Origin: Vibrio aerogenes | GTDB taxonomy: Bacteria > Pseudomonadota > Gammaproteobacteria > Enterobacterales > Vibrionaceae | Assembly (NCBI RefSeq): GCF_024346755.1 | Contig: NZ_AP024863.1 | Span: 21,781-85,780, forward strand | Length of the DNA: 64,000 nucleotides | Direction: 5' to 3' | Shown: positions 1-64,000 of the stretch, in pieces | Layout of the letters: each line of letters begins with the position of its first letter | Position numbering within the stretch: the first letter of the stretch is position 1 | Program-made: the position numbers and the translations under genes | The notes under the pieces: generated by a model | The model's database searches: none | What the model saw: the letters and a program-made list of their open reading frames with translations, nothing else | What the model was told of the DNA's origin: nothing

Positions 1-736
1 TGCCTTTAAATACGTCAATGTTGTGACGACTAAATTGAATACCATAATCACCATCCACCCAACGGCGCATCCGGAATAAGAACTCGCCCATGATCGTATG
101 CAAGTTTACCGATTCATCATCAGGGTTGACGCCTTGTTCCCACAGCTCAACATGATGCAGGCGCTCACTCTGCTGCGAAGAATCCATCATTTCCCGCAGA
201 TGGTAGGCTTTAAGCAAATCATAAGGTGCCAACGCTTTACCACGTGCATTTTGAGAATCAAAAAACTGAAAGGCTTCACTAAGGTTATCCAGTGTCACTT
301 CAATGAGCTCACATTTGTTTAGGACAAACTCAAGCAGTAACTGTTTATCACTTTCCGATAAACCCACAAAACGCTCATGTATGATCTGAGCATTGTGCTT
401 GAGGTTTTGAATGCTGATGGAAGAGGTGAATTGACGTTCGAGTAAGGTTGGAGAGATATGCTGCTGATTTGGGTCTAAAACCGCACAAATCAGGGTTAAG
501 GTCAGCAAGCGCTGCTGACCATCCACAATATCGAAATGACTGCCGTCATCCTTTTCCTGATGCAATACCACCGTACCAAGGCAGTAACACGACTTGGTAC
601 GGTGATTCAGAATATCGTCAATCAGTTGGTTAACGTGTTTGGGCAACCATTTATAAGGGCGTTGGTATTTTGGAATTTCTAGCTTCCGTTTCAACAACTC
701 TGAAATAGTTTGTACCTGATTTGAACGGATAGCCAC
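1..736 (-). CDS. DUF262-domain protein (GmrSD-like), C-terminus outside window
   Basis: Translating the minus strand from a GTG at 736 gives an open frame that runs off the left edge. It reads MAIRSNQVQTISELLKRK, followed by a DGQQRLLT motif and then FDSQNARGKALAPYDLLKA. The DGQQR motif and the SQNARGKxLxxxDLLK block are hallmarks of DUF262, the nucleotide-binding half of GmrSD-type modification-dependent enzymes. The gene starts 2 bp after the hsdS stop codon and is very likely cotranscribed with hsdRMS. DUF262 proteins are common partners in restriction islands, so it may add a second nuclease activity to the type I system. That role is inferred, and the catalytic C-terminal half (often DUF1524, HNH-like) cannot be seen. 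Confidence 0.85.
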   Translation of the reverse strand, partial: MAIRSNQVQTISELLKRKLEIPKYQRPYKWLPKHVNQLIDDILNHRTKSCYCLGTVVLHQEKDDGSHFDIVDGQQRLLTLTLICAVLDPNQQHISPTLLERQFTSSISIQNLKHNAQIIHERFVGLSESDKQLLLEFVLNKCELIEVTLDNLSEAFQFFDSQNARGKALAPYDLLKAYHLREMMDSSQQSERLHHVELWEQGVNPDDESVNLHTIMGEFLFRMRRWVDGDYGIQFSRHNIDVFKG

Positions 737-738
737 GG

Positions 739-2517
739 TTACAGAGCCTGTTCAACAATAGAATTCGTTAATTTCAACCGTGTTTTTTGGCTATGACGTA
801 CATGTTGTTTTAGGTCTTCGCAAACGCCCATGAGTTCATTAACCATGCTAACGATTCTAAACTGCTCTTCCAAAGGAGGGGTTGGTAGAACAATTGAACG
901 ACTCTTGGTGACAGAAATATTGTCTTGCCCTGCTGTACCAATTAGTTCAATGGAATCCAAAAAGGTCCCTGCCATTAGATAAGTATATATATATTGATTA
1001 AACAATCTCTCTATTGGTCTAAAGAATACAATTGCTTGGTTGCAGTTCCATTCAGGATAACTATCAGGGATGACAGCAATTTTTCCTAGTGGTGGACCAA
1101 CAATATTCATCACTACGTCACCAGGATATAGTATCGATCTAGCTAGCTTTGATGAATGATAATCCGGATCAACAAACTGAGAATTATACTCAAAGTCAAT
1201 TTTTTGATTGCGGATGTTATATACCTTCAGATATGGGACGCCAGCCTGCTCATGAAAAATACTTTTCGGTGGAGTAGAACCGGAAGTAATCCCATGACAA
1301 ATATCATCCAGCCTGCACCACTCCCACCCATCCGGCAGTTCAAACGGCTTTTCATCATCCGCAATCGGCGGTAACGCTTTTTGCTTTTTGATTTTCTTAT
1401 CTTTCACCAACTGAGCTTTCTCTTTAGCAATACGCTCAAGCAGCACAGAAGCTGATTCATCCGCAGGATTCTGTGGTACCAATTTACCCATAACCGCTAG
1501 TTGCAGAATGGTTTGTTTCAACTGGTCGATGCTCTCTTCAGTAGTGAATAAGGTATCGAAATGGGCGCTGATGCGTTGCCAGTTTTCCATTAACTCTTCA
1601 GCATTTTTGCTGTTGGTTAAGGTTGCCAACAGGGTTTCAACCAACACCTGATGCGCTGTAATACTGGCTTCGGTTTGCTGTTCCAGTTGGTCGCAGAGCT
1701 TCATCAGTTCATCGACTTTGGCGACGATGCGGTGCTGTTCTTTTAGCGGAGGAATTGGAATAACAAATTTAGATATATTCCCCATACTTAGATTTGGTCT
1801 GGCGTTATCTACCTGTTTATCATACATATATGAAACACAAGTATTGCTATTAAAAAATGTCAGGAAGAATCCAGAACTCACTTGTTGTGGAAAAGAGCGA
1901 ATGAGGCATACGGCTTGATTAATATTAGCAATATCATCAATGTTATATAGTGCTGTTCTTCCGATAGAGGCACCAACGATATTCATTAGAAAATCATCTT
2001 TTCTTAAAATCGAACGAGGCTCAATTTCATTGAATTTTTGTTCTACATACTTTTTTTTATCAAGTAGAAGTTCAAACGCTCCTACATTTTCACTCGTAAC
2101 GAAAAGAATATCTTCAGGATTTTCTGTATAACTAACCCCTTGCCATTTTGGAGATGAACCTTTAGTAATAAGTTCACATATACTTTCTAGTCTTGAAAAA
2201 CACCAACCTTTAGGTAATTTAAAAGGAATATCCTTCTCTGAAATATTGGGGAGTTTTTTAGGTTTTTTTATCTTATTATCTTTAACCAACTGAGCTTTTT
2301 CTTTCTCTATTCTTTCAAGCAGAGCTGAAGCTGGCTCATCATTTGGATCTTGCGGCACTAACTTACCTCGCACCGCCAATTCTAAAATCAGCTCACGCAG
2401 TTTTTTAATGCCATATAAATCGAGTTTACTGCTGGTACCACGACCCGCGGTTGATTTGGTTTGAACAGCAGAAGTCCAGATATCAATATGTTGGGTGATT
2501 AAGCTTTCTACCGACAT
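739..2517 (-). CDS. hsdS: Type I restriction-modification specificity subunit HsdS
   Basis: This 592-residue protein has two target-recognition domains in tandem, roughly residues 95-260 and 395-560. Each is followed by the conserved helix start (IPPLKEQHRIVAKVDEL and TPPLEEQFRIVSMVNEL). The first TRD is preceded by GKLVPQDPNDEPASALLER and the second by the near-copy GKLVPQNPADESASVLLER, the internal repeat expected of HsdS, whose helices set the spacing between the two half-sites. HsdS would choose the bipartite DNA target for both the methyltransferase and the nuclease complex. It starts 2 bp after hsdM ends. The recognition sequence cannot be predicted from the protein. Confidence 0.95.
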   Translation of the reverse strand: MSVESLITQHIDIWTSAVQTKSTAGRGTSSKLDLYGIKKLRELILELAVRGKLVPQDPNDEPASALLERIEKEKAQLVKDNKIKKPKKLPNISEKDIPFKLPKGWCFSRLESICELITKGSSPKWQGVSYTENPEDILFVTSENVGAFELLLDKKKYVEQKFNEIEPRSILRKDDFLMNIVGASIGRTALYNIDDIANINQAVCLIRSFPQQVSSGFFLTFFNSNTCVSYMYDKQVDNARPNLSMGNISKFVIPIPPLKEQHRIVAKVDELMKLCDQLEQQTEASITAHQVLVETLLATLTNSKNAEELMENWQRISAHFDTLFTTEESIDQLKQTILQLAVMGKLVPQNPADESASVLLERIAKEKAQLVKDKKIKKQKALPPIADDEKPFELPDGWEWCRLDDICHGITSGSTPPKSIFHEQAGVPYLKVYNIRNQKIDFEYNSQFVDPDYHSSKLARSILYPGDVVMNIVGPPLGKIAVIPDSYPEWNCNQAIVFFRPIERLFNQYIYTYLMAGTFLDSIELIGTAGQDNISVTKSRSIVLPTPPLEEQFRIVSMVNELMGVCEDLKQHVRHSQKTRLKLTNSIVEQAL

Positions 2518-2519
2518 GC

Positions 2520-4013
2520 TTACGCCTCACCATTAACAGAAGACTTAAGCGCATTACCAAGAATGTCTTTTAACTGATTACGTAGCGTGGTGATCTCTTG
2601 CTGCTGCTGTTCATAGCTGGCAAGCAGCTCTTCTGGGTCGTAGCTTTCCACTTCATCCTGATAGGGGTTTTTAATGTCTAAGTTAAAGTTACGCTCGATA
2701 ATGTCATCGATAGAGACTTTCCACGCCTGCTTGGTTTCAACCCGGCTGGCAAAACCATCGTCTTCTGTGCCCCACCAATCAATCTCGGTTTGGAATTCTT
2801 CAAACTTCATCGGTTTGGTTTTGTTGTAGTTTTTTACACCATCTGGATACGGGTGCTCATAGAACCACACGTCTTTGGTCGGCGTTCCTTTGGTAAAGAA
2901 CAGAATATTGGTTTTGATGCCTGTGTAGGGGTTAAATACCCCGTTTGGCAGGCGCACGATGGTATGCAGGTTACACTCTTCAGTCAGCAGTTTTTTGATT
3001 TTGGTTTTAACGCCTTCACCAAACAGTGTGCCGTCTGGCAGAACCACACCTGCACGTCCACCGGCTTTATTGGCTGAAGGCTCTGCTAACACTTCAATAA
3101 TCAACTGTAAAAACAGGTCGGCGGTTTCACGGGTCTGCATTTCTGCCGGAAAGTTCTTCTCAATACCGTCTTCTTCAGTGCCACCGAATGGCGGGTTCGT
3201 GGCAATCACATCGATGTCACTTTCCCAGTTAGACAGCGGTTTATTCAGCGTATTACCATGCTTAATCTGCACTGGCACTTCGACACCGTGCAACATCATA
3301 TTGGTGACACACAATAAATGCGGCAGTTGTTTCTTCTCAACGCCATGAATCTGTTTTTGTAACGTCTGATGATCTGTTGACGTTTTTACATAATTTTTTT
3401 CAACATGATCAAAACTACAGGCAAGGAAACCACCTGTACCACAGGCAGGGTCCATAATGCTTTCACCCAATTTAGGGTCAAGGCGGTTCACGATAAAACT
3501 GGTCACGGCACGGGGCGTGTAAAACTCACCGGCATTCCCCGCACTTTGTAAATCTTTCAGAATCTGCTCGTAGATATCCCCGAACAAATGACGGTCATTA
3601 GAACTGGTAAAGTCAATTTCATTCAGCTTATTAATTACCTGACGCAGTAACGTACCGTTTTTCATGTAGTTAAATGCATCCGTAAATGCTTCTTTCACTA
3701 CGAAACCACGAGGATTGCGGTCAACGGGTGCTGTCAGGTTTTTTAGCCCATAGAACAGCTCATCATTAACAAAATCCAGTAGCTGTTCACCAGTAATACC
3801 TTCCGGATTTTTCGCCCAATTGCGCCATAAAAACTTTTCCGGGATTGGTGATTTGTAGTCATCCAGTTCCAGCTCAAGATCTTCTTCCCGGGCATCAAAT
3901 ATTTTTAAAAACAGTAACCAGGACATTTGCCCAAGGCGCTGTGCATCACCATCAACACCGGCATCTTTTCTCATAATATCCTGGATAGATTTAATCACTG
4001 AACTGATTGACAT
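2520..4013 (-). CDS. hsdM: Type I restriction-modification methyltransferase subunit HsdM
   Basis: This is a 497-residue N6-adenine methyltransferase. An HsdM N-terminal helical domain is followed by the AdoMet-binding motif DPACGTGGF at about residues 188-196 and the catalytic NPPFGG at about 273-278, the N6-adenine class (N/D-P-P-F/Y). With HsdS it would form the M2S methylase that protects host DNA, and with HsdR the restriction complex. It lies 72 bp downstream of hsdR in the same orientation. Length and motif order are normal for the family, and nothing suggests inactivation. Confidence 0.96.
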   Translation of the reverse strand: MSISSVIKSIQDIMRKDAGVDGDAQRLGQMSWLLFLKIFDAREEDLELELDDYKSPIPEKFLWRNWAKNPEGITGEQLLDFVNDELFYGLKNLTAPVDRNPRGFVVKEAFTDAFNYMKNGTLLRQVINKLNEIDFTSSNDRHLFGDIYEQILKDLQSAGNAGEFYTPRAVTSFIVNRLDPKLGESIMDPACGTGGFLACSFDHVEKNYVKTSTDHQTLQKQIHGVEKKQLPHLLCVTNMMLHGVEVPVQIKHGNTLNKPLSNWESDIDVIATNPPFGGTEEDGIEKNFPAEMQTRETADLFLQLIIEVLAEPSANKAGGRAGVVLPDGTLFGEGVKTKIKKLLTEECNLHTIVRLPNGVFNPYTGIKTNILFFTKGTPTKDVWFYEHPYPDGVKNYNKTKPMKFEEFQTEIDWWGTEDDGFASRVETKQAWKVSIDDIIERNFNLDIKNPYQDEVESYDPEELLASYEQQQQEITTLRNQLKDILGNALKSSVNGEA

Positions 4014-4085
4014 AGTTATCTCGTTTTACTTCTGATTATATTGTTTTTTTACGTGCATCTCTGACATGTATGGATCCACGTTTAA

Positions 4086-6545
4086 TCAGGCAGATTTTGA
4101 ATCTAAGCTGTAGATTTCTGCTTCGAGTTCATGAATCGCTTGCTGATATTCAGACTTACCACCGAACCCTTGCTTAACAATTTCCGACACGCTGCCAATT
4201 TCGTTGAATGGCGCGACTTTCAGGACGGTCATGCTTTCTACTTCAGAAACACCTTCATCGGCGTATTTATCCAGTAAGCTTTCCAGCACCTGCTGGGCGA
4301 CCTCACCGTATTTAGTGAAATAGTTACGCTTTTTAACGTTTTCCGCCCGCTCTTTGCGGGTTAAAGGCGGCATATCATAAACCACATGACAAATCATATC
4401 GAATGGATCGAGTTCTTTGCCGACTTCTTGTTCAAGGACTTCCCAAAGCACGCCAATTTCGGCTAATTCATCGATAATGGCCTGCTTGCGGTCAGACTCC
4501 TGCCACTTTTTAGCAAATTCGTCTAATGAAGCAAATTGTTTCGCAATGGTTTTTCGGGTGTAGTCTTTGAAGGATTCCGTAACCAGCTTGCCATCGCTGT
4601 CGTAATATTGAATACGTTCAGCTAACGCTTTTACCGTGACACCATTCACATGGAACTTACGCACACGCTCCGGTTCTTCTGTCCAGTCATCACCACCGTT
4701 TGATGTTGATGATGAACCAGAAGTCGGATCGTATTCACCTTCGGGGTCGTGAATTGAATCTGGTTCGATATCTTCACCTTCAAACGGATCTTCATCATCT
4801 GTACCATCCGTTCCCGTGATGATGTCATCAATCTCATCATCGTCTTCAAAATCTTCCGGCTCAGTCACTTTGACACGTTCCGGCTCACCGTCAAAACGTT
4901 CATCAGCAAACAGTTCGGTCGCTTTTTTGAAATCAAGAATGGTGAACCACAACTTGCCGTATCGATCATCAATCCGGGTTCCTCGCCCGACAATCTGCTT
5001 AAACTTTGTCATGGACTGGATGGTTTGATCAAGGACGACCAATTTGCAAGTTTTAGCATCGACACCCGTTGTCATTAACTCAGATGTTGTCGCAATAACC
5101 GGATATTTTCTTTTCGGGTTAATGAAGTTATCCAGCTGAGCTTTACCGATTTCATCATCCCCGGTGATTTTCATGACGTATTTTTCGTTTTTTGCTACCT
5201 GATCAGGATTCAGGTTCACTAACGCCCGGCGCATTCGTTCTGCATGATCGATATCGTTACAGAACACAATGGTTTTTGCCATTGGGTCAGTTTTTTTCAG
5301 GTAATTGGTGACGGTTTTTGCTACTAATTCGGTGCGTTCATCAATCACCATCGTGCGGTCAAAATCTTGCTGGTTGTAGATGCGATCGTCAATCACCTCA
5401 CCATTTATATCAACCTGACCTTTGGTTGGTCGCCAGCCTTGTACATCCACATTGATATCAACACGAATCACCTTGTAAGGGGCTAAGAAGCCATCTTCAA
5501 TACCTTGTTTCAGGGAATAGGTATAGAGCGGATCACCAAAGTATTCCGTATTCGATACGACGTCGGTTTCTTTTGGTGTAGCGGTCATACCAATTTGAGT
5601 CGCTGAACTGAAATAATCCAGAATTTCATGCCAGGCACTATCTTCTGCGGCACTACCACGGTGACATTCGTCTACAACAATTAAATCAAAGAAATCAGGA
5701 TCGACCTGCTTATAGGCTTTTTGCTGCTCTTCCGGTCCGGTTAGCGCCTGATAAAGAGCCAAATGCACTTCATAGGCCGGGTCTACAGTACGCCCGGTGA
5801 CTTTGGTCATTGCTGTACCAAAAGGCTGAAAATCGTTGTTCTTGGTTTGATCGACAAGGATGTTACGGTCAGCTAAAAACAGAATGCGCTTTTTCGCTCT
5901 GGCTTTCCATAAACGCCAGATAATCTGAAATGCGGTATAGGTTTTACCAGTACCCGTTGCCATGACCAGTAAAACACGATTTTCTCCAGTGGCTACCGCT
6001 TCTACTGTTTTGTTGATTGCCTGTAATTGATAATAACGAGGCGATTTACCACTTCCATCATCGTAATAGTCTTGCGTAATAACAGGCAGGTTTTCGGTCT
6101 TATAACCTTTCCAAATACAGTATTTATTCCATAGCTGTTCTGGTGTCGGAAAATCTTCTAACCGGATTTCGGTTTCAAGCTGACTTGGATTGGTTTTGTC
6201 ATGAAAAACAAAACCATCTCCATTGGAAGCAAATACAAATGGAACTTCGAGCAAAGAAGCATAATCCAGTCCCTGCTGCATTCCTTTGCCTGCTTCGTGC
6301 TTGTTGGCTTTTGCTTCAATCACTGCAAGGGGCATACCGGGCTTATGATAAAGCACGATATCAGCCGACTTAACTTTACGTCGTGCTGCTATATTTCCCC
6401 GGACAATCACCTTACCGTCACGAAGTTTTACTTCCTGACGAATCTGGGTCATGTCGTCCCAACCAGCACTTTTCACCGCAGGCAAAATGAACTTAGTAAT
6501 GATGTCTGTTTCAGACAACCTGGCTTTGTTTATTTTCGCTTCCAT
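4086..6545 (-). CDS. hsdR: Type I restriction enzyme motor/nuclease subunit HsdR
   Basis: This 819-residue protein has the HsdR domain order. An N-terminal nuclease of the PD-(D/E)xK type is visible as D62 followed by E77-A-K79 in the string VIEAKA. An SF2 helicase motor follows, with Walker A MATGTGKT at about 195-202 and a DEAD-like DECHRG at about 292-297. The C-terminal region resembles the EcoEI type (type IB), with an acidic low-complexity stretch (about residues 565-635) before it. It translocates DNA and cuts when the HsdMS target is unmethylated. It is first in the operon hsdR-hsdM-hsdS-DUF262. Confidence 0.95.
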
Positions 6546-7256
6546 GTCACCGACTCGATATGAAACCCTTTAGTTAACAATATATCAAAATGGGTATATA
6601 AAACCGAGTCTTAATAAACAATACCCACATTTTTTATATTGAAAACAGGGGATTTATGAAATCACAATCGTCTCCAGGTTTGAAAATTAAACCTGTAGCC
6701 CATGTTTAGGAGCGCCGGATATGTAACCAGCATATCAAAAGCTGACTTTTTTACACTTAGCACCTGAGAGTGAATGACGGATATAGAACCGCTATAACTC
6801 TTATTTAGGTTAAAAATTTGGGAGAATAAATATACTTAATACGCATTCAATTTTCATAAGGTCCTTAAACTGAAGAAAGTAAGATAATCCATTATATTTA
6901 AAATGACAGAATAATATTCTGGTTGTTCTGAGATCTGAAACTATTTGAATCAGGTATATATATAGATAAAATGTATGATAGACTTTATTGATAAAATAAT
7001 TTATATGTGTCATAAATGAGATTCGACGACCTTATTTATATGCTTGTTATTTATTTTTAAGAATATTTATAATTCAGAACGTTCAATGTGAAATTAAGAG
7101 TGAAAAGCGCATAGTTTTCATTTGATTTTTATCAATTGGAAACTGTATTATTTACTGACAAGTGAAGTTATGGTTCGGTTTGAAACCTTGCACATATAGA
7201 ATGATCTCCCGCTACAGTTTTTAAATGTGGATATAAGCATTTTTGTTGAGTTTTGT
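6546..7256. other. AT-rich intergenic stretch
   Basis: About 700 bp with no convincing gene. An 18-codon frame at 6656-6709 (MKSQSSPGLKIKPVAHV) follows an AGGGGA ribosome-binding-like sequence, so it could be a truncated gene start or a leader peptide, but it is too short to call. The segment from about 6800 is markedly richer in A+T than the hsd genes and continues into the following gene, which suggests a separate origin. Confidence 0.5.
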
Positions 7257-8132
7257 ATGACAAAGAATAAAAGAACAATTAACCTGGATGTTTTTGATTT
7301 AAATATAAGAAATATAGATTCCCAGATAAAAAATATTAATACCGATATTTCTGTTTCAATGTCATATGTAAGACGGGCACAAGGCTTATCGTTTAAGCAG
7401 CTTGAACAGCGTTTTTCAGGTCTGAAAGGAGACACCCTTAAACGTTACATGCAGCAAAGCTATCCATCAATGCGTCCATTGCATGTCGTTGCTGCTTACT
7501 CATGGGTGACTATGGTACCAATGACCTGTTTTTATTATAAAACTTTCTACCCTGATATAGATATGGATACATTAGAGGTTTTTATGTGTATCGGTATCCT
7601 GCCTTCAGAGCAGTTCAGGGTTGTTATCGATTTAATCGTCAATATGTTATCTGAGGAAAATAAAATATCATTTTTAAAATATAAAGAAGAGAAAGATAAA
7701 CTTTATTTGGATGAAGAATATGACTATAGCCTTTTATTTCCTCCTGATGTCCTTGATATAAACTTATTTGCCATTGATTATTATCGTTCAATTGCAATAA
7801 AAACCAGAAGTTATCGAGAAGAAAATAACATTTCTGTTGAGCAGGCATGTAAGATGACAGGATTATCTAAATATCAGTTTAATGTTTTTGAAAATCCAAA
7901 TAATATTACAGATCTTTCAGCATCTGTTGGGTTTAGGGTAACGATAGGGCTTAAATTGAACTCTTATGAGCACTTTACCAGTGAAATGAAACAGTATAGG
8001 AATTTTCATTATTTAAGACGTTTACAGCATATAAGAGGATCTCTGATTATTGATGCTTTGAAGAGATTAAATGAAAAAGATAAATTTGAACTGATACAGA
8101 TATTAAAACATTTATCAAAAATATATAGATAA
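7257..8132 (+). CDS. Unknown protein with helix-turn-helix-like segments, paralog of the 39.2-40.0 kb gene
   Basis: I do not recognise the family. The 291-residue protein (start ATG 7257; a GTG at 7227 is possible) has an N-terminal segment, SFKQLEQRFSGLKGDTLKRYMQQ, that reads like a helix-turn-helix. A second, XRE-like segment lies at NISVEQACKMTGLSKYQFNVFEN. A DNA-binding regulator is therefore likely but not proven. It is clearly paralogous to the minus-strand gene at 39204-40037, sharing NTDIS-SMS-RRAQG, LKRxMQQSYP, PPDVLDI and LSKIYR blocks. It converges on an alpha/beta hydrolase gene, and the second copy converges on a remnant of that hydrolase, so the two genes form a unit. The region is very A+T rich, which fits horizontal transfer. 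Confidence 0.7.
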   Translation: MTKNKRTINLDVFDLNIRNIDSQIKNINTDISVSMSYVRRAQGLSFKQLEQRFSGLKGDTLKRYMQQSYPSMRPLHVVAAYSWVTMVPMTCFYYKTFYPDIDMDTLEVFMCIGILPSEQFRVVIDLIVNMLSEENKISFLKYKEEKDKLYLDEEYDYSLLFPPDVLDINLFAIDYYRSIAIKTRSYREENNISVEQACKMTGLSKYQFNVFENPNNITDLSASVGFRVTIGLKLNSYEHFTSEMKQYRNFHYLRRLQHIRGSLIIDALKRLNEKDKFELIQILKHLSKIYR

Positions 8133-8213
8133 TTGTTGAAATAAAGAGCATTATAGTTATGTGATTTATATATGAATCATTAATACTATAATGCATCTTA
8201 TACTCATGCTTTC

Positions 8214-9053
8214 TTAATTGTTTAGATTTTTTAATTGTGCATCGGCTAATACAGATGCTGCCGGTAAAGCAATCATTGCTGCAGAAACTTTATCAGGATG
8301 CTGTAAATGACCCAGATGATCAGCATTCTTAATCACTACAAAGTGACTGTTTGTTATTTTTGTTGAAAAAATATATGCCTGTTCTTTTGTGACATAAGGA
8401 TCATACTCACCAACACAAATAGTACATGGTATTTTAATATGGTCTAAATTTTGGGGTGAATAAGATAATAGTCTTATTGTATTTTCAAAAAAAACGCTGA
8501 TTCTATAGGAATCAAATTTAGATATACTCCGCTCCGAAGCCTTGATAATCACTTTATTTCTGGGAATGTCCGGATGATCAGAAGTTAGTACCCGGGTAAA
8601 TGTTTGAGCAAATTTATGTGAATTAATCATAGCAGAAGCAAGGACTTTCTTTGTTGCTTCCCTGCCAGAGCTTGGTATTCCGGGTACACCACCAAAAATA
8701 GAAAGGCTAATGACGTGCGGCCATATATCACATAGTTCAACTGCAATAGAAGTTGCATATGAAAATGCAATAATATGAGCTTTCTCTATTTGCATATGTT
8801 CAATGAACTCCAGCACCATTTGAGTTTGCTGCTGAATACTGACAGTGGCCTCCAGAAGTGGCGTTCTTCCTGTGCCGGGGGCTTCAAGTGTTAAACAGTT
8901 TAGGTGTTCGGAAAATGAGCGGGAGAAAGAATCAACGGACTCTATATCCTGCAAAGCTCCAAGAAGAAAAATAACATGTTGTTCTGTATTTTTGTTTTTA
9001 TATAGGGAATATCTGTATGAATGACTATTTAAAAAAACGTTGTTAATGTCCAT
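8214..9053 (-). CDS. Alpha/beta hydrolase
   Basis: This 279-residue protein has an alpha/beta-hydrolase pattern. The oxyanion region FLLGALQDIESVDSFS is followed by a nucleophile elbow AFSYATS, in which Ser sits without the usual flanking glycines. An acid candidate lies in VGEYDPYVT and the catalytic His in NADHLGHLQHP. The start ATG at 9053 follows AAGGAGTAAAAA, a strong ribosome-binding site. The substrate is unknown; esterase, lactonase or acyl-hydrolase roles are all possible. It faces the regulator-like gene that ends at 8132, and a degraded second copy lies at 38971-39102 beside the paralogous regulator. Confidence 0.8.
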   Translation of the reverse strand: MDINNVFLNSHSYRYSLYKNKNTEQHVIFLLGALQDIESVDSFSRSFSEHLNCLTLEAPGTGRTPLLEATVSIQQQTQMVLEFIEHMQIEKAHIIAFSYATSIAVELCDIWPHVISLSIFGGVPGIPSSGREATKKVLASAMINSHKFAQTFTRVLTSDHPDIPRNKVIIKASERSISKFDSYRISVFFENTIRLLSYSPQNLDHIKIPCTICVGEYDPYVTKEQAYIFSTKITNSHFVVIKNADHLGHLQHPDKVSAAMIALPAASVLADAQLKNLNN

Positions 9054-9697
9054 TTTTTACTCCTTAGCAGAATGGAGTCGACAATATAAATCATTCATAA
9101 GATGTGTCATGCGACATCATTAATTATTCTAAATTCAGAGGTGTTATGTGCATCCAGGTGATTAATTAAAGGTGTTTTGATAATCCAGTGTTCAATGATT
9201 TGAATTTTTAATTCTTTACTATAAAGATTGTTTATATTTACCTGAATACTATATCGAACTTTTGTGATGTTATATTTTCTATGAGTAGTGATTAGCAGAG
9301 TTTGTAATGAAAGAAATAATAAAAAATAACGCAGATGATTGTATGGGGAAAATATGACTTTGGTGTCATGTTATATGCCGATTTAATGAACCTTTATCCG
9401 GGGATCTTCTGACATGGTCAGAAAAAGATGCCAGGCATAGAGCAATTTGTGCTCTTCATTTCGTAACATCTCAGTATATAACGAAACAATGTAGTGATTA
9501 ATATCAAAAATAATTTAAAGAAGCCGCATGTTCTATTGATGGTTTTGATGAGTAAGTTGTTGATATTTATATCACCCATCCCACACCCACATTTCCCCCA
9601 ATAATTCAAGCCACCTTTTACGTCTAACGCCAAATTACTCCCTGCATACAATGACGCTGAATTTTTCAGTAGCTAAATTTTTCAGTATCAAAGGGAT
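9054..9697. other. Intergenic region with a short direct repeat
   Basis: I see no credible gene in this roughly 640-bp AT-rich stretch. Just before the first conjugation-type gene there is a direct repeat of AATTTTTCAGTA at 9660-9671 and 9676-9687, 16 bp centre to centre. It could be an operator for the small ribbon-helix-helix-like protein that starts at 9698; that is inference from position. Confidence 0.4.
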
Positions 9698-9886
9698 ATG
9701 AATTTGGAATCCGTATCGAAAGAAAACAAATCTGCCGGTGTTTCATTTTCTGTGGCGCCGGAAGAAAACCAACTGTTAAACCGGTCGGCCAGAGAGAATA
9801 TCAGAGCCAAAAAAAATGAAGCCAAGTTACGGCTGGAAGATCATTTAAGGCGCTTTCCACAAGCGGACTGGCAACAACATTCCTGA
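9698..9886 (+). CDS. Small ribbon-helix-helix-like protein
   Basis: This 62-residue basic protein starts at ATG 9698 after AAAGGG. Its core VSFSVAPEENQLLNRSARENIRAKKNEAKLRLEDHL (split over residues 15-49) looks like a MetJ/Arc-type strand followed by two helices. The ending LRLEDHLRRF resembles ARRVKDHLRRF in the next gene, so the two are probably related. At the head of a mating-pair formation operon, such proteins usually act as relaxosome accessory proteins or repressors of transfer genes. This is a weak homology call on a short sequence. Confidence 0.55.
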   Translation: MNLESVSKENKSAGVSFSVAPEENQLLNRSARENIRAKKNEAKLRLEDHLRRFPQADWQQHS

Positions 9887-10010
9887 ACTGAAAGACACCA
9901 ATTTCTGAGTCATTTCTGTCTCTGTGGCGGAAAGGCTGTTGATACCCCAAGAACCGCAGCTAACCGGCTGGCGCAGTGAACGCCGGTGCTGCTTCGGGCT
10001 GAAAGGGTAT

Positions 10011-10022
10011 TGCTCTTTAACA
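10011..10022 (+). promoter_or_regulatory. boxA-like antitermination site in the transfer-operon leader
   Basis: The sequence TGCTCTTTAACA matches the boxA core of rRNA operons exactly. It lies in the roughly 300-bp untranslated stretch 9887-10184 ahead of the conjugation genes. BoxA in RNA recruits NusB/NusE and makes polymerase resistant to Rho, which would suit a long operon. The same leader holds a hairpin at 10103-10120 (TCATCCC, loop TTCG, GGGATGA). No promoter is obvious. Confidence 0.55.
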
Positions 10023-10184
10023 ACCCGGACCCAGGCTGGACGGATGCCCGTAATAATCCGATCAATCACACCTCAGCGGGTTGCGCCGTGGGGAGGCGTG
10101 CGTCATCCCTTCGGGGATGAAACTGAGCCGCACTTAATGTGTATCAGTCATTATTCAATCTTATTCATCATAAGGAGGAATCTG

Positions 10185-10577
10185 ATGAAACAACCTGATG
10201 ACTCTGAATGTGTGTCTATCAATTTGAGTCTGGATGCAGAGACTTACGCGTCACTCAAAGCCTCTGCCCGGCAGTCGTATCGATCACTGAAAATGGAAGC
10301 CACATTACGCCTGATCGATCACGTCTGTCAGCTTCCGGAACCTTGCAGCACCCGGCTGCAGAACCGACCCGAAAGCAGTTTTAAAGTGCTGGTTCCCTGT
10401 TCGGTCCGGGATCAGCTAAATCCTTATTTATACCGGGGAAGTTATAAAACCCACTCGCTTTCGGTTGAAAGTGCCAGAAGGGTGAAAGACCACCTGCGGC
10501 GCTTTGAGGCGATTGCCGCCGTGGGGCTGGCCGGTCTCTGTGAGAAGACAGAGCCGGGCACAGAGAGTAACAACTAA
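10185..10577 (+). CDS. Ribbon-helix-helix protein, TraY/Arc-like
   Basis: The start is set by AAGGAGGAATCTG immediately before ATG 10185, giving 130 residues; the open frame extends further upstream but without a comparable ribosome-binding site. The N-terminus SINLSLDAETYASLKASAR, followed by a helix ending LRLIDHVCQL, fits a ribbon-helix-helix fold. A second similar unit, SFKVLVPCSVRDQL to ARRVKDHLRRF, follows, so the protein may carry two such folds in tandem like TraY of F-type systems. Likely roles are relaxosome binding at oriT or control of the virB operon that starts 55 bp downstream. Confidence 0.6.
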   Translation: MKQPDDSECVSINLSLDAETYASLKASARQSYRSLKMEATLRLIDHVCQLPEPCSTRLQNRPESSFKVLVPCSVRDQLNPYLYRGSYKTHSLSVESARRVKDHLRRFEAIAAVGLAGLCEKTEPGTESNN

Positions 10578-10632
10578 ACATGCAGCAACGACAGGTTGCG
10601 CATCATTTAAATCAATAAACAGGTGAATTTGA

Positions 10633-10947
10633 GTGGTTAAAACAAAACGATTAAATGCCGGAAATAAGCGCCGCAAGCTGGCAACAATCATCATGACTTC
10701 ATTGATTGGCGGTCAACAGGCGATGGCTGGCGGACTGGAAACCGGAACAGCGGCAGCGACGGAGATTAAAGCCTGGCTGTATGGCTTTTTAGGGGTGATT
10801 TCCTTCATCTATCTGATGTATCTGGTGATGATGGCATTTCTGGATAAAAAGCCCTGGAGTGACGTGTTATTAGGCGTCGGTAAAGTCGCCGTCGCCGGTG
10901 CTGTACTGGTCTTCGGCCAGTGGGCGTGGGGATTGTGGGGCAGTTAA
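10633..10947 (+). CDS. virB2: T4SS major pilin VirB2
   Basis: Translation from GTG 10633 gives 104 residues. The architecture is VirB2/TrbC-like: a cleavable N-terminal hydrophobic segment ending near QQAMAGG, then two transmembrane helices (LYGFLGVISFIYLMYLVMMAF and VGKVAVAGAVLVFGQWAW) separated by a short polar loop. It would be the pilus subunit, inserted in the inner membrane before assembly. It is immediately followed by virB3, 2 bp after its stop. Confidence 0.82.
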   Translation: MVKTKRLNAGNKRRKLATIIMTSLIGGQQAMAGGLETGTAAATEIKAWLYGFLGVISFIYLMYLVMMAFLDKKPWSDVLLGVGKVAVAGAVLVFGQWAWGLWGS

Positions 10948-10949
10948 AC

Positions 10950-11321
10950 ATGGCGGACGAACCTGAATTATACGCCAGTTATCACTCTTTGAGCCGTCAG
11001 CCCCTGATCGCCGGGATCCCGGTGATCACTTTAGTGATTGGGTTTGCGCTGGTTCTGTTAACCACCGTTCTGGCGTTGCTGACAGTTGGTTTAACCGGGC
11101 TGGTTGTCCCGGCTCTGATTCTGTTCGGACTGCTTTATATCCGGATCCGCTGTGCTGAAGATTCCCGTGCCACTGAAGAGATGCGCTGGGAGCTGAAAGG
11201 TATGCAGATCCGGCTGATGTGCCGGTCCAACATGATTTCATTCACGTCAATTGATGAAAGTGAGCGCAGGAGAAAAGAAGATGTCAGTGAATGGATTAAA
11301 AACAATACCTCTGACCGGTAA
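10950..11321 (+). CDS. virB3: T4SS protein VirB3
   Basis: This 123-residue protein starts at ATG 10950, just after virB2. The N-terminal motif LYASYHSLSRQPLIAGIP is typical of VirB3, followed by a long hydrophobic hairpin (VITLVIGFALVLLTTVLALL and GLVVPALILFGLLYIRI). VirB3 is a small inner-membrane protein that partners the VirB4 ATPase. Its end overlaps the virB4 start by 41 bp, consistent with translational coupling. Confidence 0.85.
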   Translation: MADEPELYASYHSLSRQPLIAGIPVITLVIGFALVLLTTVLALLTVGLTGLVVPALILFGLLYIRIRCAEDSRATEEMRWELKGMQIRLMCRSNMISFTSIDESERRRKEDVSEWIKNNTSDR

Positions 11322-13605
11322 GTTACCCGCTTACAATTATCCGGTGAACCGCACCATGATTTCACTGGGGGACGGCAAGTTGCTGTCTGTGGTGCAGTTG
11401 CATGGTATTCCCTTTGAATCTGAATCGGTGTCGTCGCTGAAAGCGGCTTTTTCATCGGTTTCCCTGCTGCTCAGAACGCTGGCGAAGCAGTATGGTTCCG
11501 GGCTTGGCGTCTGGACACATATCGTCAAAAAAAAGGATGAACTGGTCGCGGATAATTACCAGTTCGACAGTGCCTTTATGCAGGATTTTGCCAATCAGTA
11601 CATCGACTCATTTCAGGGTGAAAACTTCTACAGTGTGAAGTATTACATCTCTTTCGTGCTGGAAGGCAGCGAAGATGAGATGAACGACCTGCTGAAGGTG
11701 GCTTTATCCGCATTCAAATCATTCGATTGCAAAGTGCTGGCGGTGCGTGATGATCTGCGCTGTGAGCATACCGAACTTCTCTCTTATCTGATCAATTACA
11801 ACGATGAACCCAAGCCACTGACCGGCGATAAAGTGCAGCATGTGATTCAGCACAGCGACTGGCATTTTGGTTACGATGCCGGGGAAATCCGCAATTCCAA
11901 TAACCAGCGAAAACAACATGCCGTCTATTATGAGCTGGATGCGTTACCCAACACACATCCGGGGATGTGTGATTTCATGTTGTCCTTCAACGGTGAATTC
12001 ATCATGACGCAATCGATGATCATGATGCGTTCCCCGAAGGCATTAAAGCTGATCGATACCCAAATCAACCTGATTTCATCCAGTGATGGGGTTGAGCATG
12101 AGCTGGAAGAACTGGAGAGTGGCCGGGATTATGTGGCGACTTCTGAAGTTGCGTTCGGCTTTTATCATGCGTCTCTGGTTGTGCTGGGTAAAACTCAGCA
12201 TGAAGCCCTGAAAAACGGCTCAGATATCAGTGGTGAATTTCTGGCGCGGGGCACAGTGCTCAAAAGGTCAAATCTGAAATCGCTCTTTACCTTTCTCAGC
12301 GTTTTGCCGGGATCAAAGCAGCGAATTAAACCGGCCCCGAAAACCACGACCAATCTGGCTTGTACCTGGTCGCTGCACAATTACTCGATCGGCAAGCCGA
12401 CCGGTAATCCGGTAGGGGATGGCACGGCGATTTTGCCACTGAAGACCGCTTCTAATTCGCTGTTTTACCTGAACTGCCATGCTTCTGAATTAAATAAAGA
12501 AACTACCGGGGAAAAGTACGCCGGTCATACCATGATTCTGGGTGCTTCCGGTACCGGTAAAACTACGCTGGAAGCGACACTGACCGGCTTTTTTACCCGG
12601 TTTAACCAGCAAATTTTCTGTATTGATTACAAACGTTCAACTGAGCTGTTTATCCGTGCATTTGGCGGGGAATACTTTGATATTAAGGAAGGGGAAGATA
12701 CGGGGATCAATCTGTTCCAGTTACAGCCAACCCCGCAGTTAATCAGTTTTCTTAACCGTCTGGTCTGCCGGCTGGCTGCTGACGAACAGGGCGGGGTGAG
12801 TATTCATGATGAGGATGAGATTAAGCAGGCAATCGAAACGGTGATGGCGTTTGACGCACCAATGCGGGGGCTGAGTATGATGCTGCAAAGTATTCAGGAT
12901 TATGGCCTCCGGCAGCGCCTGAGCCGGTGGTGCCGGTCTCAGGACGGTAAACTGGCCTGGTGCCTCGACTCTCCCGTCAATAAGTTTGACCCGGACACGA
13001 TGGATCGGGTTGGATTCGATTCAACCTTGCTGCTTGAGAAAGACGCCGGTGGCCGGATTCACGAAGCCAGTGAGCCGATTCTGGCCTGTCTGTTTTTCCT
13101 GAAAGACCTGATGCAGAAAGAAGGCAAGCTACTGCAAACCATTGTTGAAGAATTCTGGATGCCCGCCAGCTTCCCGCTGACGCAAAGCATTATGCAGCGC
13201 ACGCTGAAGACCGGCCGCTTGCTGAACGAATTTATGGTGTTAAGTACCCAGTCGCCGGAAGATGCAATCCGGTGTGATATTTTCCCGGCGATTATTCAGC
13301 AGACAGCCACCAAGATTTATCTGCCAAACCCGGATGCGACCTTTGAGTCGTATCGCCAGTGTAATTTAACCCCGAGAGAGTTTGAAAAGTTACAGGCACT
13401 GGACAAACAGTCCCGGACCATGCTGATCAAGCAATCGAATACCAGTTGTTTTGCAAAAATGGATCTGTCCGGATTCGATGACGTCCTGCCGGTGATCTCC
13501 GGTTCAACCGATGATATCCGGCTGTGCGAAAGCGTGCGGGAAGATGTGGGGCAGAATCCGGACCAGTGGATACCAGCTTTGTTAGCTCGGAGGAAGCAGC
13601 GATGA
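11281..13605 (+). CDS. virB4: T4SS ATPase VirB4
   Basis: The protein has 774 residues from ATG 11281, chosen because AGGAGAAAAGAAG precedes it. The Walker A motif GASGTGKTT lies at about residue 421 and the Walker B-like IVEEFWM near 621. The N-terminal CagE/TrbE/VirB4 domain is present, and the length is normal. VirB4 energises pilus biogenesis and substrate transfer at the inner membrane. The stop overlaps the virB5 start in an ATGA. Confidence 0.95.
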   Translation: MSVNGLKTIPLTGKLPAYNYPVNRTMISLGDGKLLSVVQLHGIPFESESVSSLKAAFSSVSLLLRTLAKQYGSGLGVWTHIVKKKDELVADNYQFDSAFMQDFANQYIDSFQGENFYSVKYYISFVLEGSEDEMNDLLKVALSAFKSFDCKVLAVRDDLRCEHTELLSYLINYNDEPKPLTGDKVQHVIQHSDWHFGYDAGEIRNSNNQRKQHAVYYELDALPNTHPGMCDFMLSFNGEFIMTQSMIMMRSPKALKLIDTQINLISSSDGVEHELEELESGRDYVATSEVAFGFYHASLVVLGKTQHEALKNGSDISGEFLARGTVLKRSNLKSLFTFLSVLPGSKQRIKPAPKTTTNLACTWSLHNYSIGKPTGNPVGDGTAILPLKTASNSLFYLNCHASELNKETTGEKYAGHTMILGASGTGKTTLEATLTGFFTRFNQQIFCIDYKRSTELFIRAFGGEYFDIKEGEDTGINLFQLQPTPQLISFLNRLVCRLAADEQGGVSIHDEDEIKQAIETVMAFDAPMRGLSMMLQSIQDYGLRQRLSRWCRSQDGKLAWCLDSPVNKFDPDTMDRVGFDSTLLLEKDAGGRIHEASEPILACLFFLKDLMQKEGKLLQTIVEEFWMPASFPLTQSIMQRTLKTGRLLNEFMVLSTQSPEDAIRCDIFPAIIQQTATKIYLPNPDATFESYRQCNLTPREFEKLQALDKQSRTMLIKQSNTSCFAKMDLSGFDDVLPVISGSTDDIRLCESVREDVGQNPDQWIPALLARRKQR

Positions 13606-14273
13606 AAAGAGCGGCTTGTTTATCGGCGCTGATCTGGCTGATGTGCCCGGTCTCCGCCAATGCTTCGGGGATTCCTGTGGTGGATGTGGCTTCGATTGCG
13701 CAGATGGTTCAGCAGGCTGCGATTCGGGCCCGGCAATTTTTGCAGACCATCGAAACGGCCCGGAATAATCTGGCGGCGATCAAAGCGCAGTCGGATTACT
13801 ATCAGTCGATGGTTGAAGGCCATCCGATCAGTTACGAGGCGATTCTTTATGACCCGAACCTGAGAAAACTGGCAGATATGAGTGGCTGGCAGGCTTTGTA
13901 TGAATCGGTGCAGGATGTGTCTGATCTGCGGCAGTCGTATGGATTGCTCAGTGATAATCAGGCAACACAGCTAAAATATGATCAGGCGTTGCGTGATTTT
14001 AAAATTCAGCAGCAGCTGTATCAGACGGCTTCCCAACGGAATAAAAACATTCTGAAGTTATTGGATGAGTTTGGCACCGCAACCACACCGGCCACCAAGT
14101 CGGATCTGGCCAACAGCATCAATTTTCAGGTCGCAGCCCTGCAAAATGAACAGAAAATGATGGAAGCCTTCAGCACGATTTCACACCGTAAGGCACAGCT
14201 TGAGATTGAAGGCAAGAACGCAGAAACCATCGACATGATCATGAACAGCGGTCTGACCGTCAATTTTGATTAA
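13602..14273 (+). CDS. virB5: T4SS minor pilin VirB5
   Basis: This is a 223-residue secreted protein. ATG 13602 overlaps the virB4 stop and follows GGAGGAAGCAGCG. A signal peptide (MKRAACLSALIWLMCPVSANA) is followed by the VirB5-type motif IPVVDVASIAQMVQQA and a long helical region with heptad-like repeats. VirB5 caps the pilus tip and contributes to recipient contact. Order and size match the family. Confidence 0.87.
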   Translation: MKRAACLSALIWLMCPVSANASGIPVVDVASIAQMVQQAAIRARQFLQTIETARNNLAAIKAQSDYYQSMVEGHPISYEAILYDPNLRKLADMSGWQALYESVQDVSDLRQSYGLLSDNQATQLKYDQALRDFKIQQQLYQTASQRNKNILKLLDEFGTATTPATKSDLANSINFQVAALQNEQKMMEAFSTISHRKAQLEIEGKNAETIDMIMNSGLTVNFD

Positions 14274-14290
14274 ACCCAGGAGAACAAACC

Positions 14291-14542
14291 GTGAGATTAT
14301 TTTTATCTGCAATCGTAGCGCTGCCTGTCTGTGTCATGCTGTCTGCATGTGACGGGGAAGCTGTCAAAACGGTTGATTACTATTCAGACCATATGGATGA
14401 AGCCATCCATGTGCTCAAGGCGTGTCAGTCTGATGCGTCCACCGAACTGAAACAAAACTGCCGTCACGCCAGAGAAGCGCGGGATGCACACAACAAGCAG
14501 ACCGCTGAAATGGATACCGGTGCCCGCGTGGACTGGGAATAG
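14291..14542 (+). CDS. eexN: Entry-exclusion lipoprotein, EexN-like
   Basis: Translation from GTG 14291 (after an AGGAG) gives 83 residues with a lipobox LSAC near residue 20. The mature part contains VDYYSDHMDEAIHVLKACQSD and NCRHAREAR, the C...C-x-A-x-x-A pattern of EexN entry-exclusion lipoproteins. These block redundant conjugation into a cell that already carries the same system. The position between virB5 and virB6 is typical of IncN-like T4SS operons. Confidence 0.75.
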   Translation: MRLFLSAIVALPVCVMLSACDGEAVKTVDYYSDHMDEAIHVLKACQSDASTELKQNCRHAREARDAHNKQTAEMDTGARVDWE

Positions 14543-14551
14543 GGTTCACCG

Positions 14552-15507
14552 ATGGCAATGTTTACCACATTCTTCAGTTTTCTGGATGACGTGACCACGA
14601 ACAGTATCGGTTCGTCCGTCGGTACTTTTCCGGTGTCATTGCGCCTGTATTTGGCGGCGCGGTGGGCATCTACATGGTGTATCTCGCTTATAAATCGCTG
14701 TATGAGCCGGAGAACATCGTGGTGATGGAGGTGATGAAGCTGATCGGGGCGTTGTGCCTGTGTACGTTTATTGCGTTCAATACCAGCTGGTATATGGCGC
14801 ATGTGGTGCCGTTTTTAACCCAGTCCGGGGATGAGATTTCTTCCCGCGTCTGGGGCTCCGGCACCAGTGGTGCTGCCACAATTCAGGTGCTGTTCAATAA
14901 TGAGATTAAGGCGATTAAAGCCTTGTGGGGCCGGGCGGATTTCGGCATTACATCTGATAACGGTGCCGGGGTGCTGGCGGTTCTCATGATTTTGCTCGTG
15001 GTGATTGGCTGGACGCCATTTCTGGCGATTGCGACCGCGTATCTGGCACTGGCAAAAATCATGGTGAGCTTTTTGCTGATTCTGGGGCCGCTGTTCATTA
15101 TGTTTGCGCTGTTTCCATCAACCCGGTCGATGTTTCAGGCCTGGACCGGCCAGTGTCTGAATTACCTGCTGCTGACCATCGTTTATCCGATGGGATTCAA
15201 TATTCTGGATCAGGCATTACATAAAGTTATTTTTGACTCCGGGGAGATAGAGATCAAAAGCATGCTGATGGCGAGCATTATTTTCGGCTTCGGTATTCTG
15301 GTTTCGCTGCAAATCCCGACCTTCTGCTCCAACTTATCTGGCGGTATCGGCATTAACGGGCTGGTCTCCAACATGGCACAGTCCGTCGGCGTGGGCGGAC
15401 GGCTGGCACGCGGCACTTTAGGCGGTGTGAAGAGCGGTTATGCGCACTCCCGGAGCTTTGGCAAGGGGCTGGCTGATAGCAGGAAGAATAAGGTTAAGGC
15501 GGGGTGA
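14552..15507 (+). CDS. virB6: T4SS membrane protein VirB6, split by a -1 frameshift
   Basis: Translation from ATG 14552 gives MAMFTTFFSFLDDVTTN and then leaves the expected frame. The normal continuation SGVIAPVFGGAVGIYMVYLAYK is in the -1 frame, beginning by re-reading T14629. The break falls in a TTTT run at 14626-14629, and the first frame stops at 14723-14725. Joined, the product is about 318 residues with the usual VirB6 pattern of several transmembrane helices. Without the join, the second frame has only a GTG start at 14662 and lacks the N-terminus. It could be a disabling mutation, a slippage site or a sequencing error. VirB6 forms part of the inner-membrane channel and is normally essential. 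Confidence 0.8.
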
Positions 15508-15543
15508 ATGCCGTGGATAAAACAGATATTTTTGACGGCATTC
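15506..15543 (+). terminator. Hairpin between convergent virB6 and GH75 genes
   Basis: A 9-bp stem, GAATGCCGT (15506-15514) with ACGGCATTC (15535-15543), is followed by a short T-containing tail. It begins at the virB6 stop and separates virB6 from the convergent gene, so it may work in both directions. Confidence 0.55.
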
Positions 15544-15557
15544 ATTCTTTTGGTTGA

Positions 15558-16307
15558 TTAAAAGCAAGATTGAAACGAATCTAACTGAATATTGTTCTTC
15601 TGCATCATCGACTTCACTGTAGTTTCCAATTTAGTGTTAGTCATAGGCCAACGGTGGTCTTTCGATGAAGATGGGAAAACGATATATAAAATATCGCCAC
15701 TCGGAGTCCCTGAACCATTCCTTGGATTCACGTTAACACCACCCAGCCTTTCAGCTAAAGCTATAGACATTTCACCCAATGGTGATTGTCTTGGGCCTAT
15801 ATCAGCAAATACGAATGCTGACGATTTCTTTGTTTTTAGGTTATACGCATACCCTAAATCACCTTTATAGCCAGTCCCTTTTAGATCATAAAAACTTTTA
15901 GGGAAAACAATATATGGGATTTCTACTGAATTCACATACCGGTCAGGATCTGTGACGGATTTGTTTTTATTTTGAAGAGACGTTTTTGATAGAAAGTAGC
16001 CTTTATATTTACCAGATTTTTGAACAAAAGGTTTTTCTGGTTGTTCTGGGTCAACAACAAGAACATTTTTCCAACCCTTATCAGGATACCCTGCGTTCTC
16101 CAGGTAATCTAAACCAATATCATCTGGATGGTAGGAATTCGGGGCCCCGTCTGCATCGATGGCCTTATAACTGGTCTGGTATACATAAAAATTTTCGTTG
16201 AGCCCTTTTATTAACAGGGTGTCTTTATACGTTATCCATTTTTGCCCATCGCAAGCTATTGATGAGCCAGATAGTAACAAGCAAACAAGTCCCATTTTTC
16301 TAAGCAT
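15558..16307 (-). CDS. Secreted GH75-like (chitosanase family) protein inside the T4SS cluster
   Basis: The start ATG at 16307 follows AGAGGG and gives 249 residues; a longer start at 16340 is less likely. A signal peptide (MLRKMGLVCLLLSGSSIA) precedes the mature domain. The blocks AIDADGAPNSYHP, GLDYLENAGYP, IPYIVFP, YAYNLKTKKSSAFVFADIGP and GEMSIALAERLG fit bacterial proteins annotated as glycoside hydrolase family 75. It lies opposite to and inside the virB operon. No virB1 lytic transglycosylase is present, so it could have a cell-wall role in transfer, but it may simply be inserted cargo. The GH75 label is from memory of these blocks. Confidence 0.65.
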   Translation of the reverse strand: MLRKMGLVCLLLSGSSIACDGQKWITYKDTLLIKGLNENFYVYQTSYKAIDADGAPNSYHPDDIGLDYLENAGYPDKGWKNVLVVDPEQPEKPFVQKSGKYKGYFLSKTSLQNKNKSVTDPDRYVNSVEIPYIVFPKSFYDLKGTGYKGDLGYAYNLKTKKSSAFVFADIGPRQSPLGEMSIALAERLGGVNVNPRNGSGTPSGDILYIVFPSSSKDHRWPMTNTKLETTVKSMMQKNNIQLDSFQSCF

Positions 16308-16462
16308 CAGATTAACCCTCTGACAAAATTTATGTAACAAACATAGTCAAATTTGGCTTAACTGCAATCAGTCACTCATTGGCCGCTGTTTGACTATAGT
16401 TCAACTTTCCAACAAAAAAGCTGCCATGGGCAGTTTTTTTACGAATAAAAATCAGGAACACT

Positions 16463-16618
16463 ATGAAATTAAAAGCCTTATTGCTGCTGAGCATCCTGCT
16501 TGGCGGATGTGCATCTTCTCCACCGCCGGCACCGGAGCCAAAAGGAAAAGTGACGCCGGTGAATCCGAAAGTGGTTTACTTAAATCAACTCTACACCCGG
16601 CCGGAGGCAGGCCAATGA
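16463..16618 (+). CDS. virB7: T4SS lipoprotein VirB7
   Basis: This 51-residue lipoprotein starts MKLKALLLLSILLGGCASSPPP, with lipobox LGGC. The mature part is short and proline-rich and ends NQLYTRPEAGQ. Its stop overlaps the virB8 start (ATGA), which fixes its place in the operon. VirB7 anchors the outer-membrane core with VirB9 and VirB10. Confidence 0.82.
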   Translation: MKLKALLLLSILLGGCASSPPPAPEPKGKVTPVNPKVVYLNQLYTRPEAGQ

Positions 16619-17376
16619 GTGAAACGATCGTCGATGCTGCACTGGCACAAACCCGCCAGTTCGCCGCCGGGAAACCCAAAATGGACCATATCAAAGCGGC
16701 AGAACAGTTATTAAAAGAAGCCAATGCCTTTGAAAAAGACAGAATTGCGCTGGCGAAGCGTTCTGAGCGGAAAGCCTGGATGATTGCTGCCATTTCTGTC
16801 GGGCTGGCGATTCTGAGTATTGTCGCCATTGTGATCATGATGCCGCTGAAATCGGTAGACTACCGCTTACTGACCGTCGATAAGCACACCGGGATTGCGC
16901 AGATTGTCCGGCCACTGGCCGATGCGAAAGGCGAAACCTACGGCGAGGCGTTAGATAAATACTGGATCAACCGCTACATCATTGAGCGGGGTAGTTACCA
17001 GTGGGAGACAATACAGGATTCTTTCGACTTCACTCAACTGGCGAGTTCAGAACAGGTGTTTTCCGGTTATAACACCTGGATTCGCTCTAAATCCTCACCG
17101 CTGGAGGTGTTTCAGGATCATAAGAAAATCAGCCTGTCTGATGTATCAATTGCGTTCCTTCCCACCAAAAAAGGCGACCGGATGTTAGCGCAGGTCTCTT
17201 TTGTGAAAACCGTGCTGAATCCGGATGATACCCACAGCCCGGAATACCTGCCGACCCGCTGGAGTGCCACGCTGACCTTTGACTATCGCCAGGAGATTAA
17301 AACGCAGGCAGATCGGTTGCTCAATCCATTGGGCTTCCGGGTGACCTCATACCGGGAAGACAGGGTGATTGAATGA
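16615..17376 (+). CDS. virB8: T4SS inner-membrane assembly factor VirB8
   Basis: From ATG 16615 the product is 253 residues; the open frame extends upstream but this start overlaps the virB7 stop. A cytosolic N-terminal tail is followed by one transmembrane helix (MIAAISVGLAILSIVAIVIM), then a periplasmic NTF2-like domain beginning PLKSVDYRLLTVDKHTG, which is typical of VirB8. The stop overlaps the virB9 start. Confidence 0.9.
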   Translation: MSETIVDAALAQTRQFAAGKPKMDHIKAAEQLLKEANAFEKDRIALAKRSERKAWMIAAISVGLAILSIVAIVIMMPLKSVDYRLLTVDKHTGIAQIVRPLADAKGETYGEALDKYWINRYIIERGSYQWETIQDSFDFTQLASSEQVFSGYNTWIRSKSSPLEVFQDHKKISLSDVSIAFLPTKKGDRMLAQVSFVKTVLNPDDTHSPEYLPTRWSATLTFDYRQEIKTQADRLLNPLGFRVTSYREDRVIE

Positions 17377-18161
17377 TAAAGCATATTGTAATCCTTGCGG
17401 GGGTACTGGTTTCAACCGCCGTACCGGCCGCCGTGATCCCGAAAAGAATCGCCGCCGATCACCGGATTGTATCCGCGATGTATGATCCGTCGAACGTGGT
17501 GATTGTCCGCACTAAAGCCGGAACCGCGACGCTGATTCAGCTTGAAGCGGGAGAAACCATCAGAAGCGATCAGAGTGGTTTGGGTATCGGGGATGCCGAA
17601 GCCTGGGGGCTGAATGTCCGGGGCAGTAATATTTTCTTTAAACCGAAAGCGGCGCAGCCGGATACCAATCTGACAGTCGTCAGTGACAAAGGCCGGACCT
17701 ATTCATTTCAGCTGACCAGCAGCCGTTATCCGTTCTACATTGTGCGGATGCGTTACCCGGAACCAGTCAAACAGAAACCAGAACCTGTGCGGCCAAAAGT
17801 TCCCTGTACCGATGGTGCAGAAGGACATAACAATTTCAGATACAGCAAATGGGGCAACGGCAAACTGGCACCGCAATATGCCTGGGATGACGGGCGGTTC
17901 ACCTGTATGAAATTTGCTACCAATCAGGAGTTACCCGTGATCTATGCCGTCGATGGGGATGGCAAAGAGTCACTGGTGAACTATCACATTGAACAGGATA
18001 CCGTGGTGATCCATTCGGTTGCAGAACAGTACCGGCTGCGGCTGGGTGACAGCGTTCTGGGAATAAAAACCGGTTCGATTCACTACGCCGGTTACAACGA
18101 CAAAGGCAGCACCATCGATGCAAAACGGATCATTAAACCAGCCGGAGGCGGGCATGGATAA
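17373..18161 (+). CDS. virB9: T4SS outer-membrane core protein VirB9
   Basis: This is a 262-residue protein with signal peptide MIKHIVILAGVLVSTAVPAAV. The N-terminal domain contains DHRIVSAMYDPSNVVIV and the C-terminal domain contains NFRYSKWGNGKLAPQYAWDDGRFTCMKF, the CagX/VirB9 signature that contacts VirB7 and forms the outer-membrane ring. It overlaps both neighbours. Confidence 0.92.
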   Translation: MIKHIVILAGVLVSTAVPAAVIPKRIAADHRIVSAMYDPSNVVIVRTKAGTATLIQLEAGETIRSDQSGLGIGDAEAWGLNVRGSNIFFKPKAAQPDTNLTVVSDKGRTYSFQLTSSRYPFYIVRMRYPEPVKQKPEPVRPKVPCTDGAEGHNNFRYSKWGNGKLAPQYAWDDGRFTCMKFATNQELPVIYAVDGDGKESLVNYHIEQDTVVIHSVAEQYRLRLGDSVLGIKTGSIHYAGYNDKGSTIDAKRIIKPAGGGHG

Positions 18162-19380
18162 ACAACACAATGAATTTCCGTCTCCTTATGACGATTTCGG
18201 TGCCGATCGGGGCGCCGTTGAGGTGAAGTCCCGGACCCGGAAAAAGAAAACCGTGGTTGTGGTATTCCTGGCCGTTATGGTCGTGGCTATCGTGATTTCA
18301 TCAGCCGGATTTGCCCTCTACCGTTACCATCAGCAAACGGCGCGATCTTCACAAACAACAGCAGAAACCGGTGAAGACAGTTCCGGGATTGAAAAGCGTA
18401 ACCTGAACGATGGCAGTCACTGGTTGTTACAGGTCAAGGAAGAAAAACGCCGCAAAGATGAAAGCGAAAAGCAGCGTCAGGCGAAAGCAGATCAGGAGCG
18501 ACTGGCCAGAGAGGAAGCCGAGCGTCGCCGTAAGGCAACACAGGCCACGGCTCAGCAGCATGCACCTGTGCCGCAACCGAAGCCAGTCGTGACAAAACCT
18601 GCAACGTCCGGGAAGTCTGAGCAAATCACCCCTGAAGTGCGTAAGATGTCTGGCGATTTGATGTTGGTTTCTGACAGTGCTGCGGCAACACATCAGCCGG
18701 TTCGTCAGGAAGACAGTGGTACACAAAGCGGACTCTTTGGCGGCGGAGAAAGTGATGCGTTCCATTCCCCCACTTACCGGAACGGCATCGCTTATCAGAG
18801 AAGCCGCAAATCCCGTGATTTCCTGCTACAACACGGCACGGTGATCCCTTGTGCGCTGTATACCCAGATCATCTCCGACTATCAGGGATACTTAACCTGC
18901 CGGGTAACAAAAGATGTCTACAGCGCCAATGGTGCAGCACTGCTGGTAGAACGCGGTTCGATGCTTACCGGCAATCAGCAGATGAAGCTGGAAGCGGGGA
19001 AAAACCGAATCTTCACCACCTGGGGCGATGTTGAAACCACGCAGGGGATTCATATCGATATCAATTCACTGGGCGCTGGCCGTTTGGGAGCCTCCGGCAA
19101 CCATATCTGGGTGGATAATCACTACGCGCAGCGGTTTGGCGGGGCGATTCTGCTGTCCTTTATGGATGATGTATTTGATGCGCTGAGCAACAAAATCTCG
19201 GATGCGGATAACCATGGCGTGTCCTTCAGCAATTCAACCGATACCGCAAATAATATTGCTCAGGAAGCCCTGAAGAACAGCATCAATATCTCACCAACCG
19301 GCTATACCAAAATCGGGCAGAAAATAAATATTCTGGTCGCGCGGGATGTGGATATGTCTGGGGTTTATGGGTTTGAGTGA
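18154..19380 (+). CDS. virB10: T4SS core protein VirB10
   Basis: Translation from ATG 18154 (after GGAGGCGGGC, overlapping the virB9 stop) gives 408 residues. A single N-terminal transmembrane helix (VVVVFLAVMVVAIVISSAGF) is followed by a charged, proline-rich linker (about residues 70-165) and the C-terminal TrbI/VirB10 domain with FLLQHGTVIPCALYTQIISDYQGYLTCRVTKDVYS (in two parts). VirB10 spans both membranes and gates the channel. Confidence 0.94.
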   Translation: MDKQHNEFPSPYDDFGADRGAVEVKSRTRKKKTVVVVFLAVMVVAIVISSAGFALYRYHQQTARSSQTTAETGEDSSGIEKRNLNDGSHWLLQVKEEKRRKDESEKQRQAKADQERLAREEAERRRKATQATAQQHAPVPQPKPVVTKPATSGKSEQITPEVRKMSGDLMLVSDSAAATHQPVRQEDSGTQSGLFGGGESDAFHSPTYRNGIAYQRSRKSRDFLLQHGTVIPCALYTQIISDYQGYLTCRVTKDVYSANGAALLVERGSMLTGNQQMKLEAGKNRIFTTWGDVETTQGIHIDINSLGAGRLGASGNHIWVDNHYAQRFGGAILLSFMDDVFDALSNKISDADNHGVSFSNSTDTANNIAQEALKNSINISPTGYTKIGQKINILVARDVDMSGVYGFE

Positions 19381-19508
19381 GGTTGTTTTTAAAGTTTATC
19401 CGCATGCTCTCAACGAAAGTATGGATCATTTTAGTATGCAGCGCTGATATTTTGTTCCATCAAATATGCCGACATGATTTTTAGCCTTTACTGCCTTTCA
19501 CTAACCCC

Positions 19509-19535
19509 AGCCACTGCCCACGCAGTGGCTTTTTT
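19509..19535 (+). terminator. Rho-independent terminator between virB10 and virB11
   Basis: A perfect 9-bp stem, AGCCACTGC (19509-19517) with GCAGTGGCT (19522-19530), has a 4-base loop and is followed by TTTTT. It sits inside the transfer operon just before virB11, so virB11 and virD4 may be expressed at a lower level, need their own promoter, or depend on antitermination. Confidence 0.8.
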
Positions 19536-19553
19536 ATGGGAGAAAAACACCAA

Positions 19554-20594
19554 ATGACCCAACCCAACGACTACGCTTTCGATGATGCGGCGACCGTCAA
19601 CAAACTGCTGGAAACGACTGGATTACAGCGGATTCTCGATCTGCCGGGGTTAACCGAAGTGGCCGTGAACCAGCCCGGTGAAGTCTGGTATGACCGGGGC
19701 AATGGCTGGGAACGCGAAGACATGCCGAACCTGACATTGAAGCAGTGCATGGAACTGGCGAAAGCGCTGGCGACTTATGCCCGGTTGCCGGAACGCCTCA
19801 ACGCAGAAAACCCGGTGGCTTCGGTGATTCTGCCCAATGAAGAACGGGGGCAGATTGCGATTCCGCCAGTGACGAAATCTGATGTGGTGAGTATGACCTT
19901 CCGCAAACCATCAATGACCCGCTTCTCGCTGTCAGACTACGAACAGACCGGTCGCTTTGGTCAGGTGCAGAGCCGGGATGCCAGCACAACCGGCCTGAGT
20001 GCGTTGCAGGTGCAATTGTTGGCGCTGAAGAAGAGCGGCCGCATCAGTGAATTTTTTACCATGGCGGTGCAGAACAACCTGAATATTCTGCTGGTTGGCG
20101 GTACTGGCTCCGGGAAAACCACCGTAATGAAAGCGATGGTTGATCAATTCCCGGCCCATAAACGGATTTTTACCATCGAAGATGTGCATGAACTGACGCT
20201 GCCCAATCATCCCAACCACCTGAACCTGTTTTACAAGCAGGGCGGGATGACGCCCAAACGTCTGATTGAATCCTGTATGAGAATGAAGCCCGATCATGTG
20301 TTGCTGGCGGAACTGCGCGGTGATGAAGCCTGGAGTTACCTTGAAATGCTGAATACCGGTCATGAGGGTTCGATTACCACCATTCACGCCAATAACTGCC
20401 TTTCTGCCCCAAACCGGCTGGCCGATCTGGTAAAACAGAGTGAAGTGGGGAAGACCCTCGATTATGCGCATATTATGCGGACGATCCGCACCAGTATTGA
20501 TGTGGTGGCTTTTTTCCGGCGTACCCATCTGACGGAACTCTACTATGACCCGCAGCTGAAGAATTCACTGCTGAGTCTGGAGGATCACGGATGA
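19554..20594 (+). CDS. virB11: T4SS hexameric ATPase VirB11
   Basis: From ATG 19554 (after GGGAGAAAAACACCAA) the product is 346 residues. An in-frame ATG at 19536 abuts the terminator and is less likely. Walker A GGTGSGKTT lies at about 182-190, followed by the Asp box IEDVHEL, Walker B LLAELRGDEAW and the His box GHEGSITTIHAN. This is a secretion ATPase that cycles between VirB4 and VirD4. Its stop overlaps the virD4 start. Confidence 0.95.
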   Translation: MTQPNDYAFDDAATVNKLLETTGLQRILDLPGLTEVAVNQPGEVWYDRGNGWEREDMPNLTLKQCMELAKALATYARLPERLNAENPVASVILPNEERGQIAIPPVTKSDVVSMTFRKPSMTRFSLSDYEQTGRFGQVQSRDASTTGLSALQVQLLALKKSGRISEFFTMAVQNNLNILLVGGTGSGKTTVMKAMVDQFPAHKRIFTIEDVHELTLPNHPNHLNLFYKQGGMTPKRLIESCMRMKPDHVLLAELRGDEAWSYLEMLNTGHEGSITTIHANNCLSAPNRLADLVKQSEVGKTLDYAHIMRTIRTSIDVVAFFRRTHLTELYYDPQLKNSLLSLEDHG

Positions 20595-22375
20595 CGCTGT
20601 CCGGAAAACAGATCACCGGCCTGACGGTTACGCTGATTCTTCTGTTGATTGTCATGGCCACGCTGGGCGCTTATGTGGGTGCGGTGGTTTATATGAAGCT
20701 GACGCAGATTCCCGTCAAACCTTATCTAAGCTGGCACTTGATTTATGATCAGTGGCGGTTATACGGGCAGGATGTCCGGATACGGCCTTACCTGCAACTG
20801 GCGATTGCGGTCTGGGGAACTATCGCGGCGATTCCGTTTGTGTTGGCCGGACTGGTGATGTATCACGCCTGGGAGCGGCAGGAATTGTATGGTTCAGCCC
20901 GGTTTTCTGATGATACGGATTTAAGCAAATCAGGTTTGATTCCGGTTAAAGACAGCCGGGTACCCGGTGTACTGCTTGGCAAAGTGACGAAAGGACGGTT
21001 TAAAAACCGTTACCTTGAGCTGGACAGCACGTTGTTCACCATTGTGATGGCGGGCACCCGCTCGGGAAAGGGGATCGGGATGGTTCTGCCGAACTGTGTG
21101 TCGTTTCCGCACAACATTGTGGTGATGGATATTAAGTTTGAAAACTTTATCAAAACCGCCGGGATCCGGCAGAAATTCGGTCAGGAGGTGTTTCTGTTTG
21201 CCCCGGATGGTTTCACTTTCAACAGCGATGAGAGAGAAGGCGAGCAGCTGCATTCTCACCGCTGGAACTGTTTTGATTATGTCCGGCGCAGCACGACTTA
21301 CCGGGTCGGTGATATTCTGGGCATCGCATCGGCTTTATATCCGGTGACCGGCGATCCGAAAACCGATATGTGGAATGAACTGGCGTCGAAGTTGTTTAAG
21401 GGGATTGCCTGCTGGATGCTGGATACCGAATCAGGCACTGGGGTCACGCCCAGTCTGCCTTATGTATTGCATCTGTTTGGCACCGATGGCGGACTGAGAG
21501 CCTGGATGAAGCAGCAGATTCAGAATACGGCGGTCAGTGATGATGCGAAATTTGAATTTAATGCCTGCCTGTCGATGGCGCAGGAAACATACTCTTCGGT
21601 CGAATCGAATCTGCTGGCGCCACTGGCGATATTCAGTGATAAGGTTGTGGCCGCATCGGTCATGGCCTCTGATTTCGATCTGAAAGACCTGCGCAGAAAA
21701 CGCATGTCGGTCTATGTCGGCTGTCTGCCCGGTCGTTTATCGGTGATGTCGAAACTGTTCAATCTGTTTTTCGATCAGCTGATTAATGAAAATACCAAAG
21801 TGCTGCCGGAGCAGGATCCGTCGATTCAATATCAGTGCCTGCTCGTGCTGGATGAGTTCGCGGCCATTGGCCGGATTAATCAGATTGCCAAAGGGGTCAG
21901 CTATGTTTCCGGCTACTGGCTACGGTTTCTGACCGTACTGCAGGACGAAAGTCAGTTGCTGGACCCGAAACTCTATGGCCGGGAGACCGGCACCAATCTG
22001 ATCAAAAACCATGCGGCGAAGGTGATTTATCCGCCGAAAGAGGTGGATGAAAGCGTCCGGAAGCTTTCTGATTCGTTGGGTACCAAAACTGTGAAGAGAA
22101 GGAAAATCACCCATTCTTACGGTAAAGGGCACAGCCGCAATGTCAGCCATGAGGAACATAAACGGCCGCTGATGTATCCCCATGAGATCGTGGAACTGGG
22201 ATTTGAAAAGCACCCGGTTGCCAAACGGGTCGGGACTAAGATTCTGGTTCTGATGGAAAACCAGCGCCCGCTGCTGGCCAGAAAGCTGATTTATTTTGAT
22301 GAGCCGCAGATGAAACACCGGGTTGATTACTCTGAGGCCCACATTCCCGCGATTCCGTTACTTTCTCTCGATTAA
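20591..22375 (+). CDS. virD4: Type IV coupling protein VirD4/TraG
   Basis: This 594-residue protein has two N-terminal transmembrane helices, then an RecA-like motor with Walker A GTRSGKGIG at about 155 and Walker B LLVLDEFAAIG near 418. It recruits the relaxosome to the channel. Its presence shows that the cluster is a conjugation system and not only a secretion apparatus, although no relaxase gene is in the window. Confidence 0.95.
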   Translation: MTLSGKQITGLTVTLILLLIVMATLGAYVGAVVYMKLTQIPVKPYLSWHLIYDQWRLYGQDVRIRPYLQLAIAVWGTIAAIPFVLAGLVMYHAWERQELYGSARFSDDTDLSKSGLIPVKDSRVPGVLLGKVTKGRFKNRYLELDSTLFTIVMAGTRSGKGIGMVLPNCVSFPHNIVVMDIKFENFIKTAGIRQKFGQEVFLFAPDGFTFNSDEREGEQLHSHRWNCFDYVRRSTTYRVGDILGIASALYPVTGDPKTDMWNELASKLFKGIACWMLDTESGTGVTPSLPYVLHLFGTDGGLRAWMKQQIQNTAVSDDAKFEFNACLSMAQETYSSVESNLLAPLAIFSDKVVAASVMASDFDLKDLRRKRMSVYVGCLPGRLSVMSKLFNLFFDQLINENTKVLPEQDPSIQYQCLLVLDEFAAIGRINQIAKGVSYVSGYWLRFLTVLQDESQLLDPKLYGRETGTNLIKNHAAKVIYPPKEVDESVRKLSDSLGTKTVKRRKITHSYGKGHSRNVSHEEHKRPLMYPHEIVELGFEKHPVAKRVGTKILVLMENQRPLLARKLIYFDEPQMKHRVDYSEAHIPAIPLLSLD

Positions 22376-22398
22376 CTCTTTTTCCATAAGGAAACCCC

Positions 22399-22950
22399 AT
22401 GAAAAATGTCAAACAGTGTCTGACGGCGCTGATGCTTTTGTGTCTGTCTGTTTTATCCCGTCCGGCGTTTGCCGTCGATGAAGATAGCTGTTCAATCTGG
22501 CTTTGCCTGCCCACCGGATTTCCCTCCGGCTGTGGTAAGGCGCATAAAGCCTTTATTAAGCGTCTCAAGCACTTTAAGCCACCGTTGCCGAACATCTCCT
22601 CGTGTATCGTGCAAAACTCGGTGCAGCTTTCCGATGGCACCACAGAAACCGTCAGCCACATGACCAGCACTCATCGGCTTGCGGCTTTTGTCCCGGCTTA
22701 CAGAAAGTGCATTCACTATGTTGAGCACGGCCACACGGAGCATTGCCAAAGCTGGAAAACCTACCCGCCGAAGCTCTATAAAAACCGCCGTTGTTATATT
22801 GATAAAGATGGTATTCACACCCCGCGACGCTGCTCCCGGACTCTGGATTATCTTGAAACGTATATGGATGGCCAGAAGTACGGTGAAACGTATTACTGGA
22901 TTGGGGCCGGACGTAAGTTTGTGCTGCCGGCGGGGACGGTGGTGATGTAG
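22399..22950 (+). CDS. TrbM-like periplasmic conjugation protein
   Basis: This 183-residue protein has a signal peptide (ending SRPAFA) followed by CSIWLCLPTGFPSGCGKAHKAFIKR, the cysteine-rich start typical of TrbM-type conjugal transfer proteins. Eight or more cysteines suggest a disulfide-bonded periplasmic fold. It is 23 bp downstream of virD4 and probably the last gene of the transfer operon. Confidence 0.75.
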   Translation: MKNVKQCLTALMLLCLSVLSRPAFAVDEDSCSIWLCLPTGFPSGCGKAHKAFIKRLKHFKPPLPNISSCIVQNSVQLSDGTTETVSHMTSTHRLAAFVPAYRKCIHYVEHGHTEHCQSWKTYPPKLYKNRRCYIDKDGIHTPRRCSRTLDYLETYMDGQKYGETYYWIGAGRKFVLPAGTVVM

Positions 22951-23036
22951 GGGATAATCACCATGTTTTTGCCGGTTTTAATCTGGGATGTTATTGGTTT
23001 TATTTAGCCAAGGCAATGACTTCTGTAAACTTCCCC

Positions 23037-23065
23037 TCGACACCGCCCTGTCAGGGCGGTATTCT
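23037..23065 (+). promoter_or_regulatory. Promoter with a 17-bp palindrome filling the -35/-10 spacer
   Basis: TCGACA (23037-23042) is separated from TATTCT (23060-23065) by exactly 17 bp, and that spacer is the inverted repeat CCGCCCTGTCAGGGCGG. It lies about 35 bp upstream of the gene at 23099. The same arrangement occurs at 24262-24290. Confidence 0.6.
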
Positions 23066-23098
23066 CATCAGCACTTATAGATAACCCGCGAGCCGGAT

Positions 23099-23452
23099 AT
23101 GGATAACTCCCCAAATTATGTGATCAATGAAGAAGACGCAGAGAACTGGCAGGTGTTGTTAAACAGCCCTTGTCTGTTGCCGCTGTCTGATCCTGACTTT
23201 CAGCTGCCGGAGCCAGAGCAGGTAAAACTGTTGCGTCAGTATCTGGGGCTCTCACAGGCCAAGCTGGGGCGCTTTCTGGGGAAAACTGTGACGCCGAAAG
23301 GATGCAGTCTTGTCAGAAAGTGGGAAACCCGTAAAAGCAGCCCGGAATATCGTGAGATCGATAAAAACAGCTGGCGGAGAATGCTCGCCGCCGCACAGCT
23401 ATGTGATGTTCTGGATGATTTGAGTCTGGTTAAGGTGCCGTTGGGGAAGTGA
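23099..23452 (+). CDS. XRE-like regulator, paralog of the 24884 gene
   Basis: This 117-residue protein has a helix-turn-helix-like core, EQVKLLRQYLGLSQAKLGRFLGKTVTPKGCSLVRKWE (residues about 40-76), which resembles the XRE pattern of helix, turn, recognition helix and W-E. The N-terminus WQVLLNSPCLLPLSDPDFQLPEPEQ and the end WRRMLAAAQLCDVLDDL match the gene at 24884, so the two are paralogs. It follows a palindromic promoter that it, or its paralog, may bind. Function beyond likely DNA binding is unknown. Confidence 0.6.
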   Translation: MDNSPNYVINEEDAENWQVLLNSPCLLPLSDPDFQLPEPEQVKLLRQYLGLSQAKLGRFLGKTVTPKGCSLVRKWETRKSSPEYREIDKNSWRRMLAAAQLCDVLDDLSLVKVPLGK

Positions 23453-23454
23453 GT

Positions 23455-24105
23455 TCAGGATAACGGGATACGATAGAGAGTTTTCCCTTTTGCACTTAAA
23501 CTGGTTACCAGTTTGCCTTCAGCCACAAGTTTTTGAAGTGTACGTCGCACTAAGAGATGATCGTAGGTTGATAAATCTGAAAATTCAGGTTGTTTCGCTC
23601 CCCAGATACGAATTCTGTCTGGAGTGAAAGCTTCTCCTCTGTATTTGGTTAAAAATTTCAGTAATAACCTTTTCAGGTCTGGTTCTTTGACCATTTCTAT
23701 TAAAGTATTTAATTCATTTTTCTCGGTGATCGTTTCGAGATGGTCAATCCGTTCTTCCAGATAACGTAAGTCCTCGGCATGTTCTGATGCTTGCCCCTGT
23801 ATGATTTCCTTGAATTCTATTCCTCCTATTTTTGTAATCCGGATTCCCAGCTTCGCCCAGGGAGTCCACACAAGGAATAAAGCTGAGACAGAAATGATAA
23901 AAATTCCGCTGAGTCCCAAGTCTCTCGGGGACGCGAATTCTTTTGGTGACTGGATATATCTGTAGAAACAAAAAGCACAAATAGTCACCAGAATCAGACT
24001 GATCGTTGACACCAGAATTTGAAGCCAGAAAGGAATGACTAAACCATCAGTTATTGATCCAATTTCAGCCTCTGGTTGTTCAAAGTTCAGCGCCTGCTGG
24101 TTCAT
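23455..24105 (-). CDS. Membrane protein with coiled coil and winged-helix-like tail
   Basis: I do not recognise this 216-residue protein. Two transmembrane helices (LQILVSTISLILVTICAFCFY and GIFIISVSALFLVWTPWAKLG) are followed by a coiled-coil-like stretch (HAEDLRYLEERIDHLETITEK). A C-terminal domain with VRRTLQKLVAEGKLVTSLSAKGKTLYRI looks like a winged helix. The start at 24105 follows AGAGGA. A membrane-tethered regulator or a defence sensor are both possible. It lies opposite to its neighbours and ends 3 bp from the gene that stops at 23452. Confidence 0.55.
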   Translation of the reverse strand: MNQQALNFEQPEAEIGSITDGLVIPFWLQILVSTISLILVTICAFCFYRYIQSPKEFASPRDLGLSGIFIISVSALFLVWTPWAKLGIRITKIGGIEFKEIIQGQASEHAEDLRYLEERIDHLETITEKNELNTLIEMVKEPDLKRLLLKFLTKYRGEAFTPDRIRIWGAKQPEFSDLSTYDHLLVRRTLQKLVAEGKLVTSLSAKGKTLYRIPLS

Positions 24106-24261
24106 GATATATCCTCTTATGATTCTGATTGTCTAAAGGCAGCATACATTCATGTTTATAATAACAAAAATATTTATTATCAATGAGTTTGACCTTTGTA
24201 TGAGTCGATCTATTTTTGGGGGGACTTACTATTTTATATGAAGCAATAGAGAAAAATATTA

Positions 24262-24290
24262 TTGAATCCGCCACGCTGGGGCGGTATAAT
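24262..24290 (+). promoter_or_regulatory. Second promoter with a palindromic spacer, upstream of the RadC-like gene
   Basis: TTGAAT (24262-24267) and a consensus TATAAT (24285-24290) are separated by exactly 17 bp, and that spacer is CCGCCACGCTGGGGCGG, arms CCGCC and GGCGG. The architecture matches 23037-23065 and points to one regulator that acts inside the promoter. Confidence 0.65.
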
Positions 24291-24341
24291 CTTCGAGGAA
24301 AGGTCGGGAATCTTCCATGACCTGTATGCGGAGTAATAGTT

Positions 24342-24824
24342 ATGTTTACACCTGAAGAATTCAGTGTCCTGAATTCATTTTCTCCAAGCGAAAAAGCTCT
24401 GTTTAATGAAGCTGCGGCGCTTATCTCAGTCAAATCCAGAACCAACAGGGATGTGTTCAATACTGCAGAGTTTGCCAAACGGTTCTGCCAGTACAAAATC
24501 GTTCATTATGAACAGGAAGTGTTTTGTCTGCTTCTGCTGGACAACCAACACCGGCTGATCGAGTTTGTCGAACTTTTTCACGGCACGATCAATCGTGCCA
24601 GCGTTTATCCCCGCGAGATTGTCAAAGAAGTGCTGAAGCACAATGCAGCGGCGGTCATCCTGACTCATAACCATCCTTCCGGCGTTCCGGAGCCTTCTCA
24701 TTCAGACAGAAGAGTGACACAGCAAATTGTTCAGATACTGACGCTGATTGAGACGCGTGTATGTGATCATATTGTCGTGAGTACTGGTGGATGTGTTTCT
24801 TTTAGTGAACGAGGCTGGATATAG
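24342..24824 (+). CDS. RadC-like JAB/MPN-domain protein
   Basis: This 160-residue protein carries the metal-binding JAMM signature of the RadC family: LTHNHPSGVPEPSHSD, that is H-x-H, seven residues, then S-x-x-D, preceded by FHGTINRASVYPREIVK. ATG 24342 follows GGAGTAATAGTT. The N-terminal helix-hairpin-helix part of chromosomal RadC is missing, as is usual for short mobile-element versions. Despite the name, a repair role is not established; these proteins are frequent on plasmids and islands. Confidence 0.85.
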   Translation: MFTPEEFSVLNSFSPSEKALFNEAAALISVKSRTNRDVFNTAEFAKRFCQYKIVHYEQEVFCLLLLDNQHRLIEFVELFHGTINRASVYPREIVKEVLKHNAAAVILTHNHPSGVPEPSHSDRRVTQQIVQILTLIETRVCDHIVVSTGGCVSFSERGWI

Positions 24825-24883
24825 CCGTAAATGTGCGGTCTGAGGGCCGCATCATTGACAAAACAGAAGTGAGGTTAAGTGGT

Positions 24884-25234
24884 ATGGAATATTCAGGATA
24901 TTATGGGAACAGTGTTGCGGAGCATGAGAGATGGCTGGATTTGTTGGAAAGCCCCTGCATGTTGCCACTTTCGTCTTCAATGTATCAACAACCAACGCCG
25001 GAGCAGGCGCGTTTGGTACGTCAGTATTTAGGACTTTCTCAGATCCAGTTAGGACATTTTTTAGGTCAGGCAGTCAGTTTTGAAGGTTGCCTAGAAGTTC
25101 AGTTGTGGGAGTCAGAGCATCGGATTGATTCCGGCAACTGGCGATTGATGCTGGCGGCTGCAGGGTTGTGTGATTTAAGGGAAGATCTGCTTTTTCTGAA
25201 AATGAACAAAAACCAGCCAGATGTTTCAGGGTAA
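24884..25234 (+). CDS. XRE-like regulator, paralog of the 23099 gene
   Basis: From ATG 24884 the product is 116 residues; an in-frame start at 24833 would add a poor N-terminus. The blocks WLDLLESPCMLPLS, EQARLVRQYLGLSQIQLGHFLGQAVSFEGCLEVQLWE and NWRLMLAAAGLCDLREDL mirror the gene at 23099. The helix-turn-helix-like segment lies at about residues 38-75. A GC-rich hairpin (TGCGG to CCGCA, 24834-24851) precedes it. It is probably a duplicated DNA-binding regulator of the island. Confidence 0.6.
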   Translation: MEYSGYYGNSVAEHERWLDLLESPCMLPLSSSMYQQPTPEQARLVRQYLGLSQIQLGHFLGQAVSFEGCLEVQLWESEHRIDSGNWRLMLAAAGLCDLREDLLFLKMNKNQPDVSG

Positions 25235-25327
25235 CTATTTCTGACGCAACATAACTAAATGTACTGCTGGCAATATCATTTGTTGTGATTAAAATCGGGA
25301 TACCAATTGGCGCAAGAAGAGAGTGTT

Positions 25328-25567
25328 ATGCTTTACAAGTCTGTCTGTTACCTGAAAAGATTACTGGGGCTGTTACTACTGCTGCCGTCTCTTGGTGTCT
25401 CGGTTTTTATGTTTGCCCTGGGCGCTGTTTTCTCGATGAGGTTTATTGGGTATGTATTCGGGCTCCAAATACCGATTATTCTGTCGAATATCGTCATTTG
25501 GCTGGCTGTTGTGAGTGGTGGTGTTCTTTGGGCGGTGAAGAGTGGGCTTGTTGGAAAGCGGTGGTGA
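25328..25567 (+). CDS. Small two-helix membrane protein
   Basis: This is a 79-residue protein from ATG 25328 (after AGAAGAGAG). Two hydrophobic segments are visible (LLGLLLLLPSLGVSVFMFALG and IPIILSNIVIWLAVVSGGVLW). No family is recognised and nothing nearby points to a role. It could be chance, but the ribosome-binding site and helices favour a real gene. Confidence 0.4.
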   Translation: MLYKSVCYLKRLLGLLLLLPSLGVSVFMFALGAVFSMRFIGYVFGLQIPIILSNIVIWLAVVSGGVLWAVKSGLVGKRW

Positions 25568-25604
25568 AGGGTGGCAGTACTGTCGCGGGTACACTGTGGT
25601 AATC

Positions 25605-25676
25605 ATTTGGTCAGCTCTTCCTGAATACTCCAGCCAGAGGTGTCTTTTCCTCATGTGCAAGTGGAACAGAAATTTA
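25605..25676 (-). pseudogene. Fragment of a VasX-type effector
   Basis: About 70 bp nearly match the vasX-type gene around 29715-29790 and its orphan copy around 28304-28375. On the minus strand this corresponds to FHCTWGKDASGWSIQEELTKF. A one-base insertion (tgcaagtgg against tgcagtgg) breaks the frame. It is the most distal debris of the effector cluster. Confidence 0.75.
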
Positions 25677-25720
25677 ACCTCAGTTCTGGATAAGAAATTG
25701 AGGATAAAAAGGAACTAATT

Positions 25721-25936
25721 GCTCGTTCCCCGATCTGATCATTCGACCAAAAGTGAACAGAACAAACAAGGAACGAGCATGGATAAGTTAACCAGAGCTG
25801 AGCTAGTACAGCTCTGGTTAATAAAAGAAAAGGATCATCATGAAATATGTTATGACTGCTTTTCGCTATATCAATTGCCTGACGTCTCAGCTCCAGAAAA
25901 ATGAGTCACAGCCAGATGCGGTCTGAGCTAGTACAG
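25721..25936. repeat. Cluster of short inverted and direct repeats
   Basis: GCTCGTTCC (25721-25729) is inverted at 25770-25778. TTAACCAGAGCT (25788-25799) pairs with AGCTCTGGTTAA (25810-25821), a perfect 12-bp stem. CTGAGCTAGTACAG is directly repeated at 25798-25811 and 25923-25936. A 41-codon frame starts at 25779 but has no recognised product. This may be a scar of an inserted element or a structured RNA. Confidence 0.4.
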
Positions 25937-25975
25937 GTGAGTACAGGTATACTATATTCATCACCCTCATTCAGC

Positions 25976-26575
25976 TTATGATACACTGGAGTGCCCGTTT
26001 GTTTTTTTAGTGCAAATAATCACACCAGTTGACCAGTTTATTTGTGTACAGACCAAATCGTCCCGCTCTGCCAGATAATCCACCAATGCATTGACTTTTT
26101 CTTCATGCCCCTCCGGCCAATTTTCCTGTGGAAGCATATCATCAATCACATACATCCCACCTTCAACCAGTAAATCCAGCGTTTGTTCCAAATGATAATA
26201 TTTGCCTGGCCAAGTATCGGCAAAAATAAAATCGACTGAATTTTTCTCCAGACGATGAATCGTCTCTGCACCATCACCCAAAACTAATGTGAGGCGTGGA
26301 TCTTGGTTCAGGTATTCCCGGGCAACATTCATAAGCGCTTCTTCGTTTTCCACAGAGACCAATTTAGAGTCAGGGCACATTCCGTTCAACATCCAGCACG
26401 TTGAAAGCCCCGTACCTGTTCCCAGTTCCAGAAACATGGCGTTATGTTTAGAGGCACAGAGCGAACTCAGCAGGGTGCCTGTATGAACATCTGATAACTG
26501 AGTAAAATTGAGCTTTGATGTCGCTTCATATAAGTCATGGTATATCTCAGGGTAGGTAATTTTCTGTGCTTTCAT
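25976..26575 (-). CDS. SAM-dependent methyltransferase
   Basis: This 199-residue protein has the class I methyltransferase motif I LELGTGTGLSTCWML, then motif II-like VSVENEE, a post-I acidic block DFIFADTWPGKYYHLEQTLDLL and GGMYVIDDMLP. The fold resembles O-methyltransferase-like (Methyltransf_24) proteins. The substrate is unknown. It interrupts the trail of effector and immunity debris between 25605 and 26619. Confidence 0.82.
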   Translation of the reverse strand: MKAQKITYPEIYHDLYEATSKLNFTQLSDVHTGTLLSSLCASKHNAMFLELGTGTGLSTCWMLNGMCPDSKLVSVENEEALMNVAREYLNQDPRLTLVLGDGAETIHRLEKNSVDFIFADTWPGKYYHLEQTLDLLVEGGMYVIDDMLPQENWPEGHEEKVNALVDYLAERDDLVCTQINWSTGVIICTKKTNGHSSVS

Positions 26576-26618
26576 TTTATTTCACTTCTTCTGTTTGTTA
26601 ATCATGCGTTTTGATACT

Positions 26619-26990
26619 TCACAATATACTGTATGTTACATCAGGAATAACCTGCCGCTGAGTATAAAGAATGCCTTTATCTGTCAGCTTGTAATGATAA
26701 AGATTATCTGCCATCCATAAAAAACGAACAAAACAAGTCATCAAAATGCCAGCACCTGCAATGACCCAGAAACCTGTCCAGTTATCTCCCCGTACAGCCA
26801 GCCAACCAAAGAACAGAGCAAGAATAATCATGGAAATGGCCATACCATTTTGGAAATATCGACCAAATTTATCTGAGCGGACTGAATCAACCCGAATCTG
26901 CCAACGATAGATCTCCTTCGATTTTTTAATCTCTTTTTCCAGAGATTCCCACTCTGGCATATCTGACTCTTGATCTATATTCTGACTCAT
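26619..26990 (-). CDS. Truncated TsiV2-like immunity paralog
   Basis: This 123-residue protein is close to the N-terminal half of the immunity-type genes at 27027 and 28472. It has GMAISMIILALFFGWLAVRGDNW, FVRFLWMADNLYHY and ILYTQRQVIPDVTYSI, then stops where the others continue VRGTAWVGIGVC. It has lost the third membrane segment and the soluble C-terminus. It is the oldest-looking member of a tandem series downstream of the T6SS effector and is probably decayed, although two transmembrane helices remain. Confidence 0.7.
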   Translation of the reverse strand: MSQNIDQESDMPEWESLEKEIKKSKEIYRWQIRVDSVRSDKFGRYFQNGMAISMIILALFFGWLAVRGDNWTGFWVIAGAGILMTCFVRFLWMADNLYHYKLTDKGILYTQRQVIPDVTYSIL

Positions 26991-27026
26991 TGAATCCTCA
27001 CACTTAATTCAGGGCCGAAAGGTTAA

Positions 27027-27802
27027 TCACCTCGTGCGTGGAGCATCAGAACTTCCGGTTTTCCGGGATGAATGAATAAAGTCACGAATATCCCGAAAAC
27101 GGGTTACTTCAAATGCCTGACTACCGGGGATAATTGATTGTAATAACTCCAGCAAATGCGGCTGTTCATGTTGATCGCAATAAATTGTTCCTGAATAATT
27201 CGGACTTCTAATGTCACTGGATAGTTTTATAAGCTTTTCATTCTTTAAATGAGCAAATTCATATGCCCCCTGAAAATAAATCCAATATTCATTTACCACC
27301 GGTTTAATTTGAGTCATGCTAAATGACATCAGCGCAAAGGCTCCGGCACCAACAAAAGCTAACGGGCCAACCAACGCTGCTGCAAGTATACAGACACCAA
27401 TGCCTACCCATGCCGTTCCCCGCACTATACTGTATGTTACTTCAGGAATAACCTGCTGCTGAGTATAAAGAATGCCTTTATCTGTCAGCTTGTAATGATA
27501 AAGATTATCTGCCATCCATAAAAAACGAACAAAACAAGTCATCAAAATTCCAGCACCTGCAATGACCCAGAAACCTGTCCAGTTATCGCCCCGTACAGCC
27601 AACCAGCCAAAGAACAGAGCCAGAATAATCATTGTTATGGCCATACCGTTTTGGAAATATCGCCCAAATCTCCCCGAACCAGCGGAATCAACTTGAGCTT
27701 GCCAGTGATATATTTCTTGAGCGTCGTTTAATTCTTGTTCTATCTTTGCCCATAATTTTTTTTCTCGACCATCAATTTCTGATGATCTTCTATTAATGAC
27801 AT
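27027..27802 (-). CDS. TsiV2-like immunity paralog with an N-terminal frameshift in an A8 run
   Basis: The expected start ATG at 27802 follows GAAGGAAAGAAC and reads MSLIEDHQKLMVEKK, but soon stops. The homologous frame, KLWAKIEQELNDAQEIYHWQ and onward, is recovered if one A is added to the run of eight A's (T8 at 27756-27763 on the plus strand). The rest is intact: three membrane segments and a soluble C-terminus ending at 27027. Without the shift, only an internal Met at 27644 is available. The run could allow slippage or on/off variation, or the gene may be dead. Confidence 0.7.
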
Positions 27803-27820
27803 GTTCTTTCCTTCAAATAT

Positions 27821-28411
27821 TTACTTAGTAACTTCCACAGCCCGAACACCTTTGGCAGTTGTCGAATCCTGAACTTCCAGATGAATAACACCACCGACAG
27901 AACTATAACCGCCATAGTACAGATGGCAGGTAGCATCCGGGTTATCTCTTTGAGTTGATGCCCACAAATACAAAGGCATTTGTAACAGCAAGGCTACGAT
28001 ATCTTTGATCGTTCCGCCGGCGGCAACACTGTAGCGCAGTAAGTGACGGCCATCCTGTTCTAGTCTTTGCCATTTCCCGTTCTGCTCATTGACCAGTTTG
28101 GGGCTGCCTGCCATATTGATTGCGCCTGTACTCATTGGTGTACGGGTAATTTGCAAGCCTAATTTATCACCTTTTTTCACCAGCGGTGGCAGGTCGATTT
28201 GCAGTTGCCATTGCTGGTCTGGTGCGTAGATTGATGCATAGGAATTTTTAGGCGCTTGAATGGCAACCAACCGGGCGACCGGGCGATACATTAAGGTCTC
28301 AAATTTGGTCAGCTCTTCCTGAATACTCCAGCCAGAGGCGTCTTTTCCCCATGTGCAGTGGAACAAAAATTTAGCTAAATCATCCCGGTGGAACAGGTTA
28401 ATCAGGATGAT
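27821..28411 (-). pseudogene. Orphan C-terminal part of a VasX-type effector
   Basis: The translated segment from ILINLFHRDDLAKFLFHC to the stop is nearly identical to the last roughly 200 residues of the effector gene at 29233-32514. Homology stops abruptly near 28411, just after a terminator, and there is no good start codon or ribosome-binding site. It is best read as the displaced 3' end of an older effector gene left when a new effector-immunity unit was installed upstream. It is followed by its own immunity-type gene. Confidence 0.8.
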
Positions 28412-28423
28412 TCTGACATGGCA

Positions 28424-28449
28424 CAAAAACAAAGCCGCAAAAAGCGGCT
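28424..28449 (-). terminator. Terminator after the intact immunity gene
   Basis: On the minus strand AGCCGC and GCGGCT form a 6-bp stem with a loop of T's, followed by TTGTTTTT. It lies 20-45 bp after the stop of the immunity gene at 28472 and separates the active unit from the orphan effector fragment. Confidence 0.7.
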
Positions 28450-28471
28450 CTGGAGGAACAGGAGATGGTAG

Positions 28472-29215
28472 TTAATCAACCAACGAATCCATATATTTTC
28501 CAATATCCTTAAATCGCTTGACGCCAACAATATCGACATGCCCAAGTACTGATTGCATTGATTGAAATAATTCATCTTTCTGCTCATTTTTGCAGAAGAT
28601 TGTCCCCATATAGTGATAATCCAAAGCATCTGTAAATAATTCTATGACTTCCTGATCCTCAAGATGAATGATGGTGTAATTACCTTTAAATAAGATTCCC
28701 AGATCAGAAATGGATGAACTAAAGTTCGTCATGTTAAATGACATCAATGCAAACGCCCCTGCACCAACAAATGCAAGCGGGCCAACCAGTGCTGCTGCAA
28801 GTACACAAACACCAATTCCTACCCATGCAGACACCCGGACAATCTTATAGGCAATCTCAGGAATGATTTGTTGCTGCGTGTAATAAATCCCTTTTTCGGT
28901 CAATAAAAAGTTATACTCTGAGTCGGCCATCCATAAAAAGCGGACGAAAAAAGTCATTAATACTCCAGCGCCCCCAACAACCCAGAAGCCTGTCCAGTTA
29001 TCTCCCCGTACAGCCATCCAGCCAAAGAATAAGGCTAAGACAAACATTATAATAGCCATACCATTTTGAATCTTACGTCCAAATTTACCAGAGCGGGCTG
29101 AATCTACTTTAATTTGCCAACGAAAAATTTCTGGGGCTTTTTGGATCTCCTCTTCAATAATTTCCCACTCAGATTTGTCTTTTCGTTCTGTATCTTGTGT
29201 TTCATTATGATTCAT
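28472..29215 (-). CDS. TsiV2-like T6SS immunity membrane protein
   Basis: This 247-residue protein is directly downstream of the VasX-type effector gene, the place of tsiV2 in V. cholerae. A charged cytosolic N-terminus (about residues 1-52) is followed by three membrane segments (GMAIIMFVLALFFGWMAV, GFWVVGGAGVLMTFFVRFLWM, VGIGVCVLAAALVGPLAFVGAGAFAL) and a soluble C-terminal domain. It presumably protects the inner membrane against the pore-forming effector. It is the only complete copy of three in the cluster. Confidence 0.75.
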   Translation of the reverse strand: MNHNETQDTERKDKSEWEIIEEEIQKAPEIFRWQIKVDSARSGKFGRKIQNGMAIIMFVLALFFGWMAVRGDNWTGFWVVGGAGVLMTFFVRFLWMADSEYNFLLTEKGIYYTQQQIIPEIAYKIVRVSAWVGIGVCVLAAALVGPLAFVGAGAFALMSFNMTNFSSSISDLGILFKGNYTIIHLEDQEVIELFTDALDYHYMGTIFCKNEQKDELFQSMQSVLGHVDIVGVKRFKDIGKYMDSLVD

Positions 29216-29232
29216 TGAATCCTCACAATAAA

Positions 29233-32200
29233 TTACGCAGTAATTTCGACGACCCGGACATCTTTGGCAATTGTCGAATCCTGAACTTCCAGATGAATAA
29301 CACCTCCGACAGAACTATAACCTCCATAGTACAGATAGCAGGTAGTATCCGGAGTATCTTTTTGAGTTGACGGCCAGAGGTATAATGGCATTTGCAGTAA
29401 TAATGCAATCATATCTTTATCAGTGCCACCAGCAGCAACACTGTAACGCAGTAAGTGGCGACCATCCTGTTCTATTCTTTGCCATTTTCCGCTCTGCTCA
29501 TTGACCAGTTGGGGGCTGCCCGCCATATTGATTGCGCCGGTACTCATTGGTGTCCGGGTAATTTGCAAGCCTAATTTATCACCTTTTTTTACCAATGGCG
29601 GCAGGTCTATTTGCAATTGCCATTGCTGGTCTGGTGCATAGATTGATGCATAGGGATTTTTAGGTGCTTTAATGGCAACCAACCGGGCGACCGGGCGATA
29701 CATCAGGGTCTCAAATTTGGTCAGCTCTTCCTGAATACTCCAGCCTGAGGCGTCTTTTCCCCATGTGCAGTGGAACAGAAATTTAGCTAAATCATCCCGG
29801 TGAAAAAGGTTAATCAGGATGACCCCGACCAGATAGATGATTCCCATCCAGAATAATCCGGTTAGCATCCATGGGGCTAACGTTGTGCAAATAGCCCAGT
29901 TGACAAAAAAGCGACTTCCAAGCTGCATAATCAACTGAGCACCAAAGATAAATGTATTACCAGCTGCTGCAAACGCCTTTAAAAAATAACCTGAACTCTC
30001 CAACAGACCACTGTCATTATCAAAAGCTTTGTTAAGACTGTCCCAGATTTCCAGTCCTGATGCCAGAGCACCCAAAAAAGAAGTGGTTAACATTAAATTA
30101 GAAAAACGTTTTACCAATGCTTGTTCTGTTACGGCAAACCCTTGAGATCTTTTCAGGGCATTACTCACAGACATTTTCATCAGTCCCTCTTTTGCCGAAA
30201 CCTGCGTCCATACCCGATCCAGCGAAACAGCATAAGCAAACTGACAGGTGTAAAGAGTACTGTAAAATGGCTCCAGCAGAGCTTTGACTACGTCGGCTTT
30301 GGTTTCTGCGCCTTTAAGTTTTTCCGGCAGGCTCATCAGTACCAAAAAGGTATTCCAGACACCAAGGCCGACCATCAGGCCGCCCAAACCGCCGACAGCA
30401 TCGGTGGCGGTTTTCAGTTTGCCACCGGCCGCCGCTGCATTGCCCCGGATTTTTTGCATATTTTCCGTAATGGCGCTGCGCATCGCTTCATTGAGCGCTT
30501 CCCCTTTCACCCGGATTAACTGCGGCATTTTATTCTGAATGGTTTTTTCCAGCTGCTGAAATAACTTATCGTATTTCCCCGGTTTAATCACTGTACCGGT
30601 TTCCGGGTTAATCAGTTTGGACATGCCTGTCAGAATCGGTTTGACCAGCGACTGCATGGCTTCGGCTTCTTTCAGATAGTTGGGATTAGTTTGCAGCACG
30701 GCCTGTTTGTCCACGATGCCCCCGATCAGAACCATTCTCAGCCCGTCCACTAAACTTTCCGGATTGTGGTAGGCAGGCAGCAGCAAATCAACCAGTGTCT
30801 GCCAGCTGTTGGCTGCAGTGGTCTGCACGGCTTCGGCCAGAGCTTCGAAGGTTTTCTGCACCGGCACAACCTGTGACTGAAACCAGTCTTTATCCTGTAT
30901 CCGGCTGTCGCCACTCAGAGCATTCCAGTTCGCAACCGCTGAACTGACGGCGATATCATCGCCGGGACTGTCTGCGGCAAGAACCTGCTTGTGCAGCCCC
31001 TGAATCTGCTCATCAATCGCCATCCAGCTCTCTTTGGAAAACGCACTGGTTGCCAGTGCAAACAGATTATTGGGAGAGTTCAGGGACAGGGTTTTCTCCA
31101 GTTTATGGTGCTGCTTCTTATCCGGTACAGCGCCTTTCAGAATCGCAACACTCTGGCTGACCAGATCCAGCAGATAACTGATATCATCTGCAACCTGCGT
31201 ATCAATACCGACACTCAGGGCGTCTTCTTCCAGCCCGTCAATGCCCCGCAGTACTTCGTCGTAGCGCAGGGTGATTTTGGTGTCCAGTCCTGCCAGCGCC
31301 TGATAGTGCCCGGTCAGGCAGGCTTTCAGCCCGTCCCAGTCAATCTCTTTGTGATAGATATGTGTGCGTGACCATTTTTTGTGCATACCCGGCGTGACTT
31401 TCAGGCCATAATTTGATGCCAGCTCTGCCTCCATTTTTGCCGCGGCTTCTGCCGCGCCGGAAGCCGGCATATCGTGTTCAGGCTCATAGGTCGGGCTTTC
31501 CAGCCGGTGTTTGTCTTCCTCTGCCAGTGCACTAATCAGTAAATACTGGTTGAGCAGCTCTTCGCATTCCAGCACCCGGAGCGGATCTTCCCGGCTGTGC
31601 TTATCCAGTTTTTCTGCCGGAACCCGGACCCGGCCAATCTCCCGCACAATCTCAGCCATCCGGATTTTATGAACGTTCTCTTCATCACCGAGAGCTGCTT
31701 CTTTTTCCGCCCACAGGTGAGACAGGTTTAATGTGAGATCGGTAATATCACCCAGCGGATCATCGAGGGCAATAAACATCGCCGTAGTGGGATCTTTCAT
31801 CCCTTTCATCACATCGCCTTTGGCGGTGGCAGGTTTATCAGCGACCAGTTGATACGGCGTCTCTGATTCCGGTGGATCCTCCGGTTTTTTCAGCGGCGTA
31901 CAGGTTTGACTGAAGGTTGCGTCATCGGGCGCTGAGCCCTCATAAACATCGGCCACCCGGTCAGCGAGTTTATCGATATAACCGGCATGGGATGCTTTGA
32001 GTGAATTGCAGAATGACTTGAGATTCACCCCACGCATCCACTTATGGCGGCTGCCACTGTCTGAGCGCATATGTTCGCACACCCGCCACGACCAGCGGTG
32101 AAAGCTGTAGGCGATATACAGTTTATTTTTCGCCGGATATTCCAGAAAAGGCTTTGTTTTACCGGGGCTGCCGCGTTCTTCCGTCTTGCTGGCTGCTTCA

Positions 32201-32514
32201 TTGCTGCCCCAGTCTATCTTAATCAAATCACTGCCTTTGACCTGATATTCATGGAAGGTGTCATCCGTTTCATCACACACATACAGCCAGCCGTCACGAA
32301 GCTGGCGCAGGGTATAACTGGTATTTTTCAGGCGAAGCGGGCCCTTCCAGTGCTCTTCTTCAGAAAGGGGATGTTTACCGGTGAGTTTATCCGGATTATC
32401 CGGAAAAACAGGATCCTGAATCATGTCGTCAATGGCATAACGGACCGGGACAATAGACATGACCTGTGATTTGACCGGACACTGACCCAGTGCGCTTTTG
32501 ATATCTTTACTCAT
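29233..32514 (-). CDS. vasX: VasX-type T6SS effector (membrane-disrupting toxin)
   Basis: This 1093-residue protein is close in length to V. cholerae VasX. The N-terminal VasX region shows QVMSIVPVRYAIDD and YTLRQLRDGWLYVCDE. A long helical middle part is followed by hydrophobic segments: GGLGGLMVGLGVWNTFLVLM near residue 710, and LAPWMLTGLFWMGIIYLVGVIL (split) near 900-920. A C-terminal soluble domain has many glycines and ends with IHLEVQDSTI. The effector would be carried by VgrG and permeabilise target membranes. Order (vgrG, DUF4123 protein, vasX, immunity) matches the V. cholerae auxiliary cluster. It overlaps the chaperone gene by 4 bp. Confidence 0.88.
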   Translation of the reverse strand: MSKDIKSALGQCPVKSQVMSIVPVRYAIDDMIQDPVFPDNPDKLTGKHPLSEEEHWKGPLRLKNTSYTLRQLRDGWLYVCDETDDTFHEYQVKGSDLIKIDWGSNEAASKTEERGSPGKTKPFLEYPAKNKLYIAYSFHRWSWRVCEHMRSDSGSRHKWMRGVNLKSFCNSLKASHAGYIDKLADRVADVYEGSAPDDATFSQTCTPLKKPEDPPESETPYQLVADKPATAKGDVMKGMKDPTTAMFIALDDPLGDITDLTLNLSHLWAEKEAALGDEENVHKIRMAEIVREIGRVRVPAEKLDKHSREDPLRVLECEELLNQYLLISALAEEDKHRLESPTYEPEHDMPASGAAEAAAKMEAELASNYGLKVTPGMHKKWSRTHIYHKEIDWDGLKACLTGHYQALAGLDTKITLRYDEVLRGIDGLEEDALSVGIDTQVADDISYLLDLVSQSVAILKGAVPDKKQHHKLEKTLSLNSPNNLFALATSAFSKESWMAIDEQIQGLHKQVLAADSPGDDIAVSSAVANWNALSGDSRIQDKDWFQSQVVPVQKTFEALAEAVQTTAANSWQTLVDLLLPAYHNPESLVDGLRMVLIGGIVDKQAVLQTNPNYLKEAEAMQSLVKPILTGMSKLINPETGTVIKPGKYDKLFQQLEKTIQNKMPQLIRVKGEALNEAMRSAITENMQKIRGNAAAAGGKLKTATDAVGGLGGLMVGLGVWNTFLVLMSLPEKLKGAETKADVVKALLEPFYSTLYTCQFAYAVSLDRVWTQVSAKEGLMKMSVSNALKRSQGFAVTEQALVKRFSNLMLTTSFLGALASGLEIWDSLNKAFDNDSGLLESSGYFLKAFAAAGNTFIFGAQLIMQLGSRFFVNWAICTTLAPWMLTGLFWMGIIYLVGVILINLFHRDDLAKFLFHCTWGKDASGWSIQEELTKFETLMYRPVARLVAIKAPKNPYASIYAPDQQWQLQIDLPPLVKKGDKLGLQITRTPMSTGAINMAGSPQLVNEQSGKWQRIEQDGRHLLRYSVAAGGTDKDMIALLLQMPLYLWPSTQKDTPDTTCYLYYGGYSSVGGVIHLEVQDSTIAKDVRVVEITA

Positions 32515-33377
32515 ACCACGGACTCCTGTAGGGCTGGTGATGAATGGTATTGCTCAGCCAGCTGAGCTGCCTGTTCAATACGCTGAGACGGGGTTTGCTG
32601 TGAAGGCTGATGGATCAACTGGTGGATCTGTGGATACTTTTCAGATGTCAGGGCTGCTTCGCCCAGCCATCCGGCAATGCTGAGATAGTGGATGACATCA
32701 TCCTGTGTGGTAAAGCCCAGCTGATAAGCCTGCTCAGTCAGTTTTTCTGTCCATGTCAGTGGGTCAGACTGCTCATGAAGGGAATGGGGGAAATGTTTCT
32801 CCATATGCAGGTAAATGTCTTCCAGTGCATTACGCCATGAAATTTCATCAAAGGCAGCCCACTGCGTATCATCCAGTTTGTAAGGCAGTTGCTTTAATGC
32901 ACCGGCCAGATCAGGACGATGGCGGATTTGCCAGCCATCGCGGGTGGGCAGCCATGCAGTTTGTATGAGATCCCACAGCTGGGCACAGTGGCTGTCGAGA
33001 AGAATCAGCGCGGCTTCCGGATGTGCCATTTTCAGAAATACCTCACTGCCATAAGGAGAAACCACCTCAATCAGGGTTCGGAGTTGATCGCCGATTTCAT
33101 CCTGTGTTTTATCTGAGCTGAAAAAGAATCCGGCAGTGGGTTGGTGTTGCGCCAGAAACCATAACCGGACTTCGGCCGTGGCTTTAATCAGCCACGGTGA
33201 AACAGCCTTCAGTTCATCATAAGGCGGATAGAGATAAATGGGCTCCGGGGTCTGAATGTCCGGCAGTTGATACAGAGACCGGGCAAGGTCAGGGATCTGT
33301 CCGCCATCCACCAGCAGATAAAGCTGACCGGATTTGGCATAGATATCCGGCGCCGGGGTGTCAAAACGTAACATCAT
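32511..33377 (-). CDS. DUF4123 T6SS adaptor/chaperone (VasW/Tap-like)
   Basis: This 288-residue protein begins MMLRFDTPAPDIYAKSGQLYLLVDGGQIPD. The LYLLVDG start and the later HPEAALILLDS block fit DUF4123, a family of chaperones that load effectors onto VgrG. It is overlapped by vgrG upstream (1 bp, TGATG) and by the effector gene downstream (ATGA), so the three are translationally coupled. Confidence 0.85.
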   Translation of the reverse strand: MMLRFDTPAPDIYAKSGQLYLLVDGGQIPDLARSLYQLPDIQTPEPIYLYPPYDELKAVSPWLIKATAEVRLWFLAQHQPTAGFFFSSDKTQDEIGDQLRTLIEVVSPYGSEVFLKMAHPEAALILLDSHCAQLWDLIQTAWLPTRDGWQIRHRPDLAGALKQLPYKLDDTQWAAFDEISWRNALEDIYLHMEKHFPHSLHEQSDPLTWTEKLTEQAYQLGFTTQDDVIHYLSIAGWLGEAALTSEKYPQIHQLIHQPSQQTPSQRIEQAAQLAEQYHSSPALQESVV

Positions 33378-35536
33378 CAGTCCGTGATCTCCGCAATAAT
33401 CTTACAGATTTCACACACACCTTCTTTACTGCTCAGTGCCTGTTGCTGGTTTTTCACCAGCAGCGGGGAGCGCTTCGGCGTATTCAGTTGGGTCTTCGGC
33501 TTTTTCTTCTCCACATAATCCACAATCACCGCTTCCGCGCCGGTCATACCGGTGATATCTGGCGGCACCAGCTCTTCCGGTGGTTTCAGGGCTTCGAGGA
33601 TTTTTGGCATCACCGCATCTTCGCCGCCGTAACCCGAGCCGCTGCCTGCGCTGCCGCCGGAGTTGAGGTTAATTGCCGGGCCGACCACACTCACGCCGCC
33701 CGGATCGAGTTTGACGAAGGTGCCGCCGACTTTGATGGTGATTTCACTCCCCGCCTGAAGCACCACCGAGTTGCCACCTTTGAGGTGCACTTCTGAGCCC
33801 GCATCGAGGGTTTGTTTACCGGCGACTTTCTGATGGAATTCTTTATCGACGCTGACGGTGCGGTTTTTGGCGATCTTGATCCGCTGCTCGCCTTCGATCA
33901 CCAGATGATCGGCTTTTTTGACATTACCGGACTGGTTGTTTTCGATCGTCTCGTGGCGGTCGTGTTTGATGTCGGTGGTTGAGTCGTTTTCGATCAGGGT
34001 TTCGACATCTTTCTGCGCGTGCAGATAAATCTTCTCGCTGCCGGACTGGTCTTCAAAACTCAGCTCGTTGTAACCCTTGCCCTGATGGGTCTGGGTGCGC
34101 AGCACGGTTTTGGTTTTATTGGCTGGCAAGGCATACGGCGGGGTGTTGCTGGCATCATACGTCCGGCCGGTGACAATCGGTTGGTCCGGGTCGCCATGAA
34201 GAAAACTGACGATGACTTCGTTGCCAATCCGCGGTACCGTCACCATCCCCTGCTGACCGCCAGCCCAGCCCTGTGAAACGCGGATCCAGGCACTGCTTTT
34301 ATCGTCCGAGCCATCGTAGCGATCCCACGGGAAATGCAGTTTCACCCGGCCATGTTCGTCGGTGTAAATCTCTTCTCCCGGCGGGCCGACCACCAGCGCA
34401 ATGCTGGGGCCATCGACGCGGGGCTTCGGTTGCGGATGCGCGCGCCAGACGCTGTCGCCGGGAATTAAGGTGAACTGGTTGCTGTAGTCGGTCGCACCGC
34501 CGGAGCTATCTTCTTCCAGCGCCTGCGGCTGACTGCCGGTGTGGCTGACCTGAACCGCCAGCCAGAGCCGGTTCATCGCATCATCGTCGTGCTCTTTGAC
34601 TTCAAACCGCTGACCGGCCTGAATTTTGGTTTCGTCACTTTTACCGCTGACGGTATGGGCCGCGCGGCGCAGATATTCCAATCGAATTTTATTGAAAGCT
34701 TTGCCGTTACCATCGTCCTTAAAGCGGCCGGGGAAGTCGAAATGCTCGTACATCTCTTCCTGATAGTCCATCGCCGTGCCGTCTTCTTTTTGTGAGAAGT
34801 TGTAGTCGGGCTTTTTAAAGCTGTAATCGCGCATTTCAATCGAGCTGACTTCAGAGCGTTTGCGTTCGGTCATCGACGAGATATAACCGTCCGGATTCGC
34901 ACCACCGGAGAGGCAGTTATACGGCGCTTTGCCGCCGAGTTTCGGGAAGCCTTTGTCGTGGTCGGTGATCACCAGCATGTGTTTGCTGTCTTCATGGGTG
35001 AATAGATACATCATGCCTTCTTCGGCCGCGAGGCGGTGGAAGAAAGCCAGATCGTTTTCCCGGTACTGGACGCAGTATTCACGCACGGCTGGCGTGCGTT
35101 TGAGGTCAAAACAGAAATCGGAAATCCCCATTTCACCGAGGATGATTGAAATGATGTCCTGGGCATTTTTCTGCTGGAAGATCCGGCTGTTGCGGCGCAT
35201 GGCTAAACGCTCCAGCGACGGCACCAAAGTGATCGAATAAAAGGTGTGGTGGTGGCCGGTGTCGTGTTTGTCCAGTGCGCGGATCACGCCGTGAACCTTC
35301 TGCACCACTTTGCCGTTGCGGATCACTTCCAGCAGCGCTTTGCTGTCGATAACTTTTTTCGCGGGCAGGCTGGAACTGCTGCGGCTGGCTAAATCAATGT
35401 GATAACGGTAGCCGAAATAAGGGTTACCGCTACTGTCGACCGCGTCTGAAATGGACTCGTCCCCGTGAAAACCACGCACGACGAGGGTATCGTCACTGAT
35501 CCCGTCGATGGTCAGCTTAAAATTTAGTCTTCTCAT
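33377..35536 (-). CDS. vgrG: T6SS spike protein VgrG
   Basis: This 719-residue protein has the full VgrG order. The gp27-like part contains YRENDLAFFHRLAAEEGMMYLF, and the gp5 OB-fold contains DEHGRVKLHFPWDR and SQGWAGGQQGMVTVPRIGNEV. A repetitive beta-helical spike follows (IENDSTTDIKHDRHETIENNQSG region). The tail of about 75 residues after the spike carries PPEELVPPDITG and a CEICK motif and may dock the effector or adaptor. No catalytic extension is recognised. Confidence 0.95.
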   Translation of the reverse strand: MRRLNFKLTIDGISDDTLVVRGFHGDESISDAVDSSGNPYFGYRYHIDLASRSSSSLPAKKVIDSKALLEVIRNGKVVQKVHGVIRALDKHDTGHHHTFYSITLVPSLERLAMRRNSRIFQQKNAQDIISIILGEMGISDFCFDLKRTPAVREYCVQYRENDLAFFHRLAAEEGMMYLFTHEDSKHMLVITDHDKGFPKLGGKAPYNCLSGGANPDGYISSMTERKRSEVSSIEMRDYSFKKPDYNFSQKEDGTAMDYQEEMYEHFDFPGRFKDDGNGKAFNKIRLEYLRRAAHTVSGKSDETKIQAGQRFEVKEHDDDAMNRLWLAVQVSHTGSQPQALEEDSSGGATDYSNQFTLIPGDSVWRAHPQPKPRVDGPSIALVVGPPGEEIYTDEHGRVKLHFPWDRYDGSDDKSSAWIRVSQGWAGGQQGMVTVPRIGNEVIVSFLHGDPDQPIVTGRTYDASNTPPYALPANKTKTVLRTQTHQGKGYNELSFEDQSGSEKIYLHAQKDVETLIENDSTTDIKHDRHETIENNQSGNVKKADHLVIEGEQRIKIAKNRTVSVDKEFHQKVAGKQTLDAGSEVHLKGGNSVVLQAGSEITIKVGGTFVKLDPGGVSVVGPAINLNSGGSAGSGSGYGGEDAVMPKILEALKPPEELVPPDITGMTGAEAVIVDYVEKKKPKTQLNTPKRSPLLVKNQQQALSSKEGVCEICKIIAEITD

Positions 35537-36339
35537 TGATTAGCCTGCTTTTCGTTGTTATTGAAACGCTGTTTAATAAAGCGGAAAAGCATTTTACATG
35601 TCGCTCACAGATTTGCGGAGCTGGGAAAATGCGTTTTATCACTGGATTGGGTTTTTGTGGGAGAGTCTCACATTAAATAAATAAGTTAATGATAATTATA
35701 TATTTAATCGTGTGGGGTGAATGAATTAGTCTTCTGTAGATATTGAGAATTGGATCTGGGAAAGAGTTCAAAATAGTCAGTTCATCACTCTGATTTTATT
35801 GACACAAAATAGACAAGGGGTTAAAGTTATAGAGATTTCGAAAGTCTATCACATAGACAGTTTGCTAATACCACATAGGGTTCTATGTGGTGTATTTTCG
35901 AAATTATGAGCGTTTGAGGGTGGTTCCTCAAGTTAATGCGTTCACAAACAAAAGCGACCAGAACTGCGCTCTGGTCGCTTTTTTTGTGCCTGAAAGATCA
36001 ATAATCTATTTCTTTTTCTCTTCTTAGCAATAAATGTTGTTTTGACATTGTTTTTTTAAGATCCAAGGCATTTCTGAGGATCTTTTCCTTGATCTCTGGG
36101 AAATATTTCATTAGATTGAATTACTGATAGATAAAGTTTCGGACTAACCACCCGGCGTCTTTAATTATCATCCACTTAATGAGCGCAGATTTTATGAATA
36201 CTACTATTCACAGTTTCTTACATACCAGATCTATGGCTGAGCTATCCTGCTCAGTATCTAATCGTATGACTAAACCGATCCGCGCCAACTGGAATGCGGA
36301 GCGGTTCAATGTATCCCGAATCTAGCGTTTTCCATTATC
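35537..36339. other. Intergenic region with terminator and hairpin
   Basis: No convincing gene. A perfect hairpin CCACATAG/CTATGTGG lies at 35871-35890, flanked by ATTTCGAAA at 35836 and TTTCGAAAT near 35896. A strong rho-independent terminator lies at 35953-35985: a 10-bp stem AGCGACCAGA/TCTGGTCGCT followed by T's. A 43-codon frame at 36194-36325 (MNTTIHSFLHTRSMAELSC) is possible but unsupported. Confidence 0.5.
35953..35985 (+). terminator. Rho-independent terminator
   Basis: Stem AGCGACCAGA (35953-35962) with TCTGGTCGCT (35970-35979), 7-base loop, then a run of T's. On the plus strand it would stop read-through into the rep region. Confidence 0.8.
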
Positions 36340-36353
36340 TGTACATACAAAAA

Positions 36354-36499
36354 AGCCAAGCTTTGGCGGCTTGGCTCATAATATCGAGTTTTGGCGAACT
36401 CGGTATTTGGTGTTTTGTATGCGTTCCTCACGGCAATAAGGAACACAATTTTGTGATGTTAGGCATCTATCCGGTTGAAAAATTGGCAGTTTTTCAACC
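36354..36499 (+). promoter_or_regulatory. Structured leader upstream of the ColE2-type rep gene
   Basis: Four consecutive hairpins are visible: AGCCAAGC/GCTTGGCT (36354-36376), CGAGTT/AACTCG (36385-36402), GTTCCT/AGGAAC (36423-36444) and GGTTGAAAAA/TTTTTCAACC (36473-36499). In ColE2 plasmids the rep mRNA leader is the target of an antisense RNA that limits copy number. The layout here suggests a similar control, but no antisense promoter has been identified. Confidence 0.5.
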
Positions 36500-36632
36500 T
36501 TCAACCAACCAAGGAGGTTTGCTATAGGAACCAAATAAGATCGTTTTACTCAGATCCTTTAAAACGCACCGTTTGGCCGCTGTTTTTACAGCATATACGG
36601 TGTGATGGTTCTTTGCAATCAAAAATCAGCAA

Positions 36633-37895
36633 ATGGATATCAGCACTGCTTATGAAGAAGGTGTTTTTGCGGGTGAACGCAGTAATATCGACAGGCTATT
36701 ATCGCGTGCACCTTACTATCCCCGTTGTAGCTGGGATAAAACAGCCTCAAAGTCCCGTCCAACGGAACTGGCATTTAAGATGCCATACATTCAGATTCAA
36801 CCAACAGCTGAACAGAGTTGGTTGGTCTTTGATTTGGACCATAACAATCCTTTCATCTGGCAGGATGCGAATCTCCCTCCTCCGAATTTGATCGTATCAA
36901 ACCGTAATAATGGTCATGCTCACCTTTATTACGCGATTTCTAAAGTCTGTAAGAGTGAAAAAGCAGATCCTAAGATCATCCGGTATAAAGAAAATGTTTA
37001 TAAAGCGATGGCACAACGGCTGAAGGCTGATCCTTGCTATACCGGATTTATATCAAAAACCCCTTTTCATTCGTGGTGGCGGACCAGTGAACTTCATACT
37101 CAGCAATATAATCTGGGGGATTTAGCTGCTTCTGTAACCAGTGAAATCAGTCAGATTATTGCCCGTGATAACACCAGTTCAAGTAAAGCGGTTAACCCGA
37201 AAACCTACGCGTATCGTAATCCTTGTTTGTTTGATGTCGTCCGTAACTTTGCGTACTCGATTGTCAGAGCTGAACGGGCCCAGGAAAACTATTCCGGCTT
37301 TTATAAGGAAGTGGAATCTTATGCGTTAGAGCAGAATACCAAATTTGTTGGGTTGGGTTGGGAGTCAAATCTTCCTGAATCGGAAGTTCATCACACCGTG
37401 AAATCGATCGTCAACTGGACGTGGAACCGATATACAGGTAATCGAGACTGTAATCGTGGCGTGATGAATCTGGAGAGTGTTATTCCTTTAAAAGCAAAGC
37501 AGCGTCTTGCTGCCAGGTACTCGGCCAGAACGAAATCAGAAAAAACACTTCGTCGTATCAAAATGACGATTCAGAATATCCGACAAAAAGGTGACAAGGT
37601 AACCTGTACTCTTATCGCAAAAACTCTGGGAATCAGTCGACAAACCGTCTCTAAGTATATGCCGGAAGCTGAACATGCTCAGAGCAATATAGTGTCTCTT
37701 CATACCCTGTTTCATTTGGGGAAGCGCAAGCTCAAAAAAGTTAATTTAGGTGTACATCAGATATCTAGCTCTTTTAAGAGCTGGTCTTTTTTTGCGGAAT
37801 CTGTTTGTGATTCTGTGAATTGTCATAAGCGTGTGAATTTTTCCTCTGGAGGCTTTTATTCTTTTGTTTGTCTCTTTGATCATGATTCAACTTAA
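36633..37895 (+). CDS. rep: ColE2-type plasmid replication initiator (Rep)
   Basis: This 420-residue protein has the ColE2/ColE3-type Rep (Replicase) domain. It includes PTELAFKMPYIQIQPTAEQSWLVFDLDHN and LPPPNLIVSNRNNGHAHLYYAI, then a PriCT-1-like region with NPCLFDVVRNFAYSIVR. A helix-turn-helix-like segment (TLIAKTLGISRQTVSKYM) lies near residue 340. These proteins prime leading-strand synthesis at the plasmid origin. The protein is longer than ColE2 Rep (about 300 residues), and the last roughly 70 residues look unlike the rest, possibly a read-through tail after a lost stop. The ribosome-binding site is weak, which fits post-transcriptional control. Confidence 0.82.
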   Translation: MDISTAYEEGVFAGERSNIDRLLSRAPYYPRCSWDKTASKSRPTELAFKMPYIQIQPTAEQSWLVFDLDHNNPFIWQDANLPPPNLIVSNRNNGHAHLYYAISKVCKSEKADPKIIRYKENVYKAMAQRLKADPCYTGFISKTPFHSWWRTSELHTQQYNLGDLAASVTSEISQIIARDNTSSSKAVNPKTYAYRNPCLFDVVRNFAYSIVRAERAQENYSGFYKEVESYALEQNTKFVGLGWESNLPESEVHHTVKSIVNWTWNRYTGNRDCNRGVMNLESVIPLKAKQRLAARYSARTKSEKTLRRIKMTIQNIRQKGDKVTCTLIAKTLGISRQTVSKYMPEAEHAQSNIVSLHTLFHLGKRKLKKVNLGVHQISSSFKSWSFFAESVCDSVNCHKRVNFSSGGFYSFVCLFDHDST

Positions 37896-37953
37896 GCTTT
37901 ATCTTGCTCTAGTTATAATGCATCAGGTTTTGTTTCTTTTATCTCTGTATTCA

Positions 37954-37982
37954 TTGTTTCTTCTATTGTGATTGGCTATGAT
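37954..37982 (+). promoter_or_regulatory. Candidate promoter of the parDE operon
   Basis: TTGTTT (37954-37959) and TATGAT (37977-37982) are separated by 17 bp, ending 32 bp before the antitoxin start. A second -10-like TATAAT lies at 37914-37919 without a good -35. Confidence 0.45.
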
Positions 37983-38014
37983 TAACTTTGAATCGTTATG
38001 ATTGGAGATTAATC

Positions 38015-38272
38015 ATGAATACCCGAGTTGTCACTGCACATGTTCCGATGCACTTGGCTGATAAAGTTGATGAGTTGGCGCAACGTCTTGAACGTTCTAA
38101 AGCCTGGATTGTTAAACAAGCACTGGCTGACTGGGTCGTTATGGAAGAAGAGCGGCATAAATTAACTCTGGAAGCATTAGCTGATGTTGACCGTGGTGAA
38201 GTCATTGATCATCAGTCTGTTAAAGATTGGGCTGAAGGTCTTGATCGTGGATTTTCAGGACATGAATCTTAA
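38015..38272 (+). CDS. parD: ParD/CopG-type antitoxin
   Basis: The start at ATG 38015 is set by GGAGATTAATC, giving 85 residues. The N-terminus RVVTAHVPMHLADKVDELAQRLERSKAWIVKQAL is a ribbon-helix-helix DNA-binding domain. The acidic C-terminal part (LADVDRGEVIDHQSVKDWAEGL) should wrap and neutralise the toxin. The stop overlaps the toxin start (TAATG), the usual coupling in parDE operons. It would also repress its own promoter. Confidence 0.88.
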   Translation: MNTRVVTAHVPMHLADKVDELAQRLERSKAWIVKQALADWVVMEEERHKLTLEALADVDRGEVIDHQSVKDWAEGLDRGFSGHES

Positions 38273-38550
38273 TGATGGATATCAAATGGAGTAGTAAAGC
38301 TTATTCTGATTTGAAGCGCTTATATGAATTTCTTTTTCCATCAGATCCCAGAGCAGCTGCGAAAGTTGTGCAATCTTTAACTTCAGCTCCCGATATTTTA
38401 TATGACCAACCCAGAATCGGTGAACGACTTGATGCTTTTGAGCCGAGAGAAGTCAGGCGATTGTTAGTTGGCCATTATGAGATGAGATATGAAGTTCAGG
38501 AAGCTGTTGTTTATATTTTACGTATTTGGCATACCCGGGAAAAACGTTAA
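38272..38550 (+). CDS. parE: ParE/RelE-family toxin
   Basis: This 92-residue protein begins MMDIKWSSKAYSDLKRLYEFLFPSDPRAA and contains LYDQPRIGERLDAFEPREVRRLLVGHYEMRYEV and a C-terminal VYILRIWHTREKR. These are hallmarks of the ParE branch of the RelE/ParE superfamily, whose studied members poison DNA gyrase. With the antitoxin it would stabilise the replicon beside rep. Confidence 0.9.
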   Translation: MMDIKWSSKAYSDLKRLYEFLFPSDPRAAAKVVQSLTSAPDILYDQPRIGERLDAFEPREVRRLLVGHYEMRYEVQEAVVYILRIWHTREKR

Positions 38551-38662
38551 TGAAGAAAAGGCCCTGGTGCCAATATCAGAGCCTGTATTTTTCATCTTTC
38601 TGGTTTGATTCATTGGCTTTATCAATAGATAGAGATGTATGATGTCGAAAACATCAAACCGT

Positions 38663-38866
38663 TTAAATTGCCTGAGACGACCTGATTTTCTGTTCGCCAA
38701 AAGCAAGTAAGCGTATTTCCATTACCGCTCCGAAATATTCCATATGAATACATGGTTCGGTTTTGCTCTTGCTTAATGTATTGAGTTCTTCCAGTAAGTC
38801 AGCAATAAAATTTTTTACGGATTGATCTGCCTGTGACAGATTGGTCATTAAATGATTTTGGCTCAT
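38663..38866 (-). CDS. Small hypothetical protein
   Basis: This 67-residue protein begins MSQNHLMTNLSQADQSVKNFIADLLEELNTLSKSKTE. The ATG at 38866 follows AGGTGAAC, a reasonable ribosome-binding site. No domain is recognised. It sits between parE and the hydrolase remnant. Confidence 0.45.
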   Translation of the reverse strand: MSQNHLMTNLSQADQSVKNFIADLLEELNTLSKSKTEPCIHMEYFGAVMEIRLLAFGEQKIRSSQAI

Positions 38867-38970
38867 TGTTCACCTGCCTGTTTATCTGACGATAGTTATA
38901 TACGCTGCTACACGATTATTTTTATGAATGATTTATATTAATTTCTTTTTCACTAAATGGAGTAATTAAT

Positions 38971-39102
38971 ATAAATCACATTATTTTAGATGGTAATTTT
39001 TCTAGGTATTCGCTGTATGAAAAAGAGAATTCAGCTTAGTATGTGATTTTCCTGTTAGGAGCGTTACAGGATATTGAATCCGTTGACGCCTTTTCTCATT
39101 AA
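38971..39102 (+). pseudogene. Remnant of an alpha/beta hydrolase gene
   Basis: The plus strand reads INHIILDGNFSRYSLYEKENSA, a TAG at 39037-39039, then YVIFLLGALQDIESVDAFSH and a stop at 39100-39102. This aligns with the first roughly 45 residues of the hydrolase at 8214-9053 (INNVFLNSHSYRYSLYKNKN..., HVIFLLGALQDIESVDSFS). The start codon is eroded although a GGAGTAA site remains, and the rest of the gene is gone. It converges on the paralogous regulator-like gene exactly as the intact pair does at 7.2-9.1 kb. Confidence 0.9.
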
Positions 39103-39203
39103 CTCTCAGGGTTGTATATTTAAATTTATATTAATTTTTATCAACTATAAAATGCTGCGTATTTTATGCTGTATATTCCCATTCAAATGATGGAAATCAC
39201 ATT

Positions 39204-40037
39204 TTATCTATATATTTTTGATAGTGTAACCAATAAGTCAGTCATCAGTTCTTTGTGAACTCCCTGTAACAAGCTTAAAGCCTTAATGAACAAAGAATCC
39301 CTTACATGTTGTACCTTTCTTAACTGGTGAAGTGCTGGAAATTGTCTCATTTCACTGGTAAAACTAGCATGAGATTCCAATTGAAACCCCACTTGAGCCC
39401 TGAAGCCAATTGATGCAGGAAGAGGCGTGGTTTTTCGGGTATCTTCCAGTAGAGTGTACTGATGCTTTGAAATCCCGATAAGCTGGGAAGCCGTTTCAAC
39501 AGAGATATCATTGACTTCTCTGAATCTTCGGGCTGTAATTGCGACTGAATGGTAATAATCCATTGCAAATTCATCAATATCTAACACATCAGGTGGTAAA
39601 AATTCACGGTGGTCTGCTAGTTTGCCATATTTATTTTCTAACTGTTCTTTGTAGTTGAAAAACTCATTTCTTGAGACTTCTCCTAATATGTCGCAGACCA
39701 TGTCGAGAAAATGATTGAACTGAGTTACAGGCAGTCGCCCAATACAAGCTAAGGCTTTCACTGTATTTTTATCCAAATTGGGGTAAAATTGTTGGATTTT
39801 GAAAGAAGTCATTGGAACCATCATCACCCATGAATAGGCGGCTATCAGATGAATCGGACGCGCTGCCGGATAGCTTTGCTGCATATGGCGTTTTAAGGTT
39901 CCACCGCTTATACCTGTAAATCGTTTTTCCAGTTGTTTAAATGTTACTCCCTGAGCTCGTCTGATATTGGACATCGATATAGAAATGTCGGTATCAATAT
40001 TCTTGAATGATTTATTTAATTGTTCTATTTCTAACAT
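39204..40037 (-). CDS. Unknown protein with helix-turn-helix-like segments, paralog of the 7.2-8.1 kb gene
   Basis: This 277-residue protein is homologous along its length to the protein at 7257-8132. It has NIDTDISISMSNIRRAQGV, TFKQLEKRFTGISGGTLKRHMQQSYP, AAYSWVMMVPMTSF, LPPDVLDIDEFAMDYYHSVAI, ISVETASQLIGISKHQYTLLED and a C-terminal LSKIYR. The first and last of the quoted helical segments look like helix-turn-helix motifs. Its partner hydrolase is a remnant (38971-39102), so this copy survives alone and may have diverged in role, for example cross-regulating the intact locus. Confidence 0.7.
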   Translation of the reverse strand: MLEIEQLNKSFKNIDTDISISMSNIRRAQGVTFKQLEKRFTGISGGTLKRHMQQSYPAARPIHLIAAYSWVMMVPMTSFKIQQFYPNLDKNTVKALACIGRLPVTQFNHFLDMVCDILGEVSRNEFFNYKEQLENKYGKLADHREFLPPDVLDIDEFAMDYYHSVAITARRFREVNDISVETASQLIGISKHQYTLLEDTRKTTPLPASIGFRAQVGFQLESHASFTSEMRQFPALHQLRKVQHVRDSLFIKALSLLQGVHKELMTDLLVTLSKIYR

Positions 40038-40504
40038 GCTTATAAAACCCAGCCTTTATTCTTATTATCTGAAAAATATTGTTATCATATATATGATTGA
40101 AAGAGATTATTCGATCTGTGTTATATGTCAATCCTGTTATTTTATCAGTGACTTAATTTTATCGGGATTTTATTTTATATGATTTATTTTTACCTGTTTT
40201 ATTTATGTATGAGTTATGTCGGTTCTTATTTATGAGACTCCTGATTATTCTGATATTATTTACAATGATTTACACTTGTGTCTCTCAATCCTCTGCTGTA
40301 TGTCATACAACTCCTGCCATACCTGCAGATGTCACTTCCGGAACCCGGATATCGTCAGATTTTGTAAAAATATACAACTATGATCATGTGTCATATAAGT
40401 ATACCTAAACGTCATAGCCTGAAATTTCGGCTTTTCTTATATTTGTCATTACCTAAATGTCACGGTATATTAGATCATTACTTAAATGTCACTTCAGGTG
40501 CATC
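40038..40504. other. AT-rich intergenic region ahead of the recombinase
   Basis: No firm gene. A 58-codon frame from ATG 40232 begins MRLLIILILFTMIYTCVSQSSA, like a signal peptide, but has no recognised product and a weak ribosome-binding site. The right end holds three direct repeats that are described as a recombination site. Confidence 0.4.
40403..40491 (+). repeat. Three direct repeats, res-like site of the serine recombinase
   Basis: ACCTAAACGTCA (40403-40414), ACCTAAATGTCA (40451-40462) and ACTTAAATGTCA (40480-40491) are near-identical 12-mers in the same orientation, ending 13 bp before the recombinase start. Resolvases bind repeated sites (res) just upstream of their own gene, which also gives autoregulation. 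Whether recombination occurs here is unknown. Confidence 0.6.
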
Positions 40505-41155
40505 ATGTACATATTTGGTTATCTGAGAGCTTCAACCAGTGATCAGAATGCAAAGAGAGCTCAAAATACCTTAATAAAATTTGTTCAGGAGAAAGGATTC
40601 AGAATTGCAGGATGGTATGTTGAAAATGAATCAGGTGCTTCTCTTCAAAGACCTGAATTATTACGCTTACTTGATGATGCAGCAAAAGGTGATGCAATTA
40701 TTATTGAGCAAATTGATCGGCTTTCTCGTTTAGATGAAGAAAGTTGGTATAAATTAAAGGAAATGCTGTACAAGAAAGAATTGAAGGTTATTAGCCTTGA
40801 TTTGCCAACCAGCCATCTTGCCCTCTCTCCACAAATTACCGATGAGTTTACAGGATCGATGATCAAGGCGATTAATAGCATGATGATGGATATGCTGGCT
40901 GCGATTGCCCGGAAGGATTATCAGGATCGGCGTCGCCGGCAAGCGGAAGGCATCGAAAAAGCCAGACAGGATGGAAAATACCGGGGGCGACAGGCCGATC
41001 TGGATTTGCATGAAAAAATCTACCAGCTGAGAGTCATTAACGGTTTGAGTATCAGTGATACAGCTAAACTCACCAACGTCTCTACCCGGACTGTTATTCG
41101 GGTGGCGAAGAAATTGTCTTTGGAACGCACAGTTTTACCTGCTGATAATGATTAA
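40505..41155 (+). CDS. Serine recombinase (resolvase/invertase family)
   Basis: The start ATG at 40505 follows CAGGTGCATC and gives 216 residues. The N-terminal catalytic domain begins MYIFGYLRASTSDQNAKRA, with Ser at position 10 in the RxS context of small serine recombinases. ENESGASLQRPELLRLLDDA and EQIDRLSRLDEESW follow. The C-terminal helix-turn-helix is ISDTAKLTNVSTRTVIRVAKKL. It could resolve multimers of a plasmid or cointegrates, or move the adjacent region. It lies immediately beside CRISPR array 1. Confidence 0.92.
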   Translation: MYIFGYLRASTSDQNAKRAQNTLIKFVQEKGFRIAGWYVENESGASLQRPELLRLLDDAAKGDAIIIEQIDRLSRLDEESWYKLKEMLYKKELKVISLDLPTSHLALSPQITDEFTGSMIKAINSMMMDMLAAIARKDYQDRRRRQAEGIEKARQDGKYRGRQADLDLHEKIYQLRVINGLSISDTAKLTNVSTRTVIRVAKKLSLERTVLPADND

Positions 41156-41186
41156 ATCAGCGATTTATTTGATAAAAACAAACCGC

Positions 41187-41215
41187 AGCCCGGGTGAAGA
41201 TTCATTCGGGCTTTT
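41187..41215 (+). terminator. Terminator of the recombinase gene
   Basis: AGCCCGGGTGAA pairs with TTCATTCGGGCT (two mismatches), followed by TTTTCTT. It overlaps the last two bases of the degenerate distal CRISPR repeat. Confidence 0.65.
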
Positions 41216-41385
41216 CTTAACATGCTGTCTCGGCCAGTGTCTTCCGACAAAACTAAACCATTTGATTTAGAGGCCGCAAAGTCCTAACGGCCTGTTTCGG
41301 CCAGTGTCTTCCGACTAGATGTATTACGCAATGGTAATTTTAATTTAACTGTCCTAACGGCCTGTTTCGGCCAGCGTCTTCCGAC
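41214..41385 (-). CRISPR. CRISPR array 1 (3 repeats, 2 spacers)
   Basis: The 35-bp repeats are at 41214-41248 (left half degenerate), 41281-41315 and 41351-41385 (one change, GTGTC to GCGTC). The repeat core contains the palindrome GGCCTGTTTCGGCC and ends GTCTTCCGAC on the plus strand. Spacers are 32 and 35 bp. The degenerate copy at the left and the shared leader at the right show transcription from right to left. The repeat is the same as in array 2. Confidence 0.93.
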
Positions 41386-41611
41386 TGCGTCCTCTGGAGG
41401 CCTTGATACATAAGGGCTGAGAAGGGCGAATTGGCCGATCTGTATAAATATACATGTAAAAACCCCATATTTTGGCTGTTTTCAGAGGGGATCGGCCAAT
41501 TGCCGATCTCGTCAGACAAGTGGTGATTATATCATCAATTCTGGTGTTGATTCAAAGCGTTAAGGTGAGTGTGCATGGTTTTCATCCGGAATTGTGGGGT
41601 CTGGCCGATCT
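41386..41611 (-). promoter_or_regulatory. Leader of CRISPR array 1
   Basis: These 226 bp are nearly identical to 54832-55057, the leader of array 2. Read on the minus strand, a promoter TTGAAT (41555-41550) with 18-bp spacing to TATAAT (41531-41526) points into the array. Between it and the array lies a 12-bp inverted repeat AATTGGCCGATC/GATCGGCCAATT (41429-41440 and 41490-41501) around a palindrome TGTATAAATATACA (41441-41454). Another TGGCCGATCT lies at 41602-41611. Confidence 0.75.
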
Positions 41612-41628
41612 CCTGACGATTCAGTCAA

Positions 41629-42591
41629 TCAGTCAAAATAGCCATAGCCCACTGCTGTTTTTGCCCCCGCTCCCTGATAAGATAATGCATGACAGAGCAT
41701 ATTGGTGATAAACGCCAGTTCTCCTTTCGGTGGTTGTTCTGTTGCACCGGGGCGCGGTACTACCGCGAATTGCAGCGCAAAATCTTCCAGTGCTAAAAAT
41801 GGAATCGGTACCGGGTCATGCCAGTCGTTAGGAGTGGTTTTTAATGTCCCTGCTTTATCTTTTCCGCCCTCCAGATACCAGTCACCAAAATGTGGTGTCA
41901 TTACATCGGTGACGAATTTCATTTTTTTTGTTGGCAGGGCGTCAAAGAAAATATAATCGCCAGCCACATGATTCTCTTGATTAACTTTTTCATTATCAGT
42001 TTTTGTTGGCTTAGTAGAATGTTCATAACTGCCAAATACCCGCTGCATAAATTGAATAAAATCGTCATCAAGCTTTTCTTCTTCATTGAGCGGATAAGTA
42101 TTCATTAAAAACGACTTCAGAATGCCTTTTAAAGCCGACCCAGGCAGATATGGAATGCCTAGCGTAGGGTGCCAGAACAGATTCACTTCCAGCAGATGTG
42201 GTATCGATAAGCCATTGACAAACCGCCAGTTACAGGTGACGGTTTTGATGGCATCCTGTTTCTGGATCTCTGATCCTTTAAGTCTTTTGACCATTTCACA
42301 TTGTCTATCGACATAATGCTGACACACTGACGATAGGGCATCTTGATCATCTTTCAATGTATTGCGTACGATTGTCATCGAATCATCGCTTGTTCCTGTG
42401 GCCAGAAATTTGCTTTCCTCCCACTCTTCTTCAGGTAAATGACCGTTACACATGAGGCTGAGGAAACGGGTTGTATCTTGTTCTTTCCCCATCTGCACTA
42501 AATTGCTGGTATTAGACGTCAAAAAATATTTATTATATAGCAGTCCCCAGTTAAGGGTTTTATGCCATTCCGGATTCTTTTGATCACTCAT
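41629..42591 (-). CDS. cmr6: Type III-B CRISPR RAMP protein Cmr6
   Basis: From ATG 42591 (overlapping the cmr5 end by 8 bp) the product is 320 residues. LFWHPTLGIPYLPGSALKGILKSF is the RAMP motif of Cmr6, and the C-terminus GAGAKTAVGYGYFD is its glycine-rich loop. Cmr6 caps the backbone of the effector complex that holds the crRNA. It is the last gene of the cmr operon and ends 18 bp from the array 1 leader. Confidence 0.9.
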   Translation of the reverse strand: MSDQKNPEWHKTLNWGLLYNKYFLTSNTSNLVQMGKEQDTTRFLSLMCNGHLPEEEWEESKFLATGTSDDSMTIVRNTLKDDQDALSSVCQHYVDRQCEMVKRLKGSEIQKQDAIKTVTCNWRFVNGLSIPHLLEVNLFWHPTLGIPYLPGSALKGILKSFLMNTYPLNEEEKLDDDFIQFMQRVFGSYEHSTKPTKTDNEKVNQENHVAGDYIFFDALPTKKMKFVTDVMTPHFGDWYLEGGKDKAGTLKTTPNDWHDPVPIPFLALEDFALQFAVVPRPGATEQPPKGELAFITNMLCHALSYQGAGAKTAVGYGYFD

Positions 42592-43063
42592 TATCGCCTC
42601 CGGTGTTTTTCTTATTACCGGCTTGGGCAAGCATGGCTTTTTTTGCCCGTAGCAGTGACTTCATCCAGACCAGCAACTCATTGATCTCATTTTCGATAGC
42701 CATATGTTCTTTGATATCGATGTCGCCTTTTAACAGATAAGAAAATAGTTGGGTTTGTTGATTATCCGGGTCAGTTGTAAAAGTGGTCCAGCTTTTACCA
42801 TGTAAATGCTCTTCGATGATTCGCAGACATAGTGGATAGATGTTGGTTGATTTTTTCTGTTTATTGTTGTTTTCTTCCCCGGCCTGATTTTTTGTCAAAA
42901 ATGCCACAAAGTGCAGTAGGCCGTTATTACGCAAAAAAGCAGGCATGGCAGCGACGGATGTTTCATAGTCCCCAACTGTATCCTCATTGGCCTGTTTTGT
43001 TGCCTCTTCAATCAGCCGGTAACAATGTTTAGCCCGTTGGTTAGACAGTAATTCAATACTCAT
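42584..43063 (-). CDS. cmr5: Type III-B CRISPR small subunit Cmr5
   Basis: From ATG 43063 (in an ATGA with cmr4) the product is 159 residues. It is mainly helical and begins MSIELLSNQRAKHCYRLIEEA, with YETSVAAMPAFLRNNGLLHFVAFL, the usual Cmr5 pattern of NQRA and a LP-xLIxxNGLxxtLAFL block. It forms the inner filament next to the target RNA. Confidence 0.88.
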   Translation of the reverse strand: MSIELLSNQRAKHCYRLIEEATKQANEDTVGDYETSVAAMPAFLRNNGLLHFVAFLTKNQAGEENNNKQKKSTNIYPLCLRIIEEHLHGKSWTTFTTDPDNQQTQLFSYLLKGDIDIKEHMAIENEINELLVWMKSLLRAKKAMLAQAGNKKNTGGDNE

Positions 43064-43935
43064 TTCGCCTCCCAACGATTTACTTCAAACCAGCCCATGC
43101 CTGTGGTTTCGTTCCCACCGATTTGTACGTAGCCTGTGAATAATTTATTTGTATCAGCATCGGTTTCTTTATCTAAGCGATCAGAACAGACCAACGTGCT
43201 GTAGAGCATGGTTTCCGGTGGCAGGGTTTCTACATACCAGAGGTTCTCGTTGGCTTTGGTTTGTGCTTCGAGTTTGACATGCGGTGTGACGGGTGTTGCC
43301 ATGGTACATAAGTGGCTAAATACCTGATCACTGACCATCACCAGTTTTTGTTCCATTTCCTGACCCAATAAATCGTTTGTTTTCGTCTTCTTACATAGCT
43401 GTTCTTTTAAGCTTTCCAGCCATTGATTAGCCTGATGAGTATTTTTGCTGATGAGTTCCAGACAAAAATCTTCCAGAATCAGCTGATTAAGCTTTTCATC
43501 GGTATTTTGGCGTAATGTGGCGGCCTGGTTCTCAGACAACAGATTCTTTGTATTTTGATCCTTAAATTCCGTTTTCCCCATCCTTCGCATATCCCGGGCA
43601 AAGCGGGAAAGTACACTGGGGCTGGTCACCCATAATGTATGACTGTTAAGGCTGCGCACCGGCAGCCATAATAAACGTGCGTCGCCGAACATCAGTGCCC
43701 CGGCGCCGTCGCCAGATTCACTATCATTACCAAACCAGTTTTTTTGTTCCTTGCTGAGATTACCGTCGGGACAAGCTTTTGCCCTGAATGCACCTTTCAC
43801 GGCTGAGCCGAAAATTACCGGCCAGTTATTATGCGCTTCCCGCATAATCGGTAAATCGATCAGGCCGTTACCGGAGCCTGCGCCTGCATGGACAAAGGTT
43901 TCTGCCCGCATCAGTAAAATATTATTAGTTGTCAT
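43060..43935 (-). CDS. cmr4: Type III-B CRISPR backbone protein Cmr4
   Basis: This 291-residue RAMP protein begins with AETFVHAGAGSGNGLIDLPIMREAHNNWPVIFGSAVKGAFR (in two parts). The motif G-x-IDLPI-x-RE is the Cmr4 signature, and the Asp in it is the residue that cleaves target RNA in studied Cmr complexes. Cmr4 polymerises along the crRNA and cuts at 6-nt steps. Order and overlaps with cmr3 and cmr5 are normal. Confidence 0.93.
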   Translation of the reverse strand: MTTNNILLMRAETFVHAGAGSGNGLIDLPIMREAHNNWPVIFGSAVKGAFRAKACPDGNLSKEQKNWFGNDSESGDGAGALMFGDARLLWLPVRSLNSHTLWVTSPSVLSRFARDMRRMGKTEFKDQNTKNLLSENQAATLRQNTDEKLNQLILEDFCLELISKNTHQANQWLESLKEQLCKKTKTNDLLGQEMEQKLVMVSDQVFSHLCTMATPVTPHVKLEAQTKANENLWYVETLPPETMLYSTLVCSDRLDKETDADTNKLFTGYVQIGGNETTGMGWFEVNRWEAK

Positions 43936-43951
43936 GAGTGGTTCTCCTTCG

Positions 43952-45226
43952 TTACTTCAACGGGATCAGGGTGTAGTGGCCGTAGCCGTACAGAGCATAA
44001 GGTTGTGACTGTGGAAATTGTGATACTGACGATTCACTCAATTGCTGGCTAAACCAGTTTTTCAATTTTGTGTTTTGGGGGAGTCGAAATAACAGGCAAC
44101 TGCCAGATTCATAAAAATGTTCAGCATTAACCGGGCCTGCTTTGTTCTTCTCTGCATTGGCTTGACTCTTCTCTATATTTCTCTCCGACTGCCAACCGCC
44201 GATAGACATGGGTTTATCCGTTAGTTGATTGAGTAGTTCACAGTTGTTAAATCTATCTTTCATTTCTTGAGTAAATTTAGGCCACTGGCTGACCGGGCAA
44301 GGACTTATCAGATTGATAGCAAATAAGTCTCCGTCTGCATATTTAAACTGGTTGTCAATGGTCGGATAAGACTGAAATTTCTCTTCATCTTCATCAATAA
44401 AAGCCATTCGGCCTTCAGCACCAAATCGAATATAAGATCCTGTTTTTTTGAGGTGCTCGTGGAATATTTGTTTGATATTTGTGTTTTCAAATGTCAGTGA
44501 TACAGCAAAGCAAAGGTCCTGATTACTGAATCCTTGCTGATGACGTATATGCTCCGTCAGATAAATCTGCCCATCTTCAGCACTTTTCTTTGCTGCGTTT
44601 AACCCGATGCCTAGCCGGGTTTCCCGGCATATCAGTGTTTCCGGGTCGAGCATGACTTCACTCAAGATCTTTGGATTGAAATTCAGTGGTTCGCCCTGTT
44701 TTATCCAAAGTTGTCGTAAGCGGTATTCCTGATGCTCATCTTCCAGTGATAGGTGATGAATTGTTCCTAAATCGGTTTCGAATGATTTTTTTAAATCAGG
44801 CCTCAGACAGGCAAATTTTTCTATTTCGTTATTTTTTTCTTCTTTTTTATTTTTATTTTCTTCTTTCTTATTTTTATTTTCTTCTTTCTTATTTTCCTCT
44901 TCTTTCTTATTTGAGAAAATTTGTTCAACCACTAATCGTGGCGCCGGAATATAATACTGGGACTGATATTTCAGCCGTACCGGGGAGAGATGAACAGGTG
45001 GGGTATCCTGCCAGTCATCCTGAAATAACTGTTGATTGTCTGCATCTGACAGTTTTGAACCGACCGTTTGTTTTAGCAGAGCCATCAGCGCCCCGAGAAT
45101 AGTTCGCTGTGGCGGAATCAGTTTGCTGATGGCCGCAATTTGGGCACTGCCGTTATGGTTACGGCCATCACGAAAATACCAGGTATCATGCGGGTGAATC
45201 AGCAGGTGAATGGTGTGGTCTGTCAT
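43952..45226 (-). CDS. cmr3: Type III-B CRISPR RAMP protein Cmr3
   Basis: This 424-residue protein begins with IHPHDTWYFRDGRNHNGSAQ, matching the Cmr3 start (P-x-D-x-x-F-FRD), and has AEGRMAFIDE and a C-terminal GYGHYTLIPL. Cmr3 binds the 5' tag of the crRNA next to Cmr2. Residues about 105-135 are a lysine/glutamate/asparagine repeat (EENKNKK units) that is not part of the family and is encoded by a DNA tandem repeat. Confidence 0.9.
   Translation of the reverse strand: MTDHTIHLLIHPHDTWYFRDGRNHNGSAQIAAISKLIPPQRTILGALMALLKQTVGSKLSDADNQQLFQDDWQDTPPVHLSPVRLKYQSQYYIPAPRLVVEQIFSNKKEEENKKEENKNKKEENKNKKEEKNNEIEKFACLRPDLKKSFETDLGTIHHLSLEDEHQEYRLRQLWIKQGEPLNFNPKILSEVMLDPETLICRETRLGIGLNAAKKSAEDGQIYLTEHIRHQQGFSNQDLCFAVSLTFENTNIKQIFHEHLKKTGSYIRFGAEGRMAFIDEDEEKFQSYPTIDNQFKYADGDLFAINLISPCPVSQWPKFTQEMKDRFNNCELLNQLTDKPMSIGGWQSERNIEKSQANAEKNKAGPVNAEHFYESGSCLLFRLPQNTKLKNWFSQQLSESSVSQFPQSQPYALYGYGHYTLIPLK
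44829..44911. repeat. In-frame tandem repeat inside cmr3
   Basis: Two perfect copies of a 21-bp unit (44850-44870 and 44871-44891) lie in a longer degenerate T-rich tract. Since 21 bp is seven codons, gains or losses keep the frame and only change the length of a charged loop. Confidence 0.8.
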
Positions 45227-47538
45227 GCCTGCGCCTCTTGTGTTGTTTGGGAATTATCAGGAGTGGTTTTACAATTGACCTTGCTGCATAAAAATTTAGC
45301 GATAAAGGCGATATCGGGATTAAAATAATGGGTCGAAAGCCTGTGGCCTTCCTTGATGGTGATTTCTTCACAAAGAGAGAACAATTCATCCATCCATTGA
45401 GGCTTTACTTGTTTTGTCCGCCCCTGGGCTCGGAGATATTGTGCTACCACCAAAGCTTTCAACATCTTGGGTTCAGGCGATTCCGTTCCGTAAAAATTGT
45501 TATTGCGTGTCTGGAAATCATCATGGTGGCGTTCCGGTCTGAGCATGCCAAGTTGTTGAGTGATGTGGCGTAAATGGTAAAGGAAGTTATTACTGGTTAC
45601 TTCTCCACTATCACGTAACCCATCAATAATGTTGTATAAAGCAATCCTGCCTTGTGAATTGATAAATTTACTCCATTTTGCTCCCCACTGCTGCTGAACC
45701 CCACCTTGGTTCACGATACGAATCGCAATAGCATCCCGGTCATATTGTTGTTTTGCCACGCCAGATAGAAGTTGTTGTACATCGCGTAATACCCGCATCA
45801 GAGGCACGTTTATATGGCTGAATAACACGGCAGCTGAAATAGTTGGCGAGTCTTTAAGCTTGATTGCGTTGACAAAATCACGCCGTAACTGGCAGGCACA
45901 ATTGAGCGCATCTGCCCCTGGTAATAAAGCAACCAAATCTTCCCCGCCGGCATAAATTAAAAAACCGTGATGTTTTTTGACGGTTTGTTGTGCTTGTGTT
46001 GTATATGACTGAAGTGCTGAACTGATTTTTCTTTCGGTATTGTCCTCATGAGACTTTTTACTGATAAATCGCCCCAGCTTATCGGCATCCAGAGCGACGA
46101 CAGCATAGTAGCTTTCTGGAGCGCTGAATCCAGCCGTGTCATCCCTTTTCAACAACTCATTTTTCAACCGGTTTAATTGAGTCAGGCGTTCAGAAACACA
46201 TTTTTGTTGCTGACGTAATTCATCTATTTGCCGACTAATTTGCCCCCGTTTATTTTGATCAGAGTGATATTTTCTCTGGTTTTCCAGTTTGCTCAGATGC
46301 CTTTGAATTGAGTCTCTCTCTCCCTCGAGCAGAAAGTCATAACAGCTGTTGCCATTAATCTTAGCTATCGATGAGCTGATATCTGCAAATGCTGTCTGAA
46401 ATTCTGTCTGTGAGTCTTTCAAGTAATGGCTTTTTCCCAAATACTCATCAATACCGGTAGCAATGAAGTCACGAAAACAGGACCTTAAGGCTTGATCATT
46501 TTCCTGTTGAATATAGTCACTAATTGCCCACAACCAGTTTCTTGCTGCCAAAAAAGAGACGGAAGGAACCCGGCTGTCAAGGCACCAGCCACTGAGTGTG
46601 AACTGTTCCGAATCCGGTAATTGTGTTTTTGTAAAAAATGCTTTGAGCCGGTTTCTTATCGGGTGAAATACACTGGTTTCATCCTGATAAATAAACAGAG
46701 GAAAATAGTAAGGAAAGCGGCGTTTAAAGTAAGCAACAGCACTCAGCATTTCCTGATCATCAATATCATGTTCCAGACGGATCGGGTCACCTTCTGATGT
46801 TGGGTATTGATGATCCCTTAATGGCGACCAGAATTGCTCAACCACGGTTTGTTGCAGGGAGGTACCTTGAGCAGGTTTGGTGATTCCTGACATTTCCTGT
46901 AATCCCGCAAAGTAGTTACATTTAACGCCTGGCTCTGGTTGCTCCGAAGGTAAATGCTGCCGAAGTAGTTTACGGCTTTTCATCGCTTCAAAGCCGGTTT
47001 TCAGATCAGGGGTAATTGCCCACTGAATTTCCCAATAATTGCCGAGCTGCCTTTCCCATAGTTGCTGACAACGGTTCCGGTCTTCACCTGGTCTGTTTTC
47101 AAAAAAAGGTTCCAAATCATTTTTAAAAACTGCTTGCCACATTAATCGCCAGTACGTACGGACATCATTGACAATTTCGTCTGCATTGTCTGAATTAAAA
47201 TCTTTAGGTACTAATGCTGAAAACCGGTTAGGCAGACACGCATGTTTCGGGCCGAAGCGTTCTTTTTTTTGAACCGCTTTTTTTATCTGCTCATTTTCTT
47301 CGGGTAATACCGGGCCATACTTTGAGTGATCAGACTTAACTTTTCTTTTACCCGTTTTGCTGTCGTCGGTTTGTTGATTACAACGAATAGTGACTGAACG
47401 TTGGGCAACCGCACATAAAAAGGAGATTAAAAATGAACCGGCCCAAAAATCACGAGTGCGGCGTCCACTGGTGATAAAGGGTTGAACAGGACTGATAGAA
47501 AAATGGAAATACTTTTTTGATTTATTATTCCGTGCCAT
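45223..47538 (-). CDS. cmr2: Type III-B CRISPR large subunit Cmr2 (Cas10)
   Basis: This 771-residue protein begins HFSISPVQPFITSGRRTRDFWAGSFLISFL, the Cmr2 N-terminal motif. The palm domain carries IYAGGEDLVALLPG with GGED at about residues 531-534, in place of the usual GGDD; the final Asp is retained. VVALDADKLGRF supplies the other metal-binding palm motif. No N-terminal HD nuclease motif is visible, so the output is expected to be cyclic oligoadenylates and not ssDNA cutting, as in many Cmr systems. It overlaps cmr1 by 14 bp and cmr3 by 4 bp. Confidence 0.93.
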   Translation of the reverse strand: MARNNKSKKYFHFSISPVQPFITSGRRTRDFWAGSFLISFLCAVAQRSVTIRCNQQTDDSKTGKRKVKSDHSKYGPVLPEENEQIKKAVQKKERFGPKHACLPNRFSALVPKDFNSDNADEIVNDVRTYWRLMWQAVFKNDLEPFFENRPGEDRNRCQQLWERQLGNYWEIQWAITPDLKTGFEAMKSRKLLRQHLPSEQPEPGVKCNYFAGLQEMSGITKPAQGTSLQQTVVEQFWSPLRDHQYPTSEGDPIRLEHDIDDQEMLSAVAYFKRRFPYYFPLFIYQDETSVFHPIRNRLKAFFTKTQLPDSEQFTLSGWCLDSRVPSVSFLAARNWLWAISDYIQQENDQALRSCFRDFIATGIDEYLGKSHYLKDSQTEFQTAFADISSSIAKINGNSCYDFLLEGERDSIQRHLSKLENQRKYHSDQNKRGQISRQIDELRQQQKCVSERLTQLNRLKNELLKRDDTAGFSAPESYYAVVALDADKLGRFISKKSHEDNTERKISSALQSYTTQAQQTVKKHHGFLIYAGGEDLVALLPGADALNCACQLRRDFVNAIKLKDSPTISAAVLFSHINVPLMRVLRDVQQLLSGVAKQQYDRDAIAIRIVNQGGVQQQWGAKWSKFINSQGRIALYNIIDGLRDSGEVTSNNFLYHLRHITQQLGMLRPERHHDDFQTRNNNFYGTESPEPKMLKALVVAQYLRAQGRTKQVKPQWMDELFSLCEEITIKEGHRLSTHYFNPDIAFIAKFLCSKVNCKTTPDNSQTTQEAQA

Positions 47539-49060
47539 TAGTGCTTCCTTTGTGATAAATGACAGTAAACTCTTCTGATATATGGTGTGAACTAATCAGG
47601 TTAGTCGTTAATTCAGTAAAAAAGCCTTGTGTACTACCAAGTTCATCAATCACTTCCTGCGGTAAAAAAGGTATGGGTACTTCCTTTTTATTTTCGTTAT
47701 CTTTAAAGGACAGTTTGGATTTACTGTTATCAGGTAAATACTTGGAAGTCAGTAACAGAACATTAATCAATTTCTTTTCACTTTTTTCAATATGCTTTCG
47801 AATGCATGATAAAAAGACCAATGCTCCTCTACGCCTGACTTCATGGTTTTTACTGTAAATCCGGTATATCGCTTTTGTTTCTTGTGGTTTTTGGTCTAGG
47901 CCAATTTTTTTTTCACCTTTTTCATCAATCACAAACCTATATGTGATCAGCGGAAACCCAACTTGTAGCCGGGCGGGATACTGGCCCTTAAATATTCTGT
48001 CTTTATCACCCTGACCAATCTGTAAACGTGCTGCTTTATAGGATTCTCCTATTGTCATCAGGAGCTGTTTGTCAGTCATCTCTTTCCTCACAGAAAATTG
48101 AGCCCACAGCGTTGCGGCAGAAAAGGCAGGAATCGGAGGAACAGACCAGTTTTTTATCTGCTGATTATTGATTCGGTCATTTTTGATGCATTGGATCAGT
48201 TGTTTATATAACTGTTCCTGGGATAGGGCCTGATTATTTTCTTTGACCAGCGATTGCGTAAACTGGACGGAAAAAGAACCAAAACCTTTTCTGGAACGGG
48301 AACCTAACCCACCAAATTCGGCAAAACACAGCAGTGCTTCTAAAACCTGCCGGATAGATTGATCGGATAATTCAGGGGAAAACTGAAATACAAAATCGAT
48401 TGACTGATGAGATGACACGACCGGACGAAGTGGTGACATGTCTGATAACTTGCCTTCCCTGAGTTTATACCCCTGCCCGGCAATGTATTGAATCGATGAG
48501 ATGTCATCATCTGGGTTATCATCAGAAGTCAATGAATGAGTTTGGTTGGCTCGATGTATTGGTAAAATGCTTTTTTTTAGCCTTATCCGGACTTTCGAAC
48601 AGCCAATCCCTTTTCCTTCTTCAGCACTGCCCCAGAGTTCACGTTCATTCTGGTGTAGTGTTTGTAGAGTGCGTTTATCAATCGTGGCTTCATCTTTCGG
48701 GAATTGGTCGTTGTTTTTTGCGATGAGCTGTAATTTTACAGGCACCCACTGCAAAGCCCGCCACCAGTAACGAAGCCCGCCTTTTAAACCAGCCAGAGGA
48801 AACTGTGCCGACTCCTGAGATAAAATCTTTGCCTTTAGTTTATCTATGCTACACTTCAGCGTTTGTCTCTCTTCATGACTGATGTTTTTATTTTTTATGC
48901 GGGTAAGGCTTGCTTCTAACTGTTTCCATTCTGGTGAAACCTGTTCAGCATTGTTTAAGAAGGTCATGCTTTCAAAAGTTAACCGGACGGAAATGCATCT
49001 TGTTTCGGTCATCTTACTGACTTTATCTTCAATTTTTTTGTAGAACGGTGTCTCGATCAT
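47525..49060 (-). CDS. cmr1: Type III-B CRISPR RAMP protein Cmr1
   Basis: The start ATG at 49060 follows GGGGGGATAGA, giving 511 residues; a longer frame to 49102 lacks a site. AQFPLAGLKGGLRYWWRALQW and ELWGSAEEGKGIGCSKVRIRL are the Cmr1 signatures (RxxLRYWWR and W/FGS...SKV). FGGLGSRSRKGFGSFSV is the glycine-rich loop. Cmr1 binds the 3' end of the target RNA region. The length is longer than average for Cmr1. Confidence 0.92.
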   Translation of the reverse strand: MIETPFYKKIEDKVSKMTETRCISVRLTFESMTFLNNAEQVSPEWKQLEASLTRIKNKNISHEERQTLKCSIDKLKAKILSQESAQFPLAGLKGGLRYWWRALQWVPVKLQLIAKNNDQFPKDEATIDKRTLQTLHQNERELWGSAEEGKGIGCSKVRIRLKKSILPIHRANQTHSLTSDDNPDDDISSIQYIAGQGYKLREGKLSDMSPLRPVVSSHQSIDFVFQFSPELSDQSIRQVLEALLCFAEFGGLGSRSRKGFGSFSVQFTQSLVKENNQALSQEQLYKQLIQCIKNDRINNQQIKNWSVPPIPAFSAATLWAQFSVRKEMTDKQLLMTIGESYKAARLQIGQGDKDRIFKGQYPARLQVGFPLITYRFVIDEKGEKKIGLDQKPQETKAIYRIYSKNHEVRRRGALVFLSCIRKHIEKSEKKLINVLLLTSKYLPDNSKSKLSFKDNENKKEVPIPFLPQEVIDELGSTQGFFTELTTNLISSHHISEEFTVIYHKGSTNGTE

Positions 49061-49061
49061 T

Positions 49062-50876
49062 CTATCCCCCCAATTTCGCCAAATCGTAGTAGCGCAAATC
49101 AAACAGTTTCACGTTGTATTTCTCATCAACATATTGTGCTTTGACATCTGTGGTTGTCGTCATAAATGTCGCCACCATGCTTGCGACCTTATTGCCGGAG
49201 GTAAAATCAACAACCGTATCCCATTCTTCAACACTGGAAGCCGTCACTACATCCTGTACAGCATTCATACAACTTTCGAAATCATAAAAATTGGCACCGT
49301 ACTCACTGAAGTCAACAGCTTCTGGCAGATTGACATACTTTTCCTGAATCGGAGTGTTGTATAACGTTTCTGATGAGATTCGGGTAAATGGCTGTTCGTG
49401 TCCTGGTTTATACAGATGAAATTCAAGATGATATTGATGGCTGCCGTCGTCGTTATAGATCAGATAGAGTGAAAGTAACTTGAGTAAGGAATCTATCTGA
49501 CGTTTACTGCCTGCATCATTTGGCTGGTTGATGTGTTGTTCTTTTTCACTGTATCCCCGGTCAGAAACAATCAGTGAGACAATTTGTGGATTATCCGGGC
49601 GACCAGCAGAGGCCAAAAGATGGTGTTCCAGTGCGACAAATAACATTCGCCAGCTGGTTCTGGCGGACTTAGCACCAAAGTACGCTAATGTAGCGTCGTA
49701 AACACCGATTAAATCGCTGAATGTCGGTAAAGAAATCGTTTCATCGATATCACCAAAATTCCGCTGAGCCCAAACGTAGCGGCTGATTATTTGTACCAGA
49801 TTTTTATCAGTAATTTCTAATGGATTATCGTTTTCATTGATACGTATTTGTTTGAATATGCAGCTTCCTTTCCTGATACTGGAGAGATCATTGATTTTTG
49901 ATTGAACTTTTTGTACATCAATCTTGTTTCTATCAAAAAAATCGCGACTCATAGTGCCGCCATTCTCTGCAGGATCAAATAATAGTTTCATGATTACAAT
50001 GCTGCTTTTAATGAAATCGTTTTGTTTTTCATCGTTCTCAGAGTCATCCGGAAATTGTTCAATCTTTGATAATTCTTCAATATCCTGGGGAAGATTGCCT
50101 TTTATTGGATGCACCGATTGCTGTTGGAAAATCGACACAAACAAAATCAAATGCCGGTGTGGTGTTACATCCTCGGTTTCTGCCAGCATATTCGTGGGTA
50201 CCGCATGTCTGCGAACCTGATGCAGGAAGAGGTAACCACCAAGAACGGCAAACCATAAGTAATGTAAAGCGGAGAGAGGGGGAATACAGGCAATCGCAAC
50301 ACCGGAGGCAAATATTACTACTGCCAGCCACATATCCGATGGTGTTTCAAAGTACTTCAATAACTTCCTGACTCCAGACTCTGAAGTTCGGGGTGATATG
50401 GTTAGCGCCAGAATAAATAGCACAAAAAGAACAACCATTCCGACGATGATGACCCAGTATGGTGCCGATTTCGCAATATTTTGCAGGATGTCTTTTCCTG
50501 TATCCAGGAGTAACGTGAACAGAAGTAAGGTGAGCAGTAACGCGATTCGTCTCCCGTAGGAGGGTATCTGTTTTAATGCATTTTTAGCTTTTGGATCCGC
50601 AGATAACTGAGCCCTTTTTTCAGATAAAGGGATGATAGAAAGCAACATGATAATCACAAACATCAGTCCTGAGATGACTAAAGTTATCCGATGTATTTCA
50701 TTGGTACTTTGAGGGCCAAGCAACAGAAATTTCAGTTCGGTTGATAGCCAGCCACCACCAATGGCCGCTATCATTGCTGCCAGTACATAACCCGTTAACG
50801 TGACATGAGAGGATTTAAAAAAGTCCACTATCTCCCGCCAAATCACTTTTCCCTGCTTATCCTTTTCTTTACTCAC
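49062..50876 (-). CDS. CRISPR-associated multi-pass membrane protein with C-terminal CARF-like domain (putative effector)
   Basis: From GTG 50876 (after GGAGGGCTGAG) the product is 604 residues. About six hydrophobic helices occupy residues 25-220 (for example TLVISGLMFVIIMLLSIIPL and YWVIIVGMVVLFVLFILAL). A large soluble part follows, starting RHLILFVSIFQQ. Near its end is VVDFTSGNKVASMVATFM (about 555-572), which resembles the D-x-T-G-G-x-K-x-M motif of CARF domains. Its place between the ring nuclease gene and cmr1, in one operon, suggests a cyclic-oligoadenylate-gated membrane effector that would depolarise or permeabilise the cell. I do not recognise a named family; Csx23 and Cam1 are membrane effectors of similar concept but differ in size and layout. 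Confidence 0.6.
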   Translation of the reverse strand: MSKEKDKQGKVIWREIVDFFKSSHVTLTGYVLAAMIAAIGGGWLSTELKFLLLGPQSTNEIHRITLVISGLMFVIIMLLSIIPLSEKRAQLSADPKAKNALKQIPSYGRRIALLLTLLLFTLLLDTGKDILQNIAKSAPYWVIIVGMVVLFVLFILALTISPRTSESGVRKLLKYFETPSDMWLAVVIFASGVAIACIPPLSALHYLWFAVLGGYLFLHQVRRHAVPTNMLAETEDVTPHRHLILFVSIFQQQSVHPIKGNLPQDIEELSKIEQFPDDSENDEKQNDFIKSSIVIMKLLFDPAENGGTMSRDFFDRNKIDVQKVQSKINDLSSIRKGSCIFKQIRINENDNPLEITDKNLVQIISRYVWAQRNFGDIDETISLPTFSDLIGVYDATLAYFGAKSARTSWRMLFVALEHHLLASAGRPDNPQIVSLIVSDRGYSEKEQHINQPNDAGSKRQIDSLLKLLSLYLIYNDDGSHQYHLEFHLYKPGHEQPFTRISSETLYNTPIQEKYVNLPEAVDFSEYGANFYDFESCMNAVQDVVTASSVEEWDTVVDFTSGNKVASMVATFMTTTTDVKAQYVDEKYNVKLFDLRYYDLAKLGG

Positions 50877-50877
50877 C

Positions 50878-51195
50878 TCAGCCCTCCCTGACTAAAAGTC
50901 CAAACTGAAAAGATGCTTCTTCAACCCGCAGCGACATCATCTCTTCTAATGACAACCGTGTTTTGAGATCAAACACGACCGCTTCATCCCCGACGGCCAT
51001 TTCAATCGCAATCCGCTGAAAGGGAATGTCGATACCTGTCAGCCGGGTCAGAAATCTTGCTGTGCTCTCATGGCCAATCGCAGAAATGAAACCATCAGAC
51101 AGCTGATTTCTGACCTCTGAAACAGTCAGTGGCCCGGTATAGCGATAATCACCAAAAGTGGTCAGCACCGGCGAATTGAGAAGAAACACCGTCAT
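50878..51195 (-). CDS. crn2: DUF1874 ring nuclease (Crn2-like; AcrIII-1 family)
   Basis: The start ATG at 51195 follows CCGGAGCATATC, giving 105 residues; a start at 51210 is also possible. The protein reads MTVFLLNSPVLTTFGDYRY, TGPLTVSEVRNQL, GFISAIGHESTARFLTRL, IPFQRIAIEMAVGDEAVVF and a C-terminal FQFGLLVREG. This is the STIV B116-like/DUF1874 family, with the catalytic His in SAIGHESTA (residue 42, corresponding to His47 of the SIRV1 enzyme). Members cleave cyclic tetra-adenylate. The phage form is an anti-CRISPR, while forms encoded within type III loci (Crn2) turn the signal off. As the first gene of the cas operon, an off-switch role is most likely here. Confidence 0.88.
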   Translation of the reverse strand: MTVFLLNSPVLTTFGDYRYTGPLTVSEVRNQLSDGFISAIGHESTARFLTRLTGIDIPFQRIAIEMAVGDEAVVFDLKTRLSLEEMMSLRVEEASFQFGLLVREG

Positions 51196-51221
51196 GATAT
51201 GCTCCGGCATGATAAAGTATC

Positions 51222-54200
51222 ATGCTCATATATATGGATATTAAACTAAATGCTCTAACATTGAGCTGTCAACGACTAATCAGGATTTTTCAGATGTCCG
51301 GAGAAATTGATTTCAGAAGCTTGTTGCCGATCAAAGGAATTGATATCAGCCTGCGCTGTTTATCGCCTGTTCACTGCCAGCCTTTCCACTACCCGGCGAT
51401 GACAGCCTGGCTGAGATATTTGCTTGATATTGGTGATGAATATGAAAAATACTTCTGTATCGGACTGGCTGAATCCGGGAAGACTGAATTTCATAAAGGA
51501 GATTACTATCATCTGAGAATCATGATGATTGCACCACCGGATGTGTTAGTTGAGTCATTATTCCGGCAGCTACATCAACTGCCGGACAGTTTCACCCATC
51601 AAACCAGTGGAGCATTTGGCAGCAATCTGGCACTGGTTTCCATCAAAGATAGCTTTTCTCTGAAAAATGTCACCGATCCGGATCAGCTTTTGGCGCTGGA
51701 TGAGACCTATTTAAAATCTCAGGCAGAATCACTGCAATCCACGGAGCATTTTATCTGGCGGTGGGACAGCTTTGTCCGGCTGAAAAAGAAAAACTCCCCT
51801 GACCGTTACAAACCATTGAAAGGCGATAATCGTTTTTGCCGGGATTGTGATGACTTTTCAGCTGAATTGCTGATGGAAAGAGTGTTCACCACGCTGGCCT
51901 CTTTGGTCACTGAGCATAGTGATAACGAACGTCCCAGATTAGGTGAACTCCCTGAACTCATGCTGGCCGGGTGCGATACGTTCTGGCTGGATAATTATTA
52001 TCTTAAAGATGAACACAGCACGCCAAAATCGATTGGCGGCGCCTGCGGTGAGTTTGTGCTCAGGGGGCAGATGGATCTGATTTGGTGGCAATATCTGATT
52101 CTGCTGCACTGGCTGGGTATGGGGCAACAGCGGGTCTTCGGACTGGGGCGTTTCAGCCTGCTGACCGCTGAGGGTGCTCCCCTGTTAAATCACCGGCCGG
52201 AACCAGCATTGCACTGGAGTCAGCTACTTCATCAGGAACGCTATCTTGATCTGGCGCTGGAAAAAAGCAGCGGCAGTGCGCAGGAGCCGTTACCGGATAA
52301 GCCACAACTGAGAAAGATGGTATCTGCGTTGTTAAACCGGACCTATGAAGTACCGGTATTACAGGGACGAATTCTGGAAAGAGAAGGTAAAGCGCCCCGC
52401 CCGCTTGCTTATCCGCCTCTGGCTGACAGGGTATTGCAGCGGGTGGTGTTGCAGGTGCTGCAACGCAGCTGTGAAAAGTTCTTTGATCATGCCAGTTATG
52501 GTTATCGCCCGGAGCATTCGCGGCAACAGGCGAGAGACCAGATTATGGCGCTGGTCAAAAAAGGTTACCGGTGGGTATTTGAATCGGATATTGAAGATTT
52601 TTTCGACTCATTGAGCCTGGAAAAGCTCGCCATGCGTTTGCGCTGTCTGCTCAATGATGATTGCCTGGTTCATTATCTGCTGGCATGGATGGCGGCTCCG
52701 GTGGATTATCAGGGAGAACGAATCATGCGGGAAAACGGTATTCCACAGGGAAGCCCGCTCAGTCCGCTGATGGCGAATCTGATGCTCGATGATTTTGATA
52801 ATGACCTCAAGCTACAGGGATTTAAACTGGTCCGGTTCGCCGATGATTTTGTCATCATGTGCAAAAACAAAAAACGGGCAGAGCGGGCTCAGGCACTGGC
52901 AGAAAAATCTCTGCATGAACACGGGCTGGCGCTGAATCCGGATAAAACCCGGATTACAGAAATTGATCACAGTATCCAGTTTCTTGGCTACCTGTTCGTC
53001 AACGATACGGTTCTGGATAATCCGAAACGATCCGCGAACAAGGATCTGTCGGTTCCGCCGCATTCATGGCTGGCTGAATATCATGCCCGCATGGCGGTGA
53101 AAGCTGAAAATCCGGATGAACCGCCAGCTGAACAACCATCTGAGCCCGTCAATGAATCTTCCCAAGAGAGTGAACTACCGGAGCCTGTTAATATCACGGA
53201 CGAAGCGGATGATGACTTTGCCATCTCAGCGGACGGGTTAACGGATGATGCGTCTGCCGGTGAAGAGCTGATGCAGGAAGCAGAAGATGAGGTGCTCAAC
53301 CATGAGGAAGAACCCGCTCCGGCAGGTTTGCGGGACAGCCGGGGCACCGGGATTTATATTTCTGGTGACCCTTGTATTATCCGGACCTGTGCTCACCGGG
53401 TTGTGGTGCAGCGGGGAGAAAATATCCTGACCGACACGCCGTGGACGGCGGTCAATCATCTGATTTTATTCGGTCATCATCAAATCACCAGTCAGGCGAT
53501 TCATCAGGCTTGTGAACAAGGGATAGCCATTCATCATGCCACCGGTATGGGGCGTTATGTTGGTGTTACCACTTCGCCGTCACAGAATTCAGCCAGTCAG
53601 CGACTTCAGCAAAAGCAGTTGGCACTGGATGAAACGTTGCAGTTGCAGATTAGCCGGGCGCTGGTTATGGCCAGAATCCGCAGCTGCCGGGAAATTCTGC
53701 GCCGACGGGGACGCGATGAGCATCAGGCTCTGCACCAATACCAGCAACAGGCGGAAAGCGCCGCCAGTCTGATGCAGTTACGTGGTTATGAAGGCATGGC
53801 GACCCGGTTTTATTTTGCTGCGATTCAGGAAATTTTGCCCGACTGGGCGGAATTTTCCGGACGTAACCGACAGCCGCCACAAGACCCGTTTAATGCACTT
53901 TTATCACTGGGTTATACCCTGCTCTATGGTTTTACTGACAGCCTGTTACGAGCCAGCCACCTGTTATCCTGGGCCGGCGTTTATCATCAGCCGGAGGGGC
54001 GCCATGCTGCATTAGCCTCTGACATGATGGAGCCATTCCGGTATCTGGTTGAGCGGGTTGCTTTGACTCTGGTGAATAAGAAGATTCTCACTGAAGCGGA
54101 TTTTGAAGCACGGGATGGCGGAATCTGGTTGCTGACACACGGGCGTCAGCGTTATCTGGCATCGCTGTTACAAGCGTTGAATACACAAAAAGCTGTGAAC

Positions 54201-54305
54201 AGCTTACCAGCCTGTTCGATCATTGATCACATCCAGCAACAGATTAACAGCTATATTACGACCATTCGCTCCGGGGAGGCATTTCAGGCATGGCACAGCC
54301 GTTAA
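51222..54305 (+). CDS. cas6-RT-cas1: Cas6-reverse transcriptase-Cas1 fusion
   Basis: This 1027-residue protein has three parts. Residues about 1-310 are Cas6-like, ending in the glycine-rich GMGQQRVFGLGRF. Residues about 340-600 are a group II intron-like reverse transcriptase with YGYRPEHS, IPQGSPLSPLMANLML and the catalytic FADD at about 539-542. An acidic, proline-rich linker (about 625-695) leads to Cas1, with catalytic E857 (LRGYEG), H922 (AGVYH) and D934 (LASDMMEP). The protein should process crRNA, reverse-transcribe RNA and integrate spacers. ATG 51222 leaves only 26 bp to the divergent ring nuclease gene, so ATG 51294 (after CAGGATTTTTC) is a reasonable alternative start. Confidence 0.95.
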   Translation: MLIYMDIKLNALTLSCQRLIRIFQMSGEIDFRSLLPIKGIDISLRCLSPVHCQPFHYPAMTAWLRYLLDIGDEYEKYFCIGLAESGKTEFHKGDYYHLRIMMIAPPDVLVESLFRQLHQLPDSFTHQTSGAFGSNLALVSIKDSFSLKNVTDPDQLLALDETYLKSQAESLQSTEHFIWRWDSFVRLKKKNSPDRYKPLKGDNRFCRDCDDFSAELLMERVFTTLASLVTEHSDNERPRLGELPELMLAGCDTFWLDNYYLKDEHSTPKSIGGACGEFVLRGQMDLIWWQYLILLHWLGMGQQRVFGLGRFSLLTAEGAPLLNHRPEPALHWSQLLHQERYLDLALEKSSGSAQEPLPDKPQLRKMVSALLNRTYEVPVLQGRILEREGKAPRPLAYPPLADRVLQRVVLQVLQRSCEKFFDHASYGYRPEHSRQQARDQIMALVKKGYRWVFESDIEDFFDSLSLEKLAMRLRCLLNDDCLVHYLLAWMAAPVDYQGERIMRENGIPQGSPLSPLMANLMLDDFDNDLKLQGFKLVRFADDFVIMCKNKKRAERAQALAEKSLHEHGLALNPDKTRITEIDHSIQFLGYLFVNDTVLDNPKRSANKDLSVPPHSWLAEYHARMAVKAENPDEPPAEQPSEPVNESSQESELPEPVNITDEADDDFAISADGLTDDASAGEELMQEAEDEVLNHEEEPAPAGLRDSRGTGIYISGDPCIIRTCAHRVVVQRGENILTDTPWTAVNHLILFGHHQITSQAIHQACEQGIAIHHATGMGRYVGVTTSPSQNSASQRLQQKQLALDETLQLQISRALVMARIRSCREILRRRGRDEHQALHQYQQQAESAASLMQLRGYEGMATRFYFAAIQEILPDWAEFSGRNRQPPQDPFNALLSLGYTLLYGFTDSLLRASHLLSWAGVYHQPEGRHAALASDMMEPFRYLVERVALTLVNKKILTEADFEARDGGIWLLTHGRQRYLASLLQALNTQKAVNSLPACSIIDHIQQQINSYITTIRSGEAFQAWHSR

Positions 54306-54583
54306 TTATTTATGCAGTCTGCTTTGACATCAGTGACGACAAGGTACGCCGCCGGGTGGGTAAAATTCTGCTCAGTTATGGTGACCGGGTGCAGGAATCG
54401 GTCTTTGAAATTGCGGTAAAAACGCCTTATCAACTCAATTCTGTATCAGAAAAAATCCAGCGACTGCTGGATGAAACCGACAAGGTTCGTTTCTACCGCC
54501 TGTGTGCCAGGTGCCGGGCGCATTCTCATGTCCTCGGTGAAGGCCGTATCGCCGACTGGCCGGATTCTATCATTATCTGCTGA
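54290..54583 (+). CDS. cas2: CRISPR adaptation protein Cas2
   Basis: This 97-residue ferredoxin-like protein begins IIYAVCFDISDDKVRRRVGKILLSYGDRVQESVFE, with the YDI/FDI strand and catalytic-type Asp of Cas2. It overlaps the fusion gene by 16 bp and would form the Cas1-Cas2 integrase core. It ends 7 bp before the degenerate distal repeat of array 2. Confidence 0.94.
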   Translation: MAQPLIIYAVCFDISDDKVRRRVGKILLSYGDRVQESVFEIAVKTPYQLNSVSEKIQRLLDETDKVRFYRLCARCRAHSHVLGEGRIADWPDSIIIC

Positions 54584-54590
54584 ACCCTTC

Positions 54591-54831
54591 TGATTGATGG
54601 CCTGTCCGGGCCAGTGTCTTCCGACGCAGAAGCAGTAGATCAATTTGGTAACTCACATGGTCCTAACGGCCTGTTTCGGCCAGTGTCTTCCGACGGTTCA
54701 TCGGTGGTTCCACCAGGTAACATACAACGTCCTAACGGCCTGTTTCGGCCAGTGTCTTCCGACCGAAGGAGAAATTATGTTTGATTTTTTACAAGAGTCC
54801 TAACGGCCTGTTTCGGCCAGTGTCTTCCGAC
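54591..54831 (-). CRISPR. CRISPR array 2 (4 repeats, 3 spacers)
   Basis: Repeats are at 54591-54625 (left half degenerate), 54660-54694, 54729-54763 and 54797-54831; the last three are identical 35-mers. Spacers are 34, 34 and 33 bp. The leader is on the right, so the array is read on the minus strand and the newest spacer is at the right. That spacer (54764-54796) contains GAAGGAGAAATTATG on the plus strand, like the start of a gene. Confidence 0.95.
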
Positions 54832-55057
54832 AGCACCCTCTGGAGGCCTTGATATATAAGGGCTGAGAAGGGCGAATTGGCCGATCTGTATAAATATACA
54901 TGTAAAAACCCCATATTTTGGCTGTTTTCAGAGGGGATCGGCCAATTGCCGATCTCATCAGACGAGTGGTGATTATATCATCAATTCTGGTGTTGATTCA
55001 AAGCGTTAAGGTGAATGTGCACGGTTTTCATTGGAAATTGTGGCATCTGGCCGATCT
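54832..55057 (-). promoter_or_regulatory. Leader of CRISPR array 2
   Basis: These 226 bp are a near-identical copy of the array 1 leader. The minus-strand promoter is TTGAAT (55001-54996), 18 bp, TATAAT (54977-54972), about 140 bp from the first repeat. The 12-bp inverted repeat AATTGGCCGATC/GATCGGCCAATT and the TGTATAAATATACA palindrome are conserved, and TGGCCGATCT recurs at 55048-55057, where similarity to leader 1 ends. Confidence 0.75.
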
Positions 55058-55240
55058 ATTTAGGGAAGGGCTGGGAATGCAAAACTGGTGAGTTTGCAGG
55101 ATTTTTTGCCTGCAAAACGCCATCATTTAGGGCTTTAACTATCAAGACTAAAACAGTACACAGCCATGCTGTGTCAAATCGCCGTTCAGAGAGACACAAA
55201 AAGTCTCACTGACAACGATTTTTTGGTTTGAGTTCAGCTG

Positions 55241-55555
55241 TTAACTTTCCGGCCGGTAGTCTTCCCATAGCGGGTAATAACAATCTTCAACATAGCCCCG
55301 CAGTTTTCCCAATAACTCACCACATTGGCTGGGTGCATCTTCTCCTGAAATGCCTTGTTCGATTAATTGAATCACGGTCTGGCAGGCTTGATCCTGTTTT
55401 TGATACCAGTGATTCAGGCTGTTTTTCAATCGTCCGGTTGGCTGTTCTGTGAATTCAGCTTCTTCAATCTTTTTCAGTAACGCCAAAATTTTCATGGTTG
55501 CCTGATGTTCTGACTGCCAGCACCGGACAAAGCGTTTTTGCGTGTTTAAATCCAT
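55241..55555 (-). CDS. Hypothetical helical protein
   Basis: The start ATG at 55555 follows CCGGAGACAACA, giving 104 residues. The sequence is helical and rich in Gln, Glu and Trp (MDLNTQKRFVRCWQSEHQATMKILALLKKIEEAEF). No family is recognised. It is in the same direction as the small genes at 55640 and 56090. Confidence 0.6.
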   Translation of the reverse strand: MDLNTQKRFVRCWQSEHQATMKILALLKKIEEAEFTEQPTGRLKNSLNHWYQKQDQACQTVIQLIEQGISGEDAPSQCGELLGKLRGYVEDCYYPLWEDYRPES

Positions 55556-55639
55556 TGTTGTCTCCGGATAAATCTGAGAATCAGCCCAGAGCACTTTCTG
55601 AGCTGGTTAATTTGATGAGTGGAGGAGAGTACCGGAAGC

Positions 55640-55852
55640 TTAGTGTTGCTCAGGGCTGTTTGCGTATAACCATTCGTTGACGACGGTTTGAATTGCAACG
55701 GAAAACTGAGCTGTCACGAATGGGTCCAGATCGCCAGTGGTGATCTGCGGAAACATTTCAGCAACACTACTCCAGAACTTATCTTCAAGCAGCTGGATTT
55801 GATGTTGTGAGATCTCAATACAGGTGGCAGGTGATGATTGTGAGTAAGACAT
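55640..55852 (-). CDS. Small hypothetical protein under palindromic control
   Basis: This 70-residue protein has an excellent ribosome-binding site (AAGGAGATAAAAT before ATG 55852). It begins MSYSQSSPATCIEISQHQIQLLEDKFWSSVAEMFPQIT. No family is recognised. Its promoter region carries two palindromes that also occur near 63.8-63.95 kb, so it belongs to a small regulon of the element. Confidence 0.6.
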   Translation of the reverse strand: MSYSQSSPATCIEISQHQIQLLEDKFWSSVAEMFPQITTGDLDPFVTAQFSVAIQTVVNEWLYANSPEQH

Positions 55853-55931
55853 ATTTTATCTCCTTCAGATAAGGCTGGAGCCAATCCCCGGCCTTGTTTT
55901 GATGGTGTGTATTATGATCTGATTTTTTTGA

Positions 55932-55969
55932 TTGTCAATATGACAAGTAAATTAATTTTGCATGCAAAA
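55932..55969 (-). promoter_or_regulatory. Promoter and operators of the 55852 gene
   Basis: On the minus strand TTGACA (55937-55932) is followed after 17 bp by ATAATA. The -35 lies inside the inverted repeat TTGTCAATATGACAA (55932-55946). Just upstream is the perfect palindrome TTTTGCATGCAAAA (55956-55969). Both elements have close copies near 63.8-63.95 kb. Confidence 0.6.
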
Positions 55970-56056
55970 ATCTATGCATCTTTAAAGGCTAAAGTTCCAT
56001 CCCCTACCCGGCTCATGTAAGATACTCACCGGCAGCCGGGCTTTGTCTGTGCTGCT

Positions 56057-56089
56057 AAAGACCCGGTAATCAGGAATGCCGGGTCTTTT
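56057..56089 (-). terminator. Terminator after the 56090 gene
   Basis: AAAGACCCGG (56057-56066) pairs with CCGGGTCTTT (56079-56088), with A's and T's flanking both arms, so it can act on both strands. It abuts the stop of the minus-strand gene at 56090. Confidence 0.65.
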
Positions 56090-56359
56090 CTATTTGGCGT
56101 AAAACCGGTCAACCGCCTGCCGGATGCGCTTTGCCATCTCCTGACAATGTTCTTTATCACTCTTCTCTATCAACTCTAATGCTGCAGAAAGATTCATCAA
56201 CACGATCTGTTGTTCTGTATTGGCCTGGTTAAATGACTGCACCGGATCGCTCCCCGGCTGATAGGAAACGCCGAGAGTGGCTAGTCCCTGTTTTGCTGCT
56301 TCCGAGTAGTTTTTATGTGCGGAGATGGAGAATGTAGATTTGTCGACTAAAAATATCAT
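56090..56359 (-). CDS. Hypothetical protein
   Basis: The start ATG at 56359 follows GAAGGAATCAAC, giving 89 residues; the open frame extends further upstream, but that part looks non-coding. The protein begins MIFLVDKSTFSISAHKNYSEAAKQGLATLGVSYQPGSDP and has a helical C-terminus. It resembles no family I can name. Confidence 0.55.
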   Translation of the reverse strand: MIFLVDKSTFSISAHKNYSEAAKQGLATLGVSYQPGSDPVQSFNQANTEQQIVLMNLSAALELIEKSDKEHCQEMAKRIRQAVDRFYAK

Positions 56360-56453
56360 GTTGATTCCTTCTGAACGGGCCAAAGCCGGTCTTTGGCCGA
56401 TGCCACATCCTATTCTATCGCGGTTGCTGAGAGCAAGGTGTGTCGGTGTGGTT

Positions 56454-56467
56454 TTTTGCATGCAAAA
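56454..56467. promoter_or_regulatory. TTTTGCATGCAAAA palindrome
   Basis: A perfect 14-bp palindrome, extended by further T and A on the flanks, lies about 95 bp upstream of the gene that starts at 56359. The same sequence is found at 55956-55969 and 63796-63809. The rest of 56360-56629 shows no gene. Confidence 0.55.
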
Positions 56468-56629
56468 ATTTTGGATGATCTGGGTTTGGGGAAAAACCAG
56501 ATCACTACAGTCTGTTACTTTGAGCTCTATCCTGTTGATGTAGTGGATTCTGTTAGATAGATTATTTGTCGTCTTGCTAAGCAGTACCAACACCAGATCC
56601 TCATGCAAACAATTAAACACCAAAATAAC

Positions 56630-58075
56630 TCAATTATCTCTCATATACTTTTGCAGAGTTTTTTGATCCACCTCCAATGCTTCTGCGGCTTTAACCCATG
56701 TTCTGAATTGCTTTTTGGCAGCTGTTGCAAATTCCTTATGAAACGCTTTCGTTAACTCATCCTTAGTTGTCATGGATAGATCACCAAATGTAAATCTCGT
56801 TTCTTGACTATCATCTTGGATAACCTGTTCGCCCAACGAAGCTAGTGAGCTAGAGATTGCCGACTCTGTATCTTGGGCACTTAAAAACGCACACGTCATG
56901 TATGCCAGCTTTTTTAGGTCACGTAAGTTACCTGGTAAATATGCCGAGTTAAAAAACTGGATTAACTCATTTGAAACAGGGGCTTCCTCAGGCAGATTAG
57001 GGTTAACATTGACTTCCTGCCAGATGCGTTGCCAATCAGACAAAATATCTTCTCTGCATGCCCGAAGTGGAGGGATTGTAATAGTGAGCATGGATACACG
57101 ATCAAAGAAATCAGCATCAAGTATCGTTGCCAATTGCTCAAGTGATTTATTACTCGCACAAACCAGCTCGAAGTCAGATGCTTCCTCAGTGTCACTCCCA
57201 ACAGGGCGAAAACTGTGATGATTATCTTGAAGCACTCTAACCAGCTTTCGTTGAACCGAAGTTGGTAAATCTTGTATCTCATCCAAGAACAATACTTTTC
57301 CATTTGATTCTTTCAAAAGCCCATTGCGATCCTTTTCCGCTCCAGTGAACGCACCTTTTACGTGGCCAAACAACATACTATCAACCACTTGAGAATCTAG
57401 TCCTCCACATGCAAGCGTAACAACCTGCTTTTGCTTTACCTTACCGACAACGGTTTCAATTAGCCTCGTTTTCCCTGTACCACGTTCACCCAGTACAAGT
57501 AACGGAGCTTTGGGAACACAAGAGAACTGCTTTAACGTTTGTAATGCATCCTGCCTTGCTTTTGATTTAGGGTCTAAATCGTAAAGGGCGTAACCGCCCT
57601 CTGAACTTGAAATAGCAGAGATCTCTGCCAGATACGTGTTTACACTGAAATCAACTTTGGCAATGCTGGTTCTTTTGGTATCGGGGTTATATTGTGATGA
57701 CCAGAGGATTGTTTCGCGTGGAAAATGCCCCCGAGCATGAAGAATCAACCAAACCGCATGCATCGCCGGTGTTCCCGGCGATACATTGATATGAAGATTC
57801 TGTTCAAGCTTTAGCTCTGGAATAATCTCAGACTCTATTGCGTGGTAAATTTCGTTGTGATCAGCTGGGTTCTCGATAGCTACAGTTCGAAAGGTAATCT
57901 GTATATCGCCAAATTCATGCTCTTTGTACAGACTGTTATCCCCAGCTGACTGAGTAAGAACAATGACTTTGCCAACATAAACTTTACGATTCTTAAGCCG
58001 CTTTAACGCTTCGTCTAATACCTCAACCCCAGCTCTTTTTGAGTGCCAACAAAGCAGTGTGTTTTTGTTATCCAA
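56630..58075 (-). CDS. RtcR-like sigma-54 activator with CARF-like N-terminus
   Basis: This 481-residue protein has an N-terminal domain with HINVSPGTPAMHAVWLILHARG (about 95-116), which resembles the ligand-binding motif of the CARF domain of RtcR. An AAA+ domain follows, with Walker A GERGTGKT (196-203), an intact sigma-54 contact loop GAFTGA (241-246), Walker B VLFLDEIQ (261-268), an arginine finger region FFDRVS and YLPGNLRDLKKL. A short C-terminal helix-turn-helix ends with KTLQKYMRDN. RtcR senses RNA ends and activates an RNA-repair operon. This relative is encoded last in the operon it probably activates, 2 bp after the PLD gene. Confidence 0.85.
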   Translation of the reverse strand: MDNKNTLLCWHSKRAGVEVLDEALKRLKNRKVYVGKVIVLTQSAGDNSLYKEHEFGDIQITFRTVAIENPADHNEIYHAIESEIIPELKLEQNLHINVSPGTPAMHAVWLILHARGHFPRETILWSSQYNPDTKRTSIAKVDFSVNTYLAEISAISSSEGGYALYDLDPKSKARQDALQTLKQFSCVPKAPLLVLGERGTGKTRLIETVVGKVKQKQVVTLACGGLDSQVVDSMLFGHVKGAFTGAEKDRNGLLKESNGKVLFLDEIQDLPTSVQRKLVRVLQDNHHSFRPVGSDTEEASDFELVCASNKSLEQLATILDADFFDRVSMLTITIPPLRACREDILSDWQRIWQEVNVNPNLPEEAPVSNELIQFFNSAYLPGNLRDLKKLAYMTCAFLSAQDTESAISSSLASLGEQVIQDDSQETRFTFGDLSMTTKDELTKAFHKEFATAAKKQFRTWVKAAEALEVDQKTLQKYMRDN

Positions 58076-58077
58076 AG

Positions 58078-59613
58078 TTACGCCTCCAATACAATTCGGG
58101 CGTTTGGCAATTCACTTTGCTTCAGCCTTTTTGCCATGGCAAGTTCGTATTCTTGACGAACTGTAATAGCTAACTGTTTTTTTGTCAGTCGAACAACCTT
58201 TGGCTCATAACTCTCTCTAAGCGATCCTGAATCCTGCTTCTTAGAAGTTTCATCCTTAGCCGTTAAAGGTTTGAAATACTCTGGACTGGCGTTAGTGATA
58301 ACTGGCGGCTCTATACGCCATTTATACTCAATCTTGTGCGATGTTTTTTCCCGCCAGTTTGCATTGGGTATTTTTGGGTGCTTATCCATATCAGACAAGC
58401 AATCTGCTTTTATAGGTGATAATTCAACAATGTCTACTTCGCTGACTGAGTACCTCTTGAATGTATTATTTTCCCAAGCTTCAAAACCACCAGAAATCAT
58501 CCCTAGACTCATGTCGATGCTCAATTCATTGTGGCTATTAGTTAAAAACATATCTAAGCAGTTCATCAGCTCTTTTACCTGAGTACCGGTGAGTTTTACG
58601 CCTAACTCAAAGCCTTGATCCATACCATGCGCTTGAAAATTGGCCGACATCACCATGCCATGCATTCCATCTACTACAATCGCTTTGGCATGTAGCCATT
58701 TAAAACACATCACCGATGCACCAGCCTGTTTCATAGCCAACAACGCTGGCATGGCTGCGAGTCTTTGGCGAGATAGAATGGTGACTTTTAGCCCCGACTT
58801 CGCACGTTCACATATTGCTTTTACAAGCTGATGGTCCTCTTGCCATCCAAAACTCGATATGATGAGTTCATTTTCCGCTTGATTGATCAACGCTAATGCA
58901 TGTTCCCTAATTCGAGCGTCTTCACTGGATGTGACCAGTATTTCAGTTAATTCCCTTGGATATCTGACATTGCCCGGCGACTTATATGCTGAGAATTCAC
59001 CACGGCTTGTCATATGGTGCTGCGCACTCTCGAAGATTGCCCAACGGAACACTTTCACGATCTCATCTATTTGATGGCGTGAAAGCGAGACCCCCAACTC
59101 TTCATTTCGTTTCAGTGCTTCTTCTGTAAGGTTTGCCGTTAACAGTAACCCTTTCGCATCACCGATCTCATGTAATGCATCTATGACCACAGCCTTTGCG
59201 TGGAAATGTGGCGCAGATGCAAAGTGAACATGTCCAGACAATTTGTTTAACATTTCCTTATGCTGCACAAGACACTTTTTACCAAACTCATCATCAGGCA
59301 CATCGCCATCAAGACGAGTCTCACATGCCAATAGTATGTACACACGAACTTTGCGCTTTGCAGCTTTTAGGACAGCAGATTCGACATTCTCATCAGCAAG
59401 CAAAAACGTACTAAGAATAACCGAGTGTTCGGCATTATCGATTAATTCGACAACTCTTGATTGCAGCTCATTGCAGAACAAAGCGCTATTAATAGGTTGC
59501 GGAGCAGATACCTGTTTAGGTAAAACAGGCAAAAGCACAGGGGGCAACTTGGTATTTGATTGATCAACAATCTTGGTTTCTGTCTTAGTAAACTTTTCAA
59601 TTAGATTCATCAC
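58078..59613 (-). CDS. Phospholipase D-family protein (two HKD motifs), putative nuclease
   Basis: This 511-residue protein has two PLD repeats. The first has HFHAKAVVID with H138 and K140 and TANLTEEALKRNEELGV; the second has WLHAKAIVVDGMHG with H308, K310 and D315 and SANFQAHGMDQGFELGV. Both active-site halves are therefore present. In defence operons such proteins usually act as metal-independent nucleases. The C-terminal roughly 150 residues are unlike the PLD fold and may bind partners. It starts 9 bp after the stop of the winged-helix-like gene. Confidence 0.87.
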   Translation of the reverse strand: MMNLIEKFTKTETKIVDQSNTKLPPVLLPVLPKQVSAPQPINSALFCNELQSRVVELIDNAEHSVILSTFLLADENVESAVLKAAKRKVRVYILLACETRLDGDVPDDEFGKKCLVQHKEMLNKLSGHVHFASAPHFHAKAVVIDALHEIGDAKGLLLTANLTEEALKRNEELGVSLSRHQIDEIVKVFRWAIFESAQHHMTSRGEFSAYKSPGNVRYPRELTEILVTSSEDARIREHALALINQAENELIISSFGWQEDHQLVKAICERAKSGLKVTILSRQRLAAMPALLAMKQAGASVMCFKWLHAKAIVVDGMHGMVMSANFQAHGMDQGFELGVKLTGTQVKELMNCLDMFLTNSHNELSIDMSLGMISGGFEAWENNTFKRYSVSEVDIVELSPIKADCLSDMDKHPKIPNANWREKTSHKIEYKWRIEPPVITNASPEYFKPLTAKDETSKKQDSGSLRESYEPKVVRLTKKQLAITVRQEYELAMAKRLKQSELPNARIVLEA

Positions 59614-59622
59614 TATTATTCC

Positions 59623-60732
59623 TTATAGGTTCCAATCATGGGCTGCAATGACATGCCAGGTATGCTGATTTTGCTGGTCTTCTTCAATCCAAAACTGATT
59701 TGCCAGCTCAGCCCTATCAGGTAGTGTAAAATTCCAACTATTAAAAGGTTCGAGTGCTTTTTCTCTCCACACCTGGTAATTGCTATTAGTGGCATACATA
59801 TAGATATTTTTATCTAATCGCCATTCAGCCCACTCTCTAGCATCCGATTCTGTAAATGCTGAAATGGATATATTTGGTAACTTCATTGAATCGAAAGTAC
59901 CCAATTCATAAACGGACGGTTTTTCTATGTTTACAGCTTTTCGCATGCTTATTCGTTCTTCTTCAGTTGTCTTATCAAAAGGAATAGATAAAACCTCTTC
60001 TCGTTCATCCCATTGCTTTAACAACCCTACATTATCAAGGAGTACTTCCAGAATTTTCTGGCGAATAACAGGCTCAACCGTACGCGTGTAAACAAGATCT
60101 TTCCCTCGTTTAACTTCAACAATTCCAGCTGTAACATTCCACTCGATGTAATAAGGTTTACCTTGAGGTGGTATGCGTTCACCTTTAAGTTCTATTTTGT
60201 CCACGCGTACTTCCGAGCCACCACCTATTGGTTGTTCTTGTAAACCAACGAGTTCCTTAACGGATTGAGATATCTCCAACAACTTATCAGCCCGCGCTTT
60301 TAGGTTATGACGGTTCTTCCCCAGCCCGATTGACGCTGCGCTTGGCTCCATATGCGCTTCAATAGTCAAAAGTGGATGGGGTAATAAAGGCTCATCACAA
60401 ATACATAACTTCCAGCACCCATCTGTCGGCACTAAAACATGGTCTTTTTTAAGTGCAGCTTCCCCTGCATCAGTCAATATATATTGGCCTCGAACTGATT
60501 CTGCCAGGCCATATAACCGACAAATATTCAGTAACCTTTCAGCGACGACACGACGTCCGATTTTTTCTCCAAATAAGTGTTCGGAGCACTCGGAAGAACT
60601 CGCATTCGGATAATCTTGAAGAAATTGCAGCACGCAGTTAATTTCTGGACGGCTATCTGCCAGCGCGATTTCACCCTGTATGAGCCAACTTTCAGTCTTA
60701 ATTTCTCGTTTGAGTATGATGTCCTGGCTCAT
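59623..60732 (-). CDS. Unknown protein with winged-helix-like N-terminus
   Basis: I do not recognise this 369-residue protein. Residues about 30-95 (VLQFLQDYPNASSSECSEHLFGEK, VAERLLNICRLYGLAESVRGQYILTDAGEAAL) look like a winged helix. The middle part has beta-rich segments such as YYIEWNVTAGIVEVKRGKDL. The C-terminus has many Trp and acidic residues. The start overlaps the helicase stop in an ATGA, so the two are coupled. It may be an adaptor or target-recognition subunit of the helicase-PLD system. Confidence 0.7.
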   Translation of the reverse strand: MSQDIILKREIKTESWLIQGEIALADSRPEINCVLQFLQDYPNASSSECSEHLFGEKIGRRVVAERLLNICRLYGLAESVRGQYILTDAGEAALKKDHVLVPTDGCWKLCICDEPLLPHPLLTIEAHMEPSAASIGLGKNRHNLKARADKLLEISQSVKELVGLQEQPIGGGSEVRVDKIELKGERIPPQGKPYYIEWNVTAGIVEVKRGKDLVYTRTVEPVIRQKILEVLLDNVGLLKQWDEREEVLSIPFDKTTEEERISMRKAVNIEKPSVYELGTFDSMKLPNISISAFTESDAREWAEWRLDKNIYMYATNSNYQVWREKALEPFNSWNFTLPDRAELANQFWIEEDQQNQHTWHVIAAHDWNL

Positions 60733-63455
60733 AGTGCCTCCTGTGATTCAGTCTCGATTGTTGTAGACCAGTAAGAATTGCTGGCAAAAGTACCTAACAC
60801 ACCCGATGCCTTTTGCATTGCTGAGCGGTTTCCATACACAATGAGCTGATGCTTGGCCCTCGTAATTGCCACATTCAATCGATTTGGGCTTTCGAGAAAA
60901 CTCGTGGGATGATTATTTGCGAAACTAAGTATGACAAAGTCAGCCTCATGTCCCTGAAAACGGTCTACTGTACATATCTGAATATCAATATACGGTGAGG
61001 ATTTCTCACCTCGATAGAAATGCCTTACTCCGTGATGATTTCCCGTCCACTTTCGTAATGCTCGACGTATAGCTCGCTCTTGTGCCCGATAGAAAGCCAA
61101 AACAGCAACTTCCCATGGCTTTTGTCGGTTTTTCTCAATATTTGAGTTCGATTTTGCCCAAGAATCAAAGCGGTTTAATTCTTTTAATATTTCTTCTACT
61201 TCAGCGGTGATTTCACCTTCTTTGCCTTTTCGGCCTTTAACATCGTGCCATATACAACGATGTGAGCCGTTTCGATAACCCCAGTCCCGCTTTTCAGCCA
61301 GGCCATCAGGGCTTTGCAATGCTTTTCCATGGTATATGTGTACTCGGGAAAATTCGGCGATGTCTGGATGCATCCGGTGCTGGTAGCTAAGCCGTATTTG
61401 TCGTTGATTTAAAACATTAGCGGGAAGTCCATCAGACAGAGCGGTGCCTTTTTTCTGATACTCTGTACGTTCAAATCCAACTTGCAGTGATTCAAGAATA
61501 GAAGGCAGTGCGATCCTACGTACCCTGTTTATTGCAGTGAACGTATCTTTTTCTGAGTCGAATGGTAGTAACGCTTTGATATCTTCCTCTAACTTGTTAG
61601 CAGTTTTAGAACTTCCGTCAGATTCTGTATTTAGGCGCTGTTCGTACATGCGAGCCAGTCGCCACGCTAACTGGGATTCCCAGCTATCGGACTCGGTCTT
61701 GATTTTTGTACGAGTTAATCTCGAATGCGCTGAAAGTCGCATTTCTAACTTTTTCGGTAACGCAGGCAGCCCCCTTATGGTCGTCAAATCCAGGGGAAGG
61801 TGATTAGCATTCTGAACGATGAACACTGACGAACCAAGGACTACTGATGCGTAAGGGAGATCTGTCTTCGGACCTTTAGATGATGCAACCAATACATTTT
61901 TGGACTTTGCTTGCTGATGATAAAATTCAATTGTCTTTTCATCGTCAGTGCAAACCAAGGATACTTCTCGTTTCTGAATATTGATTTGTCGGGCAGAGAA
62001 AATATCTGCGCATGCTTCTCGCTGATAACTATCCTGTAAACATGGCTGCAAATTTACCTCGGTAGCTTCATCATCAACATAAGGTGAAAGCTGTTTTGGG
62101 TCTCCCACCATGATCCAACGCTTGGCAAGTACCGCTGGCACCAAAAACTCTTGAAAAGTTGTTTTTGATGCTTCATCAATAATCATCACATCGAAGATTG
62201 GCGATGTTGATTGTTTATTTTTGATATCAGGATGCTGAAGCAACCCAATAGTTGTCCCGCAAACTAAATTCGCCGCTTCAAGAACAAGACGCTCAACAAT
62301 ATGTTTACCTTCACCGACCTTACTTTTAAGTAACTTCTGACTAACTGAAATGTTTGGTTGCTGCTGAAGATGTTTTAGCAATCTTGTGCGTTCAGTTTTA
62401 ACAAACTCTTCCAATTGCCATGGCTTTGCCTTTTGAGAAACGCTGGATTTATCTCCAATCCGCACAGGTAAAACCATATCGCGATACATGTTTTCATCAG
62501 ACATCATTCGCTCAAGAACATTGTCAACAGCAACATGAGTTGATGCACAAAGTAAGATCCGCTTACCTCGCTTTATTAGTTGAAGAATCAGTTCGCAAAT
62601 TGCTGTAGTTTTACCTGATCCCGGGGGGCCCTCAAGGAAGGCAAAGTCAGGCGTGTTGAGTGCAATATTTACAAACTCACGTTGCTGAGATGTTCCCTCT
62701 CTTGCACCATCAGTAAGAACGTAGTACTCATCGCATAAGTGCTTATCATAAGGAACACTCGGCCACTTGGCATGGTCCTTACCTTCAAACAGCCTTAATA
62801 GTGGAAGATGATGAATAGAAGGGGAGTCTTGTAAGCTTTGTAATGCATTAATCTGACACTTTATCTGGTATGTGTTTGGACGAATAACCAAATAGTCGTG
62901 GTCAGGTAAGCGATCCAATAACAAGCTGTCATTTTCTACATTTCTGTCCAAGGCTGAAATTGCGTTGGATTTATTGAATCCCACATTATCTTGAGATTTT
63001 CCAGTCAAATGCCAACCGTAGCCGTCTGGGCACTCATAAGATGACAGCCCATTGCCTAATTCACTTGCAATTTCGTCCGCGTGTTCCTTCGTCGCATAAG
63101 CCATTTTAGGCTTACCATAACTTCTACAATTTGGGCATTCCCTGGCTGCACTCCCTACTACCTTCCATCTCGCAGGGCTTGCTTCGTATACAGTATCAGT
63201 ACTTTCATCTAGAAAGCGCTTTAAGTTCTTTTCGAAATCACCACAGTTATCAGCAGGCTCAACTAATTGTATCCACACTCCATCCGGAGCATCATCCAGC
63301 TTTTCCCAAGCTATCGCTTTAACAGCCTTTGTACTTTCCAGGTATTTTCGAGTGGTATCTAAATACTTATAAAACTCACCCAGACCACTCACGACTTTAC
63401 TAAGCAGAATATCTGGCCGGTGAATTCCTAAGTTAGCGTATCTCAATAACGCCAT
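60729..63455 (-). CDS. SF1 (UPF1-like) helicase with zinc-ribbon-like segment
   Basis: This 908-residue protein has an N-terminal domain with ECPNCRSYG and SSYECPDGYGWHLTG (about 105-152), a likely metal-binding ribbon. The AAA_11/AAA_12-type helicase core follows: Walker A GPPGSGKTT at 276-284, motif Ia LLCASTHVAVDNVLERM, DEAS at 427-430, GDPKQLSP at 451-458, SYQHRMHPDIAEFSR, VDRFQGHEADFVILS and LNVAITRAKHQLIVYG. This set is typical of the UPF1-like SF1B group acting on RNA or DNA. It is first in the four-gene operon and follows a sigma-54-like promoter. Mokosh defence systems also pair an SF1 helicase with a PLD protein, but the kinase part of type I Mokosh is not seen. Confidence 0.88.
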   Translation of the reverse strand: MALLRYANLGIHRPDILLSKVVSGLGEFYKYLDTTRKYLESTKAVKAIAWEKLDDAPDGVWIQLVEPADNCGDFEKNLKRFLDESTDTVYEASPARWKVVGSAARECPNCRSYGKPKMAYATKEHADEIASELGNGLSSYECPDGYGWHLTGKSQDNVGFNKSNAISALDRNVENDSLLLDRLPDHDYLVIRPNTYQIKCQINALQSLQDSPSIHHLPLLRLFEGKDHAKWPSVPYDKHLCDEYYVLTDGAREGTSQQREFVNIALNTPDFAFLEGPPGSGKTTAICELILQLIKRGKRILLCASTHVAVDNVLERMMSDENMYRDMVLPVRIGDKSSVSQKAKPWQLEEFVKTERTRLLKHLQQQPNISVSQKLLKSKVGEGKHIVERLVLEAANLVCGTTIGLLQHPDIKNKQSTSPIFDVMIIDEASKTTFQEFLVPAVLAKRWIMVGDPKQLSPYVDDEATEVNLQPCLQDSYQREACADIFSARQINIQKREVSLVCTDDEKTIEFYHQQAKSKNVLVASSKGPKTDLPYASVVLGSSVFIVQNANHLPLDLTTIRGLPALPKKLEMRLSAHSRLTRTKIKTESDSWESQLAWRLARMYEQRLNTESDGSSKTANKLEEDIKALLPFDSEKDTFTAINRVRRIALPSILESLQVGFERTEYQKKGTALSDGLPANVLNQRQIRLSYQHRMHPDIAEFSRVHIYHGKALQSPDGLAEKRDWGYRNGSHRCIWHDVKGRKGKEGEITAEVEEILKELNRFDSWAKSNSNIEKNRQKPWEVAVLAFYRAQERAIRRALRKWTGNHHGVRHFYRGEKSSPYIDIQICTVDRFQGHEADFVILSFANNHPTSFLESPNRLNVAITRAKHQLIVYGNRSAMQKASGVLGTFASNSYWSTTIETESQEAL

Positions 63456-63493
63456 GTTTTATCCTCTGATTTAATTTGTTGTTCTTTCTGGAT

Positions 63494-63510
63494 ATCAAGC
63501 ATCATGCCAA
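63494..63510 (-). promoter_or_regulatory. Candidate sigma-54 promoter of the helicase operon
   Basis: The minus strand reads TTGGCATGATGCTTGAT, differing from the -24/-12 consensus (YTGGCACGrNNNTTGCW) at two positions, with correct spacing between the GG and TTG elements. It ends 38 bp before the helicase start, which leaves room for a short leader. An activator with GAFTGA is encoded in the same operon. Confidence 0.6.
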
Positions 63511-63574
63511 CAACCTTTAGCATCAAAGAATTCATTATTCACTGTGTAAAAAGGAAATAATGCTTTTTATTTAT

Positions 63575-63600
63575 GTGTAAATTTTACACCTATAGGTGTA
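63575..63600 (-). promoter_or_regulatory. Palindromes at enhancer distance from the sigma-54-like promoter
   Basis: GTGTAAATTTTACAC (63575-63589, 7-bp arms) and TACACCTATAGGTGTA (63585-63600, a perfect 16-bp palindrome) overlap. They lie about 65-105 bp upstream of the -24/-12 element, the usual distance for the binding site of a sigma-54 activator. A further half-site-like CATAGGTG follows at 63611-63618. Confidence 0.5.
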
Positions 63601-63795
63601 TTTTATAACCCATAGGTGGGGTGCTTCACAGAGTCAATGATGATCCGGATGTGAATTGAAAAGAATCAAACGAACTAGTCATCCTTGTAACTGAAAAACA
63701 ATTGTATATTGGGTGCCGGTAAGCCGATCGAACAAATATACCCAAAACGTCATTGACCCCTTCCACTCAAATAGCAAAACACCCCTCCCCCAATT

Positions 63796-64000
63796 TTTTG
63801 CATGCAAAAATTCATCGACACAGGTTTATTTTTGACAAACCATATTTTTCATTCCGGACAATCTCTTATACTGTTGTTCTCTGAAACTTTACTGACGGTG
63901 TTCGGCTGGTTGAAATATTTTACTTGTCTTATTGACAAGTAAAATTGAGAAGATACAATGAAGTCAGTTGCCGGCGATTTCGCCTCACAAGGAGATTAAA
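63796..64000 (+). promoter_or_regulatory. Operator and promoter region of a plus-strand gene starting beyond the window
   Basis: The palindrome TTTTGCATGCAAAA is at 63796-63809. Further right, TTTTACTTGTC (63918-63928) and GACAAGTAAAA (63934-63944) form an 11-bp inverted repeat that contains the -35 TTGACA (63932-63937), followed after 16 bp by TACAAT (63954-63959). AAGGAG at 63989-63994 is a ribosome-binding site for a gene whose start codon lies just outside. The -35 operator matches the one upstream of the 55852 gene. Confidence 0.6.

Follow-up and report, generated by a model that had tools for sequence, protein, structure and literature searches.

The described systems closest to the operon reported here each share part of its make-up. 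In the RtcR/RtcBA operon, control lies with a CARF-AAA+-HTH sigma-54 activator that has a GAFTGA motif and an oligonucleotide-type sensing domain, for which linear RNA ends have been proposed as ligand. Mokosh pairs a UPF1-like helicase (MkoA) with a PLD protein (MkoB), DISARM (DrmABC) has a PLD protein in DrmC, and the Csm6/Csx1 effectors carry CARF domains similar to the one described below; the PLD family itself takes in lipid enzymes too. Type II CoCoNuT superoperons bring an RtcR-like CARF regulator together with UPF1-like helicase and PLD genes, according to passages of PMC11090510; in passages of that paper and of PMC4012209, CARF regulators resembling RtcR are already described as controlling defence genes.

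We analysed a stretch of 64,000 nt from Vibrio aerogenes (GCF_024346755.1, contig NZ_AP024863.1, positions 21,781 to 85,780), hereafter the window, containing a four-gene operon that we consider, with a probability of roughly 0.6, to be a mobile, inducible and self-amplifying anti-phage or anti-plasmid module. Its genes, in the order of transcription, are:

60729-63455, minus strand: UPF1/IGHMBP2-like SF1 helicase, 908 aa, ATG start
59623-60732, minus strand: protein without known family, 369 aa, ATG start
58078-59613, minus strand: two-HKD PLD-family protein, 511 aa, GTG start
56630-58075, minus strand: CARF-AAA+-HTH sigma-54 activator, last gene of the operon, 481 aa, TTG start

Successive genes are separated by a 4-bp overlap, a 9-bp gap and a 2-bp gap, exactly the minus-strand arrangement given in the original prediction. 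The helicase matches AAA_11 (3.1e-37) and AAA_12 (9.3e-32) in Pfam, which agrees with its proposed assignment to the UPF1-like SF1 group, and NCBIfam TIGR00376 at 8.5e-48, under the cut-off of that model. Its motifs GPPGSGKTT, DEASK, GDPKQLSP, VDRFQGHEAD and NRLNVAITRA are retained, single substitutions aside, in all ten aligned sequences, the window's included. The Cys-rich ribbon predicted for the helicase is present in the close clade but missing from L028, L029, L030, L031 and L046, which limits it to that clade, and a zinc ribbon was rejected as a core feature. The PLD protein matches PLDc_2 (3.1e-25) in two stretches and has both HxK(x)4D motifs intact in the window, as expected of a two-HKD protein; its nearest models are DrmC and then MkoB, and the L030 protein has another residue in place of the D in its second HKD motif.

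At E<=0.1, neither Pfam nor PADLOC nor NCBIfam gave a match to the 369-aa protein, and neither did PHROGs at 0.001 or a PDB sequence search at E<=1. In its AlphaFold2 model (mean pLDDT 83.6, pTM 0.70), beta-rich parts follow an N-terminus made of H29-40, H46-53, H58-73, E77-80 and E83-86, and this H-H-H-E-E order, of winged-helix type, is consistent with the winged-helix-like start originally proposed. The central block of the gene (codons about 45-290) is a diverged allele that has been swapped in: comparing the window with L018, dS reaches 1.1, 2.1 and one saturated value in the middle of the gene versus 0.08 and 0.16 at its ends. This exchange suggests that the putative adaptor is in contact with the target or with a phage antagonist.

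The regulator matches Sigma54_activat in Pfam (2.8e-37), has the intact GAFTGA of the predicted AAA+ activator, and gives a full-length match to the PADLOC model PDLC01994, RtcR_PspF1 (CARF_AAA_HTH), with 693.3 bits over profile positions 2-467 of 468. For the sensor, residues 1-165 alone were compared with CARF HMMs, using eight family members. The best models were those of its own family and then of the sister RtcR_PspF2 (7.5e-13); the domain also matched CARF1--CARF_HEPN (4.9e-9; all eight members), the Csx1/Csm6 model (7.9e-6) and canonical RtcR (5.2e-4; five of the eight), and its SPGTPAM motif is invariant. By sequence profile, the N-terminus falls within the CARF superfamily, in support of the CARF-like start that had been predicted. 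Its further description as an RtcR-type sensor is weakened by CARF1--CARF_HEPN outscoring canonical RtcR, and for this reason RNA or tRNA damage is one possible trigger among several. Conversely, a position nearer to Csm6/Csx1 is to be taken as a lead, because E-values across different CARF models do not measure kinship. In hhalign, the domain aligned to the RtcR CARF colinearly over 155 columns, albeit weakly (E 0.0008, probability 10), versus 1-33 columns for four control activators in the same profile-profile comparison; searched alone against the PDB by sequence, it retrieved a single match (E 0.69), by name no CARF protein.

Two further elements lie upstream of the helicase gene:

63495-63510, minus strand: sigma-54-type -24/-12 site TTGGCATGATGCTTGA (GG-N10-GA); its start lies 54-55 bp ahead of the ATG of the helicase gene
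63586-63611, minus strand: candidate activator (UAS) sites, a palindrome plus a half-site

The perfect palindrome ACACCTATAGGTGT occupies 63586-63599, with a GGGTT half-site adjoining it at 63607-63611 (minus strand). The core TGGCAYRAWGMTTGA occurs in all 12 close upstreams (the window and 11 relatives). The usual sigma-54 dinucleotide at -12 is GC; the upstreams of L028 and L029 read GG-N10-GC, but all 12 close upstreams have GA, which counts against the defence-module reading. The window regulator has, at the level of sequence, the features of a sigma-54 activator (bEBP), namely GAFTGA and a -24/-12 site, with GA at -12. The sigma-54 score was matched by 0-5 of 200 shuffles in each of the seven gammaproteobacterial upstreams tested. 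GAFTGA is absent from the alphaproteobacterial regulators of L014 and L030, and in their upstreams the sigma-54 score was equalled by 45 and 156 of 200 shuffles, respectively; both retain the GGGTGN4CACCC-type palindrome (0 and 2 of 200 shuffles). L031, which is without a regulator, is also without a sigma-54-like site (198 of 200 shuffles). Since the sigma-54-type site is kept, and since GAFTGA and the site are lost in parallel in L014 and L030, the operon is probably self-activated, and it is most likely the regulator, encoded by the last gene, that switches it on. RpoN was found in all 14 hosts examined; this survey, like those for Cas10 and SMODS, covered 14 genomes, those of L013, L014, L028 and L031 apart.

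Palindromic upstream sites are clear in some lineages only: in shuffle tests trying two orientations and eight gap lengths, 0-4 of 200 shuffles did as well (best orientation) in the window, L012, L014, L027, L029 and L030, and the palindrome was not significant in L018, L021, L028 and L031. The window has one such palindrome, and because about 1.3 one-mismatch matches are expected per window by chance, the argument for it rests on its position and on the relatives.

A neighbourhood survey had been set beforehand as the test of whether the four genes occur together. Scanning 84,980 species genomes for the 369-aa protein, via two peptide patterns, we found 14 loci, 13 of which have the four genes, always in one order, in agreement with the predicted co-occurrence. 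Three of the 13 are imperfect, owing to stops in the helicase frame (L024), a split helicase (L026) and a regulator that ends at the contig edge (L028). L031 and L046 have the helicase and the 369-aa protein, with neither PLD gene nor regulator seen nearby, indicating that the four genes are separable. The hosts are gamma- and alphaproteobacteria, and the module is rare: it appears in 2 of 296 genomes of the family, and RtcR_PspF1 at E<=1e-80 in 2 of 398 genomes of the phylum, the same two that contain the 369-aa protein. Scoring of helicase and regulator in such genome surveys took in the best 2-3 candidates per genome. Likewise, three of 72,556 plasmid records match the regulator at E<=1e-50, and they are the three holding the 369-aa protein. 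Plasmids carry two complete copies (V. rumoiensis and Pontibrevibacter) and one decayed remnant; plasmid 2 of V. rumoiensis is typed as non-mobilizable and other carrier plasmids as conjugative. One further copy is inside a conjugative element whose gene order is SXT-like, between pilin and DsbC/TraC genes. Module searches of phage genomes, viral contigs and E. coli genomes gave no result.

The same arrangement of genes turns up in distant bacteria, and six pairwise comparisons gave dN/dS values of 0.07-0.24 for each of the four genes; the operon is therefore not a product of chance. Pairwise distances among the four proteins are congruent (r 0.979-0.996, seven taxa), a figure dominated by two deep lineages. 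Together, the sequences establish the gene set and its order, promoter-like and palindromic elements, catalytic motifs, mobility and purifying selection.

From this we infer the working sites, complex formation, ligand, substrate and defence outcome as follows. The regulator would be present at a low basal level until an oligonucleotide associated with infection, either linear RNA ends or a cyclic oligonucleotide, occupies its CARF domain; with the ligand bound, it would assemble at the palindromic GGGTG/CACCC sites, and its GAFTGA AAA+ ring would drive open-complex formation by sigma-54 RNA polymerase at the -24/-12 site before the helicase. Positive feedback would follow, since the regulator is encoded at the end of the operon that it activates. 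The nuclease-like two-HKD PLD protein and the winged-helix-like adaptor probably join the UPF1-like helicase in one complex that would move along and cut foreign nucleic acid. A more specific version, which we put forward tentatively, is stand-alone immunity by transcriptional ignition, in which a CRISPR-free, Csm6-like CARF domain would sense an oligonucleotide made during infection and act through sigma-54 (sigma-70 in Rhodobacterales) and all-or-none feedback on a helicase-PLD nuclease, with a swappable adaptor for specificity or escape. If the defence reading is true, this would be a compact, mobile and autoregulated module in which transcription depends on a signal, and its defined promoter and CARF sensor would be open to tests in laboratory bacteria; what non-CRISPR CARF domains sense would become a directly testable question, and the alphaproteobacterial copies would be a case in which nature has replaced sigma-54 control, presumably by sigma-70.

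The operon might instead be a house-keeping device for nucleic-acid repair or surveillance, for instance clearing damaged RNA, that is induced by RNA damage as in Rtc and has no part in defence. The RtcR-like architecture of the regulator would fit such a role (partial match to NF038308, 4.8e-56, besides that of the CARF domain to RtcR_PspF2), as would the RNA or ssDNA substrates given for UPF1-like helicases in passages of PMC11090510 and the canonical RtcR (784 bits) that the host encodes separately. However, the rarity and patchiness of the module, its carriage on plasmids and a conjugative element, and the swapped allele block in one subunit are a defence-like pattern, and we regard a repair role as unlikely. 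Slightly less probable still is a module for competition or maintenance of mobile elements (anti-plasmid, exclusion or conjugation DNA processing) to the carrier's own benefit. The copies on conjugative plasmids and within a transfer-gene cluster are what it would predict, but the Stutzerimonas copy adjoins coaD- and mutM-like chromosomal ORFs (recognised by eye), and none of the four genes matches a relaxase or entry-exclusion family in Pfam.

The least probable of these alternatives is a type III CRISPR effector, the transcriptional arm of a III-B system, whose CARF activator would sense cyclic oligoadenylate from the neighbouring Cas10. A type III-B locus with Cas10 does adjoin the operon in the window (Pfam, PADLOC), this Cas10 shows a GGED palm motif by eye, and the CARF domain matches Csm6/Csx1-type models. 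Yet the five III-B proteins of the window have no match in the DNA around the 17 other loci (0/17; E<=1e-4, >45 bits), and a full-length Cas10 match was obtained in one of the 14 hosts, the window's own genome, with weak partial matches in three more; an obligatory type III link was rejected on both counts, and in the window plasmid the link is opportunistic at most. SMODS cyclases are present in five of the 14 hosts and, as neither these nor Cas10 occur in all of them, there is no ligand source common to the hosts examined.

No named system was matched in the Pfam, PADLOC and NCBIfam family libraries, and literature searches found no description of the four-gene set, although the 2020 CARF classification may have noted the neighbourhood. 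The original claim that no named system has these four parts is in line with this result; the term undescribed may suit the gene set but does not suit the regulator, whose kind is already known as RtcR_PspF1. Compared with RtcR/RtcBA, the window regulator stands last in an operon with helicase and PLD genes; it scores 190.7 bits against NF038308, whose cut-off is 650, and no rtcA/rtcB-like match was found among the four genes (Pfam), so that membership of canonical RtcR was rejected. In CoCoNuT, the appended CARF gene is at the 5' end, as described in passages of PMC11090510, whereas here the regulator gene comes last, and this assignment was rejected because neither McrB GTPase (CnuB) nor McrC (CnuC) is among the matches listed (Pfam, PADLOC). 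The operon differs from Mokosh in adding a CARF activator and the extra 369-aa subunit and in the weak match of its PLD protein to MkoB (37.6 bits); the best stretch of the helicase spans positions 619-1081 of 1112 of the MkoA model (PADLOC), not its full length, and Mokosh was rejected. DISARM was rejected since neither the DrmA helicase nor DrmB (DUF1998) is among the Pfam, PADLOC and NCBIfam matches listed (in PADLOC, the best 25 of 30 for the helicase and the PLD protein), and the PLD protein reaches 106.2 bits versus a DrmC cut-off of 133. Finally, the output of Csm6/Csx1 is a HEPN RNase, whereas that of the window regulator is predicted to be sigma-54 activation, and regulators of its type show no tie to Cas10 among the other hosts surveyed. 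What the sequences appear to add to these systems is a conserved sigma-54-like site, lineage-limited palindromes, and the joint loss of GAFTGA and the site in the alphaproteobacterial copies.

The four minus-strand genes of the operon were recovered at the coordinates and with the spacing of the original prediction (an overlap of 4 bp, then gaps of 9 and 2 bp):

60729–63455, minus strand: UPF1/IGHMBP2-like SF1 helicase (ORF and Pfam)
59623–60732, minus strand: 369-aa protein (ORF; 4-bp overlap with the helicase gene)
58078–59613, minus strand: PLD protein (ORF; 9-bp gap to the gene of the 369-aa protein)
56630–58075, minus strand: regulator, a CARF–AAA+ sigma-54 activator (ORF; 2-bp gap to the PLD gene)

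Pfam assigns the first product to the UPF1-like SF1 helicases, with TIGR00376 reaching 163 bits, under that model's cut-off. Its helicase motifs are retained across ten aligned sequences, five of which, all from distant members, lack the Cys-rich ribbon also ascribed to it. As anticipated, the PLD protein carries two HKD motifs, both intact in the window as HxK(x)4D, with the D of the second substituted in the alphaproteobacterial locus L030; its nearest models are those of DrmC, at 106.2 bits against a curated cut-off of 133. By sequence, the 369-aa protein retrieved zero matches from Pfam, PADLOC, NCBIfam, PHROGs and PDB; its predicted structure (mean pLDDT 83.6) suggests a winged-helix-type order of elements at the start, in agreement with the original proposal.

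The four genes are conserved together. When 84,980 species genomes were scanned with an alignment of the 369-aa protein, 232 pattern matches resolved into 14 loci, and tblastn placed helicase, 369-aa protein, PLD protein and regulator in that order in 13 of them (L018–L030), with stop codons interrupting the helicase frame in L024, a split helicase in L026 and a contig end cutting off the regulator in L028. The remaining locus, from a planctomycete (L031), contains the helicase and the 369-aa protein only (3671–9139; neighbouring genes unannotated). All four genes are also present on plasmids of V. rumoiensis and Pontibrevibacter. A Klebsiella plasmid remnant (L013, 12001–18663) contains full-length PLD and regulator genes, the gene of the 369-aa protein interrupted beside IS21-family genes and IS26 upstream, with no helicase match in the flanking DNA examined; it sits on an IncF plasmid, near a CTX-M-15 gene. 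Searches with other components show the linkage as well: the regulator (E ≤ 1e-50) occurred in 3 of 72,556 plasmid records, identical to the three carrying the 369-aa protein, and RtcR_PspF1 (E ≤ 1e-80) in 2 of 398 phylum genomes, again identical to those carrying it. Scoring the best 2–3 candidates per phylum genome for helicase and regulator, the helicase (E ≤ 1e-40) was found in those two and one more (G397), where a 473-aa protein follows that matches the profile of the 369-aa family (E 2.8e-7, in the small database of that contig's frames); the neighbours differ, and neither PLD nor regulator was seen on its 9.2-kb contig. The distant pair of L046 (704–9014) lies beside AAA ORFs, 566-aa and 204-aa proteins and a radical SAM protein. 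The L046 and L031 pairs possibly represent a wider family of systems, and the helicase with the 369-aa protein may be the older core.

The window's contig (85,780 bases, in a genome of three contigs) is most likely a plasmid, because it contains a replicase, type IV transfer genes and, at its start, genes recognised by eye that we take to be ParA/ParB-like. Type I restriction-modification genes (HsdS, HsdM, HsdR; window 739–6545) and a T6SS-type cluster (29233–35536; VgrG-like spike, DUF4123 and VasX-N proteins) lie on the same contig. A longer element is common to eight loci (L018–L020, L022–L026), whose flanking pieces are about 84–99% identical pairwise. In L023, TraE, TraK, TrbI/TraB, TraV, a TrbC-like pilin (just under cut-off) and AbiEi/AbiEii precede the module, and DsbC, TraC and TraU follow it; the AbiEi/AbiEii toxin-antitoxin pair occupies 4931–6695. 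Judging by the gene order of L023, the one locus annotated, this element is probably an SXT/R391-type ICE that carries the module in its traA–traC hotspot. A review describes SXT ICE cargo as concentrated in five hotspots, with defence systems in hotspot 5 in pandemic V. cholerae (PMC12409358). Outside the operon, hardly any DNA is common to this eight-locus element and the window, L012, L021 or L027 (no more than roughly −175 to +110 bp), so the unit that moves is apparently the operon alone.

The regulator matches PADLOC RtcR_PspF1 over its full length (693 bits), and SPGTPAM is invariant in 8/8 family members. Searched alone, residues 1–165 match CARF models, bearing out the CARF-like N-terminus: after its own family, the sister model RtcR_PspF2 is best (7.5e-13), followed by CARF1--CARF_HEPN (4.9e-9) and Csx1/Csm6 (7.9e-6), with canonical RtcR last (5.2e-4). 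This order weakens the proposed RtcR-type sensor and leaves RNA damage as one of several candidate triggers; against canonical RtcR the whole protein scores 190.7 bits (cut-off 650). The host also encodes a canonical RtcR (G000:C1:120766-122352; 784 bits), so two CARF–sigma-54 activators coexist.

Upstream of the helicase, TGGCAYRAWGMTTGA is kept in the window and all 11 close relatives: GG stands at −24 and is followed, after ten bases, by GA instead of the GC typical of sigma-54 promoters. In the distant L028 and L029 the arrangement is GG-N10-GC. In the seven gammaproteobacterial upstreams tested, the sigma-54 consensus score was matched by 0–5 of 200 shuffles. GGGTG/CACCC palindromes lie further upstream, the window having a perfect ACACCTATAGGTGT. 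With two orientations and eight gap lengths tried, GGGTGN4CACCC was matched by 0/200 shuffles in L029 and L014, and its near-copy in L030 by 2/200; the palindrome was not significant in L018, L021 and L028. Both alphaproteobacterial upstreams (L014, L030) keep the palindrome although their regulators lack GAFTGA and a sigma-54 site stands out in neither (45/200 and 156/200 shuffles, respectively). RpoN is encoded in the L030 genome (Celeribacter), and Rhodobacterales NtrC, also without GAFTGA, is reported to act via sigma-70 in R. capsulatus (PMC10274813). Of all the evidence, the joint absence of the GAFTGA loop and the sigma-54 site links regulator and promoter most firmly. Most likely, the module is sigma-54-driven by its own CARF activator, whose activation would feed back on the operon because the regulator gene closes it.

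Resemblance of the CARF domain to Csm6/Csx1 points to cyclic oligonucleotides as a possible ligand. RtcR-like CARF regulators beside restriction systems have been suggested to sense infection products (Makarova and colleagues 2014; PMC4012209). Among 14 host genomes, a full-length Cas10 match was found in the window's own only, with weak partial matches in three others (27–31 bits); the E. coli control gave a signal too. SMODS cyclases occur in five of the 14. In the window, a type III-B CRISPR-Cas locus (41629–54583) comprises Cmr6, Cmr5, Cmr4, Cmr3, Cas10 (GGED palm motif, by eye), Cmr1, a CARF/TM-type protein, a Cas6-RT-Cas1 fusion and Cas2, its last genes tail-to-tail with the operon. Blocks of 261 nt, 95% identical, at both its ends (41351–41611 and 54797–55057), together with the 39-nt repeats beside them, are two short related arrays.

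Between the window and L018, the helicase, PLD and regulator genes show little divergence (dS 0.09–0.23), as do the ends of the gene of the 369-aa protein (0.08 and 0.16); within it, dS is 1.1 at codons 45–130, 2.1 at 130–210 and not computable, being saturated, at 210–290, with DNA identity down to 65–78%. Block limits differ in L027, and dN/dS over the whole gene is 0.14–0.24. Such a profile suggests that an allele was replaced while the gene stayed under purifying selection, as would be expected of a part meeting a variable partner.

Overall, the original observation is confirmed and its interpretation supported in part: the conserved four-gene module and probable sigma-54 control by its own regulator stand, RtcR-type sensing is weakened, and the Cys ribbon is not a core feature. 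Defence is the likeliest role (probability about 0.75), the exact mechanism being less certain. In line with the original supposition, family-library searches placed the module in none of the named systems that were tested; it is a conserved, mobile helicase–PLD module assembled from known kinds of parts.
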